Below, one piece after another: positions 1 to 64,000 of a DNA stretch of 64,000 bases. The position numbers were made by a program, and so were the translations under genes. The DNA lies in the NCBI GenBank assembly GCA_947034895.1, contig OX344764.1, forward strand, positions 3,224,001 to 3,288,000, written 5' to 3'. The notes beneath the pieces were generated by a model, which saw only the letters and a list, made by a program, of their open reading frames with translations, was not told the origin of the DNA and did not search any database. This DNA comes from Rhytidiadelphus loreus. Taxonomy: Eukaryota; Streptophyta; Bryopsida; Hypnales; Hylocomiaceae. Within the stretch, counting starts at the first letter, position 1. The number at the start of each line of letters is the position of its first letter.

Positions 1-265
1 TAAATGATCGCCATCCTGGCACTTTTTCAAAAACCAAAAAAAAAGGGCTGATGACCAGCATGTCGATGGGAACTAACTGTTTGAACTATCAATTCTCTTG
101 TCACTCTGGGAGATCGATGAAAGACGACTGAGACACAGACTTGTGGTTTGAAGTCATACTGCAGATATCCATCTTTGAATTTTCCTACAACTGATACTTG
201 TATTTCTCGATTCTGTGCTGGAATTGTAATTGATCTTGAGTGAGACTTCTCTGCTGGTTGACCAG

Positions 266-3200
266 GTTATTTACGGAGACACAGATTCGGTCATGGTGCA
301 GTTTGGAAGTCCTGATGTTCATGAAGCTATGAATTTAGGGAGGGAGGCAGCACAACAGATTAGTGATACGTTTACGAAGGTACTGCCTGGGACCTTTTAA
401 TCTATTTATTTTAATTTTTTTTATCAGTGATTGCCATTTTTCAGCAAGACTTCCCCCAATGCAGAAGTTCTAGTTCTCAAATTGTATTAGTGTATATAAA
501 CAATTGTATAGAGATTTCCCTCCAAGTTTTTGAAGAGTGATCGTGGGGTTTCAAGAGTATCTTTCCAGGTTTTCCCATATGGACTAGGAGGTTTAAACAT
601 TGTGTTTTCATTATCAATTTGTAGAGGTTTTTGTTGCTTATTTATCACTCTTTTGTGTTTTTTAACAGCCTATAAAATTGGAGTTTGAGAAGGTCTATTG
701 GCCATATTTACTCATCAGCAAAAAGAGATATGCCGGACTCTTGTGGACCAAACCAGAGAAATACGATAAAATGGACACGAAAGGTATGAATGCAGATAAT
801 TGGTCCAAGCCAGAGGGAATTCGTATTATTGATGGCCATCTCGAAACGTCATGAGGAGCGCTCCAATTTGTACTCCTTGTCAGGAGTGACCGTGGGAGCG
901 GCACGTCATGCCATTTCCTGGTGGTCATTTATACGATGAGTCCCGTTTGTCAGTTGAGCGAGGATCGGATTGATTGGACCTCGATTTGTTTGAGATTCCA
1001 GTTTAAATACATACATACACAACAATACATAGATTTAAAAACGATCCTAACTCTATGCGAAAAATGGACGATGATGATGCAGGAATCGAAACAGTGAGGA
1101 GAGACAACTGTCTCCTTGTCAAGAACTTGGTCACTGAATGTCTTTATAAAATCCTCATTGACCGAGACATCCCTGGAGCCATTCAATATGTCAAGAATAC
1201 TATCTCTGATTTGCTCATGAATCGAATGGATTTGTCCCTTCTTGTCATCACAAAGGTATGGTTTACTTCTGTGAGTACATTCATATTTAGTATTTATGAT
1301 GTCTCTTGCTGTCTTTCGTTGGATATCTTTATGACCAAGCAGAGCTCATCAATAAGGACAAATATCCAGCACTTCATCTCATGTGTCGTCACTGGGGCCT
1401 TGCTATTCACTCTGCAGGGGTTGACAAAGGCAGGAGATGCTTATGAAAACAAGACTGCTCATGTTGAGCTCGCTGAACGGATGCGCAAGGTGGGATGAAG
1501 TACATTGCTTCTCAGGCTTTGTAGTTTTGCTATTTCAATGATTCATGCCTGGAATAATATAAATTTCGTTTCAAGGCGTTTGCAAGTGTAGACCTTCTGA
1601 AGACGTGTGAGATTCCTTGCCTCAGTAGTGTTAGATTTTTGGCCATTATCCATTCTGGTGCAATTCCTTCTTCACCAAGTACTCTCTAGTATAAATGTGT
1701 CTTTGCAATGACGTGTCTCCTGTTTCGTGTGTGTCTATGTTCTTTTTTATTCAGCGGGACGCTGCAACTGCCCCCAATGTTGGTGATCGTGTGCCTTATG
1801 TTATCATCAAGGCGGCGAAGGGTGCAAAGGTATGACCGTCTGAAATTTCACGTGAAATTCTTGTGGACTCTGTACTTGGAAATATCAGCACTCGATTGCC
1901 AGTGTCTAATGTTGTAATTGCTGATTTTCTTAAGAAAATAAAAGTTGTGAATTTTTGACTCGAGGCTTACCACAATCTGTTGTCTTACAGGCATATGAGA
2001 AGTCAGAGGATCCAATTTATGTTTTGGAGAATAACATTCCAATCGATCCACAGTACTACCTAGAAAATCAACTCAGCAAGGTGTGTCTCCATTATGGACT
2101 TTTAGCTCCAAAAACAAATCCTTTCTTTAATACTTGTAATAGATGGCGTTTTGAGGCATTTGTGCAAGAACTTTGGATTCTGTGTAAAGAGCTGTATTAT
2201 GAAGACTGCCCTGTTGGATTGTCAATCACATGGAAATATCCAGAAGACTTCCAATGTATGACCAGTAAGAAAATTGGATTTGCATAAGCGACTGTTCAAC
2301 TAACACCTGGGTATCTTGGTTATCAGCCGCTCTTGCGACTGTTTGATCCAATTCTTAAAAATGCGAGCAAGGAATTACTTCATGGAGCGCACACTCGATC
2401 AGTCTCGATATCAACTCCTTCCAACAGCAGCATTATGAAATTTGCAAAGAAGCGTGTCAGCTGCGCTGGCTGCAGAACCCCAATCAGGTAACCCATGTGA
2501 TCACTGACCGGATGCTAACGAAGATTCTCGCTTTCTGTCTGCAATATGTGAAATGTAATATCTTAGTTTTGTGTGTGCTTTACAATATTGGGCACCAGTG
2601 TGCGTTAATGATCTCGTAGTTGGAGCATCAAAGTAGTAATATGTATCTCATGGTTCTGACTTTCATGCCTTTGTTTGATGCCTTTAATTGTAACTGGAAG
2701 ATCTTGAAGCCTTTTAATATTTCAATCATCTTGCAGTGACGAGGATCAGATCTTGTGCAAACACTGTAAAAGCCGTGAAGCTGAATTATACCAGAAGACA
2801 GTTGCGAACGGTATATACACTGCCCCTGAACCTCGTAGATTTTTCTTCTTTCTTTTATCCTCATCCCTGAATATAGCAAACACTTGTTGCGATTAGAGCT
2901 AGAAATCGTCTTGTGATATTTCATATCTAGTTGCCTGATATTTTCATGTCTGCCTGAGGTCTTCCAATTGCTTGCGACAGTCTGCACTAAGTCTTAATAT
3001 CCTCTACTTCTCTGGGTGTACCTACTTGTGTTAGTGAGAGATCTGGAGCAGCTATTTGGAAGACTCTGGACACAATGTCAACGCTGCCAAGGCTCTTTAC
3101 ACCAAGATGTTTTGTGCACAAGGTTTGTATATGCTATTCGACTCGGTTCTTATCTGCTTGCCACATCTATGAATTGCCTTGTTTAATTCTTGTCTCTTAC

Positions 3201-3352
3201 GTGTGCTGTCTAACCATCATACTTGGAAAGGATTCAAATACCATACCCTGTTTTTGAATTGCAGCCGAGACTGTCCTATTTTTTACCGGCGGAAGAAGGC
3301 CCAAAAAGACCTGGCAGAGGCGGAGGTGCAATTAGAAAGATGGGATTTCTGA
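266..3352 (+). CDS. POLD1: DNA polymerase delta catalytic subunit, C-terminal exons (partial; 5' part lies outside the window)
   Basis: Catalytic subunit of replicative DNA polymerase delta, which makes the lagging strand in the nucleus. Ten coding exons can be read: 266-379, 669-783, 1083-1255, 1418-1489, 1755-1829, 1991-2080, 2327-2487, 2737-2810, 3035-3122 and 3265-3352 (stop TGA). All have AG/GT borders and matching phases. The first carries the family-B polymerase motif [10 protein letters not shown], with the two metal-binding aspartates. The next carries KKRYAGLLW, typical of the palm/thumb. The end holds both zinc/iron-sulfur modules: CysA (CAGC...CKHC) and CysB (CQRC...CTSRDC), the latter known to bind 4Fe-4S in this family. 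The protein ends in RWDF, as in other plant POLD1. The exons before position 266 are not in the window. No damage seen. Confidence 0.96.
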
Positions 3353-4540
3353 ATCATAAGATTGCTGAAGTTTCTTTCTTGTACATGTAATTAGTAGTTG
3401 GTTCCAGCACAATTCAAATGTTCACGGATTTAAGGTGGATTAGATAGTTTTAACTCTGAGACTTGATTAACTCAATTGTAAAGATCGGCTTGCTTTTGTT
3501 TGCTTCTTCCTTTTTTTTTCTTGAGCAGCATCTAATATTCCATAGGTTTTTTTGTCCCCAAGCGTGGCCCTACGCCTATCATACATCTAGCGTAACCATT
3601 TATGCTCTAGATATCCAGATATCACTGAAATGTCGAAAAAATCAACGTTGAAACGTTTGAATTATTGTTATGAAAATTTTGAGCCAACACCAGCTCTGAT
3701 CACCATTCCACCTGTGTATTCAATTCTCATCTTTGCCCTTGATTGCTTACCAATGCCCTGATACTTGTACATATCCGGGCCCTCCCCCATCTCTTTATAT
3801 TGTGTTAATGTAATGGCTCTGCAATGCCCTGCTAGTGGTTGCTGTTTGCGCAGAGATTTTCCTTCCTCCGAGGGAATTATCATTCACGGTCTCAGAATGT
3901 GAGCACGCTCTCAAGAAATTGTGAAAAAAAGTGAGCCAAAGGAACAGCGCATCCCATAAGAGATGACAAGGTATGTATGAAACTGTCATTTCGGTCATGG
4001 TTTGCATTCATCAGGCCTTCAGACCAATTCCTTTGAGAGGCCCTCAGTTGCTCCCAAAAATCCAAATCCATCATGCTGACTAAATCAAGTGTGTAGCTGA
4101 AGTTTGCATATCGGCTTGCCTTTAATGAAGAAAAATGTTATTATAATCCACGTTTACAACGCAATGTGCATTTTGATTCTCAAAGAAAAGGTCCTAATTT
4201 ACAAGGGCTTTAGAATGTCACGATCGGGGACCATTTTGAGTAGTTTACAACAAACTGCATGTTGCTAATGAGGCACCTGCTGTGACAGCCCTCCTTTTGG
4301 GGAAGAAATAACTTCCTTGTCTACCATCAATGCCATCCATTCAGTTCCTGATGAATACAGCGGGCATGAGCGTAGGACCCAGAGTGTAAATCTGCTCCAA
4401 TATTCTTTGGATTTCGAGCCCCTCTCTTGCCAATACAGTCTACACTAACTGAAAAAGTACTCGCTCAGAAAACAGAACTACCAACATTTGGTTGCACATA
4501 CTCCCGTTGCTGGCCACAGAAATTAGAGTACCTATACCTT
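3353..4540. other. Intergenic space between two convergent genes
   Basis: About 1.2 kb separating the POLD1 stop codon from the stop codon of the minus-strand gene at 4541. It should hold both 3' UTRs. Only short chance open frames (60-71 codons) are present and none looks like protein. No RNA gene or mobile-element terminus was recognised. Confidence 0.6.
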
Positions 4541-7500
4541 TCAAAAGGTAGGATCACCAGCCTCCTGAACTTCTTTGAGTTGAGCCAGCTGAGCGTCTCT
4601 TGCAGCGTCCTCTGCGGTTTCATAACATGAACCACGCTCAGATGATTGTTCGGACACTTTCAAGTGTGATTCCCTCAATGTTTTTTCTTCTGACTACCAA
4701 ATAGCAAATGTCACCTACTTAAAACGCAGGAAAAAGCTGGAAAAAATTTAGAGCAAGGAAAAAGGAGCAAAGTGGGGCACCTTCTGTGATAGGTGAAATC
4801 GGTGTGAGAACAGGTTCCGGTGCCAGAGGGGCAAAGACTGCTGGGAGGTACGCCATGATGCCAGTTGGTGCTGCAGGAGTAGTCTTGGGCCGGTGTCTCA
4901 TAGCCCACTTTCTTATCTCCTTCAGCTTCTCATCCACGGTGTGGATTTCTGCAGGTCTGTCCATTTGCAAACCCAAACCACCTGAGGTCAGCATGATTAA
5001 TCTTACACCCTATTTGTACACCAATGTAAGTGCCCCAATAATCATCATAGTTCAAAATGCAAAACCTACATTTGAACCCAAAGGTGACACTAAAACCTAG
5101 ATATTGGTTACACAAGATTCAGACTTTCCAAATATGACAGCAAAGAAGAGCCCAGTGTTGATTTTTGATATAGCTTTAGACAATACTTTGAAATTTTATA
5201 ATTTATTCATATAATGTCCAAGTAATGCATGCTCAAGTGCATTGGCATCCTCTTTCACTTGCCAATAAGATATAATAAAAACATTTTGTGTTTAATGATA
5301 ATAAGTATGCTCAGGTGCTATTAGTGTAGATCATTGGTGCACTTACCTTAAAACTCCAACAAACAAAGGAAAGAATTAACCCCCAGGTGCTTCAATGGTT
5401 AACAGTGGCTATATTTGAATGAGTTGAAATGAGTCTTTTAGGAAGTTTGAAGGAAAGTAGCAAAGTATACGAAAAGTACGACCTAAGTTCCTTAATAGTA
5501 AAAAATATGCTTTAACAGTCACTGAAATTGGTTGTGAGCTCCTTTCTAAGTTCAGCTTCAGGTAACAAGGTTATATAACTACACTATTGATAGATGAAAG
5601 CTCAAAACAATCCCACTGCTCATGATGCATTGTATTTGAATCACTCTAGGTAACATTCTACAGCCAAATTCTTGCATTGTAAGGCATTCTGTGACAAGAG
5701 GATGAAATATCCTTCCCCAACATAGATGGCAACGGATTTTCTTAATAAAAACTCCACCTGGAACCTCACTAACATATCCTTATTTTGTGGCAGGAAAAGG
5801 ACCCTACGAGAATAGCTCATAATGTTATTTACATTGTTTTGCGATTACCTGTGATTCCATGGCGCTTCACCTCGACTGAGATACGTTTTCTTCCGAGGTT
5901 GGTAAACAGAAGGGCCCTTTTGAATTTCTCTTATCCTCTGTCTGTGATCCATGATACTTTTCTCAATTACTCGCATCTTATCTGAGACATGGACATTGGC
6001 ACACAGGAAACTGTAAGATGCGAGTAATTGGGTTTTGAAAATAGCACACACCCAACTTTTGAAAATAATGATCATGTTGGGAAAAAGGAGTAGACAGTCA
6101 TCTAACCCCACACTAGCTTGAATTACTTTGCTAGAAGCACTATGGATCTAATATTGTGGAATGGAGTAATGAAGAAGAAAGAACGGCAAATGAATTTTAA
6201 CAAGTTCGGTGTTCTGAATTGCTTACCTGAACTGTTAAGTTATTACAAAGCTTACCTGCAGGGTCTCTGGCTCACACTCACATTCTATTTTAATTAGATC
6301 AAATTCTCTTTCTTTTATCCTGCCCAACGTTGAATCTCCCGTCGGACAAATCTCGAGACAACACTTACTTACATCCATACACATTAAGCTTAACCGTTTG
6401 ACGATCTTACAGTGAAACAAATCATAAATACTAATGCAAACACTTGTTCTAGATACAACTATTATATGTAAGAACAAAGTAAACACTCCGATTGAGGCTT
6501 GCCATGTGGTTAACTAGAGTATTGTTTCTTTATACATGGTATTTTAAGAAAATTTTGACAGAATTTGCAACTATTGTGATCCTAGAGGTTCTTGAAGTGA
6601 GTGGGCTTTAATGTAGATGTAACTAAAGGTTGACATGAGAGATAATTTTGGATAAAAGAACTATCGTACCTTGCAAATTTCAACAAAAATTAGGAAACCT
6701 ATAGGTTAAGGGGTTCTTACATAGTTCTTTTTCACTCTTCTTAGGACCTTGCGGTACTGCCAATTAAGTACAACCTATCTATTAGTTATCATTCATAATA
6801 CTTAAACAACAATTTTGATGACTATTGTAAAAATCTTAGTTTAATTGAAGTGAAGGATATTTCCTACTTTGTGATTTATAAAGTACTTAAGTCTTAAAAT
6901 AGAAGAAAGCTAAGAAAACCAAATTGAAGATAAAAGTCTATGTAGATGTGTTAGAGTCTTTACAATTGCAGTTGATCGTCCAACCGTTTTGACGTTCACA
7001 TGGAACCTTACCACATCTCTTCTTTTTCCCCTTACCTCTCCCTTTTCCCTCAATTTCACCACTCTTACCTTTCTCTAAATTAATACCAAACAAGTGTAGT
7101 AGTGAGAAGGAAAACATTCCTTTCTTCCTTTCCATTGAATTTGAATTATTATGCTTAGACAATGTTTCACAATGTCTTTTGCAATGTAGAGAAAATGCAC
7201 ATTCCACTTTTGTTATACTTGCACTAGTAGCAAACTTTCTAGATGTACTTTTAAAAAACTAGGTGCATTACCCTAAGCAATTGCAATGCCACTTAAGGTA
7301 ATTCTAACATGCAAGTCTTACAAATTGAAATGTGACTAAATTTTCTAGAACACATCTACGAGTAGAATTTATATAGAAGATTCTAATATAATGCTACACT
7401 AAAAACTATATATAGTATCACTCATACTAACTCCTTACTCAAAGCTATTACTATTTACGATAGATAAATGTTTTTCCCAAGAGCATAGATTCCAATTTTA

Positions 7501-9134
7501 TTCAAAGATGAGGATCTCTATAAACATAGTTGGAATTTTTTTTCATCGCGAGTAAACATTTATAGCATTTAAAAATCAATTATACTAAATACCGGGTTTT
7601 TTTGCGTAATGCTAACATCATGCAATTCTTGAAAAGTATGCAGCATCACTCACCATCTCGTGGCTGAATCTTCAGTGTGGAAAATGGTGCAAGATCCGTT
7701 TTCATGATCTTTGGAACGGACCATGGCCTGCAATCAGTCAATTTTTTGACGCCCTTTTCGTACTTGCCAATCCAGTTGGCAGCACCACCCAGCACTACAA
7801 ATTGTCAGAAAATCAGCCATCACCCAACCCAAGGTTAAGTTAATTCCCCAGAAAGTTAAATCACACAAACCATGGACACCATTTGGACCTTAACACCCAG
7901 ACAGACAGACCCTTTCTCTAAGTGAACCATTCTAACTTGAGACATCTTCACTTGACAGGGTGAATCATGCTTGAATTCTTACTAAATTATTTAGCAGAGG
8001 TTCAGAGATCTGAGGATTACTCCACTGTCTGTTAAAAATGGTAGGTTACTGTCTGAAGATTTGATTATGTGAGGGTGTAACAATTCACTCCTTATTCTCA
8101 TCATTATTGTTTCTACATCTACTTGCAAGGAGAGGAGGAAAAAATGACTCTTTTGAGAAGAATTTTACCTGAAAACACGGTCATGAAAACTCTTGTCAAT
8201 GGTAGTCCCTTCAGACATCTCCATATACACTAAATGGAAGGAATCACGTTTCTACTTGATCGGTCACACACTAAGGACGATCCTCAAACGTGATTTAAAA
8301 TACAGGTAGTATTTCTAGGACCAGAGATTTTGAGGCTTAAACTCACGAGGGAACCAGAAACAGAAAAATCTTGTCGCAGAAGTGAGCTCTGACACAACCC
8401 ACTAAGGTTTTGGCATGTGCACAAATCTAAAGAGAAATGGCACCAAGTAAGGGAAAGTTGTCCGTTTCATAAACCCACACTCAGGCAAAAAGTGGTCACT
8501 TCTATATCATTCTACAGGAGTTGAGCTAAATCATTGACAAAGCTTCAAAGAATGAAACATAAAGGAAAATCACAACCTACACCGTTGAACGATTGAAATT
8601 TATTCTAAGCGTTACTGAATTCAACTATCAGCTTCCAAAGTGAACTTATTTGTTTTTAACTTGCACACTTGGGAAATAGAATGATCGAAGACTGAGTAGA
8701 TATCAGATGGAAGAAAGAAAGAAAAACACGGTAATGATGTGACAACAGGAGGTTTCTGTAGGGCAGGAAGAAGCCATTCTCAGATTCAATTTGAAAACTC
8801 TACGAGGGAGGTAATACTTCTCGGACAAAATTCTTGAACGTATCAGTGCGAAGAAACAAAATGATTATAAAAGAAATAGTGGAATCTCACACTAGAACTC
8901 AAGAGGTTTGACACCACTACTCCCTATTCTCATACCTTGTTCTAGGTCCGACCTCTCTCTATTCATAATCTGTTGGGGGCTCTGATGGGGAGGAGATGCG
9001 TCTATACTAGGTTTCATTTTGCGACACCGAGCTCTATGTCTAGCCAACTCATTCAACCGTAAATACTTCCCCCAGGGCGTCTCCTTGGCGTGCATCTTCA
9101 TCCGGTTCTCCGCCATGATCAGCCGCCTCGCCAT
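4541..9134 (-). CDS. Unrecognised 290-residue basic protein, six exons
   Basis: Exons on the minus strand: 9134-8936, 7794-7654, 6335-6256, 5976-5849, 4956-4781 and 4689-4541. With these borders every phase matches and the total is 873 bp, 290 residues plus TGA. The start ATG sits in a good plant context (GAAAATGGCG). The N-terminus is rich in Arg, Lys and Met (MARRLIMAENRMKMHAK). The middle is charged (GRIKEREFDLIKIECECE, IMDHRQRIREIQKGP). A Pro/Ala-rich stretch follows (PTGIMAYLPAVFAPLAPEP), and the tail is an acidic likely helix (AEDAARDAQLAQLKEVQEAG). No signal peptide or membrane segment is evident. I do not recognise the family and assign no function. The exon 2/3 and exon 4/5 borders are the least certain, since other acceptors exist nearby. 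Confidence 0.62.
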
Positions 9135-10560
9135 TTTCAGTCCTCGCTACACAACTAGCACATTACAAGAGACAGAAATCAATGCTTCCCTTCAAATACT
9201 TCATAACATTCTTAAGGAAGTCAAGACGTTCCCAGAGTAAACGGTTACAAGCAAAACATTCTACCATGTTCACATACTCATAATAGAGACCTTCCAGTAT
9301 ACTGTTCAGCGAAAACGCCCTATTGTTTGCTTTCCACCGAAACAGGTAATGTCTCAGATGCCAATTAAAATGCTCTCAACACATGCAGAGGAGACCCCAA
9401 TTCTAAGAAGAAGAATGTAGGTTTTATATCCATGAGAATGAAAAAGATTTGAGGCGATTCTACTAAATATGCCACAGAACATATTAACAAGTGCCACCTT
9501 TGGTATCCACTGTTGGAGCTAGACTCTAGGAAAACTCCAAAATTTCACAAGGACCTTACATGCAACGGTAAGAGTGCAACTTAGGTCAATCTAGTATGTG
9601 AATCCTGTCCCAAAACTGGATCCAACTGCTTCTATAGAAGCTACAAACAAGACAGTCGGGTAATTTCATGGGTGGACACAATTTTGGCAAAGTTATCATC
9701 ACATCTTCAGAAACCCTAATTCACACAAGTAGCACACACCGAAGGTAAGAGTGCAATTCAATCGATCTGATACGTGAATTTTGTCCCCGAACTGCGTCTA
9801 GCTGTTCTAAAGAAGCATGGGAGAGTGGTAAATATAGAGAAACCAATTGTACTTATAACCCTACGAGATCCCTTTCTGAATTACACCCCAAGTGGTACAA
9901 ATTGCATAGCTCAGCGGCCATTCCAGCCTTACCACAGTCCTCACTTGCTTCGCTCCATAGACTTTGTGATCTATGACGGTCCTTTAAAGTACAAAACTAG
10001 CCAAAAAGTTTCAAACAAGAACTTTCATGGGTGCACCCAATTTTAGTACAGCTTTCATGGCACTTCCATTACACTAGTTTTGCAGGAAATGAACTTGCAA
10101 AACTGCACACCCAAGACGCTTAGCGATCGTCAAACCCTAAAATTTACAGCACAAACTTCAGAAAACTGCATAAAAAGGAAGTTGATATCGCGAATCTTTT
10201 GAAATCAGAAACCGTTTCAGTAAAATAAAGAATTATAACACAATTCACGTGCAAATTTAACAGAAACGAGGCGAGATCTCAGTTTCAGATAAGCCTACCT
10301 CCAGGAAATAATGAAAAATTTGCACAGAATCAGAGCCCAGTTACTGAACTTCGAATTTAAGAAGGGTCATGCTCCTGATGACCACCGTCTGTCGCCATTT
10401 CATAAATCGTGACCACGCTGTTATAAAAATTCCGACGTTGAAGAATTTGAGATGCGGAATTGAACTGAAGTGGGCATCGTTATGGAATTGAAGAGATAAA
10501 TTGTGTTGTGTGCGTGATTATTTAGCTGCAGAGGTTCCGTATGAGGGGTTTAGAATGTGA
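9135..10560. other. Upstream region of the minus-strand 290-residue gene
   Basis: No convincing coding sequence. Probably 5' UTR, possibly a 5' UTR intron, and promoter of the minus-strand gene starting at 9134. Plus-strand open frames at 9019-9240 and 9774-10046 are shadows or chance. No sharp promoter element can be assigned. Confidence 0.35.
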
Positions 10561-11519
10561 AGGGTTTTGATTGTTAAACGAGGATACGGTCGTAGGGGTG
10601 GGGGACGGTCATGGGAAGGGGTATGGGACTCCTTGAACAGCAAAGAGGCACCTGAAACGTACATGAAGGTTCATGGTCTCACCTGGTGTTTTGCAACACA
10701 GTGGTTGTAAAATCATAACACCTCCTTCAAAGACCGGGAAAGGTGCAGCAGTCATTATGGAAACGTTTGTTCAGTTTTGGTTCGGCAAAGAGCAGGATCA
10801 TCTTAAGTTATCGGTAATTGTTCAGACATGGAAGCAACTCTTTGCGTGAATTGGCAACGATGTTTGTGTTTGTTGAGTGCTTGCGAATGACCTGAAATCT
10901 CTCTTGTTGATCTGTCGATTCCTATCATCTTGGCGCTGCTCATAAAAAACAAACCATAAATTGATCGACAATGCATAGTTAGATTTTTTTCATCATTCTA
11001 AATTGAATTGAAAATATAGGAAAAATAAAAGTTAAAAAAAATAATGTGGTTTTCATTCTTTAAAAAATTATTAATGACATTGTACAAGAAGGTAGCATAG
11101 AGGAAAAAAACTAAATCATTAATAGCTCTAAGATGGAATTAAAACTCACTAATCTCAATAGTGAGATTGTTCTAACAATCAATGTTAATTTGGTGGACCT
11201 ATATGTTTTGAAAAAGTTTGAAAATTGAGCTCAATAATGAATCCTACACTTAATTTTTCTAAAACAATATTATGATTGCTTGCAAAACAAGATGCTCTAC
11301 AACCTCTTGACAACCTCTTCATATCATAAATCCAAATGAAATGAATCAAAAGCTTTCCATATAGAAAAAATATACAATGTATGAAAAAAAAAATTAATTT
11401 TTATTTCAAGTTTTTGTAGATTTGTTTTTGCCCACCTAATTTAGATCAAAGTTAATTGTCATATAACTCTTGCTCCTAGGCACCAATTAAAATAAAAATT
11501 ACATTCCTAGAAAGCTAAT

Positions 11520-12560
11520 AAGTTTTTCTATCTTTGGAAAAAGTTTCAAAATTAGGGGTTAACATCCTATTAGTATATTGTTTATCAAGTGGATTTTAAA
11601 TTTGACCCCCCCCAAAGATTTGTATAAAAACATTCCCATTTGATTTTCTCTATTCTCCATGGATCATTGTACTTATGTATTATTTACCATCTTCATCTAA
11701 AATTTAAAAATAGAGGGACCAGATTTAAATTGGAACTTCTCTTTTTGAATTATGCAAATCTCTAAAAGTCATCCTACCTGGGTATTATTTATGAAGTGGA
11801 TTTTAAAATACAAAATAATAAATGTAGGTTTTAGAAAGAATTTTCCCATTTGAATTTCACTATTCTCCAACCATCATCAATTCATCACACACGATTATTA
11901 TTTACCACCTTAATTTCAAGCTTAAAAATTAGAAGGAAGAGATTTAAATTAAAACTTCCCCTCTTGGTTTATGCAAATGTCAAAGAATCATCCTAACAAT
12001 GTATTACTTATCAAATGAATTTTAAATTACAAAATAATAGATGCAGATTTTAGTAAGAATTTCTCCATTTGATTTTCTCTATTCTCTAAGCATCATCATA
12101 TCCATGTATTATTTACTAATTACTACCTTGATCTCAAACTTAAAAAATAGAGGCCTAAAGAGATTTAAATACAAACTTCCCTTTCTAATTTGAACAAACA
12201 CCAAAGATTCATCATACACATGTATTATTTATCAAGTGGATTTTAAAATTAAAATTAAGAGGGAAGACATTGCAAATAAAACTTCCATTTCCATTTTAGC
12301 AACTTCCAAGTAAAACCATACCACTGACATATTGTTTATGAAGTTGAATAAAAAATGATGTACAAGGGTCTGAATGTCTAATGGAGGAGATTTAGGAAAG
12401 GCCTTTCCATATTATTTAATTTTTCCTCTACCAATCATCTTAGTTATGTACCATTTACCACGTTGGATTCAAAATTAAAATTAAGAAGGAAGACATTGTA
12501 AATAAAACTTCTCCTTTCCATTTTGTGAATCATCTTACACTATGCTATGGTTGATTACTT
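11520..12560. repeat. Degenerate tandem repeat, unit about 211-219 bp, four to five copies
   Basis: The same series of phrases recurs: TATTCTCC followed by ATCAT, then TATTATTTAC, then ATTTAAATT and aacttc, then TTATCAAGTGGATTTTAAA. The phrase TATTCTC(C/T) appears at about 11651, 11861 and 12080, with a weaker copy near 12430. Spacing is 211 and 219 bp. Copies differ by many substitutions and small indels. AT-rich, no coding potential. Looks like an old satellite or a decayed element's internal repeats. Confidence 0.6.
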
Positions 12561-13019
12561 AGAAAGTCATTTAGAATATAATGGAATATGACATCTCATG
12601 GAATATTTAGAAACGAATTCTTGGTCATAATTTGAACAGTTCAAAAAATATTAATACAATGTTTTTGAATTGAAAGAAATCACAATGAAATATGGAATAT
12701 GAAAAAGAATATACATATGTAGGTGAGTTCTTCATAAAAATAAATAAATTTGAAATACATAATTTTGGTATGGCAAACAAGTATAATGTATGGATCTAGC
12801 ATTTAGGGTTTAGGTTTTGGAAAGACCTTTCACATTGCTCCAAATAATCATTTATTAATGACACACTAGTGCTTTAATAGTAATTCACATCTAAGATTTA
12901 ATACAAGATCACTAAACATAACTATAAGATAGAAAGAAATCTTAGAAAATTAGATTTGCAAATGCTGCAGTATTTGCCTTAATGTCATGTTTGCATTCTT
13001 AAACGGTAATTTGATGCAA

Positions 13020-13480
13020 TCGTAGGTAGGGCGACTGCGGGTTTGCAGCAACCTTGGAAGGGCGACCTCTTGTCATGGGCGACCTCTTAAAAGTGATTGC
13101 TTGTATAGGGCGACCACGGGTGGAGGTGAGAGCCATTGCCTTCTCCTTGTCCCCCAAATGGTTAGATTTTGTATTTTAGGGGAGATTTCGGGTCTAGGTG
13201 ACCTTGGGTAGGAGAACTCTTGTCTTGGGGGACGTCTAAGGGGGGACCTCTTGTCTAGAGCAACCTTAGGTAGAACTGGGAGTTTTTTTTTTTCTTCATA
13301 ATATTTTTATATATTATATGCTATAGGCGACTTTAGGTCTAGAGTGACCTTAGGTGGTTGAATGTCTTATTATCTTGGGGAATCTGTTGTGGGCAATCTC
13401 ATGTGTGTTGGAAGCTATTGCCTTCTCTTTTTCAAAGAAGCGGTTATGCTTTGTATTCTCTCATATGTTTTATAATTAGG
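13020..13480. repeat. Low-complexity G-rich patch built on GGGCGACCTCTTGTC-like phrases
   Basis: Within strongly AT-rich DNA, a 450-bp stretch repeats variants of GGCGACC..GGGT and GACCTCTTGTC at irregular 20-35 bp spacing (13029, 13053, 13076, 13107, 13198, 13230, 13323). A longer duplicated phrase also occurs twice (near 13125 and 13410: AGCCATTGCCTTCTC and AGCTATTGCCTTCTC). Not coding. Origin unknown, probably a fragment of a mobile element. Confidence 0.45.
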
Positions 13481-14779
13481 GAGCAAAAGGTAGAGGTTTA
13501 TGTATGATCATCCTACTATGTTTTGGCAAATTTGGCAATTAGAAGGGGATTCCAAACGTCACCCTTTTTCCTTTCCACTTGGATAATTATTTATTAATAT
13601 TTTTTTGTCTCAAGGTCCTCATACATCATGAAGACCCTAGAATAAATTATTTTCTAAAGTTTTGAAAACCATTTGCTATTTATTTCCTCCCCATTTCTTT
13701 CATTGGGTTGTAGTCACTGCAATGCATCCATCTACTAGTTTCTACTTACTATTTTCCCTAGTGCAAATATTAAATTTTAAGAAGAAAAATTAATATGTAA
13801 TCCCGGCTTATTTTTTCAACATATTATAGAAAGTTGCAACATGGAAGTTGTAGGATCTACATGTTTTTGGGTAAAATGTTTGAATGATGAAATCTAATCA
13901 TTTAGAAAGGTTGAAAATACTTCTTTTTGAAATTTAGGCACTTTGAACTTGAAATTGGTAAGATTTTTTATTTTGAAATCTTAGGAGAGTGTACTCAATC
14001 ATACAAATTAACTAAAGGATATTATGTTTAAATTTGCTTTGAAGACAAGTATTTTGAAGCAATTTTGTACCTCTAAACATATTGGTCCTTTACGGGTTAA
14101 AGGAACAACTAAAAGTGACATCACTAAGCATATGGTGACATAATGACATGTGCTTCTAATTCAAAGTTGGGCACCAACAAATGAGGACGGAGATTATACG
14201 CTTTTCAATGAGAGGCCCCAAGTGAAAACAAATATTTGACCATGTGGTCTACAATAAAAGGACTCTTTTGGTTTTAGTTACTAATGTGAGGCCTAAATTT
14301 TTCAAAATAATTTTTTTTAATTTAAATTTTGTAGTGCAATTTTTTCCACAAATGGTGGTCAAAGTCATCTGAAATTGCAAGCCAAGGTTCAATTTTTTTT
14401 TCCAAATTTGAATGCTAATATCTTCCAATCTGTATGGTCAAACTTCATGAAATTTTTACCACATGATTTTAGACAACTTAAGTACAAGATCTTATGGTTA
14501 GATTCTCCAGAAAATATTTATTCTATTTTCTTGGATGAATGTAATAGAAGTGGTAGTTTTGAATTGTAGTACAAGAAGTCACCCCTACAAGAGGTCATCC
14601 CTACATGCAGTCTCCTATCCGTACGCACACCTTGAGTTTGCCATGTAGACACCACATGGCATTCAACTGAAGGGGGGTAATTTTATGTAAAGTCAAACGT
14701 AAATTTGACTTTTCGTGATGTCGCGCGAACTCTTCTAGACGTTGTGTGATATCTGCTTATCGCAGTGTCACCTAGTACA

Positions 14780-16035
14780 ACCCTGATCACTACGTTTGAT
14801 AACCACTTTTGAATTGAAGATGAGACAACAATATAGTTGGTGAGCTATAACAATGGAGTAGCTTTGAGATCATTCTATCACGATGTGTGTGAAGACCCAA
14901 GACAATCGCGGAAATTCTACTTACAGAAAGGATGACTCTAGGTACGTCATGATGAAGTTCAGTTACAAATTACCTTTCATAGCAGAGCCCTTCATTTTTC
15001 CTAGCCAAATCACACAAGTTTTCTTCTTAGATGTTGAAGGGAGACCTAGTTAGAAAGTTGTACAACGCAAAGAAGCAAGAGTACAATGAAAGATAGTAGA
15101 GAAGCTACTAGTTCTATTAGAGATGGTTAACCTAGTTGAAGTTATAGAATTATTAGTGGAGAAGAACCTATTAGCACTAGAGGAGTACTAGAGCAGTTAT
15201 GACTCGGTGCTCTTTGACTTAAAGGTGTTTCATGTAGTCCTTAGCAATCATTGTATAGTGACACAAAGCCATGGTAGTTTAGAGATATTGACTATTTTTT
15301 ATTTGGTGTATGGTGCTTGATTTAGCTCATGTGTAATGAATTTTCTAGTCGTAGTTTAATACAATATGGTTGCCCCAATAGGCCTCCTTGTAGTCATTAG
15401 TGACAACACTCTAGGCTTGTCTTGTTGCTATTGTAGTTGCATTCCAATATTGTGCATAGGTAGAGACTTGAACTATAGAAATTTCAAACATGCCCAGTTG
15501 CCTTCTACGAGTGACATGAAAGTTATGTTGTTGTTGCGTCCCAATACTCTCATTTGCAAAGTTTGACTACATATTACTCAAATTTGATTGTAGAAGTCAT
15601 CTTAGAGTCAATGTAGTTGTCGCCCGGGAGGGTGCAATTTATTTGCATCCATGTCAACGCAGTGCTTTCCATGTCAACAGTGCAAAAATTCATTTTGAAG
15701 TTGTCGAGTTCTACTACAAGTCATTTCTCAATCATTTCGAAGTAAAGACCAGTTACATTGTATGATACTAAGTTGTCATTCGTAACTGAGTTCTCCACAT
15801 TGGATTCCCCTAGTTTCCCTACCCAAAGGTCGACAATGTTATGAACAAGAAACTGTGGATAAATCTCAGAGTTCTTCTCTTCTTCATCTCGTAGTCATAG
15901 TCATGATTGCAAAATACTCAAACATTGTGGGTGTTTTAGGTCTAGTGCAATTACGGAGTCAATAGTCATTCTTAAGTCAAACCGAACACCAAGTCATTGT
16001 TACCCACTTGCAAATGTGGTTGATTTTTTGTAGTG
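14780..16035 (+). mobile_element. Fossil 3' part of a CACTA (En/Spm) transposon
   Basis: Around 14790-15195, broken reading frames match the DUF4216 region of the intact CACTA element at 47460-48027. Examples are the DNA for FDNHF..EDET, EPFIFPSQITQVFFLDVEG and the closing NLLALEEY-like segment. About 840 bp further on, the sequence ends in TGATTTTTTGTAGTG at 16035, the inverted form of a CACTACAAAAAATCA terminus. In the complete element the gap between gene end and terminus is 736 bp, so order and spacing agree. The 5' end was not found. The fossil belongs to a different CACTA family, because its terminus is CACTACAAAA rather than CACTACAAGA. Confidence 0.7.
14790..15195 (+). pseudogene. Broken DUF4216-type CACTA gene fragment
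   Basis: Translation in shifting frames resembles the C-terminal DUF4216 region of TNP2-associated CACTA proteins, as seen intact at 47298-48027 in this window. The best block encodes PFIFPSQITQVFF followed by DVEGRP, then an in-frame stop where the intact copy has Trp. Several stops and frameshifts make it non-functional. Confidence 0.68.
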
Positions 16036-17789
16036 ATAGTAGGTAGGTGCTAGCTTCCATTGAAGTCAATGGAACTAAGGGAGTCTAGAGAATTCAAAGA
16101 GAATATACATTTAATATTGTGTTAGATTTTGGCATAAATCTTCTTGGTATAACAACTTATTGAAATTTTGGATGTCTTCAAAGTTTTGAGATGAAATGAT
16201 GAGAGTGATTTTCATTGTTTGTAGCAAAAACCACCTCTAGAGTTTGACTGGTAGGGAGTGTATGGGACCCTAAGCTAGATTGCCTTCCAAGCAATGGACT
16301 CCAATACTGTTTTTGGTTATTTTATTTAATTAAATGCCTTTGAGTGAAAAAGGGAAAGCATCCCTAAATCACTCCAATATGTGTCCTAAAATCACCACAT
16401 CCTCCTAATACATCTTCTAGGAGGTTTCACCCATTTTGCAAGATTCCGAATTTATATATGACTACATTGCAATTGTATACTACTATCAAATTCAAAAGTC
16501 AAATACAAAAATGTACCCATGATGTTTATAGATGTCTTTTAACAACTACACAATTACCATTATTGTTTGAATTCCTTCGATCACTATCTCTATTCAAAGA
16601 TTTGTTGTGTACAATGTTGTTGTAGCATCTGAGTGTGAACAACTTGATCTTACTTTAGAATTGAGTAAGCAAAAAGAATGGGCCACAAACTTGCCCCCAA
16701 TCCCAAAAGCTTGAACAAGGAAAAAATGGATGTTGCCTAGGTTAAAAACACAAAAGTTGTATCACTAAGAACAAAATGGTTAGATTCATCACTAAAATAT
16801 TCCAAGAAACTCACATTTTGATTATTTAGTGACTTCAACTAACATAAAGCATCTTTCACATTGAGATCAATAATCTTGAGTATGGTGCCTATGCAAGAAA
16901 CAATAGAAAATAAAACTAGTAGAATGCAAGTGACAAGTTTCCATACTCTTTTAGATAATAGTGGGTTATCTACAATTGCATAGAAGCTTTACAACAAGTT
17001 ACTTGAAACTTAGTAGCATAAATCCAAGGCCAATTGGAGAGCTCAGCATTCTCGTCAATCCACTCGCGGGTCCACTCGTTGAGACCCTCCAAGCATTAGT
17101 CTCCTTTTTTTTCAAAAAACTATAGAACGTCATAGTTATAAGTTGAGTTCATTGTAAAGAATGCATTTGCTATCGGAACTTGGGAAAAATTGGATGTTAG
17201 AAAACTTTGAAAAACAAACAAATGAATGCCTTAGTTTGTAAGAGATAAATCTTACAAGGAAATTTGATTAATGAATGTCTCACACAAGAATTGCAAATCT
17301 AAAAACTAACAAACAAAACAAAATTAGAAGAAAAGTGAATTTATGCTTGAATGGACAAGGTTGTTGAAGTATTTAGATAAGTCATACTTGGCTTTGAACA
17401 AAGTGGCGACACCATTCATCCATCACTTATTCAATGCATGCTCATCATTTTCTATGGTCTTATAGTCTAGATTTGAGCTTAGAAATGAGAAAGGTGATAT
17501 TATTATAAATTACCTATCAATTGGTACATGAGTTTTGCATGGCTATTTAGCAACATTTGTATGCTTCACAAACAAATATACAATATCAGTACTACAATGG
17601 ATCCCTCATTTTCAATTCATGTGATTTGAAAGACTTTTGTAACCTTTATATGCATGCAAACAAAACACATGCTGAGGAAAATGATGAAATTTTTAGACAA
17701 CTTAGATCAAAGCAAAAATAGTAGGGTAGAAACTATCCTCAAATTAAAATGTCTAATTGCACTACTAAAATAATACCCTCTTTGAACCT

Positions 17790-18647
17790 TCTTTTGAATT
17801 GAGAGCAGTTAAAGAATTAAAGTTCTCCACCTCTTTTGGCAAGGCCACCAAGCTTGAACACCACCAAAAAATAACAGTGGTAAACAAAGACAAGTTCTCC
17901 ATTTCCTTTGGCAAGGGTGCCAAGCTTGAACACCCATTTAAATCTAGAGTTCTCAAAGAAGACAAATTCTTCACTTCTTTTAGTGAGGACACTAAGATTG
18001 AACAATATCACAATTGGAGAGTGGTTAAGGAAGACAAGTCCCTTAATTCCTTTGGCAAGGCCATCAAACTTGAGCACGCACTCAAATTCAAAATTCTCAA
18101 GAAAGACAAGATCTCCACTTTTTTAAACAAGGTTGCCAAGCTGGAACTCCCACTCAAATTGAAGGTGGTCAAAGAAGACAAGTCCCCCACTTCCTTTTCC
18201 AAGGCCACCAAGCTTCTACACCCTTCCATTGAATCAAGAGTGGTCAACGAAGAAAAGTTCGCTACTTTTTCTAGCAAATCTACCAAACTTGAACACACTT
18301 CCAAATTGAGAGTGCTTGAGGATAAGTTCCCTACTTCCTTTGTCAAGGCCACCAAGCATTAGCAACCACCCAAATTGAGAGTAGTTAGGGCAAACAAGTC
18401 CCCCACTTCCTTTACCAAGGTTGTCAAACTTGAACACCCACTCAAACTAAGAGTGGTCAAGGAAAAAAAGTCCCCTACTTCCTTTGGCAAGGCCCCCAAT
18501 CTAGAACATGCAATTAAATCCAAAATTGGCAAGGAAGACAAGTTCTCCAATTCCTTTAGCAAGGCCCCTAACTTAGAACACACAATCAAATCTAGAATTG
18601 TCAAGGAAGACAAATTCCCCAATTTCTTTAGCAAGGACCCTAATTTA
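17790..18647 (-). pseudogene. Distal LRR units of the NLR gene, decayed
   Basis: About twelve LRR units of the same 72-bp family, more diverged than those upstream and in one common frame. That frame carries stop codons at about 18359-18361 and 18008-18010. The series ends at 17765 with NSKEGSKRVLF, possibly the original C-terminus of the receptor. These units are cut off from the main array by the CACTA element at 18648-22212. If that element is removed together with one TTA, the flanks rejoin inside a repeat unit. Confidence 0.8.
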
Positions 18648-19499
18648 CACTATAAGAACCCCGTGTTTTTTTGACATGCAAATTTTGCATGCTCATGTCT
18701 GGAGTGATGTCTGTTCACGTCTAGTCAGACATCCAAAAATTTACGTTCATTAAGACATGGAAAAAACATTGAAAATCTGCTCGGACATCACATGTTTGAG
18801 GCCTGATGTCCAAAAAAACAGTGGTCAACGGGGTTCTGAAATTGTGCCACCTGTCATGCCACATGAGCGTGGGAAGCTATGTAAGATTTTTTTCATCCAT
18901 TACCTGTGAGTGACGTGGCATGTCGACGTGGCATATTTTTTGGGTGTGACGTAGCATTGTTTTGGGGCTCGAAAATAGGTCTAGAAGGAATGCTACTATG
19001 TCATGAATGATGACCACATAGACGTGATGTTGTCTTCTAGGATGTCTTTGAAGACATCTCAGTAGACATTCTATGTCTGCAATGACATCGTGCTGTCATT
19101 CTGGACGCCATTCTTGTCATGTACACTATGAAGAGAAACATCCACTTTGGTTTTTATTGTGCCGAATGTGACATACGACATTTCTGTATTGTCCTTACGG
19201 ATGTTGTTCGTGACATGAGGCGTATGTATGAAAGCAACAACTGGCACCATATAGAACACCGGCTACTGGTTGCGGAAGTTTTTGCATGCATCGCTAAGAA
19301 ATAATCCAGACACACTGATGTCTCCGCGAGCATTTTTTGTAGTGTTCTCTCAATGTCAAAGAAAACATAGTCATATCAGTAGAGATGTCAACGGTGACAG
19401 GGGAAACGTGTGATTCGATGTGAACATGGACGCTACACGAGACGTTCAAGGCGTCATATTTGAGAACAGTATGCCTTACACAATGTTGGCAAGGAGGCA

Positions 19500-19640
19500 C
19501 ACCATACATAATATAAAATACATACATACATCATACATGGTATAAAATATATACATACATTATACATAATATAAAATACATGCATACATCATACATACAA
19601 AAATAATACACCATACATAGTATACAATATTCAATAATTA
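19500..19640. repeat. AT-rich minisatellite (CATA/ATACAT-based)
   Basis: Repeats of the phrase CATACATCATACAT...TATAAAATA, unit about 35-40 bp, roughly three and a half copies, itself built from ATACAT. Lies inside the non-autonomous CACTA element. Likely slippage-derived. Confidence 0.7.
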
Positions 19641-20261
19641 TATCAAAATAAATACTTTAAAAGCATCTTATTGTGATTATAGGGAGGAGATAAGACGAGA
19701 TATTTATATTAGAAAGGTGGTGGGAAGAATGACAAACAATATGGAATATTAAAAATACAATCATGACAAAGGATGAGGGGAGGCGGTGCTGACGTCGGTG
19801 CTAATGTTTGTTTGGGCGTTTATGCTGACATTGTTGTCAGATATGACGTCTATATCCATTGTCTTTGTAGACATTCTTCTATTCAACACATCTTGTAAGG
19901 CAAGACATGCACGTGAATTTTTCCACTTTTGACATGTTTTACCTTCCTTTTGTAGTATCTCCTGGAACGACACATGCTAAACATCATGCACTATAAGAAA
20001 ATTTATGCGAAAATATTTTGAAGATGTTGCTTTCAATAAATGACAGCCAAAAAGACATGTGGATACCAAGGAACTTGAAATCCGTAAAGAAATTTGATTG
20101 CAGGCGCCAAAGGCGATGCAATGATGATTTCCACATGCCACATGCACCTTACATCCTCACTGCACAGGAGCGAGCGTAGTTCATAGCCATAGTGTGCAAC
20201 ATATGCACCCCCACAAACTACATTGGTACAATTCATAAACGCTTGAAAAATGATAAACTGC

Positions 20262-20985
20262 AGTACATGAAGACACATGACTACGATGTACTCATGCAAC
20301 AAGTAAAAGACACATAAATCAACTCCCTTAGAAATGTTCATTTTATTTGCAATAGTACTAGATTAGGCAAATTCCACAATTGAGAGAACGTATGGGTCCA
20401 TGGTGAAGGTGGTGCTTCCAATGTCTGTATCTCCATCACCTTTGTCTTTTTTTGTAAAAGGAACGTAGTGTCTATCTAGAACTGCATGTACTGCAGACCC
20501 TTCTTCAGAGCACAAATTATTACAGATTTCTAAGTACATCATATATAGTTTGTTGTAAACGTGTCAACAAGGACAGGATGTGCAGTCCAGGACATCACTG
20601 ACAATACTGCAATGTCACACACTTGCACTATTCTAGACATCTCTGAAAATGTCCATGCGCATTAGGAAATGTCCACGTGAATATGAAGACAAACTTTTAA
20701 CTAATGCTATTGCATGCGTGTTGCTGTAGATTTTACCGGTGGCAGTTTGAAACATTTTAGATGACAATGTGCGGTTAGCTATCATAAAAATTAGTAGAGT
20801 GTTCAAAGGCTCTATGACAAAGAAGTGAATATGACTGAAAAGGACAGTGTCATGCACAATGTGGTCATGGCCACTTATCTACTAGAGAAGGAGTTTCCCA
20901 CGAATTTCTTGAACATCATGACACATCTCCTAGTACATCTCGTGGAACAATTATTTGTTTGTAGCCCTGTGCATTGTCGATGCAC
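20262..20985 (+). pseudogene. TNP2/DUF4218 fragments inside the non-autonomous CACTA element
   Basis: Two pieces match the DUF4218 region of the intact element. DNA at about 20262-20306 encodes YMKTHDYDVLMQQV (intact copy: GLKSHDYHILMQQI). DNA at about 20867-20985 encodes LLEKEFPTNFLNIMTHL followed by a VHL.EQL segment (intact copy: LLEIEFPPSFFDVMTHLPYHL). Both are on the plus strand in the expected order, separated by unrelated or deleted sequence. Not functional. Confidence 0.8.
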
Positions 20986-22212
20986 CACATGCACTCTTTT
21001 GTTTTCTCACAATGATTTTGTAGGAAGGGCATGTTTCTTGATACATTAATGTCCAGTATTGGAAATGAGCAATTTGAATTTGTCTGTCTAAATTGAACAA
21101 TGGATGTCGTTCATTCAATTTGCTTGACTGAGTCTAGAGGTACGGTGCTTCAAGTGCTTACTATGTGTTGGATACAAATCAAATGAATAAGATGGTCATG
21201 CATTCAAAAGCAAACATTGTACAAGGTAATGTGAACGGATAATGCCATTGTAAGGAAGTACTCCCATGTTTGTTGTTCAACCTATTTACTCTTCAATAGA
21301 CAAGTAAAACACATCAACGCCAAAGAAAGAGTGCAGTGTTGGATGACAACGATGTCAGAATGAAACAGACATATCTGAAGACATTTACATGTTATTGACA
21401 ACATTAGCTTGAGCAGTGTAGTGCTTGCCCGGAAGTCCCCAAGAATGCAAAGACATTGCAAGAGATGTCTCTACTATCGTGCGGATGTCCTCTACGACAG
21501 GTGAATAAGCGACACGATGTTTGAGCAGACATTTGAAGGTTACTGAAAACATGAACTTCAACATGATAGTGCTTGTACAGAAGTCCCCATGTAAGTGAGG
21601 ACATCGCAAGAGACATCCAGACTAACGTTGATATGTCCTCTAAGACATTTGAACAAGCGTCAGGACGTCTCAGCAAATATCGTCAGGAGGAACAAAAAAG
21701 CCATTAAGCTGAATGCTTCAAAATTTGTACTCATGTGGCCGGGCCACATCAACAAAAAATTTGCCACGTCAACGAATTTCCCTCGATCTTACTATGCCAT
21801 TTGCCACATCAACATGTCTACAATTTTTCAAGCCCGAGCATTGCCCAGCCCTCCTTTTATTTATGGCGGTCAAACATTTTGATTAAACAAAAACAACAAA
21901 TTAATATTAAAGTCAATGAAAGAAGGTCAACAAAGCTGACGTGGCAACTTCGATTTTTACAGACACTACTACGGACATGCTTTGGTTTGCAACCATATCA
22001 AAAGAAAGGGGTATGTTAGTAGAAACAAAAAGTTGTTATCACCTAAATTTAGGCTTGTCCGCTACAACAACCACTTTGATTTGTTAAAAGTGGCAAACCC
22101 TCGGGCAAACCATCTTCCAGACACATAGACGTCTCCTTGGACATAGTGTGTCCATCCTCAGACACTCTACGTTGAGTGCCCAATGTAAAAAAAACACTAG
22201 TTTCTTATAGTG

Positions 22213-22528
22213 TTAGAATACGCAAATAAATCTAAAATTGTCAAGGAAGACAAGTTCCCCAATTCCTTTAGCAAGGCCCCTAATTTAGAACACCCAATTA
22301 AATCTAAAATTGTCAAAAAAGACAAATTCTCCACATCCTTTGGCAAGGCCGCCAAGCTTGAACACTCACTCAAATTGAAGGTAGTCAAGGAAAACAAATC
22401 TTCTACTTCCTTTAACAAGGCGACCAAACTTCTACTTTCACCTAAATTGAGAGTAGTCAAAGAAGACAAGTTTCTCAATTCCTTTGGCAAAATCGCCAAG
22501 TTTGAATACCAACTTAAATCAAGAGTGG
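22213..22528 (-). pseudogene. LRR units between the CACTA insertion and the frameshift
   Basis: Four further 72-bp LRR units, read in a frame one base off from the main LRR frame. They encode recognisable segments such as LRNLSSLTTLNLGESRSLVAL and FSLTTFNLSECSSLAALPK. The frame runs into the right end of the CACTA element at 22212. They were part of the same receptor before the one-base deletion and the insertion. Confidence 0.8.
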
Positions 22529-25500
22529 TCAAGCAAAACAAGCTCTCCACTTCTTTTTGCAAGCTACCAAGCTTGAACACCCACTCAAATTCACAATGGC
22601 TAAAAAGGACAAGTCCCCCACTTCTTTTGGCAAGGCCACCAAGCTTGAACACCCACCCAAATTGAGAGTGGTTAAAGAAGACAAATTCCCCATTTCCTTT
22701 GGCAAGGCTGTCAAGCTTGAACACTCACTCAAATTGAGAGTGGTCAAGGAAGACAAGTCCCCCACTTCCTTTGACAAGGTCGCCAAACTTGAACACCCTC
22801 TCAAATTAAAAGTGGTCAATGAAGACAAGTTCCCCACTTCCTTTGACAAGGCCGCCAAGCTTGAACACCAACTCAAATCAAGAGTGGTCAAGGAAGACAA
22901 GTTCCCCAATTCCTTTGGCAAGGCCGCCAAACTTGAACACCATCTCAGATTAAGAGTAGTCAAGGAAGACAAGTTCCCCACTTCCTTTGGCAAGGCCGCC
23001 AAGCTTGAACACCAACTCAAATCAAGAGTGGTCAAGGAAGACAAGTTCCCCACTTCCTTTGGCAAGGACGCCAAGCTTGAACACCAACTCAAATAGAGAG
23101 TAGTCAAGGAAGACAAATTCTCCACTTCCTTTGGCAAGGTCCCCAAACTTGAACACCTACTCAAATCAATAGTGGTCAAGAAAGACAAGTTCCCCAATAC
23201 CTTTGGCAAGGCCGCCAAACTTAAACACCCACTCAAATAGACAGTGGTTAGGAAAGACAAGTTCCCCACTTCCTTTGGCAAGGCCGCCAACCTAGAACAC
23301 CAACTCAAATAGAGAGCGGTCAAAGAAGACAAGTTCCCCAATTCCTTTGGCAAGGCTGCCAAACTTGAACACTCAATCAAATTCAGAGTGGTCAAGGAAG
23401 ACAAGTTCCCCACTTCCTTTGGCAAGGCCACCAAACTTGAACACTCAATCAAATTCAGAGTGGTCAAGGAAGACAAGTTCCCCACTTTCTTTGGTAAGGC
23501 CGCCAAATTTGAACACTCACTCAAATCGAGAGTGGTCAAAAAAGACAAGTTCCCCACTTCCTTTGGCAAGTCCGCCAAACTTAAACACCCACTCAAATAG
23601 AGAGTGGTCAAAGAAGACAAGTTCCCCACTTCCTTTGGCAAGGCTACCATACTTGAACACCAACTCAAATCAAGAGTGGTCAAGGAAGACAAGTTCCCCA
23701 CTTCCTTTGGCAAGGACGCCAAGCTTGAACACCCATCCAAATCGAGAGTGGTCAAGGAAGACAAGTTCCCCAATTCCTTTGGCAAGGCCGCCAACCTAGA
23801 ACACCAACTCAAATCGAGAGTGGTCAAAGAAGACATGTTCCCCACTTCCTTTGGCAAGGCTACCAAACTTGAACACCAACTCAAATTAAGAGTGGTCAAA
23901 AAAGACAAGTTCCCCACTTCCTTTGGCAAGGCCGCCAAGCTTGAACACCTACTCAAATCGAGAGTGGTCAAGAAAGACAAGTTCCCCACTTCCTTTGGCA
24001 AGGCCGCCAAACTTGAACACTTATTCAAATTGAGAGTGGTCAAGGAAGAGAAGTTCCCCACTTCCTTTGGCAAGGCCGCCAAGCTTCTACACTCACTCAA
24101 ATTGAGAGTGGTCAAGGAATACAAGTCCCCCACTTCCTTTGGCAAGGCTTCCAAGTTTCTACACCCTCTCAAATTAAGAGTGGTCAAGGAAGACAAGTTC
24201 CCCACTTCCTTTGGCAAGGACGCCAAACTTGAACATTCATTCAAATCGAGAATGGTCAAGGAAGAGAAGTTCCCTACTTCCTTTGGCAAGGCCGCCAACC
24301 TAGAACACCAACTCAAATCGAGAGTGGTCAAAGAAGACATGTTCCCCACTTCCTTTGGCAAGGCCGCCAAGCTTGAACACCAACTCAAATCAAGAGTGGT
24401 CAAAAAAGACAAGTTCCCCACTTCCTTTGGCAAGGCCACCAAGCTTGAACACCTACTCAAATCGAGAGTGGTCAAGAAAGACAAGTTCCCCACTTCCTTT
24501 GGCAAGGCCGCCAAACTTGAACACTTATTCAAATTGAGAGTGGTCAAGGAAGACAAGTCCCCCACTTCTTTTGGCAAGGCCACCAAGCTTGAACACCCAC
24601 CCAAATTGAGAGTGGTTAAAGAAGACAAATTCCCCATTTCCTTTGGCAAGGCTGTCAAGCTTGAACACTCACTCAAATTGAGAGTGGTCAAGGAAGACAA
24701 GTCCCCCACTTCCTTTGACAAGGTCGCCAAACTTGAACACCCTCTCAAATTAAAAGTGGTCAATGAAGACAAGTTCCCCACTTCCTTTGACAAGGCCGCC
24801 AAGCTTGAACACCTACTCAAATCGAGAGTGGTCAAGAAAGACAAGTTCCCCACTTCCTTTGGCAAGGCCGCCAAACTTGAACACTTATTCAAATTGAGAG
24901 TGGTCAAGGAAGACAAGTTCCCCACTTCCTTTGGCAAGGCCGCCAAGCTAGAACACTCACTCAAATCGAGAGTGGTCAAGGAAGAGAAGTTCCCCACTTC
25001 CTTTGGCAAGGCCGCCAAGCTAGAACACTCACTCAAATCGAGAGTGGTCAAGGAAGACAAGTTCCCCACTTCCTTTGGCAAGGCCGCCAAACTTGAACAC
25101 TCACTCAAATCGAGAGTGGTCAAAAAAGACAAGTTCCCCACTTCCTTTGGCAAGGCCGCCAAACTTAAACACCCACTCAAATAGAGAGTGGTTAAAGAAG
25201 ACAAGTTCCCCACTTCCTTTGGCAAGGCCGCCAAGCTTGAACACCAACTCAAATTGAGAGTGGTCAAGGAAGAGAAGTTCCCCACTTCCTTTGGCAAGGC
25301 CGCCAAACTTGAACACCCATCCAAATTGAGAGTGGTTAAGGAAGACAAGTTCCCCACTTCCTTTGACAAGGCCGCCAAGCTTGAACATCCACTCAAATCG
25401 AGAGTAGTCAAAGAAGACATGTACCCCACTTCCTTTGACAAGGCTACCAATCTTGAACAACCACTCAAGTGTAGTCTCAATAGGGTTTGGCTTGACGCAA

Positions 25501-25864
25501 ATTTCTGTGGGAAATAGTCAAGGAATTCAAGCCCTACTAAATCAAGAATCTTTAATGACGCACAAATACCAAAAGTATGTAATATTGAGATGCCCAAAGT
25601 AGTTGTTGTAATTGCTGGAAGTATAGATGGCAATGTATTCCAATTTTGAGAGTGTCCTATTAGAAATGCCTCTAATCGAGAACATTGTGAAGCTAGTTCA
25701 AGTAATAAACCCAAGTTGACAGCATTCATTTCCCCATTGCCAAAAGAACTTTCCAAAATCAATATACGAAGTTTCGGAAAATCAAAATTTTGGTGTCGTT
25801 GCAACAAAGACACATGATGGTTCATAGTCCCTTGCAAAGAAATGCCTTCTATATCCTCCACATC
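22529..25864 (-). CDS. LRR exon of the NLR gene, about 40 near-identical 72-bp units
   Basis: Opens with about 150 residues of non-repetitive LRR-like sequence (FPKLRILILESSFGNGEMN). About 40 units of 24 residues follow, with consensus KEVGNLSSLTTLDLSGCSSLAALP. The horseshoe form is that of plant NLR sensors. Units in the middle are nearly identical in DNA, which points to recent unequal exchange or gene conversion. The 260-bp stretch near 22611-22868 recurs at 24555-24812, exactly 27 units away. The frame ends LVACKKKWRACFA then stop, because one G is missing where TTTGGCAAGG is usual (about 22555). Confidence 0.9.
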   Translation of the reverse strand, partial: DVEDIEGISLQGTMNHHVSLLQRHQNFDFPKLRILILESSFGNGEMNAVNLGLLLELASQCSRLEAFLIGHSQNWNTLPSILPAITTTTLGISILHTFGICASLKILDLVGLEFLDYFPQKFASSQTLLRLHLSGCSRLVALSKEVGYMSSLTTLDLSGCSSLAALSKEVGNLSSLTTLNLDGCSSLAALPKEVGNFSSLTTLNLSWCSSLAALPKEVGNLSSLTTLYLSGCLSLAALPKEVGNLSFLTTLDLSECSSLAALPKEVGNLSSLTTLDLSECSSLAALPKEVGNFSSLTTLDLSECSSLAALPKEVGNLSSLTTLNLNKCSSLAALPKEVGNLSFLTTLDLSRCSSLAALSKEVGNLSSLTTFNLRGCSSLATLSKEVGDLSSLTTLNLSECSSLTALPKEMGNLSSLTTLNLGGCSSLVALPKEVGDLSSLTTLNLNKCSSLAALPKEVGNLSFLTTLDLSRCSSLVALPKEVGNLSFLTTLDLSWCSSLAALPKEVGNMSSLTTLDLSWCSRLAALPKEVGNFSSLTILDLNECSSLASLPKEVGNLSSLTTLNLRGCRNLEALPKEVGDLYSLTTLNLSECRSLAALPKEVGNFSSLTTLNLNKCSSLAALPKEVGNLSFLTTLDLSRCSSLAALPKEVGNLSFLTTLNLSWCSSLVALPKEVGNMSSLTTLDLSWCSRLAALPKELGNLSSLTTLDLDGCSSLASLPKEVGNLSSLTTLDLSWCSSMVALPKEVGNLSSLTTLYLSGCLSLADLPKEVGNLSFLTTLDLSECSNLAALPKKVGNLSSLTTLNLIECSSLVALPKEVGNLSSLTTLNLIECSSLAALPKELGNLSSLTALYLSWCSRLAALPKEVGNLSFLTTVYLSGCLSLAALPKVLGNLSFLTTIDLSRCSSLGTLPKEVENLSSLTTLYLSWCSSLASLPKEVGNLSSLTTLDLSWCSSLAALPKEVGNLSSLTTLNLRWCSSLAALPKELGNLSSLTTLDLSWCSSLAALSKEVGNLSSLTTFNLRGCSSLATLSKEVGDLSSLTTLNLSECSSLTALPKEMGNLSSLTTLNLGGCSSLVALPKEVGDLSFLAIVNLSGCSSLVACKKKWRACFA

Positions 25865-26060
25865 CTACATTCAATGAAACATAAATTATAGTGCATTACA
25901 TCTTCATGTACAAGCTTCGAATAATAATTGATATTTCTAACATATTTCAACATTCATAATTCTTGAAATGATATTAGATTCTATATTCACTAACTACATT
26001 CAAATGGATACATGAAAATGTGCAATTCTATTAATGTCAATTGTACAAAAAGAACAGTAC

Positions 26061-27104
26061 CTTGCTTGAAAATCCACTTTCAGGTATCATAGACGCTTTC
26101 CAAATTCTTGAATTTTTGGCAATCATTTGGCCCATGTCACGAAGTTGGTCATGCATTTCTAGAATGTCACTAACTCTATTGACCTTCAACAATGACATGT
26201 CCATCAATCTTTCCAATTCACCCACTAGAAGGATGCCATCTTTGGACCAGATGGATAAGATTGTTGCTTTTGATATGCCAAATGGATATACATCTTGACA
26301 AAAGAAACATGCCACGTCCAAAAACATCTTCTTTTCAATACCATCATTTAGTCCATCAAAACTTATTTGCAAGGTGTTCCAAATTGCTTCATCACCTCCC
26401 AAACTCTTTCCTCTTGCCATCCTTTGTAGTGCCCGTTCCCAACTTCGTAACCTCTCTTTATTGCGGAGAAATGCACCCATTACTTTCAAACTCAATGGCA
26501 AGCCATTGCAAGCATCCACAACATGTTTGCGCAACGCCACAAAGTCAGGTGATAGAGAATTTGCACCCCAACTAAGATGAGAGGTGAACAATGTTGTTGC
26601 TGCCTTTTCATCCAACAATTCAACATCCAACCTTCCTCCAATGCCCACAAATGATTTGATGGTATTCCATTGGCGTGTTGTGATAATTGTTGTGATGCTC
26701 TTATTAGCTTCAACGATGTCTAGAGGTACTATATCATGTACAAGAGCTTCTTCATTCACATCATCTAATATTATTAGAACCTTCTTCTCAAGCAATAGCT
26801 CCTTCATCATCTCTTGGGCATGTCCAAAATCCTTGGGTTTCCGATCATTCCCAAGTTTTGGTAATATCTCACACAGTATCTCATACGAACTTTGATAGTT
26901 CTTGCAATCCGCAACAAAGCATGATGCATGATAGGAGGACTTCACTGTTGCATCATCAAATATTGCCCTTGCGAGTGTAGTCTTGCCAATTCCACCCATG
27001 CCCACAATGCCAATATACTTCATTTCCAAAAGCCCTTTGACTTTGGACAATTGATTCTCTATAGCAACTAGAATTTCCTTTGGAGGAGCAATTGGTTCAT
27101 CCAC
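26061..27104 (-). CDS. NB-ARC exon of the NLR gene
   Basis: Exon of 1044 bp, 348 codons, phase 0 at both ends. ATP-switch motifs in order: P-loop GMGGIGKTT, RNBS-A-like SCFVADCKNY, kinase-2 KKVLIILDDVNE, RNBS-B TIITTRQW, GLPLSLKVMG, RNBS-D-like DVACFFCQD, and MHD (EMHDQLRDMG). A Trp after kinase-2 is absent, so the TIR/CC signature is ambiguous. All nucleotide-binding residues are intact. The exon ends PESGFSSK before GTACTG, and the next exon (25864) opens DVEDIEG. Confidence 0.9.
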
Positions 27105-27224
27105 CTATACAAATACAAAAAATAGATCTTATAAAACAAATTAGACTACACTCAAAGCAATGAAAGCAAAGTACCAAAGAAAATTACGTAAATTAAACAT
27201 CATTAAATGAACTATAAAGTTTAC

Positions 27225-28758
27225 CTTTGAGACATGGTTTACATTGAACTTAAAATCTCTTAAGGCACGAGATCCTTCCTTCAAAACAGACTTCTTCAAA
27301 TTCATGAGTCTATCACAAATCTTGGAGAATGATGGCCGCTGAAGAGGGTCTTGAGACCAACATTCTTGGATTAAGCTTGTAAGTCCTTCACAATCTTTGG
27401 GTAGGTTTGGTCGCAAGCTAGGGCCATGTAAACCTTGTATTTGATCATAAAATTCTTTTGGTTTCAAATCAGCATACGGAACCTCTCCAGATAGAATCTC
27501 TGAGCATATCATGGCAAAGGACCACACATCAGCTTGAAATGGATATCTTGGAGTTTTACTTCCTTTTATCATTTCAGGTGCCATGTACCCTTGTGTTCCA
27601 ATTGTATACTTCGATGACTCCGGATGCTTTAGATTGCTACAAACCTCTAATTGAGAATTTCCATAATCCATAATCTTGAATATCCGACAAGAATCCAAAT
27701 CCTCCATAGGAATTGAACTATACAAGACATTATCAGGTTTCAAGTCAAGATGAGCAACTTGCATGTCGTGAAGGTAATACACACCCTTGGCAATTTGGTG
27801 CATGATGTCAAGTGCAACATGATAGGGCAAAGGGCTTTTTGATTTCTTCAATAGGGTAGACAAGTTTGAATCCATTAATTCCATTACCAAATGTAACTCA
27901 CCAATTTCATCTTCCTGAGGATTATCATCAACTTTTTTGGTAATTCCACAACCCAAAAATTGAACAAGATTTGGATGGCTCAAGCCTGCCAATATCCCAG
28001 CTTCCTTTTGAGAATTCATAAGATTCTCACGTTCAACTTTCAACACTTTCGTAGCACACACAAGGCCCAACCAATTTGACTTGTACACATCTCCATAACC
28101 TCCTGCACCTATTTTTTCAAGTAATTGTGGTGTATTGAAATTGTTGGGAAATTCCAAAGCACTTAAGTCTCCACCATCCACTCGATCCAAATTTCTAAGT
28201 CTCAACAATAGATGTTGTGCTATTTCATAATCCTTTGAGATTTCTCCCGGAGGTACAAGTTCAAGCCTCCTCTTTAGTTCTTGTCCATCTTCAAGCACTT
28301 GTTTGTAGGTGGTTGTATCAAACTCAATAGGGAGTACATGGTTTGATTGATTTGGATGGTGCAATAAGTGCATATCCCTTGTGGCATCATAACATGACAT
28401 TAGATCTAAAAGCAACTCTCGAAAAGTCTCTTTGTTTTGGAGTTGAAATATAGCCGAATGACACCATTGCTCTTGTTCAATGCAAACTTTTCTCACAATC
28501 TCTATTCTCTTTTGAAGATAACACAACTCTTCAAAAATAGATTGGAATTTGAGATCTTGAGTAGCAATTGACAACATTTTGTCAATCCCTTTCATGGCCA
28601 ATATGAGTTTGCCAAAAAGATGTACGCATTGGTTTTTATTCAAGACTTTTTCCTTTGAAGTTGCTTCCAAAGCCTTCAAGTATTTCTCAAGACTTTGTAT
28701 ATCATTGCATAGTCTTTTGCAATGCTCACTTTGAACTTGTAGGAAATCCTTGTCTTTC
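27225..28758 (-). CDS. Kinase exon of the NLR gene (non-RD protein kinase)
   Basis: Single 1534-bp exon. The first 200 residues are helical and Leu/Lys-rich with no obvious domain, possibly a coiled-coil or MLKL-like bundle. The kinase follows: IGAGGYGDVYK, ATKVLK (ATP-anchoring Lys), AHLDLKPDN (catalytic loop with Leu in place of the RD arginine), KIMDYGNS (DFG variant), GYMAPEM, DVWSFAM, and the closing CWSQDPLQRPSF. All residues needed for catalysis are present, so activity is plausible. Non-RD kinases are common among plant immune receptors. The donor GTAAAC after ..NHVSK joins in phase to the NB-ARC exon at 27104. Confidence 0.88.
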
Positions 28759-29132
28759 CTGCACAATATTTAATATCTATTGTCAATGAGATATTTCAAT
28801 TAGGATGTAAAAAAAGCATATCTTCCAAATGAAACATCATTGAACACCATCTTGTAAGACAATGGTTTATCTATTGAAACTAGAATACATACTTTTATTT
28901 TAATCATATACATATATGCAAAACACAATAATTCTAATAGAAATCAAAGTAAATCCAATAGAAAACAATTGTCATGTAATTTGAAAAACATTCTATTCTA
29001 ACATGGCCTTTTCGTTTAGTAACACCTACTACATAACATTTGTGCTTACCTAATGAACCACGCAAAACCCATGTATTCCCAAAAGGTTGCCATAGCAAGG
29101 AAGTTGACCATCCGCATCAAAAAGTGTGCCAT

Positions 29133-30345
29133 TTCATTCACCAAATGAAAGGAAATATTGATATTCTACATTAGTTTCAAAACAAAAACCAAAGAAAGTA
29201 GTTAAAAAATAATACTCAAACCTGTAAAATTAGCAAGGGCCCAAGAAGATTTCAATTAACTAATGTATGAAAAACTATCTCATCAATATAGTCATATCAA
29301 ATCTATCAAGCAATTTCTATACAAATCTAGGATCATAGAATAACATAAAAGTGACAAGATACTACTTTCTTATCCAATTATTGGAAGCAAAAGACATAAT
29401 CGTAGAAGTATAATTTGTAAATATTGCAAGATCAATTTCATTGTGTACATTACTCTATAAAATAACTATAGAAAATGAAAGATACGACATTGAAATCGAC
29501 TCTTGGAATTCAAACTATGTACAATATAGTTGATCCTACAATTGAACCCAAACAACAATTCAAAATCAAAACTACTCTACCTCAATTGCAATCAATCTAT
29601 CTATCAACTACTAGATAAGTTTCACAATGACTTCACAAAAGGATCATGATTCATAACATATCTCGTAGTTGTATCAAGATTACAATCTTTCCTTTGTCTA
29701 TGGTTGCAACATGTGCTTTTAATCCCCAATTTCATTAGCCATTGGTTGCTTCTTATCCAATCCTATTGGATTGGTGAATGCATTTGTCCTCAATTGGACA
29801 AGTGAAACAACAAAATTACACCATTGATTACTTTGAAACAACTTTTAGAACAAAAGATTAGTTTGTTAGGAACAATCTTGCCGATCCATTCAAATTACAC
29901 ACCTTACATGCAATGTGATCCAGTTGTGAGGGAGAGGAGCGCTGCAAATTGCCAAAGAAATAGCACCAACTCCTGATTTCAACAAGAAATAGGGAAATGC
30001 AAGTCTAGATGATCTGCCATCTTACATCGTTAGTTTGAAATTCCAGCCCTGAAATGATGCAACAAAAAAGAAGCCAACACACTACTGCAAAAGCTCCCAC
30101 ACAAGCTAGAAACACAAGAGACCATAGTTTGGATGTCACTTGGAACAAAATGACGGAAACAGACACCAACACAAACGTGTTACCAAACTGTGGGCATCCA
30201 AATCTCAAGCTCCCAACCCCAAAACCTAACTTTGTGGTATCGTATGGAAAACACGAGGACACAACCCGGGGACTGTGAAACTTACAAAGCAACGATACAG
30301 GAAAGTTTGCACGGACGATGAGAGCGTGAACATGCACGTGGAGAT
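29133..30345. other. Upstream region of the NLR gene
   Basis: AT-rich DNA upstream of the NLR start codon at 29132. No coding sequence supported. It probably contains the 5' UTR and proximal promoter. Open frames at 30005-30337 (-) and 30054-30278 (+) overlap each other and look like chance. Confidence 0.4.
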
Positions 30346-31035
30346 GCTCAGAAGATGTAGGTGCTTCGGACGCCCAAGAGCTTGATGGGAGACTCTCTAA
30401 AAGGCAGAAACACCGAGAGTGGGAGGAGTAGCATAGTTGCAGAGTTCAGTTCGACAAAGGAGAGAGAGCGCCATAGCCAGCGTGAAGTGTGAAGGAGGAG
30501 CCGGGGACAGGGGTTTGGTGAGCGAGCTCACTGTAGAGCCTGTGGCCCCGTCGTAGCAATAATGAAAGTTGACAGCAGTGGAGCTAGGATGTTCAGACGA
30601 TGGAGCTACGTACGGAGGTCCAAAAGCTTGATGGGGATGTCTGTAAGGCAGAAACACCGAGAGTGGGAGAAGTAGCAGAGTTCAGTTGGACAGGAAAGAG
30701 AGAGAGCGCCATAGCCAGGGTGAACTGTGAAAGAGGAGCCAGCAACAGGGCTGAGTTTGGTAGAGCCTGTGGACCAGTCGTTGAAGGTACCATTTAATTC
30801 ACGTGGGACCTGCTTGCGTGCACAGGCAGCAGAAAAAGTCTCTGGTTGTGCGAGATTTCAGGTTTGCACAGGATAGGCTGCACTGACAGTATCCTTCGAG
30901 CCAGGGACAGGGGTTACGTAAGCTAGCTCGCTGTAGTGCCTGTGGCCCAGTCGTAGCAATAATGAAAGTTGACAGCAGTGGCAGGAGTAATTTATCTTAG
31001 TATTTCATTCACGTGGGACCTGCTTGGCTGCTTGC
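30346..31035. repeat. Imperfect direct duplications upstream of the NLR gene
   Basis: A block of about 200 bp at 30350-30590 recurs at 30597-30790. Shared phrases include AGGCAGAAACACCGAGAGTG and AGAGAGAGCGCCATAGCCAG. A second pair, GTCGTAGCAATAATGAAAG plus TTGACAGCAGTGG, occurs at about 30550 and 30955. A third, TTCACGTGGGACCTGCTTG, occurs at about 30798 and 31010 and contains a CACGTG G-box core. Not coding. These may be duplicated regulatory sequence. Confidence 0.65.
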
Positions 31036-31319
31036 GCGCACATGAAAAGTCCTATTAATAACTTCAGTCTATTATGGTGCCAGACTTCCGTCAGGATTCC
31101 ACAGGATAAGTAGTCTGCACGTCTACAATGATGACAGTAACTTCCATCTGGCCATGGCTGCGTCACCCATCTAGAATTCAATCCTCCCCTAGGTCCTCCC
31201 TTTGTTTTGAAATTCCTTCATGGTTCGAGTTTTCAAAATGAGAAGACCATTCTATATATACACATGGTGTGGTTGGAAGTAAAATAAACAATGTGGGATA
31301 TATGAATTAGAATTAGTAG

Positions 31320-31763
31320 GAGCTAAACCGCTCATTGGTAAGTCAAATGAAAGGAAGAATTATGTTCGAAGTAGAATTTCAGACCTCATTTAGGCATAGT
31401 AGAATAAGTTTTATCAAATAAAATTGGACTAAAGAAAGTTGGTATATCTATCCAAATTTCATCTCCAAAAATCCGTTTGATATTCAAAGCCTCCAATCAA
31501 AAGTTATGGAAAAATTTCAGAGAGGGGTTGGAAGGGACATTATTTTCTTTTACATTTTCAAATATCCTCTCTCAAATTTTTCCATAACTTGTGATTGGAG
31601 GCTTTGAATATCAAACGGATTTCTGGAGATGAAATTTGGATAGATATACCAACTTTCTTTAGTCCTTCATTTTTTGAAAAAATTTATTCTACTATAACTA
31701 AATGAGCTCTGAAATTCTACATCGAACATCATTTTGACATTTTGACAATGAGCGGTGAAGCTC
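31320..31763. mobile_element. Foldback element with two arms of about 200 bp (MITE-like or small-RNA hairpin)
   Basis: The sequence from 31320 to about 31524 reappears inverted at about 31566-31763, with a loop of some 40 bp. The inner 130 bp of each arm is nearly identical (for example TTGGTATATCTATCCAAATT and ATCCGTTTGATATTCAAAGC), while the outer ends are less alike (GAGCTAAACCGCTCATTG versus GAGCTTCACCGCTCATTG). A transcript through it would fold into a long hairpin. No clear target duplication could be read. Confidence 0.75.
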
Positions 31764-33596
31764 TCATTTTCAAATTATCCCATACTCTTTGAAGATTCAT
31801 GGTAGACAATTGATTTCAATATAGAAATTACATCTCCATCCTTCATTCCCACAATTGTGTTCTTAACAATTCTTTCATTGGGCCATCGAAAGTGGGTTTT
31901 TTGTTGGCAAAGGGTCAAATGACATTGATTTTTTATTCAAAGGATTCTCGATATTTAAATATTTTTGGCAAATCTTCTTAATATTTCTTTATTTCTTTAT
32001 TTGACCTATTTGAGATTTAACAAAAAGATAGTGTATTCCATAAATTTATTGCCACGATCCTAATATCCGGTACTGACAATTATTTTAATTCCGCATGCGG
32101 ATGTTTTTCATGGATGAGGCCTCTCCAAAGGGGAAAATAGCCACTTTGAAGGCTATTGAATATTATGTAGCAAACAATGTCTTCGACCAAGGCCAACTCT
32201 TAAGAGCCAAAAGGGATATTAATTGGCCAAATTGATGAATCGTTTTTATTTACTTAACTCCTATATGCTCAAGGCTTTTTTTGAGCTTCTTGAAATTTGA
32301 TATAAATTGAACAAAAAGACAACATTTTGATCATTCTTATCAATTTTGTTTCATTGTAACCGTACAAATTGAAACTAGACATGTTAGAGATCACATAGGA
32401 AAAAAACACAAAACAATATTGCTCATGGATTGAAAGATTATAATGCTTGATCATGAGATTGTTAAAATTGTGAAAGTGACTTGAAGTCTTTTGATCCTCT
32501 TTTCACAAGTCAAATCTAAAAGATTGGTCACCAAAAAAATATGATGTTAAAAGGCATAATATACATAGCCCCAATTAATTTACAGCTTCTCAAAATCTAC
32601 TCAACAATTTTCTCTTAAGTGAATTTCTAATGTGATTTTTCTTCCAAAATCTATAATATTTAAGGCTCATTTCCAAGAGCCCTAAACACTAGAAAATCAA
32701 GATTTGCAATGGACCCCCTTACACAAAATCTTAAATAGAAAAATCGTAATCATTCATTTTCAAAACCAGATTTTTAATGCTAAACTAGACTTCAAAAATA
32801 GTTTTTCAACAACATAAACTACTAAAAATGATAGCTCAGTAAGGTTCAGTTTAACCCTTAAAGGACTAGATCCATTACGAAATAGTCATACATCATCTCT
32901 GAGCTAAATTTTTCCTTTTACATTGTGTTCAAATATCAAACTTCATATTTTTATTACATGACATTGTGAATTATCAATTATTATGAAAATTTTCACTTTG
33001 TTTCATAAAAAATTGTCATAGTTATAATTTTTGTGACTAAAAGTGAAAATAAATTTGTAAATATAGCAAAAATAGTCCAATTAATTTGAAATTATTTCAA
33101 GACGTACAAGTAGCAATGGAGATTAGTGTGAAATTTCTCAATTAGTTGTTTTATTTTTTACACCCAAACACCCTAGCAACGATCTCAAAGTCAAATTTCA
33201 CTATCAACCTAAATTTATCCTATTATATATTTGATATATATAATCTTAATATTTTAATTACTTGATTTTTCTACCAAAATTTATAAAGAAATTAGTGCCA
33301 ATAGAAAATACAATTTTTCACATATTATAATTTCTTAAAATAAAAGGTGGATATGAAATTATATAAATTAGAATATATGTTAGAATAATCTCGTTTTTTT
33401 ACTATAAATGAAGCTTTGAATGAAAAATATAATTTTGTAATTTAAATTTAAAAAACATTTTAAAAGGAGAAAGTTTGAAAAAAACCCATACAATATGATG
33501 TAATATGGATTTTGACACTTGAAGCTTGCAATTGCAATAATTTTTTTAATTTTTTCAAAATTTCAAAATGGAATAAAACTAAAACTTGTCAAGCTT
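31764..33596. other. AT-rich intergenic DNA
   Basis: About 1.8 kb between the foldback element and the large CACTA element. No coding sequence, RNA gene or repeat recognised. Confidence 0.5.
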
Positions 33597-33629
33597 TATC
33601 ACTACAAGAAAAGGGGGGTCATTTGGACT

Positions 33630-34180
33630 GCACAGAATGACTAAAAAATGACTGAAAATGAGTCATTCCGGACATACATGACTGAAAAATGACTAAGGGC
33701 TCCACAGTCATTGTGGACAAGTCATAGACTATGACTCCCAATTTTTATTATCACCATCCATTTTGGACTTGGATGAAGTAAAGACTGACAGGGTCCACGT
33801 GGAAATTGAGCAGTTTAGGGCAGGTTTTGATGGAAAGGATGGGCAGGGGTCCCTTTGGGCATGAATTTCGGGCGTGGGATGTCCACGTCATCCATTTCCA
33901 CAGTCACAATGCAGTCATTGGCAAGTTTGGGTGTGGTCCACGTCAGACAATTATGCAGTCATTCTTTAGTCACTATACAGTGTCAGATGTCAGTCTAACC
34001 CTTGCCATCTCTGACATGTCAAGGCATTCACTGAAGTCATTTTTTAGTCATTGCGAGTAACGTGTGGGAGCAATACATTGGTGTGCGGTTGATAGACATT
34101 CCCAAGTAAGACTGAAGTCATATATTAGTGGGTACACTAGAATGCATGCAGTCATTCACGAGTCATGCCAATGTCCTCAA
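33630..34180. repeat. Left subterminal repeat zone of the large CACTA element
   Basis: Repeated AGTCATT, TTTTTAGTCA and ATGACT phrases in both orientations (for example 33638, 33655, 33680, 33710, 33958, 34035, 34118, 34150). In known CACTA elements such subterminal repeats are bound by the TNPA protein during excision. The matching right zone lies at about 48340-48740. Confidence 0.8.
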
Positions 34181-34688
34181 TGGACAATGGAGAGATCTCA
34201 GTATTAGTTCATGGCCTCGTTCACTGGTGATATAGCAATATAGATGACTACCTTTGGCGTTATGGAGTTCTTGCAACTGAAATACAGAATACGCTGTGTA
34301 ACTGTGAGGATGAGAGTTGCAGTATACATAGAAGGGATAGAGATTTACCCTCTCACAGATCAAGAAAGTCTGGACAGTAATTTGGAAGGACGGACTGCCA
34401 AGCAAGCATTTATTGGCACTGTAGGAGCCCTCACAACAACCAACACATGCACATTTTTGCGTACTAAACCGAATTGGGCCGACTCAACATACATCATTCA
34501 CAGAGCAAGGGACAAGGCACGTGGGGACATCAAAGGACAGAGGTGGATTACGATTTGAAAATTTATGAAAACTGCATTCTGATTAAAGGAATCCACAAAA
34601 TGCACTTCTATCTCAGGAGTCCGTGAAGCGTTGTTCCAAGTCTACAGCAGCTTCTAGACAAAAAAAAAATGCAAAAAAACAAACCACC

Positions 34689-35042
34689 TCACACTGTGGT
34701 CTTCATGTACTTCTGGTCCCATATTGTAGAGGTCCCCTTCACATGCTCGATTATGCTGTGCTCTTCATCTCTGTTCAGATACATCAGCGCCACAGTTGGT
34801 TGCATCACAGTAATGATGTCCACCTTAAACCACGTCTTGGGAATTTCGCAGAAATGGAACTTGTGTTTTCCGGGCAAACCACTGATTTTACCCACCGCCA
34901 CTCTTTGCCTTGTACTGCAGGGGTTTAGCAGCCACACTTCGTCTCCTTCTCGATACTGCACACGGGCCATATATGACTTCAGAGACGGTGCAAAAGCAAG
35001 TGAAGTGAATAGTGTCCACTTAATGCGCCACAGTACTTTCAT
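34689..35042 (-). CDS. C-terminal TNP1/En/Spm-like domain of the CACTA minus-strand gene
   Basis: Segment YREGDEVWLLNPCSTRQRVA..GKISGLPGKHKFHFCEIP..WFKVDIITVMQP resembles the C-terminal beta-rich domain of TNP1/En/Spm proteins (G..V.L......VA.G.I pattern). It lies downstream of the NIF-like part on the same strand, with a possible small exon between them (about 35230-35330, GQAAKKGAEGEAGNRPIQ). Exon joins here are not resolved. Confidence 0.5.
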   Translation of the reverse strand: MKVLWRIKWTLFTSLAFAPSLKSYMARVQYREGDEVWLLNPCSTRQRVAVGKISGLPGKHKFHFCEIPKTWFKVDIITVMQPTVALMYLNRDEEHSIIEHVKGTSTIWDQKYMKTTV

Positions 35043-35392
35043 ATTCTACACTTTGGCGGGACTACAAAGTGACTCGTAAGTGACCTCATCGTGACTCCAC
35101 CATAGCCAGGCAGGACTACAAAGTGACTCACAAGTGACCTCATCGTGACTCCAACATCCAAGGGGGGACTACAATGTGAGTCAGACATGACATCCTCGTG
35201 ACTCTAATATGACTGACGAGCCTTAGTTTAAAGTTAATATGCGGTTTACCTTCTTCGTCAACTGTGCACTGGATTTTTTGGATGGGCCTGTTGCCTGCTT
35301 CACCCTCGGCTCCCTTTTTTGCGGCTTGCCCTACACACGAAGGCACAGAGCATCAGAGACGGTAAAGAAGCACAGATACTGAAGGGACATCG

Positions 35393-36620
35393 TCAGTAGC
35401 ACCTTGAATCCGGAATGCCAATCCCCTCACCTTCCACCACATCCAAAAATTCATACGCATGTCCAGTGCGGCGCCTTTGTACCCATTGGGACAATGATTC
35501 GTTGACAACTTCAGGGAATTTTAAGCGAAAAGAAGGAATGTCGGGGCATGCGTGTAAAGCATCCAATAGTGGCCGCAGGTACCGTTTCAAGTATTCCTTG
35601 TCATCTGCCAACGTGTGCATCCACTTCAAATAGAACGGGGTACTCACGATTACATTGGGTTCAGGATTACACTCCACCCTACTGGCCTTACTATCTACAA
35701 TCACAGTATTTGCAGCACAGTAACGAGGCCACAAGGCATACACTAACTCCAATTGCTTCCCACGAGGAGATGGCCTCCCATCTTCCATCTGCAAGTTCTC
35801 ACCCTACGTAGCAGACCATATAAACAGTGGCGCTGCGTGGACACCCTTCAGCTCCCCTAACATTGCTGGCACAACATCATCCATGTACAAGGGACTACCA
35901 GTGCTCCAAAATCCCACAGCGAAAGATTGAAAGCAACGGGTGAGAAAAGACTTCAGCCAGGGCCGAAAAAATATTCTTCGGACAGTAGTGTATGCGCTCC
36001 TACGAATTCGTGGGTGTGGATTACGGGTAGACAGCATACTACTGTCTAACAAGGTACCGTGCACATTGAAGATCACTAATTTGGAGGGCCCACTCTCAAT
36101 GCATACAGGCAGAAGTCCGAGGTCACCGCGTAGCTTCACCTCACTCGATGTACCTTGACGAACGTCGGGAGGAGAAGGTACCTTTTGCGGTGACTGAGCC
36201 GGCTTCTTCAACTTCCTCTCCCCTTGAGATGCCATCGCCGCTCCTTCATCGGTGGCTTGCGACCCTGATTCGTCCTCCGCTGGCTGTTCGGTGATGGCAT
36301 CGCCGGACAAAGGCACGGAAGTTGGAGCCCCAACAGGGATAGAGCGGTCTGCTGAAGGCCCAGCGGTGTCGGACGCCTGTTGCCTCGAATCCCCGACATG
36401 AGGTTCTTCATCTGCTGCAGCAGCCTTCGCTGCCGTCGTCTCTTCTTCACGTCCCACTTCCTTGTCTTCCTCACTTTGCTTGTGTCCGCAGGCGACAGGG
36501 ACTACCAAACTAGCTGCCTCCATTTCCTCCGTTGGCCCAAACGCCCATGCTGCATCCCCACTAGAAGTAACATTCCGTTCAGTAGCTCCAACTGGCTTAA
36601 GGAAGTCCTCACGCTACATG
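35393..36620 (-). pseudogene. FCP1/NIF-like (HAD-type CTD phosphatase) domain inside the CACTA minus-strand gene, catalytic aspartates lost
   Basis: An Ala/Glu/Pro-rich linker precedes a domain resembling NLI-interacting-factor/FCP1 phosphatases: SKLVIFNVHGTLLDSS, FFRPWLKSFLTRCFQSFAVGF, GFWSTGSPLYMDDVV, APLFIWSAT, then ATNTVIVDS-like NTVIVDSKASR and EYLKRYLRPLLDALHACPDI. In active members the first motif is DxDGTL; here it reads NVHGTL, so both the nucleophile and the acid/base aspartate are replaced. A TAG stop interrupts the frame at 35804-35806, and another lies near 36612. The domain sits between the TNPA-like part and a TNP1-like C-terminal part. I infer a captured host domain with a non-catalytic role. 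Confidence 0.68.
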
Positions 36621-36719
36621 ACTTGGAACTCAGGCGGCAAAGGGGGGTTCATGGAAGGGATGGCTTGTTCCGAATCGGACAGGGTGAGTTCGTCTGTTGT
36701 TGCTGTGACATTTGCTACT

Positions 36720-39040
36720 TATGAGCTCCCCGCTCCCTTGCTGGGTCCTCTCCTACCTCTGCGCATGAAATTCAACAACAAGCTGCGCAAATCATCAATA
36801 GCCGCGCTTGTCGCCGTTGCGGTCGCCGATACTTCACCAAATTTGGCATCCATGTCGACACGCAATGTTTGCAATGCCTCCCAACAAGCCAATTCGCCTT
36901 CATCCTACACGTGGTCACAATCATTTCAGAAATTTATACAAGCATGAAAGGCAAGTTACGTGCAATGAAGCCCCCGCGTCATGCATGCAGAGGTTGTTTT
37001 TATTCAAGAATGAATGTGCACGACGAGAAGACCGCGACTTCCACACGTCTGACTTGTGACTTAGACGTCACTGTAACAATACTAAAACAAGACACAAGAG
37101 TGACTACAGCATGACCAAAGAGTGACTATGGCGTGACCAAAGAGTGACTTCATTGCGTCGGATAAATGACTGGGGTGCGGACCTCAACTATAACAACGCC
37201 AACGGATTCCCATTTGACCCAAAACTTTTAGTAGCAAGAAAGACAGCACAATGCTCCGACTATAGCTGAGACAAGGGAACATGTAATTAATTAATACACA
37301 ACGTCTGGCACAAGTAAAACCGCAATTCTACTCCAAGAGTCCAAGGGGGCACAAGAGACTTACACTGCCATCACCTCCAGCTTTGGCCTTGGCTAGTCTA
37401 GCGTGAGATATGTCTGATAAAGTCGGACTACTTTGCCTTCCATCTCTCTGAGAAGCAAGGCAAAGAAAAAGTTAGTGCTCATTGTGCAAAGACACATAAG
37501 TTGGATTCATTTGCATGTACCTAATAAAATATAAGGGAAGTCAAGACTGCCAAAGGCAACATCAAAAGTTTAGCCAGGCTTACCATGGGGGCTTCCTTTG
37601 CGGCTTTACCTCTTCTTCCCATCAGCGCATTGGACTTCACACTCTGTCTGGCAGTAGCCATGGACTGCGCCTTTTTCTTCTGGCCATTTGTGTTCCAATA
37701 ATCCTTCAGGCGTTTCCACTCGTCATCGTCCACGTGAAGAGGAGGGCTATCTTTGCCTTTGAGATAACGGTTCTTCAATCTGAACCTCTCAGACTTAAGG
37801 AATTTCATAACAGCCAGCCTAAATCCAACCATGCTCAAGGGATTGCCGAAGTACTCGAACTCGTTGTCCAAGGCAGACCTCAATTTCTTCAAGCGCTGCG
37901 GTTCATGCTTGGACCATGCTACGACACTCATGTCCAAACATTTTGGGATGAGATCACGCAGCGCCTCGTTCCACGCGTTCTTGCCCTGGCAGTTTGGATT
38001 GACCTCGCCACCTAGCAACACGGACACTCGATTTGGCTTCGCTCTCGTTGTGGCTCGCTTCTTGGTTGCCAAATCGTACTGAGCTTTGCGCTTCCGTCGA
38101 CTGATGCGGGCTTCAGTGTCCTCGGGTAATCCAATCGGTGGCAGTGGATATTGGCCTTCTCATGCTCCAGCAGCTGCTGCGCCTCCTCCTGCTGGCTCGT
38201 AGTGCCCTGGAACCCAATTCAAGGTGGGCGGTGTGGGCATGATGGCTTGGTTCACTGGCGCTGCAGCCATTGTTGTCTGCCTTCTCCTTTTCTTGAACCG
38301 CTTGTCGACGAGTGCCTCCTCCTCCACCCTATGCACGTCGTCCTCCAAGGAGTCTTCCAATTCACGTGACGTTTCTGCCAAACAACCACACACACGACAC
38401 ATTAATCATTCTTCGCCGTAAGGTTGGTCCAAGCAAGTGGACGGCACACATACTCCTCGCAATGGCCTCATCCACTTCGTCAAATGGCCCGACTAGAATG
38501 TGACAGTCCTAAACTTTGCCCGATGCTCTCTCTTGCTAAAGAGAATGGACAATGACGTAATGAAGCCCTCTAAAAAACCCTAAACACGCACCCACAGCAT
38601 GAAAGATGGCGCAGGTAGCCAGATTTTCCTTTACCTGCGGCTCCAGCCTCGTTCTTGGATTGTTGCTCAGCATATGTACAAGCAATGGCTAAATGCAGTA
38701 TACCTGTGGCTATAGCATCGTTGTCGGACCTCGTCGCATCTGACGACGAGGAGTGGGAGCTAATCATGGGGATGTACTCTCGATCTGAGCTCAAGCGCGG
38801 ACTTGTGCGCAAGCTCTCCCTCTGAATTCCGTCTCCACAACCCCGATCGCTTCTCTTCCTTCGCCCTTGGGAAGTGCTTTTCTTCCCTGACGCGTGTGAC
38901 ATTGCCTCGTGGGGTGCACGGTCGTCCTCCCTGCGCCGCCAAACACGGTCATCAGCAGCACATTTTGAAGCGCACGCTCTCACCACTCTCAGAAAACACT
39001 GCAAATGTGACAAAAAAAGACAACAATGGGCTGCCAAACA
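36720..39040 (-). other. Remaining exons and introns of the CACTA minus-strand gene, structure unresolved
   Basis: Between and upstream of the recognised domains there are further likely exons. DNA at about 36955-36725 encodes a helical segment WEALQTLRVDMDAKFGEV, suited to a coiled coil, followed by an Arg-rich tail. DNA at about 38950-38630 encodes a Ser/Arg-rich acidic segment ending before GTAAAG. The intron at about 37.05-37.45 kb holds more AGTGACT phrases. I cannot fix the exon chain. Confidence 0.45.
37521..38402 (-). pseudogene. TNP1/TNPA-like DNA-binding part of the CACTA minus-strand gene
   Basis: Reading frame on the minus strand with the pattern of plant Ptta/En/Spm transposase proteins (Transposase_24 type): NEALRDLIPKCLDM, then EWKRLKDYWNTNGQKKKAQS with SVKSNALMGRRG, the conserved region around W..LK.YW...K. 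The N-terminal part is acidic then basic (VDKRFKKRRRQ). A single in-frame TGA at 38160-38162 lies between AAAAGA and EGQYPLPP; one C-to-T change in CGA would explain it. Likely role: binding the subterminal repeats. Downstream exons continue to about 34.7 kb. Confidence 0.72.
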
Positions 39041-40632
39041 AGGGCAGCACTTCCGGTGACTTCATTGCGCCAGAATTAGTGCAAAGAAGGAACCCGGCGC
39101 ACTGAAACCCTCTTGTAAGTCCTCACATGTGGCCCTAACCTTTATGAAGGTCTTCCCCGTGACTTGTCAACATCTTCTTTGGGACTCTAACGTGATTGTG
39201 AGGAGGCAGCGCTGAAAACAAAAGTGTACAGTATGATTCAATCGCCTCTTAGAAAAAGGTCCATCTTCTTTGAACGCAATGATAAGAAGAAGCTAGGAGC
39301 ACTCGGCTCCACTAAACCCTAAGGCACTTATTTGGAGGGGGGGCCATGCTCGAGTGCAGAGTGCGGGTGAGAAAAGAACGATGCAGCCACTGGAAAAACG
39401 CTCTCACCATTCTTGGGCTGCGGCCTCGCAAGCAGCAGCCTTCTTGCGGACCTCAGCTACATTGCGATCGTAGAGCATCTCATATTCGGACTTCTCTGCC
39501 GGCGGGCTATCCATGGAACTAGGGTTTCTAAGTCTGCTCCACCTCCAACCTGATTTCTAGGACTCGAAAGCTGGTTCTTCCTCACAATAACAAGCCTAAT
39601 GCAACGTTCACCAGACAGACGTCGCCTCTCTCAGAATTGAAACACAATTTGACGTTCACTTCTTGGCAGGGGTGCTCTTCCGAGAACCGCAAGGAGATTG
39701 AGTTTCTCGTTTGCACAGTATTCAATTGCGGCGGAGTGAGGGAAAGGAAGTCCGCCTTCCAAACATTGAGTGCTGAAGGTGGAAGATGGAGGCCAACCCA
39801 TTGATTAGGTCAGCAAAATGGAAGGCGGCTGGACATTAATTTTCGCAATCGCAGGTACTAATCACAGCCAACTCCATTCCAAAACATGCAGTCTTGTTTA
39901 ATCTTGTTCGATTGATTTTGGATTCCGAGCAATCTCCTCCTGATTTGGTGGAGTGCAATCTCGGGTTTAGGAAATTATTGGTGGCCGGTGGCAATGGTGA
40001 CATCCGACTCACTGTGTCTGTGCAGGTGCACCCTAACTAGAGCAGATAGAATTCGGCTGGAAGACAACAACTGCAGCATCCGTGAATAGGGTCTCAAAGT
40101 CGTGCACAAGTCTCCCCCTAGTCATTATTTAGTCATTTTCAAGTAAGAACTTATATTTCTCACTTATATTTTAATTTTTTAGCTAATTTTACTATCTTTA
40201 TTTTGGTTGGGACCTTGGCTTTCTGAAGATGAATCCCCATTTCTGTCATTGTGGCCCATTATTTTTGGATGTGCGCAGTTTTGAAATAGTCAGGCGTGAC
40301 TAGAGCTCTGCCAAATCTTTTGCAACCGCCTTCATGTGCATTATTTGCAACCACTTGACAGAATTCATATTTTAATCATTCAAGTCTTTAGTCTAGTCAC
40401 ATATATGTCATTAACCAGTAAGTCTTTAGTCTAGTCACGTCCATTTTTAGTCACTTCTTAGTCATTCAAGACATGATTAAGTCATTTTGCAGACGGTCTA
40501 GTCACAGGGGAGACATGAAAGAGTCAATTAGAAGTTCGCCTTTCATGAAGAAGGAACGTCAGCTTTGCTGCATAGTTACTAAGGCATGTACAATAGTTCT
40601 TGACAGTGGGGGTCTTTGTACACTTATAGACA

Positions 40633-41408
40633 ATGATACCCAAAAGACTCCCACTGGACGACAGAAGACGACAGGAACTCCGAGACGACCGTCTGTGGAG
40701 CAGAGAGTTGCAAAGGGCCCGAGAGTGCAACGTTAAGAAATTGCATTGCCCATGCACCAACTGCCGGGGGCGTAAGAGACTCAATATACCCAATGTCAGG
40801 GAGCACCTCATCCGCAATGGCAGACACCCTAATTCAAGGACTTGGAGAGGTCTCGGTGCTAGAGATTCTTCAGATGAGGAGTGGGAGGAACAATTTTGGG
40901 GCCTGGTTACCCATGCAGATGCGCCTCCGCCCGTGGACAACACAGTCCATACTCGTGGAATGCTCAATCAAGCCTTCCTACCACCGGAGGAGGACATGTT
41001 TTCCCCGGAGAGAATCCAAGAAGAAGTTGCAGCCGCTTTTGAGACAACAGACTCCATCCATGAAGAATTCATGGAAGTCGGCAATGGGGATGAAGCGCAA
41101 GAGCAGGAACCTCGTGACGACCAACATCCTCCAGACGTGGAAGCTAGCACGGACAATGCTGATGTCCATTTCGATGCGACGGTGATGGACGAGTCTTTGC
41201 AGCCGCTTTACAATGGAGCACAATGCAGCCAACTTGCAGCAACGGTGTTGTTGATGAATCTGTATACCGTGCACGACATCAGCAACCAGTGTGCCAATGA
41301 ACTCTTTAGTTTATTGCATTCTCACGTACTACCGAAAAACAATAGTTTGCCAAAAAGTCACTATGGGGCGAAGACTTTGACAAGTAAGTTGGGGTTGACG
41401 TACACCAT
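40633..41408 (+). pseudogene. TNP2 transposase, first coding part (interrupted by an insertion)
   Basis: Transposase of the CACTA element, which cuts at the ends. The first part holds a transposase-associated zinc-binding segment (LHCPCTNCRGRKRLNI..HLIRNG), an acidic linker, and the start of the TNP2 core (NELFSLLHSHVLPKNNSLPK, AKTLTSKLGLTYT). At 41408 the frame is cut by the 3.4-kb element; the last five bases, ACCAT, are repeated on its far side. If the insert and one ACCAT copy are removed, the codons read Y-T-I-I-H-A-C-E without a break, as expected for TNP2. Confidence 0.85.
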
Positions 41409-44400
41409 TGTCGGAATCCATAATAGCTTAGTACGGACCTTAATAGACTAAGAAAAATTAAAATAGATCAAAATTGAAAAAAATTAGTTTAGGCATAGAC
41501 TAGCGGAAACAAATAAATACTTAGAATTAGTTTAGACTTCGTTCCGGAACCAGTACGGAAGCATGACGGAACTTGACATCCGGGTGGACGGATTCAGGAG
41601 CCGGAACACAGGAACCCGGAACGCAGGCATTAAATTCAGTAGCTTGCGGCGGTAGACTAGGGATACGTTACGGCGTTCCGTAGCCTACGTTCCCGTTACA
41701 GTGAACGTTGGGCGCAGGATTTCTATATAAACCTAGTTCCTCCTCATTTCTCGCCCTCTTTCAGTTGCTCCGCATCTGGCTGATAGTGAGAGAAAGTGTG
41801 GTGAGTTAGGGTTACCGCGATAGGAGAGGTGAGACGGATGGCAGAGGTTAGTACTTGGTATACAGTACCGGCCCGGAAGATTAGTCCGGTATATCCGGAA
41901 GATCCGCTGCACTTACGGCATTTAGAAGACGATTTGGTTGTGCTAGGTTGTGCAAGTCTGCTGAAGAAACCCTGGAACGTCCAGAGTGACCAGGTGCTCC
42001 GGGAGTTGGCGGCAGGTGCTCCGAACCAGTACGACCAGACCGTACGTGGGCATCCGGACCAGTGGATGGAGGAGCTGTGGGCGGAAGTGTACGGGTTCTC
42101 CCAAACCGGAAGCGGATTCGCTGCCCGAACGGACCAGTACCACCAGCACAAGTTCGTGAACCCACCACACGCAAAGGAGGGCTACGCGATCAAGGACTGC
42201 CGGGACGAGAGACACAGGCGGCTGCTCCGGTTTCTGCTACCGATCCTGTACCCGGATAAGAGTTCCCGGGTTACGGTAACCATGGCCAACACGATCTTTG
42301 GGGCGTTTCAGGACCGGGTCGTGAACTGGGGCCGGATCGTGGCGAGCGTGGTGGGGCGCTGCACCGGGAACTTAGCGAAGAACAAGCCGAACCCGCTCAG
42401 CACGTACCTGCTCCATCTGTACCAGCACCGGGAACTGTTGACGGAAGACGAGGCGACGGATTACGAGACCGGGCTCATCATGCTCCAATGCCACTGCTCT
42501 GACGACGAGGAGCAGGAAACGCAGGAGTCTGAGGATGAGGAGGAAGAAGCCAAGCCGGAAGTCAAGCCGGAGATCAAGGAAGAGAAACCGGAACCGGAAC
42601 CGAAGCAGACACAGAGGGAGAAGGAGGAACGGGAGCAGGCGTCGGGAAGCAAAAGACGGAAGTCTACACTTCCGGCTTCCAGAGGTAAATTCCCGGGTCC
42701 CTTTCTCATCTAGGATAAACAGGAGTGGGAAGGACCCCGCTTCTTCGAGTGCGGAGAAGACTGGATCCGGACCGCGAAGGATTACCACGACAGGCTCACG
42801 GAGATCGTACTCCGGTCCGCGGAAGTGGTGAAGTGCGAACCGGAAAACCTGGTGGACGCGCTGAAGGCGTTACCGGCCGAGTCGGAATGGAACGAGATGA
42901 GGACGGAAATCCGGAACCTGAAGATGGAACGGGACGCGCTCAAGGGGAAGCTGATCTGGACGGAAGAAGAGCTGCACCAGTCTCAAGGGGCGACGCAGAA
43001 GGCATACCAAGCGTTCCAGACCTTCCAGAAATGGATGGTCAGTCCGGCGGATCTCTACCACAAGGCGGCACTGTATGACGAGATGCAGAAGACGTCCGCG
43101 GCCCTCACCAACACGAAGATAGTCCGGGTGATGGTGGAGATGTCCGGAAGGATGGAGGCATCGTTGAAGGAGTTCCGGTCCATGATGACGAACATGGATC
43201 CGAACAAGCCACTCGACTTCGGGGGATTTCCGGAAGTTCCGGATGTCATCGCAACTCCGGCAACTCAACCTTCCCCCTCGCCCATCAAACGAACAGGTCA
43301 GTTTGGGTCACTGATCCACATTGTCACTCAAGGGGGGCCTTCATCCGGATTTCTGGGGCAGGATATGCCGGTCCGGAGCAGTTTGGATGCCCGGATCGAC
43401 CTTGTCCAGAATTCGGCACGGACGCATCCGGAGCAGTTCGAGGATATCGAACCACCTCCACCGATGCCCTTACCTACACCGGATCCCATCGAGATATCGG
43501 AGGAGGCGGAAGCAGAGGAACCGGAAGCAGAAGAAGCAGAAGTGGTGGAAGATCCGAAGTCGTTGGAGAAGGCGGACCGGTCTCTCGTCCATACGGACGA
43601 GACGGATTCTGACAGTCCTCCGGTCCGGAAGACGTCAATCATCACCCGGGCGTCCCTCCGTACACCCCAAGGCAAGACCAGCACCCGGGGGCAATTAGGA
43701 TTTGACAGTAGTTCGAAGAAACAGCGGAAGGGAAAGTAGATAGTTAGATTGATAGTGTTTTTAGTTATCTTTTTGTTAGACTTAGAGTTTCGGGTCTCAG
43801 TCAGAACCCGGATTCCGGATTTTCAGGGGTAAGTTTCAGTTAACTTATCCACCCGGACTTTTAGGGCAGTTTAGGATGGTGTTTAGTGGCACTTTCCGCG
43901 GGTTTTACGGCATGTTGTTTTGCTTATAAAAGGAAGGGACCGCTTGTGGTCTTGGATTCCTTTTCTTGCTATTCCTTATTTTGAGCAGTAAATAAATGTG
44001 TGCATTTTTTATTGTCTTTTTACTCATTGCCTTAGTTTTCTTTGTGGGTCCTTGGTTTCCTGTTCTTTGGAAGTTTGAAGGTTTCTTGGGCGCTTGCTTG
44101 AAGGTTTTGGCTACAGAGTAGAGAGGTGGTAAGGAGGAGTCCGGATTCAGGGTTTCCCGGGTCTGTGAACTGTGTGTTGTCCAGGGAAGCAGTTCTAGCG
44201 TGTGTAGGAAGTTGTGTAGAGTCCGACGTTGGTGGTGTGGGTGCGAGTCCGGAAGGCCAGGGAGGGTTCCGTGCGGAGATAAGCAACCGTCTGTGGAAAA
44301 ACCCCGCTCACCCGGAAAGTTCCGTCCGTCTGCAAAACACAAGTTGAAGTGCTAGTACCGGACCCCGTCCCAGTTTCCGGGTAAGTCTTGTATTTGTCGT

Positions 44401-44841
44401 TGTAGCAAGGGGAGTCGGGTTGTATTCTGAGTGACCTGCTTCTGGAGAAATCCGAAGTTGTGAGGGTCAACCAGTTTGTTCCTTGTTTGTGACGGAAAGA
44501 TCTTTGGGTACGTGTCATTAGGAAGTTAGAGTTAGTGAAATACAAGGAGTGGTGTTGTCCTTACCCCTCCGGAAAAGTCAGTGAGGACCCTCTGAAGGTA
44601 AAACAGAGGTATCGAAAACCGTGTGTTAAAGCTACGGATCTGGTGTTTGTGATAATCCAGATCCGGTAGAGAGTCCGGATAGAGATAAAATCCGGTTGGG
44701 GAGTGAAAATTGAAGTAGTTACAATAAACCGGATTAGACGGAATTTAGAACACCCTCTGGGGTTCCCTGGGACGATATTCCGTGTCATCTTGCCATGTTT
44801 TTGTGGTTAAGAGCGCTTACTACAGTATTACGCGTACGACA
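41409..44841 (+). mobile_element. 3.4-kb element without long terminal repeats, inserted in TNP2 (TSD ACCAT)
   Basis: Borders are exact: ACCAT (41404-41408), then TGTCGGAATCC at 41409; ..CGCGTACGACA ends at 44841, followed by ACCAT (44842-44846). The first and last five bases are inverted (TGTCG/CGACA), with a weak longer inverted match (TAATA and TAGTA blocks). I found no long terminal repeat. It is GC-richer than its surroundings and full of CCGGA. A TATA-like TATATAAAC at about 41732 precedes an open frame (41838-43739); 1.1 kb of non-coding DNA follows, with a second TATAAAAGG at about 43924 and AATAAA near 43991. TG..CA ends with a 5-bp duplication suggest an integrase-type enzyme. Confidence 0.82.
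41838..43739 (+). CDS. Reading frame of the 3.4-kb element, one in-frame TAG
   Basis: Starts at ATG 41838 (MAEVSTWYTVPARKISPVYP) and stays open in one frame to 43739, except for a TAG at 42711-42713: 633 codons. The first third is globular (LLRFLLPILYPDKSSRV, NLAKNKPNPLSTYLLHLYQH) and loosely recalls the 'putative plant transposon protein' domain. A Glu/Pro/Lys-rich linker follows, then the TAG, then a coiled-coil-like stretch (ECGEDWIRTAKDYHDRLTEI, MRTEIRNLKMERDALKGKL), then an acidic and basic tail (SSKKQRKGK). No reverse transcriptase, integrase or DDE domain is visible. It could be a Gag-like or accessory protein of a non-autonomous element. Function unknown. Confidence 0.6.
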
Positions 44842-44846
44842 ACCAT

Positions 44847-45847
44847 CATCCACGCATGCGAGCGCGGTTGTGTTCTCTTTCGGGGACCCTATTCTGACGC
44901 TCTCTGTTGTCCTAAATGTGGTGGTTGCCGATACAGAGATGAAGCTAGGCGTTGTTTTCCAGTGAAGGTGCTCCGTCATTTTCCAATCATTCCACGACTA
45001 CAACGAATGTTCCGGAATCCAAGCATATCCAAACTCATGGTGTGGCACACAACAAACCGTAGCAACCAACCTGGAGGAGATGGCCTAGTCAGGCACCCGT
45101 GTGACTCAAGAGCGTGGCAGCACTTTGAGGAGAATGTGGACCCTTCTTTTGCTACAGAGCCTCGAAATGTTCACTTTGCGTTGGCTGCAGACGGAGTGAA
45201 TCCATACAAGCAGAGTAGGTCATCATGGTCAACTTGGCCGGTTATGCTCTTAAATTATAACCTACCTCCATGGTTGAGTACGAAAAAGTTCTTCATTATG
45301 TTGTCTCTTTTGATTTCAGGGAAGGAATCTGTGACATCGGATGCCTTTGATGTATACTTAGAGCCTCTTGTAGAAGAGTTGCTTCAGTTATGGAATGGGG
45401 TTCCAGCATACAATGTCACACAGGAAGTGGGATCAAAGGTTTTTTCATTGAGAGCCATGTTGTTGTGGACCATGCATGATTTTCCGGGCTACGGCACTGT
45501 AGGAGGTTTCTCCCACCAAGGCTTTGCAGCGTGTCCGTGGTGTGGTGACAATTTAGGAGCAGAGCATTCTACTGAGCTTGGTAAATGTACATTTGGTGGG
45601 ACTCGTCGTTGGCTCCCTGAAGGTCATCCCTACTGCCCTACAGGTCGGAGGGAATGAAGGACCATTTCACCGGAAACATGGAAAACCGTCAGAAGCCACG
45701 CACAGTGACAGTTGAGGACCAAATAAGGCACGCTGAAGAATATGAGGCATGGAAGGCTGCTGGATACAGGGACGGTGCTGTACGGGACCCTTCAAAAATC
45801 CATGGCGTAAAGCATCTAAGCATTCTTTACCGCTTGCCATATTGGAA
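44847..45847 (+). pseudogene. TNP2 transposase, core part after the insertion
   Basis: Continues TNP2: HACERGCVLFRGPYSDALCC, CPKCGGCRYRDE, FPVKVLRHFPIIPRLQRMFR, HFALAADGVNPYKQS (core acidic residue), then WTMHDFPGYGTVGGFSHQG and CPWCG. All are family hallmarks. Near 45655 the frame shifts by one base (the TGA at 45655-45657 overlaps the ATG of the next frame), after which the protein continues MKDHFTGN...HLSILYRLPYWK to a donor site GTAAGT at 45848. The shift and the insertion together inactivate it. Confidence 0.82.
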
Positions 45848-46078
45848 GGTAAGTGACCGTGGGCATTAACAAAGGTTGGGCTCGTGCCTCGTAAGCGACT
45901 GTAATGTGACTTACATTTGACTTACACCCCGTCTTTGCGGTCTTTTGAAGTCACGGAAGAGAATTTTGTAAGTCACGGTTTAGTCAAACAGAAATCTAAG
46001 TCATTGGGAATGACTACTATATGACATATCGGTGACTGTCTAGACAGAAACTAACAAGAAGTTTGGCATGGCATGTGT

Positions 46079-46990
46079 GTGGTGGCAGTTGCTTCTGATT
46101 CGGAACACTTTGGACGTAATGCATTGTGAATTGAACCTAGCTAAGAATATATTGAAAACAATAACATGGAAGAAGGATACTGTAAAGGTGAGGCGGGATT
46201 TGCAGAGGCGGAACATTCGGAGGCACTTGTGGCTCACTCCCCATCCCCGGAAGCCAGGAAAGATGGTAAAGCCGCGTGCCTCATACGTGTTAACAGAAGA
46301 GGAGTTTGACAAGTTTGCAAAATGCATTGAGTCTTTGAAGGTGCCTAGTGGATATTCGTCTAACTTGAAGAGGAGCATTCGGAAAAAAAACTTTGGGGGG
46401 TTGAAGTCCCATGATTACCACATTCTAATGCAGCAAATCATGCCACTTGCTGTTCGAGGGTTGATGGAACCTGGTCCTCGTATGGCGGTCCAACGCATCT
46501 GCAAGGTATTTCAACGTCTATGCACAAAGGCTTACAACCCCTTGGACTTTCCCTCATTGGAAGCAGATGTGGCCGAAACCATGGCGTTGTTGGAGATTGA
46601 GTTTCCCCCATCGTTTTTTGACGTGATGACGCATCTTCCATATCATTTGGCAAAGGAGCTCGACTTGTGCGGTCCAGTAACTGCGAGGTGGATGTACCCA
46701 GTGGAACGTTACATGAAAGTATTGAAGGGATATGTGCGGAACATGGCCCGTCCAGAGGCGTGCATGGCGGAAGGTTATTTGCAGGACGAGTGCATCGGAT
46801 TTATAATGGAATACTTCCAAGGTTTTGAGGGCACTACAAGACGAGTGTGGGATGAGGACGAAGAAATAGGAGATGCTGAGGAAGTCTTGCAGGGGGGTGG
46901 AAGGCCATATGTAATGACTCCAGAGATGCGAGACATAGCCCACCAGTACGTCCTGTCAAATTCAACTGCTATGGAGGATCTTGTGGCGTA
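46079..46990 (+). CDS. TNP2 C-terminal part with DUF4218-like region
   Basis: Begins after AG near 46078 with LLLIRNTLDVMHCELNLAKN, the usual continuation of ..LPYWK in TNP2. The DUF4218-type region follows: GGLKSHDYHILMQQIMPLAV, CKVFQRLCTKAYNP, FPPSFFDVMTHLPYHLAKEL, RWMYPVERYMKVLKGYVRNM, ARPEACMAEGY. It ends before GTAAGT at 46991. The intron that follows holds a cluster of AGTGACT phrases. No stops within. Confidence 0.85.
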
Positions 46991-47297
46991 AGTAAAGCCA
47001 GTCACCCATGACTGTGATGCCATTCTTTTCCACTTGCACCGTTTTGCTCAAATATCTATAGTGAAGGAGGATTCGGAAGTCATGTGTAAGATGTCTTCAA
47101 GTCATATAGAAGTCAAAATATGCCGTGAAACTAAAAAATGACTGAAATGTGACTCACTTAAGTGACTATGAAGTCACCTTCTTTGAATGTGTTTGTTGGA
47201 GTTTCGGAGGTTCAAAAAGCAACACAGGCATGAATTTCTAATTTTTCATGCCATTCGTCCCGTATGAATGAGAATTGTATTGTTCTGGTATCCGCAG

Positions 47298-48027
47298 GGA
47301 GTGGAGGACTGAATCAATTGAAAATCCGGGCACCCTAGAAATGTCATCGTGGATTCAGCAGAGGTTGCAGAATGCTGATGTAGACTTAAGTGACCCCACA
47401 AACATGGACCGGTTCTTGCTGAGTAAGAAGCCAGCACAGAGGGCTATTCGCTACAAACGTGTCCTTGCATTTGGTAATCATTTCCGTGTGGAAGATGAGC
47501 AGACCAGGCACTTGTTGACCTACAACAGTGGCGTCACTTCCGTTTTCCAACATCCGTCAGAGAATGGAGATGAATCAACCGTGAACTACGTGGGAGTACT
47601 AAAGGATATATTGGAGGTGGATTGTGGTACATTGAGTACGCGCATCATCTTACTGCGTTGCGACTGGGTGAAAACCGAAGACACTCGAGGTAATCCCACG
47701 TATACACGGGACGAGTCTGGCTTCTTGTTGGTCAATTTTCGACACACTCTACCTCGCATGTTGGAGCCCTTCATTTTTCCGAGCCAAGCAACGCAAGTTT
47801 TCTTTTCAGACGTTGAAGGTAGACCTGGTTGGAAAGTAGTCTTACAAAAAGAGGCCAGAGTAAGACAGGAAGTTGTGGACACAGTGGATGCATTCATCTC
47901 CACTAGAGTAGAGAGTACAGGGCTTAGAGCTCCCAACACATTTCCCAATGTTTCAGAGGCAGTTGATCTAGTTGGAGCCACTGACTTGACGGAGGAAGAG
48001 AACTTATTAGCTCATGAAGCATATTAG
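47298..48027 (+). CDS. TNP2 terminal exon with DUF4216-like region
   Basis: Follows CCGCAG at about 47292-47297. Contains AFGNHFRVEDEQTRHLL, NYVGVLKDILEVDCG, ILLRCDWVKTEDTRG, ESGFLLVNFRHTL and FPSQATQVFFSDVEGRPGWK, matching the DUF4216 block usually found at the end of TNP2 proteins. Stop at 48025-48027, 736 bp before the transposon terminus. The fossil at 14.8-15.2 kb is its decayed relative. Confidence 0.82.
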
Positions 48028-48339
48028 TGTTAGAAGGTTCCATGTATGTGCTTCAAACGCATATGTGTATGCCTAGTTGCAGGAATCATTGTGATGAATG
48101 TGCAGTGCACGTTGGCTTGATTTGCCCTAAACCACCACTGACCCTAAAACTATGGTATTCAAATTTACATTGAAAGTTTCTCAGTATTTTTAGTAATTAT
48201 TGCCTCTGTAGTCCAAAGGGGAGAGCACAGAAGCCTCATGTCAGTATAAGGCATTCTTTGCCGAAGTAAACTTAAAATATCCGAAGTCCACATCTGCAGA
48301 AGCCTGACCGTTGTACCCTTCTTAGCAGCAATTCCAAAG

Positions 48340-48744
48340 AAACCAACCCTAAGTCATATTACAGTCATTCATTAGTGGACTACATCCGACTATTAGACCG
48401 CAGTCCAAATGAGACTGTCCACGTCAAGGCGTTGCCCTGACCCCAAAAAACAAATCCGGGCAGAGAAATTCTCTAAAGTCATTCTTTAGTCACCATCCAG
48501 TAACAGAAGAAGTAACTGCTGACTCTACAGTGACTTCAAACAGAATTCGTAGCCCTAGGTCACGACGGTTTTTGTCATCGGGCCCTTCTGTGAGGTCATC
48601 ATCCAGAAGTCACGAATTTTGACTTTAAAGTGACTCTGAACATCTTCCAAGCTCTCCCTCGGTGCAATTATAGAAGGCTCAGTCATTTTTCAGTCAAACC
48701 GGACAAGAAGTCACCATGAAGTCACCTGCTTGTAGTCAAAATTA
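48340..48744. repeat. Right subterminal repeat zone of the large CACTA element
   Basis: Same AGTCATT/AGTGACT vocabulary as the left end (for example 48352-48375, 48478-48492, 48520-48540, 48600-48640, 48683-48725), ending immediately before the terminal inverted repeat. Expected binding region for the TNPA-like protein. Confidence 0.8.
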
Positions 48745-48766
48745 CCCCCCTTTTCTTGTAGTGTAT

Positions 48767-51700
48767 TTTCTTAGTTCAAAACACATATCAATAATGGATA
48801 TTTTGAATGTTTCAATTAGGGCTCACCAATGTGCATTCACTTTTTGGATGCACAAACCAAAAAGGATTAACTTCAAAGTACTGTCCACACTAGAATTTGG
48901 TGCCTTAGGCATTTAGGGATTAATCAAGTGTATTTTTACTAGCTTCAATCCATGTCGGGCAAGGACAAGTAGTAGATAAAGTGTTTTCATTTATAATAAA
49001 AATATTTTACTCTCCTATTCAAAGAAATTAAAAAAATGTGTTAAAAAAAGTATTTCAATGATTAAACGTTATCTAATATAAAAGTTAATCTTCAAAGTCA
49101 TAGAGACTAAGTTGTGTCTTCGGGGAGATTTTAGGAAGTTCTAAAGATTTTTTTATGTGAGTTTTGTCATCTAAATTTCTTTGGGGAATTTCTTACATGT
49201 AATTGTAGTAAATGGTATTGAAAAAAAATTCTTTGTTGTAATATTGACTTTTCTATGGAACATGCTTTATCCATTGATCACCTTGTAGCGTATTTTCACA
49301 ACTTCTAATCCTTTGATGATTTTTGCAAAATTTTGACAAACACTAGGGCAATTGCATGAAACACTTGGACTTTATTTGCATTTTTCTATTTCTAGTATTC
49401 AGTCCTATAAGTAGTACTCTTATTTTTTAGTACCATTGGTCAATTTGGTAGAGAAAAGTTACCATCCATTTCCATCTAGATTTTATTTGGTATGTCAACA
49501 CATGTCCATTTTCTAGTGATAGAATTGATTGGTGAAGGTTGTCTTTCATCATCAAGGGTTGTCATAGGAGATGTCATTATGGGTGTCATTGGGAATGTCA
49601 TCCATTCATCTCAAGATCTTTGTACTACATAAGAGTGCCATTAAGGAATAAGGAGTGCAATTTTCTCAGAAACTATATGCGCTCACATTTTAGTTTTTAA
49701 AATTAGAAGGATTTTTTTTTATATTAGGAAAAAGTTTAGACATTGTTACGAATTTGAGAATGTTGGGCAATAAGAGAAGTTATATTTCCACTTTTTCATT
49801 ATTAAAAAAAATTGTTGTGATTGAAGACCACTCTGAAGATTCATAAACGTATTCTATATAGAACATTTTTCTGACTTTAGAGCATCAAAGTAAATGGAAG
49901 TTGGATTATTGTCTAAAACCTTGACAAAGTATTTACACCATCAAGTACACTAATAATGATATTTAGTGTTATGTTACTAATAGTGTTATGTTGACTCTTA
50001 CCACACCCACTCTAAATGTCAAGTGGTTTGCATTTAGAATTTAGGGTTCACCATCCCTTTGCCTCCACCTCCCTAACCTTGCCTGGCCGCCCTTTCTTGC
50101 CTCGTTGATCCCACCTCGCCACCTTTTCTCTCCGCACCCATCCTTTCTCTCTACTACCTTTATTGAGTGCTTGAGTAAAGTCTAAGTTCGCTTGGGACGC
50201 GGAGAATTCCATAGCAAACATGAGGTCCAAATCCATCACAAACTCACGCATTCAAAGGTTCATCTCAAAATTCAGGACCAATAAAATGTTATCAATTATC
50301 GTGTAGTTACTACTATTTTATGGGTGCGTACGTTAATTTTCAAATTATAGCATTGTTATGATGCGCACGATTGCTGCAAAGAATTGGCATTAATTTATAA
50401 TCTATGTTAACTATATGACTTCTTTACATTAATTGCAAATGTGCAAAAGACACAAATTATACACGAAAATTTATTATCTTTGTCGTGCATTTTATGTATG
50501 TTGAAACACACAAAAAATACATGACAATAATGTCATTGCTATTTGCAGTGCAATAACCCTTATTAAATGATATCAATGTTTTAACATTTACAATACAAAT
50601 GTAAATGTTAAAATGTTGATCATCATTCTAATTAACAATAATTTTTTTTAACTAAGTTAAATAGGTTTCAAAACCTGATTACAATGAATCCATCATTAGT
50701 ATAGGCCATCAAATTCTAGCTGGAACAAACTCCATGACTAGGCCACTAGAAAACTTGATTGTGTAGTGAAGGAAATGAACCCATTAATAGGCCACCAAAA
50801 AACTTGATGATATAGTAAAGGATTTTGTTCAATGGCACTCAGTGAATACAAAAGGTGAAGGGGTCCTTTGTATATAGAAATCCATTGTTTGTCATGGCAA
50901 AGGATATGGGATAACTGGGGAATGCTGTCGCATGAGCGTAGAGCGTAGAGCATGGATTATAAACTAAATTCTAAAAAAATTATTAGTTCATCAAAAGAAA
51001 AACCTATGACCGTGCTTAGATGAGACCTAAGACCGTGCAAGAAATTGAAATATATGATAGAAGAATAATATGCTACAATTTAAAATTCGTTTATTCAAAA
51101 GTAGAGAAATTTTTTTTCTCCCTCATTAAAAATATCATAATTTAATAGGCCAAGTAAAATCATATTTTTTATAGCAATATACTTATGCATTAAATGCATA
51201 AGTGAATATAAATTTGCAATGACAATAATTTCAATTTGGTGGTCATTAAAGAATTGAATTAAATAAAATGGAGCAAGCAAATTAAAAATATTCATAATAT
51301 ACAATATAAAAGCCATATTCATTTTACAAAGACTTTTTGCAGTCTTTTATTTTATCTTCAATTTAAAGATAAAATACTTTTTCTCATTTCTAGAATTTAT
51401 TTAAATAGACAACACCACGAATTTCGTGAATTTCATTTTCGAATCAGTATTTCAGCATAATTTTGGGTGGAAGTCAATTATAAATTCCTTAAATGAATTT
51501 ATAATTCTACCAGATGCCTCCTAATCTACGAGAAGTCTGAATATAATGAATATGACCTCATAGATAGTTTTGAACATTACCATAGAAAGTAGTTTACAAT
51601 AAATTTGGATCACATTAAGCCTATGTAAAATCAATTATAGTTTAAGGAAATGAAACTTTTTATAATTTAATGTAATTTCTTGGTAGTCATCAAAACGAGT

Positions 51701-52039
51701 TTTTCATATAATCTGAGAAGATCTAAAGAAAATGCAATCATGGTTGAAATACAAAACCAATTAAAAAAATGTAAACATCAATTGAAATAATTGTACAATT
51801 TGTTTAGATATTGTAAACCATATTGTAAAACATGAGTGTGACATTTAAAATTAGAAATTGAAATTATAACAAAAATTAAATATTATAATAGGGGACAAAC
51901 CTTTTAGTTCAGTGATGGATTGTGACAAAGAAATTGAAAATCAAGAAGTCGGTGGCCCTTTTAGTCTCACCGATTAAATTAAAGTAGAAAATGATACCCA
52001 AAAAATGGGTAGAGCATGCTAGAGATTTTAATCCCTACG
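48767..52039. other. AT-rich intergenic DNA
   Basis: About 3.3 kb between the CACTA element and the stop codon of the ParB-methyltransferase-like gene. Contains no coding sequence I can support. A small GC-rich patch at about 50050-50230 gives a 67-codon minus-strand frame of low-complexity type. Downstream UTR of the next gene probably lies near 52000. Confidence 0.5.
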
Positions 52040-55000
52040 CTACTCACAATGAACATCATCATCACAATTTGCTGCGTCATCTACCAACTGAAGAACTCTT
52101 TTGTCGCCACGAAATTTACGAGACCTAGAAAGAATAGGAGGTGCTCTAACAAATTCGTCTGCTACATTACGAGCATAAATTGGTAATAGGAAAGTTTTAG
52201 GGAGACTATTCACTATTTCCTTCCTTGTTGATTGAAGAATAGAGGTCCTTGAAGAAACTGTAGTCACTCTTGAGCTGCATCGTTTCAAAATATGAAGAGA
52301 ATTAGTTGGTGAAAGATACTGAAACAATAACAAGTATGAGGGATCAATTTTCAAAGTAACAATTGTATATAAAAAAGAATGAAAGGACTTACGTACAGAA
52401 TAAGTTTGTAGCTTGAACTACTGGTACTTCGGAATCTGATTCAGCATCTTCATCCGAGCTAGTAATGTCTTCATTGATCCGTTGCCGCTTCGAAACTGGG
52501 GTTGATTTCTCAATAATAAGGGGTTGTAGAAGAGCATCGAAAATCAATGTATCTTCTTCGAAGGCTACAATGTGACGGCCTGACCTACGACAAGCATGAA
52601 TAGAGGAACCTGGAATTCATGAATTCAGAAATTAGATATAACTGATGAACTTCCAAAGACAAAATTAGATGAAAGTGAAGTCACCAAAATAAACAAACAA
52701 TAAAACAAAAATTTGATGAATTGAAACAATTGATAAGCAAAGAAGTAGCTAATGTAACTCATACCAATATAAATCAAGAAGGATGAAAATTAAATGAAAA
52801 GAATTTTAAACCTGTGGATGCAGAGCAATCGAACACCACATCGCCAATTACTGAAAAAGATTCAACAAGAATCTGCATTAGACCAGAGTCTTTTTCTCGC
52901 GAACCTCGCCAAGGAACATTGCCGTGCAAAAGCTGTGACTCTTTTGTCACCATGTTGTGTAGCACATCATCGAAGTTGACATCAATGCCAGCTGTGTCCA
53001 AATGTGGTACCATTTGGATTTTGAAACGAGAACGACGGAGGTCTTCAAAGTTCCTTACAAGTAGTTGAATACCAAAAATGAGAGTCTGCATAGAACAATT
53101 TCCGAGACATAAGAATAATATGCATTCAGAGTAAGATAAACAATAAAAATAAATAAATGTTGATTACAGGGAAAAAAGGATTTACATACCGTCTTCGTTG
53201 AATCACGAGGGTGGGTTAAATGAAGACGATTGATCCCAGTCCATTTGCGAGAAACTTTAAAGTGAAATGCTCGACAGAATCCTTTCAAGTCTGATTTTAC
53301 TTGACTCGAATCGGAATGAAAGATTAGTAAAGCTCCGTCGTCGTGCAAATGACTTCCAGCGAAATCAAAAATCGACTTCAGGAAATTCGAATGAAGAATG
53401 TTCCACGGTGGAACAACAGATGTAGGATTTGATACCCCCGGAACAGGAAGATCCTCGGGAATATCGAAAATCATTAGATCGACAGCTTGAGAATGGAAAA
53501 CAGTGCCTTTGAAAAATCTTTCTTTATCTCTCTTGTACTGTTAAAAAACAAGAATTAGAAAGGAGAACAACTTTGTAAAAGTCAAAAGAACTAGTAAGAA
53601 TATATTGAAGCAAATGGAAGATGAAATCTAAAATCTACCTTGTCAAGAAAAGATTGAAGTTCGTTCCACCCCGAAGGAAATGATCCATGTTGAATACGGT
53701 GGTTGAGAAGTGAGTGCAAAGATCCATTAAAAATAAAACTATCCACTTCTGGTAATGTCGAATCAATTGTCAGTGGCACTGGTACATAGCCCAGTGAAAG
53801 ACGAGAGATAGTAAGATCGATAGAGGAACTATCTCGCTTACGTGTGCCCTCTGTTGGAGAAGCTGAAGAAATTTGAGTGCCATCTCCACCAGATCCACCA
53901 ATTATAGGCAAATGATTGGGTGCCTTACCTGTAGCCTTAATTGTGGCAACTGCTTCAGCAGCCTGGGCCTTGACACTAGCCACCAAACCAGCTTTAGACG
54001 CTTTTTCTGCTTTCCTGAGTTCTCCTTTAATCTTTTTTGCCTCCGCTTTTTCAGCAGCTCGCTGCATTTGTTTCATAGCTTTAATCTTGTCTTTCTCATT
54101 CAAATGAAAAACATCGAGAGTAAGATCCTGCTCTGTAAGGGTTTCAAGATCAATTGGATTTGGAGGACGACTGCCTCCTAATCCCTTCTCTGCATCTTCA
54201 ATCGCTTTCTTCTTGGATTCTTCTTGTTGAGGGCAGAAACTTCCTCCACAATCTAAGTACCAACAACCAGCATTGAGGTGTAGGACACCCCATGATCGAA
54301 TCAAATCAAGTGAGTACATGCATTGTTCCATGGATGTCTTATCGACCCACGCTTGAAAGAAACCCGGAAGCTGATCCCGTGCCATGGCATCCTTGAGTAC
54401 CAATTCGAACATGAAGTATCTGCCAAAATAGATAAAAAAAAAAGTAGTGAAATATAAAATGAACATACAGGAAGAAGACAATAATTGACAGCATTATAAA
54501 CTCAGTAAATGAATTGTACCTGTAAAGAACACGCTTCACAATGCGTGATGTATAATTATACGAACTAAATGCTTTAGTTCGTGAATACGAATCTTTGCCT
54601 CGAAACAAAGACGAGAATCCGTGCACCCAAATGCGAACACGCCAGTACTCTACGAATTCGGCCGGAGACAACGGTAGCTTGGAAGGATCTATTAAAACAG
54701 TAACGCCTTCTTCGGATTGAAGCCTCTCATACTCGGTGCAGAATGCTTCCTCCAACTAAAAAGAAAAAAATCAATTTAGTGAATATTGCATAATAATTTG
54801 AGTTAAATTACAAAATATTAGTAAGGGAACTTTGAGTACATTACAAGAGAAATCCATTATGGCAAAAGACACTTATAGATCCCCCAAAACAAGCCTTGTT
54901 TAGCCAAGACTCGAAGTCCTTATCCGAGAATGGTTTGCTAGGAAAATGGGCAGCCTTTCTTGTTTCAGTACCAGAGTTCTACCAAAACAAACATCTCACT

Positions 55001-56468
55001 TTAAAAAAAATAGGAGCCACAGATGTTGCTAGCAATTGAAGCTTGTCCAGTGTCATCTCAGGTTTTGAATTCTTGCTCCAATGTAGGGTGACCTTTACAA
55101 AAAACAAAAAATACAATTCAATAAAAAAAAACATTGATGCAGAATCATAATTTATCACCATTGCTTAATGGGCCAAAGTAATAAAACAAGTCACTTGAAA
55201 TACAATTCAAAATGATGGATAGATTATGAAATCCAACCTGAGCCAGAAACTCATCACCAAGTGCAGGATGCGCAATTGCTAACCATTTGGAAAATTGGCC
55301 CTTGTAACTGTTTGTCTTAACCTTTGTTGCTTCAAGCATTACACTCGTGATTTCTTCGTCAGTCCTCGAAATTGATGGATCTTCCCCTAATAATGTTCTA
55401 ACTGCAACATCTGCAGCATCAGCAATTTCTTGCTGCACATAGAAACATCACATTTAGGAAGGATATAAAGATATATTTTATGAGCATAAAAATAAAATAA
55501 AAATTCACATTTGAAACTATAGAAATAAAAAACGTCTTTACTCACCCGCCATAAAAATGAAATGAACACATCTTTTGTGAGAGGATACCAACTTTTTCCT
55601 CTTACAGGGTTTCGCAAACATTTATTATACTCCCTATCGGGAAGAATGTCTTTGAAACTCTCCAAGCTCTGTGTACCTGTAGCTCGAATCCTATACAAAG
55701 TATGCACTAGGTTCGTCTTGACGTGGCTGTTTTCATTGGACCTAAAAAACATTCAAATTATAAGAAAATGAACCATATCATCATTGTCGACAAAAACAGG
55801 AAAATGGAAATAACGTGAAAAGCTTCTTACTTGTTGATATCATGCATGGCATGTAAGAGTAGCCCAATTCTTCCTGTAGGGTCCAAACAAATGCTATCCA
55901 CCGAAATGTGCCAATTTGGGTCCTCTTTATGAACTCGATCAATGAATCTAGTCCAAGCTTGAAATCTGTGATTCCCGTCACAGATGAAAAACATTTTTCC
56001 CAACAAATGATGGTGATTCTTGCTTTGCCGTAGTCTATCATCAAAACGATCACTCTCCAATTTCCACAATGGGCTCATTTTGGTTTTATGATCATCGGTC
56101 AAAGCTTGAATTATACCATTCTCATTGCACACTGAAACATAAAAAACACTTGAACCAGGTCTATAACCATGTGTAAAATCAGCCTCCAGCTTCTTGATGT
56201 CGGAGTCCAATGATGGGCGGACAATGGGCATTGGAATCAAACGACAAAGCAGAATCGAAAACCAGGATTCGTCCTTTGGTAATATTCTCATTGCCTCAAT
56301 ACTTGCAATGGAATTCACCTTTTGTGATTGACGCAACTCGTGTTCAGTTTGCTTCGGCTCTTCAAGATTGTCATTCTCTGGATCACTTTCCAGAACTGCC
56401 TCTTCACTTTCTGGAAATGCTTCTTCAGCTTCTTCAGATTGGACAGCGTCCTCAGTATCAATTATCAT
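52040..56468 (-). CDS. ParB-like and DNA N4/N6-methyltransferase-like fusion protein, ten exons, 1070 residues
   Basis: Exons: 56468-55831, 55741-55546, 55432-55238, 55092-55000, 54755-54520, 54419-53639, 53537-53190, 53085-52812, 52609-52393 and 52274-52040. All phases agree and the sum is 3213 bp. Residues 1-50 are acidic. Residues 60-200 resemble a ParB/Srx fold, with ICDGNHRFQAW at 162-172 matching the D-G-x-H/N-R signature. Exon 6 has a Cys-rich patch (GCWYLDCGGSFC), then a Lys/Ala-rich helix. The C-terminus has beta-class methyltransferase order: LMIFDIPED at about 734-742 in the DPPY position, HDDGALLIFHSD, then GDVVFDCSASTG at 910-921 in the FxGxG position, followed by RRSGRHIVAFEED. 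Both motifs are degenerate, so activity is doubtful. An alternative first exon exists at 56630-56561. Confidence 0.78.
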
Positions 56469-56630
56469 TGGAACGTGAAACAAACAAACACAAACATATA
56501 AGCAATGTCTAGAATTTCTTATTCAGTTGGATTTCTTGTGAGTAATCATTATTGGCTTACTTGGCTGCCGGATGCGTCGCTGACTGATGCCTGCATTTGA
56601 GAACGGAGCACTCTTCTCGGATATTCCATG

Positions 56631-57822
56631 ACTCTTGAGGGAAAAAATGTCTTAGATCCCTACATCAGAAATAAGGCAATGGACAAAGACAAATTAAATA
56701 CAACGCAATTCTGGGTGATGTTGATCAATAACAAGTAGCCACTGCCAAATTCTATGACACCTAGAAGCTCATAAGTCGATTGAAACTGATCCAGTCGGTG
56801 CCGACCACATTGAAAGCATCCAAGGAGGTTAGCCAACGGTAAGGAAAAATCCAACACCCACCCAAATATAAAACTCTAAACAACATAATAAGATCAACAA
56901 AAACAACAGCTTGGCCAGTGCAGATATCATTAAACATTTTATTCCAAGCGGAGATTAGTCATACAAATTGCAGGATCTTCAATATTATTTACCACCGTAC
57001 TATTAATGACAATTTAATCAGAAAATAAGAAGTAATCAGTCGGTGCCGACGATACTGCAAGAACCACCACACTGCAGCCGCAAACGATAACGATTCTACC
57101 AACAAAATTGAGAATCACAAATACCCTGAATACCCGGAGACCGTGCCAAAAAAATATCAAAAATGCATAAAAAAAGGTTTGGTCCAGCAGCTGCAACGAC
57201 CACTTCACGAAGACCCGGTCGGCAACGACAGACCACGAGAACGAAGAGGGCAGTAGCTCAAATCTCTTTGAAAGCCTAGGATCTTGAAGTCTACTGCCCA
57301 CATTGAAAAGGCCAGCAAGTCCAAATTTTATCAATACTAAATCCCATGAGACTACATTAAGGTTCACCCCGCCTGAGCAATCACATTTGTGAACACATCC
57401 GAGTTTCGGAAATGTAGGTTTTGGCCTTAGTTTTCGCACTGAAGCTCCTGGACTCAACATAGGGTTTTTTTTTCAAGCTCCTTGTGTATAACCCTTTCCA
57501 AACCCCTACTGCTCATATCACCTCCTTCCGCTTGCCAGCTAGCTCTCAGATATTTGAGAGAAGCACGTTTATTGCCACTCAATGGCAGCAAGGTTGAATA
57601 AATCCACACTAGCAGACATTCTGCAAGCACCAAGCCAGGCACCCCAAGTTGCCACATCTGGTTCGAAAGGCCTGTAGTCAATCAAAAGCCTTGGCATTCT
57701 CCAAGTATCCAACTCGGCGACGGTACAACACAGGAGGTGCGCTGACCCCACAGTGAGTTGCCAAACCTCCATCCCTGCACTTCCACAGCCTCCAGCAGCT
57801 GCACCGCCCCTACCACCGATAA
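56631..57822. other. Interval between the ParB-methyltransferase-like gene and the UGT remnant
   Basis: Likely promoter and 5' region of the minus-strand gene at 52040-56468. Minus-strand open frames at 57014-57460 and 57454-57681 have no recognisable domain. Nothing else supported. Confidence 0.4.
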
Positions 57823-59310
57823 CTAGTCGGCAGCGACGATCCCCCAGAGTGACGGGGACTGCAGCCCCGACCACAACTCTGACCACATTTTTTTAACCTC
57901 CAACTGCTGCTCCGACCTCTCCACCGAGACCCAGTCGGCAGCGACGATTCCCTTGAGCGACGGGGACAGCAGCTTCGGCATCAGCTCCGACCACATAATA
58001 TTACCCTCCAGCTGCTGCTCCGACCTCTCCACCGAGACCCGGTCGACATCGATGATCCCTTGGAGCGACGAGGACTGCAGCTCCGACATCAGCTCCGACT
58101 GCATTCCGTTACCCTCCAGCTGCTGCACCGACCTCTCCACCGAGACCCGGCCGGCATCGACGGACTCACATGACGTGGAGTACTTCAGCTTCGCACGCGA
58201 TGCCCCCTGTGAATTTGGTTGGGTTCGTATCTTCAAACCTGCTGTAGGCGGTGTTGAACCTGTAAGAGTATATAAACCAATTTTAACATGTCATTTAGCC
58301 CAGTCAAGCACAGATCCGGCTTCCTAATGATAAGGTCATGAGATTTTAGGATTCCGATTCTGACCATAGTCAAGTGAATTATGATTTACTGTACTGACCT
58401 GCAATTGTGCTTTTGATCGGCTGGAATTGGCCAGGCCAAGTGCGGCACGCCCCAACAGATGCTCTCCAGAGTGGAATTCCACCCCCAATGAGTTAGAAAA
58501 CCTCGAAGAGCAGGATTGCAGAACACGTCCAGTTGGTTCACCCACTGCAATTGTACAAAATGAAATCCTTGTAAAGATTTCCGGAAGCACAGGGACAGCT
58601 TCGTCGTCTTCCAGACTAACGGCGAGGAGAAATGGCTGCTAGCAGGGCTTGTCCAACCATCTGAGGTATAGTGCTTCAATTTTGCTTAAACCTTGGATAC
58701 TGCCATTGGCTTGGCATGGCTCCGCAGGGACTCCAAGTAGGCTTTGTGCACCAGAGGTTCAACCGGAAATATACTCCGCAGACTAGATCCGTGGAGATCT
58801 GAACACGTACAACCTTCTCTGTTTAGGGTAAGAAATGCCAGTACCACAATGTTCACCGATGCTAACAGGAAGTCCAGGCGACATCAACAAAACAACAGTG
58901 GGACCTTCTAGTCAATTGAAATCTCTACTACCATTTTTGAAAATTGTGAGATTAGAATAAAATGCGTCTGAATAATTGACAGGTTGTTTAGTCACCTTCG
59001 AATGTGCGCGCCTAGCGGTATGGGCTGGGGAAGCGCAGATGACATACCTCGGTATGTTGAACTTGTCTAAAAATCTGTCGGAACAATGTGCACATCAGTT
59101 CTGCCATTGTATCACGAAACCTCATTTCGTTGAAGCCGGGAAATAAAAGGGAATTCTCAGAGTTTCCATAATCCTCAGAACTCTTGTTTTCAGAGCTCGG
59201 GATACTTGGAGGTCGCAACTGAAAGACGACGTCAGAAACAAAATGCGATCTAAACAAAATAAGAAACTTGACAAGTAAGGGAGTTCAGCTTCAATGATGC
59301 CCGCCTGCAC
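57823..59310 (-). pseudogene. UDP-glycosyltransferase (family 1) remnant
   Basis: The diagnostic PSPG box is readable at about 58540-58400: WVNQLDVFCNPALRGFLTHW, GWNSTLESICWGVP, AWPIPADQKHNC. Just upstream the expected PFLLAVSLEDDE and VPVLPEIF lie in another frame, so a frameshift separates them. About 59250-59050 encodes FPGFNEMRFRDTMAELM, like the acceptor-region segment of plant UGTs. After a donor GTCAGT near 58397 a C-terminal exon (58236-57823) carries RVSVERSVQQLEGNGM, like the terminal UGT helix region, but repeated three times. Missing N-terminus, frameshift and duplications indicate a non-functional copy. Confidence 0.68.
57860..58185 (-). repeat. 108-bp tandem repeat, three units of 36 residues, within the UGT remnant
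   Basis: Each unit encodes (R/W)VSVERS(V/E)QQLE...SEL...L.S.SL.GI..(V/A)D. On the plus strand the shared phrase is CCGACCTCTCCACCGAGACC, at about 57913, 58021 and 58129, spacing 108 bp. Because 108 is divisible by three the frame is kept. The unit corresponds to the C-terminal UGT segment that normally occurs once. Confidence 0.82.
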
Positions 59311-60245
59311 TAACTAACCTGCGTTCAGCCAATGATGAAGGCTGAGAATGCACGTCACCTGCGGGGACTGTGAAGAAAAAAAAAATCTGTCTTCGGGTGG
59401 GACGCTCTCGACATGGCCCCAAAACAGCAAGTTGGAAGACGTAGAGTGATCGGGTTGGATGCCCAGATTCAACACTGCGAATCCCTCTGCATTGCAAAGG
59501 TCGAGAAGCTCCGCTCACATGTGTCTGGAGATGCTGGCTACGGTGCAGCAGAAGCAAGATGGGATGAACTTCCGCGCCAACGGATCGGAGGACCTGCTGC
59601 TCGAACTCGACTAAAGTTCCAATGCCAGCGATTACTCGTGACAGGGGCGTACTTCACTACGAAATTTTAAAGGATTCCGACGGAAAACGTACGCAAGCAG
59701 GTATACCATAAATCCGAGCAGAACAAGATAGGCCAGGAGAAGAGACGACGAGGCAATGAGTAGTACGAAAGAAAAGAAATCACGAGGCGATTACAAGAGA
59801 AAATGCAATACGAAATAAACCTGAGAGTGACGATGGCGATGGCGACGACAATATCGTCACGTTCGGAAGTGCGACAGGCACAGCAAATCCTCACACCCTC
59901 AAAACCCTAAGACGGTCCATTAGAGTTCTTAAATGGGCCTTATCTTATCTTCCAAGATTGTCGTGAAAATTGGGTGGCCACAAATTACTCAACGAGTTTT
60001 TATTGTCAATGTTAAACTATTCTTTCGGGCAGACGAGAGGCAGTAAATAACTCATCTGGGTAAAACGCTAAAGATGCAAACTAGTCCGTACTAATGAATC
60101 AAGTTGAGATGAGATGGATCTTTCATGAGAAGACCTAAAAACCCTCAATAGCAATCATATTCGGATACTTTATGTCCTAACAACAAAAAAGTGGTAAAAT
60201 GGAAAAGAGATCAATTTTACCAACTTCTTTGCTATGATGGCAAAT

Positions 60246-60818
60246 TCAGTCTCGTTGTTTAATATCTCCACCTTCAACTCCTGATTCTCTGGTTGCAATA
60301 GACTTGATGGCAGATGGTAATTCTCCTATTGCAAAGTGAAGAACATCGCAATGTCAGTTCAATTTGAATTAAACTTTTAACTAAGCAACAACTTTGAATT
60401 ATTGAAAATATAAATACGATAAACAGTCCAAACATCTTAGCCCCCTCTGAACATTAAATGTTGCCATAAAATTGAATGTAGATAAAAATTTACGAATGTT
60501 AAGGCATGAAATGAGAACTTGAAGGGGCTTTCCATTGCAATTGATAGAAGCATTTCCTTCATGAACTTCAGAAATTGGATCTAACACCAGCTCTATCTGT
60601 GAACACAACCTTGTTGGCGATTCCAATGGCTCTGTGTTTTCAATACCAGTATATATGAGCTTCTTTGTAACACTAAGAATCTCGCTCAGACTATTCACTT
60701 TTTGAATCCTTTGTTCCCTCGATCGATCTAGTGCCTTTTTGGAGGAATAATGAGAGCTGGACCTTCTCCTACGTTTCCGTCTCTCAAGTGAATGGGAATC
60801 AAGATTACCTCCCTGCAT
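60246..60818 (-). CDS. Small basic (nuclear-type) protein, two exons, unrecognised
   Basis: Exon 1 60818-60494, exon 2 60325-60246; the donor GTAAAT and acceptor ATAG join in phase and end in TGA, giving about 134 residues. The N-terminus has a bipartite nuclear signal (RRKRRRRSSSHYSSKK). A Ser/Leu-rich helix follows (VNSLSEILSVTKKLIYTG), then GNASINCNGKPLQVLISCLN. The start is uncertain: ATG at 60818 is also directly followed by CAG, so this could be an acceptor and further exons may lie upstream. It is divergent from the transposase gene starting 1 kb away. Family not recognised. Confidence 0.45.
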
Positions 60819-61815
60819 CAGTCCAATGTACAGTCTAAGTATTCTAACCTAATGATAACTTTTCAAGAGACTAAACATATTGTATGAGTGTGTATATATG
60901 CATATGAAGTTTAAGGAGAAAGCAGACAGTCGTACCTTCATTAATTTCATTATGGTTAACTCATTTTTCAGTATTTATTTTGTACATGTCTTTATTAGAA
61001 TATCTTTAGTTTTCTTTAATACATAATGCTTTTTGATTTTTGATTTACATAAACATCTTCACTTTTTTATAGAAAGATATTTATGCTTTTAAAAGACATC
61101 AATAACCTCTTAGGTATTTATTGCGTACCGTTGAGTTCCAGAAATTGTGATTGAAGATATATCATATATCCATCTATATCTAGATCCTTTATATTTTTTC
61201 TTAATTGTTCTCTTTTTGGTGGTTGAGGTTTAATTGAATCTTCAGTTCCGAGACTACATATGTGACGGTTTGAGAGGTCTATGCACGTAAAACTGTTGTT
61301 ACTTTGAAGATTCATTTTTTGGTAAAATGAGTTATAATAATTTTTTTTACTAATGACCTAAGGTGATTGTAAAGCCTTGTACAATCTCCATCGCAGTTTC
61401 CGAGGAGGACAGTATATAATTGCAGAGAATTTGTAATTTTCAAATTCTTATTCCAAGAATCAATAATCTTCAAAAGTGAGGATATTATGTGCATGGAAGA
61501 TTCAAATCTGATAACCAATGTTTAATGACTCGTCATTTTGTAGATTGTACATTTTTAAGAGGATTTTAAATGTAGGTGATTTAGCATGATTCATTTGAAG
61601 TCTATGTGTTTTGAATTCGCTAACGGCTAGTACTAACTTAAATTGGATACTCTATTCAATCTTATAGTGATCTAGTCATTCACTGATATATGTCCCTATT
61701 CCCCCCATTTACCGTCCTTCATTTTTCATTTCAAATGATATCAATTGTGCTCTGTATTAGCTTCATCTTTGAATTAGGGAATTTTCGACAATTTTAGAAT
61801 GCACGGCGAGTTATC
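60819..61815. other. Divergent intergenic region upstream of the transposase gene
   Basis: One kilobase of AT-rich DNA between two divergent genes. Minus-strand open frames at 61118-61315 and 61312-61518 are short; the first has a protein-like stretch (RKNIKDLDIDGYMIYLQ) but no phase-compatible join to exon 60818. If the transposase belongs to a mobile element, its left terminus may be here, but I could not identify it. Confidence 0.4.
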
Positions 61816-63900
61816 ATGTCATCCAATTTGATAGTATTTGTGAGGTCTCCTGGAGAGACTGTCCCTATGACATTTTCAATAGGTGATTTGGGGTATGCTG
61901 TAGTCTCAGCTTTTCGTTTGAGTGTTCGATTTGGATTATCTGAATACTCAATACACATTGACGAAGAGGTATTGGATACTTCAACTGGTGAAGTGACTCA
62001 TACAATCGGTCAAGAGCCTTATCCTAACAATCTTTGTAAAGAATGGCGTTTGCATCCAGGTCGATACTTAGCATATGGTTTACGTGAGTCTATTGTAGGT
62101 GCGTCCCCTCGAGAAGGTGCGATTAGACTATCTAGCACATCCACTGAGCACACGCTTTTGTCAACAAGGATTAAAACTGAGCCGGGAATTGATGTCATCA
62201 CCATAGAGAGCGATAATTCAGAGGACTCCTCACCACCTAAAATGAAAACAAGTCAGAGTGTATCACATGAGCGATTAGTTCCAAGCAGTTCCTCTATGCC
62301 TTGTACAAGTGTAGACACCAGTCTTAAATCAAGTATTGGTCAGTCTATTATTCCTTATCTACGGAAACTATGTCACACCAAAGGTTCAAGGAATCCTTTT
62401 AAGAAGCTTGATTATGATACAATTCCAGTACATGATGTTCAATTTGTTCCAGCAGTTTTCAATGGTGACGTGATATTTGAGTTGCCTCCCCTTCAATCTC
62501 ACAATGTTCATTCTCAAGCTAAGCTTATGGTTGGAATGGAGAAACGCTATGATGGTCACGTTTGGTCCAATACACACACAACTAACATCAAGAACGTGGA
62601 CGGTCTGACTTTTCGATTGGCTTCATGTGTGGGTCATCTGCGTTGTGAAAACACAAAATGCAACTACCTATCTCGTGTGCATCGAACAACGGTGGTCAAT
62701 GAGACCGAATGGGATGGCTGTTCTCCCGTACCGTTCGAAGTTGGTACCCCCCCAGCTGGTTCAACAATTGTTTGCAAGATTTGTTGCGTAGTTCCAACCT
62801 GTATAGCAACATGTCCAGCCAAAATATATTATGTGGTTGGAGGCATGCACTTGAAACGAGCTTGTGTTCACTTCGGTCTTCATGATCACCCAGTAAAGAT
62901 TGGAGATTGTCGGGATTCAAAGGAAAAAATTAGGTCATTCATTTCTGAACAGGTAGAGAGGACTCCAACAGCAACAAATTCTTCGATCGTTTTAGAGGCA
63001 AGCAAGGAGCTATTGGGAGGATTTCTTCTTCGACGTGACGGAGCTCCACCTTCAACGTTGGGAATGGACGAGCTCCTTCCGGTTCTTGAGAAGTGCAAAT
63101 ACATGAGTTCTCCTAGCATTAGAAATGAAGTGACAACTTTCAAGTATTTCCGAAGGTTTGGGGTCATGGACAGTATCACCAAGCTTAGGGGATGCAGCAA
63201 TTGGTCTTTTGTCCAGGGGAACAAGTTTCCAGGTCAAGGATCTGATTCAGATAAAGTTTTTGTGTTCAAAATGTCTGAGTTGGGTCCTGGCAGCGGTGTT
63301 GATTTGGTAACGCGCATGCAAGAAGGTGGTGACCTCCAAAATGCTTGGATTATGTTTGATCATGTGAAGCGAGTGAAGAACTGGACAACAATGGCTTGTC
63401 ATGTTTACGATCCTACTTTCTGCCGTGTGATGACTATTGCTGTATGCGATATGCAGTCTGAGGATGCGATTGCCCAATGCAATTTCTGGACTAATTTGAA
63501 TGCAGTAATGGCCAAACATGGTTTTGCCCTCCCTTATTTCAAAGGCTTCATGGCTGATTGTGCAATGGCAAATTGGAATGCGGTCAGAATTATCTATGGA
63601 GGTGGCGATGCGTCTATGCCTATGCTCAATCGTGAACGCACTTGTCTTTTCCACTGGACTCAATCGATGGAGAAGCATACTAAAGCAGATATTCGGGCCG
63701 ACCTTCAAGATCAACATCGAAAGTTATGCAAGCAATATAAAGATGCAGCATCATCATCTGAGTCTGAGATTAGATTTCATGCCATTCGCTCGTGGTGGCA
63801 CTCTTCGGGAGCAACAACAGAGGAAGGGCTTCGACGACTAGAATTGTGGTTGGCATTTTGGCACTTTCGGTATAGACAATGGGGAGGATTCATGCAAATT
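61816..63900 (+). CDS. MULE-like transposase, first exon (gene continues beyond the window)
   Basis: ATG at 61816; open for 695 codons to a GTAAGA donor at 63901, so more exons lie outside. Residues 1-100 are globular (FSIGDLGYAVVSAFRLSVRF). A Ser-rich linker follows, then a Cys/His zinc-binding region (CVGHLRCENTKCNYLSRVH, IVCKICCVVPTCIATC, HFGLHDHPV). The catalytic region is DDE/MULE-like: AWIMFDHVKRVKNWTTM (first Asp), ITIAVCDMQSEDA-like MTIAVCDMQSEDAIAQC, YFKGFMADCAMANWNAV (second Asp), CLFHWTQSMEKH, and a later Glu-rich segment for the third residue. No stops in the exon, so the gene may be active or domesticated. Confidence 0.7.
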
Positions 63901-64000
63901 GTAAGATTCTTATATTTGTAAGCCCCTTTGCTTACTCTATTTACCTTTGATGATGCATGCTATATTGGGTACTGTATATCGTAATAATAAATATTTTTTA
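63901..64000 (+). other. Start of an intron of the transposase gene
   Basis: Begins with the donor GTAAGATTC directly after codons for GGFMQI. AT-rich and without coding potential up to the window edge. Confidence 0.6.

What the first reader, a model, noticed from the sequence alone, without database searches (positions are those of the whole stretch)
52040..56468. A ten-exon plant gene that fuses a ParB-like domain to a beta-class DNA methyltransferase-like domain
Seen: ten exons with fully consistent phases, 1070 residues, an N-terminal ICDGNHRFQAW block, and a C-terminal order of DPPY-position motif, then GDVVFDCSASTG plus GRHIVAFEED. Known: ParB-N domains fused to N6/N4 methyltransferases (PF01555 order) occur in phages and bacterial mobile elements; plant DNA methylation relies on C5 enzymes and MT-A70 proteins. 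Inference: an ancient acquisition from a phage- or virus-like source, now intron-rich. DPPY reads DIPE and FxGxG reads CSASTG, so it may bind AdoMet or DNA without catalysis, or act as a regulator.
Basis: partly seen in the sequence, partly recalled or inferred. Interest (0 to 1): 0.86.

Follow-up and report, generated by a model that had tools for sequence, protein, structure and literature searches.

The report
Methyltransferase-like passenger gene of plant transposon
What looked like one odd plant gene is the second gene of a 15 kb jumping element that is present in hundreds of copies in a plant genome (probably a moss), and it encodes a bacterial-type DNA-methyltransferase-like protein whose job in the element is not yet known.

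Summary
The exons are real: ten exons at 56468-52040 (minus strand), recovered again in related copies down to about 45% identity. The interpretation changes. The gene is not a lone plant gene but the second gene of a 15.3 kb DNA transposon (50917 to 66219-equivalent) with 10-bp target duplications, imperfect inverted ends and a divergently transcribed 1184-residue transposase that looks Mutator-like. Copies lie on all five large contigs, more than 200 by lower bound. This copy is damaged (in-frame stop, altered splice sites); copies with open frames exist. The C-terminal part is a beta-class amino-methyltransferase domain (PF01555, above cut-off in a homologue from the moss Ceratodon purpureus), under purifying selection. 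Its DPPY motif is degenerate here (DIPE, DMPE, DCPE, DCHE) but DTPF in Ceratodon. The ParB-like N-terminus rests on a DGNHR motif; no profile or structure confirmed it. A palindrome, GTCGG-NN-CCGAC, recurs between the two genes in subfamilies whose intergenic DNA does not align. Best reading: a transposon-encoded, DNA-binding accessory protein with an AdoMet fold that acts on the element's own control region, as VANC does for Arabidopsis VANDAL elements. A phage-acquired host gene is not supported.

The parts
50917..64000 (.). Part of the 15,303-bp transposon that lies in the window; it continues to C4:3290219 (window-equivalent 66219, L047:2219)
   Evidence: Abrupt end of similarity at 50917 in nearly all aligned copies and at L047:2219 in 4 of 5 copies compared; 10-bp target duplications
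50917..50951 (+). Left terminus, GGGGAATGCTGTCGCATGAGCGTAGAGCGTAGAGC; the right terminus is an imperfect inverted counterpart
   Evidence: 22-nt end found 18 times in the genome with up to 1 mismatch; termini printed
50907..50916 (+). Target-site duplication TGGGATAACT; right copy TAGGATAACT (9 of 10)
   Evidence: exact 10-bp duplications in L027, L028, L031
55831..56468 (-). Exon 1 of the accessory gene; holds the ParB-like region (CDGNHRFQAW at 55982-55953)
55546..55741 (-). Exon 2
55238..55432 (-). Exon 3
54877..55092 (-). Exon 4; contains the in-frame TAG 54981-54979; its donor reads ATAAGT here
54520..54755 (-). Exon 5
53639..54419 (-). Exon 6; Lys/Ala-rich linker and start of the methyltransferase-like domain
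53190..53537 (-). Exon 7; motif IV position FDIPED at 53468-53451
52812..53085 (-). Exon 8; start of motif I (DCSASTG, split by the intron)
52393..52609 (-). Exon 9; GRHIVAFEED
52040..52274 (-). Exon 10 with the stop codon
56794..56805 (.). Palindrome GTCGGTGCCGAC
57039..57050 (.). Palindrome GTCGGTGCCGAC
57218..57229 (.). Palindrome with 1 mismatch
57826..57945 (.). Two palindromes with 1 mismatch (57826, 57934), 108 bp apart in the tandem array
57789..58162 (.). Tandem array, period 108, 3.5 copies, between the two divergent genes
61816..63900 (+). Exon 1 of the transposase; exon 2 is L047:134-1603 (window-equivalent 64134-65603); 1184 residues, open

Best explanation
Shown: the gene is the second, divergently transcribed gene of a 15.3 kb two-gene DNA transposon of a probably moss genome, and it has been carried with the transposase through several diverged subfamilies under purifying selection. 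Shown for the fold: its C-terminal domain belongs to the beta-class amino-methyltransferases. Inferred: the protein binds DNA, most likely the palindromic sites (GTCGG-NN-CCGAC and near variants, often one per 98-108-bp tandem unit) between the two genes, and uses an AdoMet-binding methyltransferase fold, catalytically weak or dead in these subfamilies, to control the element's own chromatin or expression: a self-targeted regulator or anti-silencing factor, like VANC of VANDAL elements. The ParB-like N-terminus would be the nucleic-acid or partner-binding half; that step is the least certain.
For: Multicopy and dispersed; two copies 98.5% identical over 8.5 kb at other loci; 10-bp target duplications exact in L027, L028, L031. 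Divergent transposase within 15 kb for 12 of 117 gene copies compared with 86 listed transposase places, random mean 0.5 even within 40 kb; a 54.5%-identical transposase sits beside the 48%-identical gene in L041's element. dN/dS 0.15 for L028 against L037 and 0.09 for L042 against L041, 0.14 and 0.07 in the methyltransferase part. PF01555 in 6 of 6 members, best E 2.4e-6, and in the Ceratodon homologue above cut-off, E 4.9e-7. Palindrome: top of 1024 half-sites x 7 spacers by number of copies, exact in 8 of 13, within 1 mismatch in 12 of 13; all 5 sites of the window in this interval, 0.34 expected; intergenic DNA of the main subfamilies does not align; 1382 genome sites against 188 for the reversed control. 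VANC precedent: PMC5735166, passages.
Against: No binding, expression or methylation data. The palindrome has no site in L045, none of the TCGG-NN-CCGA form in 5 of 19 upstream regions, and many genome sites are not beside a listed copy, though the lists are partial; the transposase may be the binder. The ParB assignment failed every profile test, and Pfam ParB_N found only small, bacterial-looking contigs. The protein was not compared with VANC.
Confidence: 0.5

Rival explanations
1. Active amino-methyltransferase: the protein writes 6mA or 4mC on the element, which keeps it transcribed or protects it from silencing.
For: PF01555 over the whole domain in the Ceratodon homologue, with DTPF at motif IV; closest solved relatives by profile are CcrM and DpnA; low dN/dS in this domain.
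Against: Motif IV reads DIPE, DMPE, DCPE or DCHE in the copies of this genome that I read, with no aromatic residue. Replacing SPPY by APPA abolished activity of the rotifer N4CMT (PMC8885841, passages).
Confidence: 0.2
2. Transposition cofactor: the protein assists the transposase (end or intergenic-site binding, complex assembly) and has no epigenetic role; the palindromes are transposase or cofactor sites.
For: Divergent linkage to the transposase kept across subfamilies; palindromes are more widespread than the listed gene copies.
Against: The palindromes lie in the intergenic interval, not at the termini; a cofactor does not need a methyltransferase fold. Whether transposase copies exist without this gene could not be decided from the capped lists.
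Confidence: 0.25
3. One reading: a plant gene that arose by acquisition from a phage or virus and now serves the host.
For: A bacterial-type methyltransferase domain in an intron-rich plant gene.
Against: Element boundaries, target duplications, more than 200 dispersed copies, a transposase partner and mutated splice sites in this copy; no viral relative in three scans. A bacterial or viral origin of the domain in the deep past is not excluded.
Confidence: 0.03

Closest known systems
VANDAL elements (Mutator-like) with VANC anti-silencing proteins, Arabidopsis
   Same: DNA transposon with a transposase plus an accessory protein, and short motifs repeated, often in tandem arrays, in the element's non-coding DNA (PMC5735166, passages)
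   Different: I compared no sequences; the motif differs (YAGTATTAY there, GTCGG-NN-CCGAC here), and a PF01555 methyltransferase-like domain is not reported for VANC in the passages seen
Kyakuja, Zisupton and other fungal transposons that encode a TET/JBP dioxygenase
   Same: Transposons that carry a DNA-modification-type enzyme as a passenger (PMC12730594, passages)
   Different: Dioxygenase, not an amino-methyltransferase; fungal; other transposases; 8-bp duplications for Zisupton
CcrM/DpnA beta-class DNA amino-methyltransferases (PF01555)
   Same: Fold by sequence profile, motif order IV then I
   Different: Motif IV degenerate in this genome; motif I reads D-C-[ST]-x-x-T-G; eukaryotic, intron-rich, fused to about 700 further residues
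Bdelloid rotifer N4CMT
   Same: Bacterial-type amino-methyltransferase domain working in a eukaryote (PMC8885841, passages)
   Different: N4CMT is a host gene with a chromodomain and SPPY that helps to silence transposons; this one is encoded by a transposon
Hypothetical protein M758_1G295400, Ceratodon purpureus (P0001)
   Same: Same architecture along 1147 residues, profile E 2.5e-172
   Different: DTPF at motif IV; whether it sits in a transposon was not checked

Membership tests
Mutator-like elements (MULE) | 8-11 bp target-site duplication (range from PMC6446971, passages) | tested here: met
   10 bp exact in 3 copies, 9 of 10 in the window copy
Mutator-like elements (MULE) | Terminal inverted repeats (some MULEs lack them) | tested here: inconclusive
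   Imperfect; shared GAGCGTAGAGCG-type block near both ends
Mutator-like elements (MULE) | MULE-type DDE transposase by profile | tested here: not met
   No Pfam family at E up to 10 for the full 1184 residues; D/D/CxxH-like motifs were read by eye and their assignment is recalled, so 'Mutator-like' is a description, not a filing
Mutator-like elements (MULE) | SWIM zinc finger in the transposase | tested here: inconclusive
   PF04434 E 0.23, 11.5 bits against a cut-off of 19.6, on a 127-residue piece; not seen for the full protein
Beta-class DNA amino-methyltransferase (PF01555) | Profile match over the domain | tested here: met
   Ceratodon homologue 30.4 bits over cut-off 26.7, positions 2-217 of 221; 6 of 6 members match, best E 2.4e-6; the window sequence alone stays below cut-off, 16.9-19.3 bits
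Beta-class DNA amino-methyltransferase (PF01555) | Motif IV before motif I | tested here: met
   Alignment to CcrM 6pbd over 55-267 puts DIPE on DPPY and DCSASTG on motif I
Beta-class DNA amino-methyltransferase (PF01555) | Catalytic (D/S/N)PP(Y/F/W) motif | tested here: not met
   DIPE, DMPE, DCPE, DCHE in this genome; DTPF in Ceratodon
ParB N-terminal domain (PF02195) | Profile match | tested here: not met
   No hit in 6 of 6 members; PHROGs ParB-like in 1 of 6 at E 0.27; NCBIfam none; no ParB chain among PDB matches
ParB N-terminal domain (PF02195) | ParB/Srx fold | tested here: inconclusive
   Models of pLDDT 48.6 and 37.5; Foldseek without a match at E <= 0.001, top rows RuBisCO small subunits; the order of strands and helices is compatible by eye
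VANC anti-silencing proteins | Motif arrays in the non-coding DNA of its own element | tested here: met
VANC anti-silencing proteins | Sequence-specific binding and loss of DNA methylation | not testable with these tools
   Needs experiments
VANC anti-silencing proteins | Sequence similarity to VANC | not tested
   No VANC sequence was fetched

The most novel reading that the evidence does not exclude
A plant transposon that carries its own epigenetic system: a ParB-like plus amino-methyltransferase protein that recognises palindromic iterons (GTCGG-NN-CCGAC) in the element's control region and reads or writes a non-canonical mark (6mA or 4mC) there to escape host silencing.
Probability: 0.17. 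Interest if true: 0.9.

Novelty: new variant of a known kind. Interest (0 to 1): 0.68.

Why it matters
Transposons are known to carry TET/JBP dioxygenases, SET domains or VANC proteins. A bacterial-type DNA amino-methyltransferase kept under selection as the second gene of a plant DNA transposon, with a recurrent palindromic site in the element, was not described in the papers I could search. If it acts on the element's chromatin, it gives a testable case of a transposon using an amino-methyltransferase fold against, or instead of, host cytosine methylation. It also warns that plant genome annotations can list such genes as host methyltransferases.

Tried and rejected
ParB: Pfam, PHROGs, NCBIfam, PDB-sequence search, a local hhalign against three bacterial ParB proteins (probability 0.4 of 100, although DGNHR is set against GERR), two AlphaFold jobs and one Foldseek search; none confirmed the fold. 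Structure of the methyltransferase part: no usable model. First homologue search with the window protein alone: nothing; that query used an early 11-exon model that passed over the stop with a 47-bp intron, which I dropped. Viral relatives: none in three scans of viral contigs; genome contigs and metagenome contigs were not scanned. A full inverted 22-nt terminus: not present. Host-gene reading: rejected by copy number and boundaries. Ten paper searches listed no paper on such a gene; the library is open-access only, and I recall, unchecked, that reviews of eukaryotic adenine methyltransferases might already list related moss proteins.

Full report
1. The gene. On the minus strand, ten exons at 56468-55831, 55741-55546, 55432-55238, 55092-54877, 54755-54520, 54419-53639, 53537-53190, 53085-52812, 52609-52393 and 52274-52040 join in phase to 3336 nt, 1112 codons with the last stop. 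This copy is damaged: codon 381 is TAG (54981-54979), the exon-4 donor reads ATAAGT (GTAAGT in 11 of 11 other close copies), and an AG acceptor that 9 of 10 comparable copies have just before the ATG is missing. L031 shares the TAG. Of 20 fetched copies that I spliced (L026-L045), three (L028, L041, L045) had no stop and no frameshift; L035 and L039 are truncated. The close copies gave ten exons in L028 and, with L028 as template, in 8 of 10; L037, L038, L040, L042, L043, L044 and L045 also gave ten, L041 eleven. With another template L044 gave twelve.

2. It is a transposon gene. The exon-1-3 peptide found 196 matches over all five large contigs (118 of 2650 candidates scored). A peptide of the L044 subfamily found 151 (150 of 1353 candidates scored), at 63% identity or more in the listed rows; by my count 30 listed rows have a stop, the rest do not. 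Allowing for overlap between the lists there are more than 200 distinct places (counted by eye). DNA similarity of the close copies stops at 50917, and at the far end 4 of 5 copies stop at L047:2219 (L029's piece did not match). The element is therefore 15,303 bp. Ten-bp target duplications are exact in L027, L028 and L031 and 9 of 10 in the window. L027 and L028 are 98.5% identical to the window over 8.5 kb. The left 22-nt end occurs 18 times and has no exact inverted partner; the two ends share an inverted GAGCGTAGAGCG-type block.

3. The partner gene. A divergent gene starts at 61816, has one intron (63901-64133) and encodes 1184 residues without a stop. No Pfam family matches it at E up to 10; a SWIM finger is suggested at E 0.23 on a piece. 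By eye it has D/D/CxxH-like motifs and a C-terminal CxC...CxH, recalled as Mutator-like; with the 10-bp duplication I call it Mutator-like, not a proven MULE. Its 495-residue piece found 86 places scored of 1583 candidates. Of 117 accessory-gene copies, 12 have a listed transposase in divergent order within 15 kb (15 within 40 kb; random placement 0.5 on average, at most 4 in 1000 trials). The low fraction reflects the capped lists at least in part: L041's element, whose transposase was not listed, has one at 54.5% identity beside the gene.

4. The protein. The C-terminal part matches PF01555 in 6 of 6 members (best E 2.4e-6). A profile search of PDB sequences puts CcrM (E 0.0049) and DpnA (0.008) first and sets DIPE on DPPY. 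The one database homologue, from 7991 scored candidates, is a Ceratodon purpureus protein of 1147 residues (E 2.5e-172; one search found no other), with PF01555 above cut-off and DTPF at motif IV. In the copies of this genome that I read, motif IV is DIPE, DMPE, DCPE or DCHE, so catalysis is doubtful. Purifying selection is clear between subfamilies: dN/dS 0.15 for L028 with L037, 0.09 for L042 with L041; methyltransferase part 0.14 and 0.07; more distant pairs are saturated, close pairs give 0.28-0.33. The N-terminal region has a strongly conserved block CDGNHR..AW, but no profile, fold or PDB-sequence test made it ParB, and the ParB_N model found only five places on small, bacterial-looking contigs.

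5. A cis element. In about 3 kb upstream of the ATG of 13 copies (of 19 regions cut; six near-duplicates left out), every 5-base half-site with spacers 0-6 was counted. GTCGG-NN-CCGAC led by number of copies: 11 exact sites in 8 of 13, within one mismatch in 12 of 13, none in L045. With eight representatives it is in 4; 60 shuffled sets reached at most 3 (7 sets), GC-rich half-sites at most 2. Upstream regions of the main subfamilies do not align at E 1e-3 (L044 and L045 do, and the close copies do). The form TCGG-NN-CCGA is in 14 of 19 regions and in 0 of 5 gene bodies of 5 kb. In the 64 kb window all 5 sites with at most one mismatch lie at 56794-57945 (0.34 expected). Often one site falls in each unit of a 98-108-bp tandem array. 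The genome holds 1382 exact sites against 188 for the reversed pattern; only the first 50 were listed and many are not beside a listed gene copy, so the sites may belong to a wider set of elements or to the transposase.

6. Mechanism. Shown: transposon, linkage, selection, methyltransferase fold by profile. Inferred: DNA binding at the palindromes and control of the element. The nearest working precedent is VANC, which binds short motifs repeated in non-coding DNA of VANDAL elements and lowers their methylation (PMC5735166, passages). Rivals are an active amino-methyltransferase and a transposition cofactor.

7. Novelty. Gene-carrying transposons are known (PMC12730594, passages; PMC13317346, passages, in which the word methyltransferase does not occur). 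I found no description of this pair in ten searches of an open-access library, so novelty is provisional.

Noticed in passing
window 22529-28769 (-): Kinase (27141-28769), NB-ARC (26037-27104) and an LRR stretch of nearly identical 24-residue repeats (72-bp tandem array 22240-25468, about 45 copies): a resistance-type gene with a recently expanded LRR.
   Followed up: partly
window 44749-48027 (+): CACTA/EnSpm-like transposon pieces: Transposase_21 (tnp2), DUF4218 and DUF4216.
   Followed up: no
window 35804-36613 (-): A frame with an NIF-type phosphatase piece, PF03031 E 1.3e-5.
   Followed up: no
L001-L005 (contigs C199, C234, C293, C308 of G000): Small unplaced contigs with ParB_N genes that look bacterial, with a ParA-like frame beside some: associated bacteria or contamination in the assembly.
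   Followed up: partly
G000:C1:329344-330276: Seven exact GTCGG-NN-CCGAC palindromes within 1 kb with no listed copy of either transposon gene nearby; the flanks could not be fetched.
   Followed up: partly
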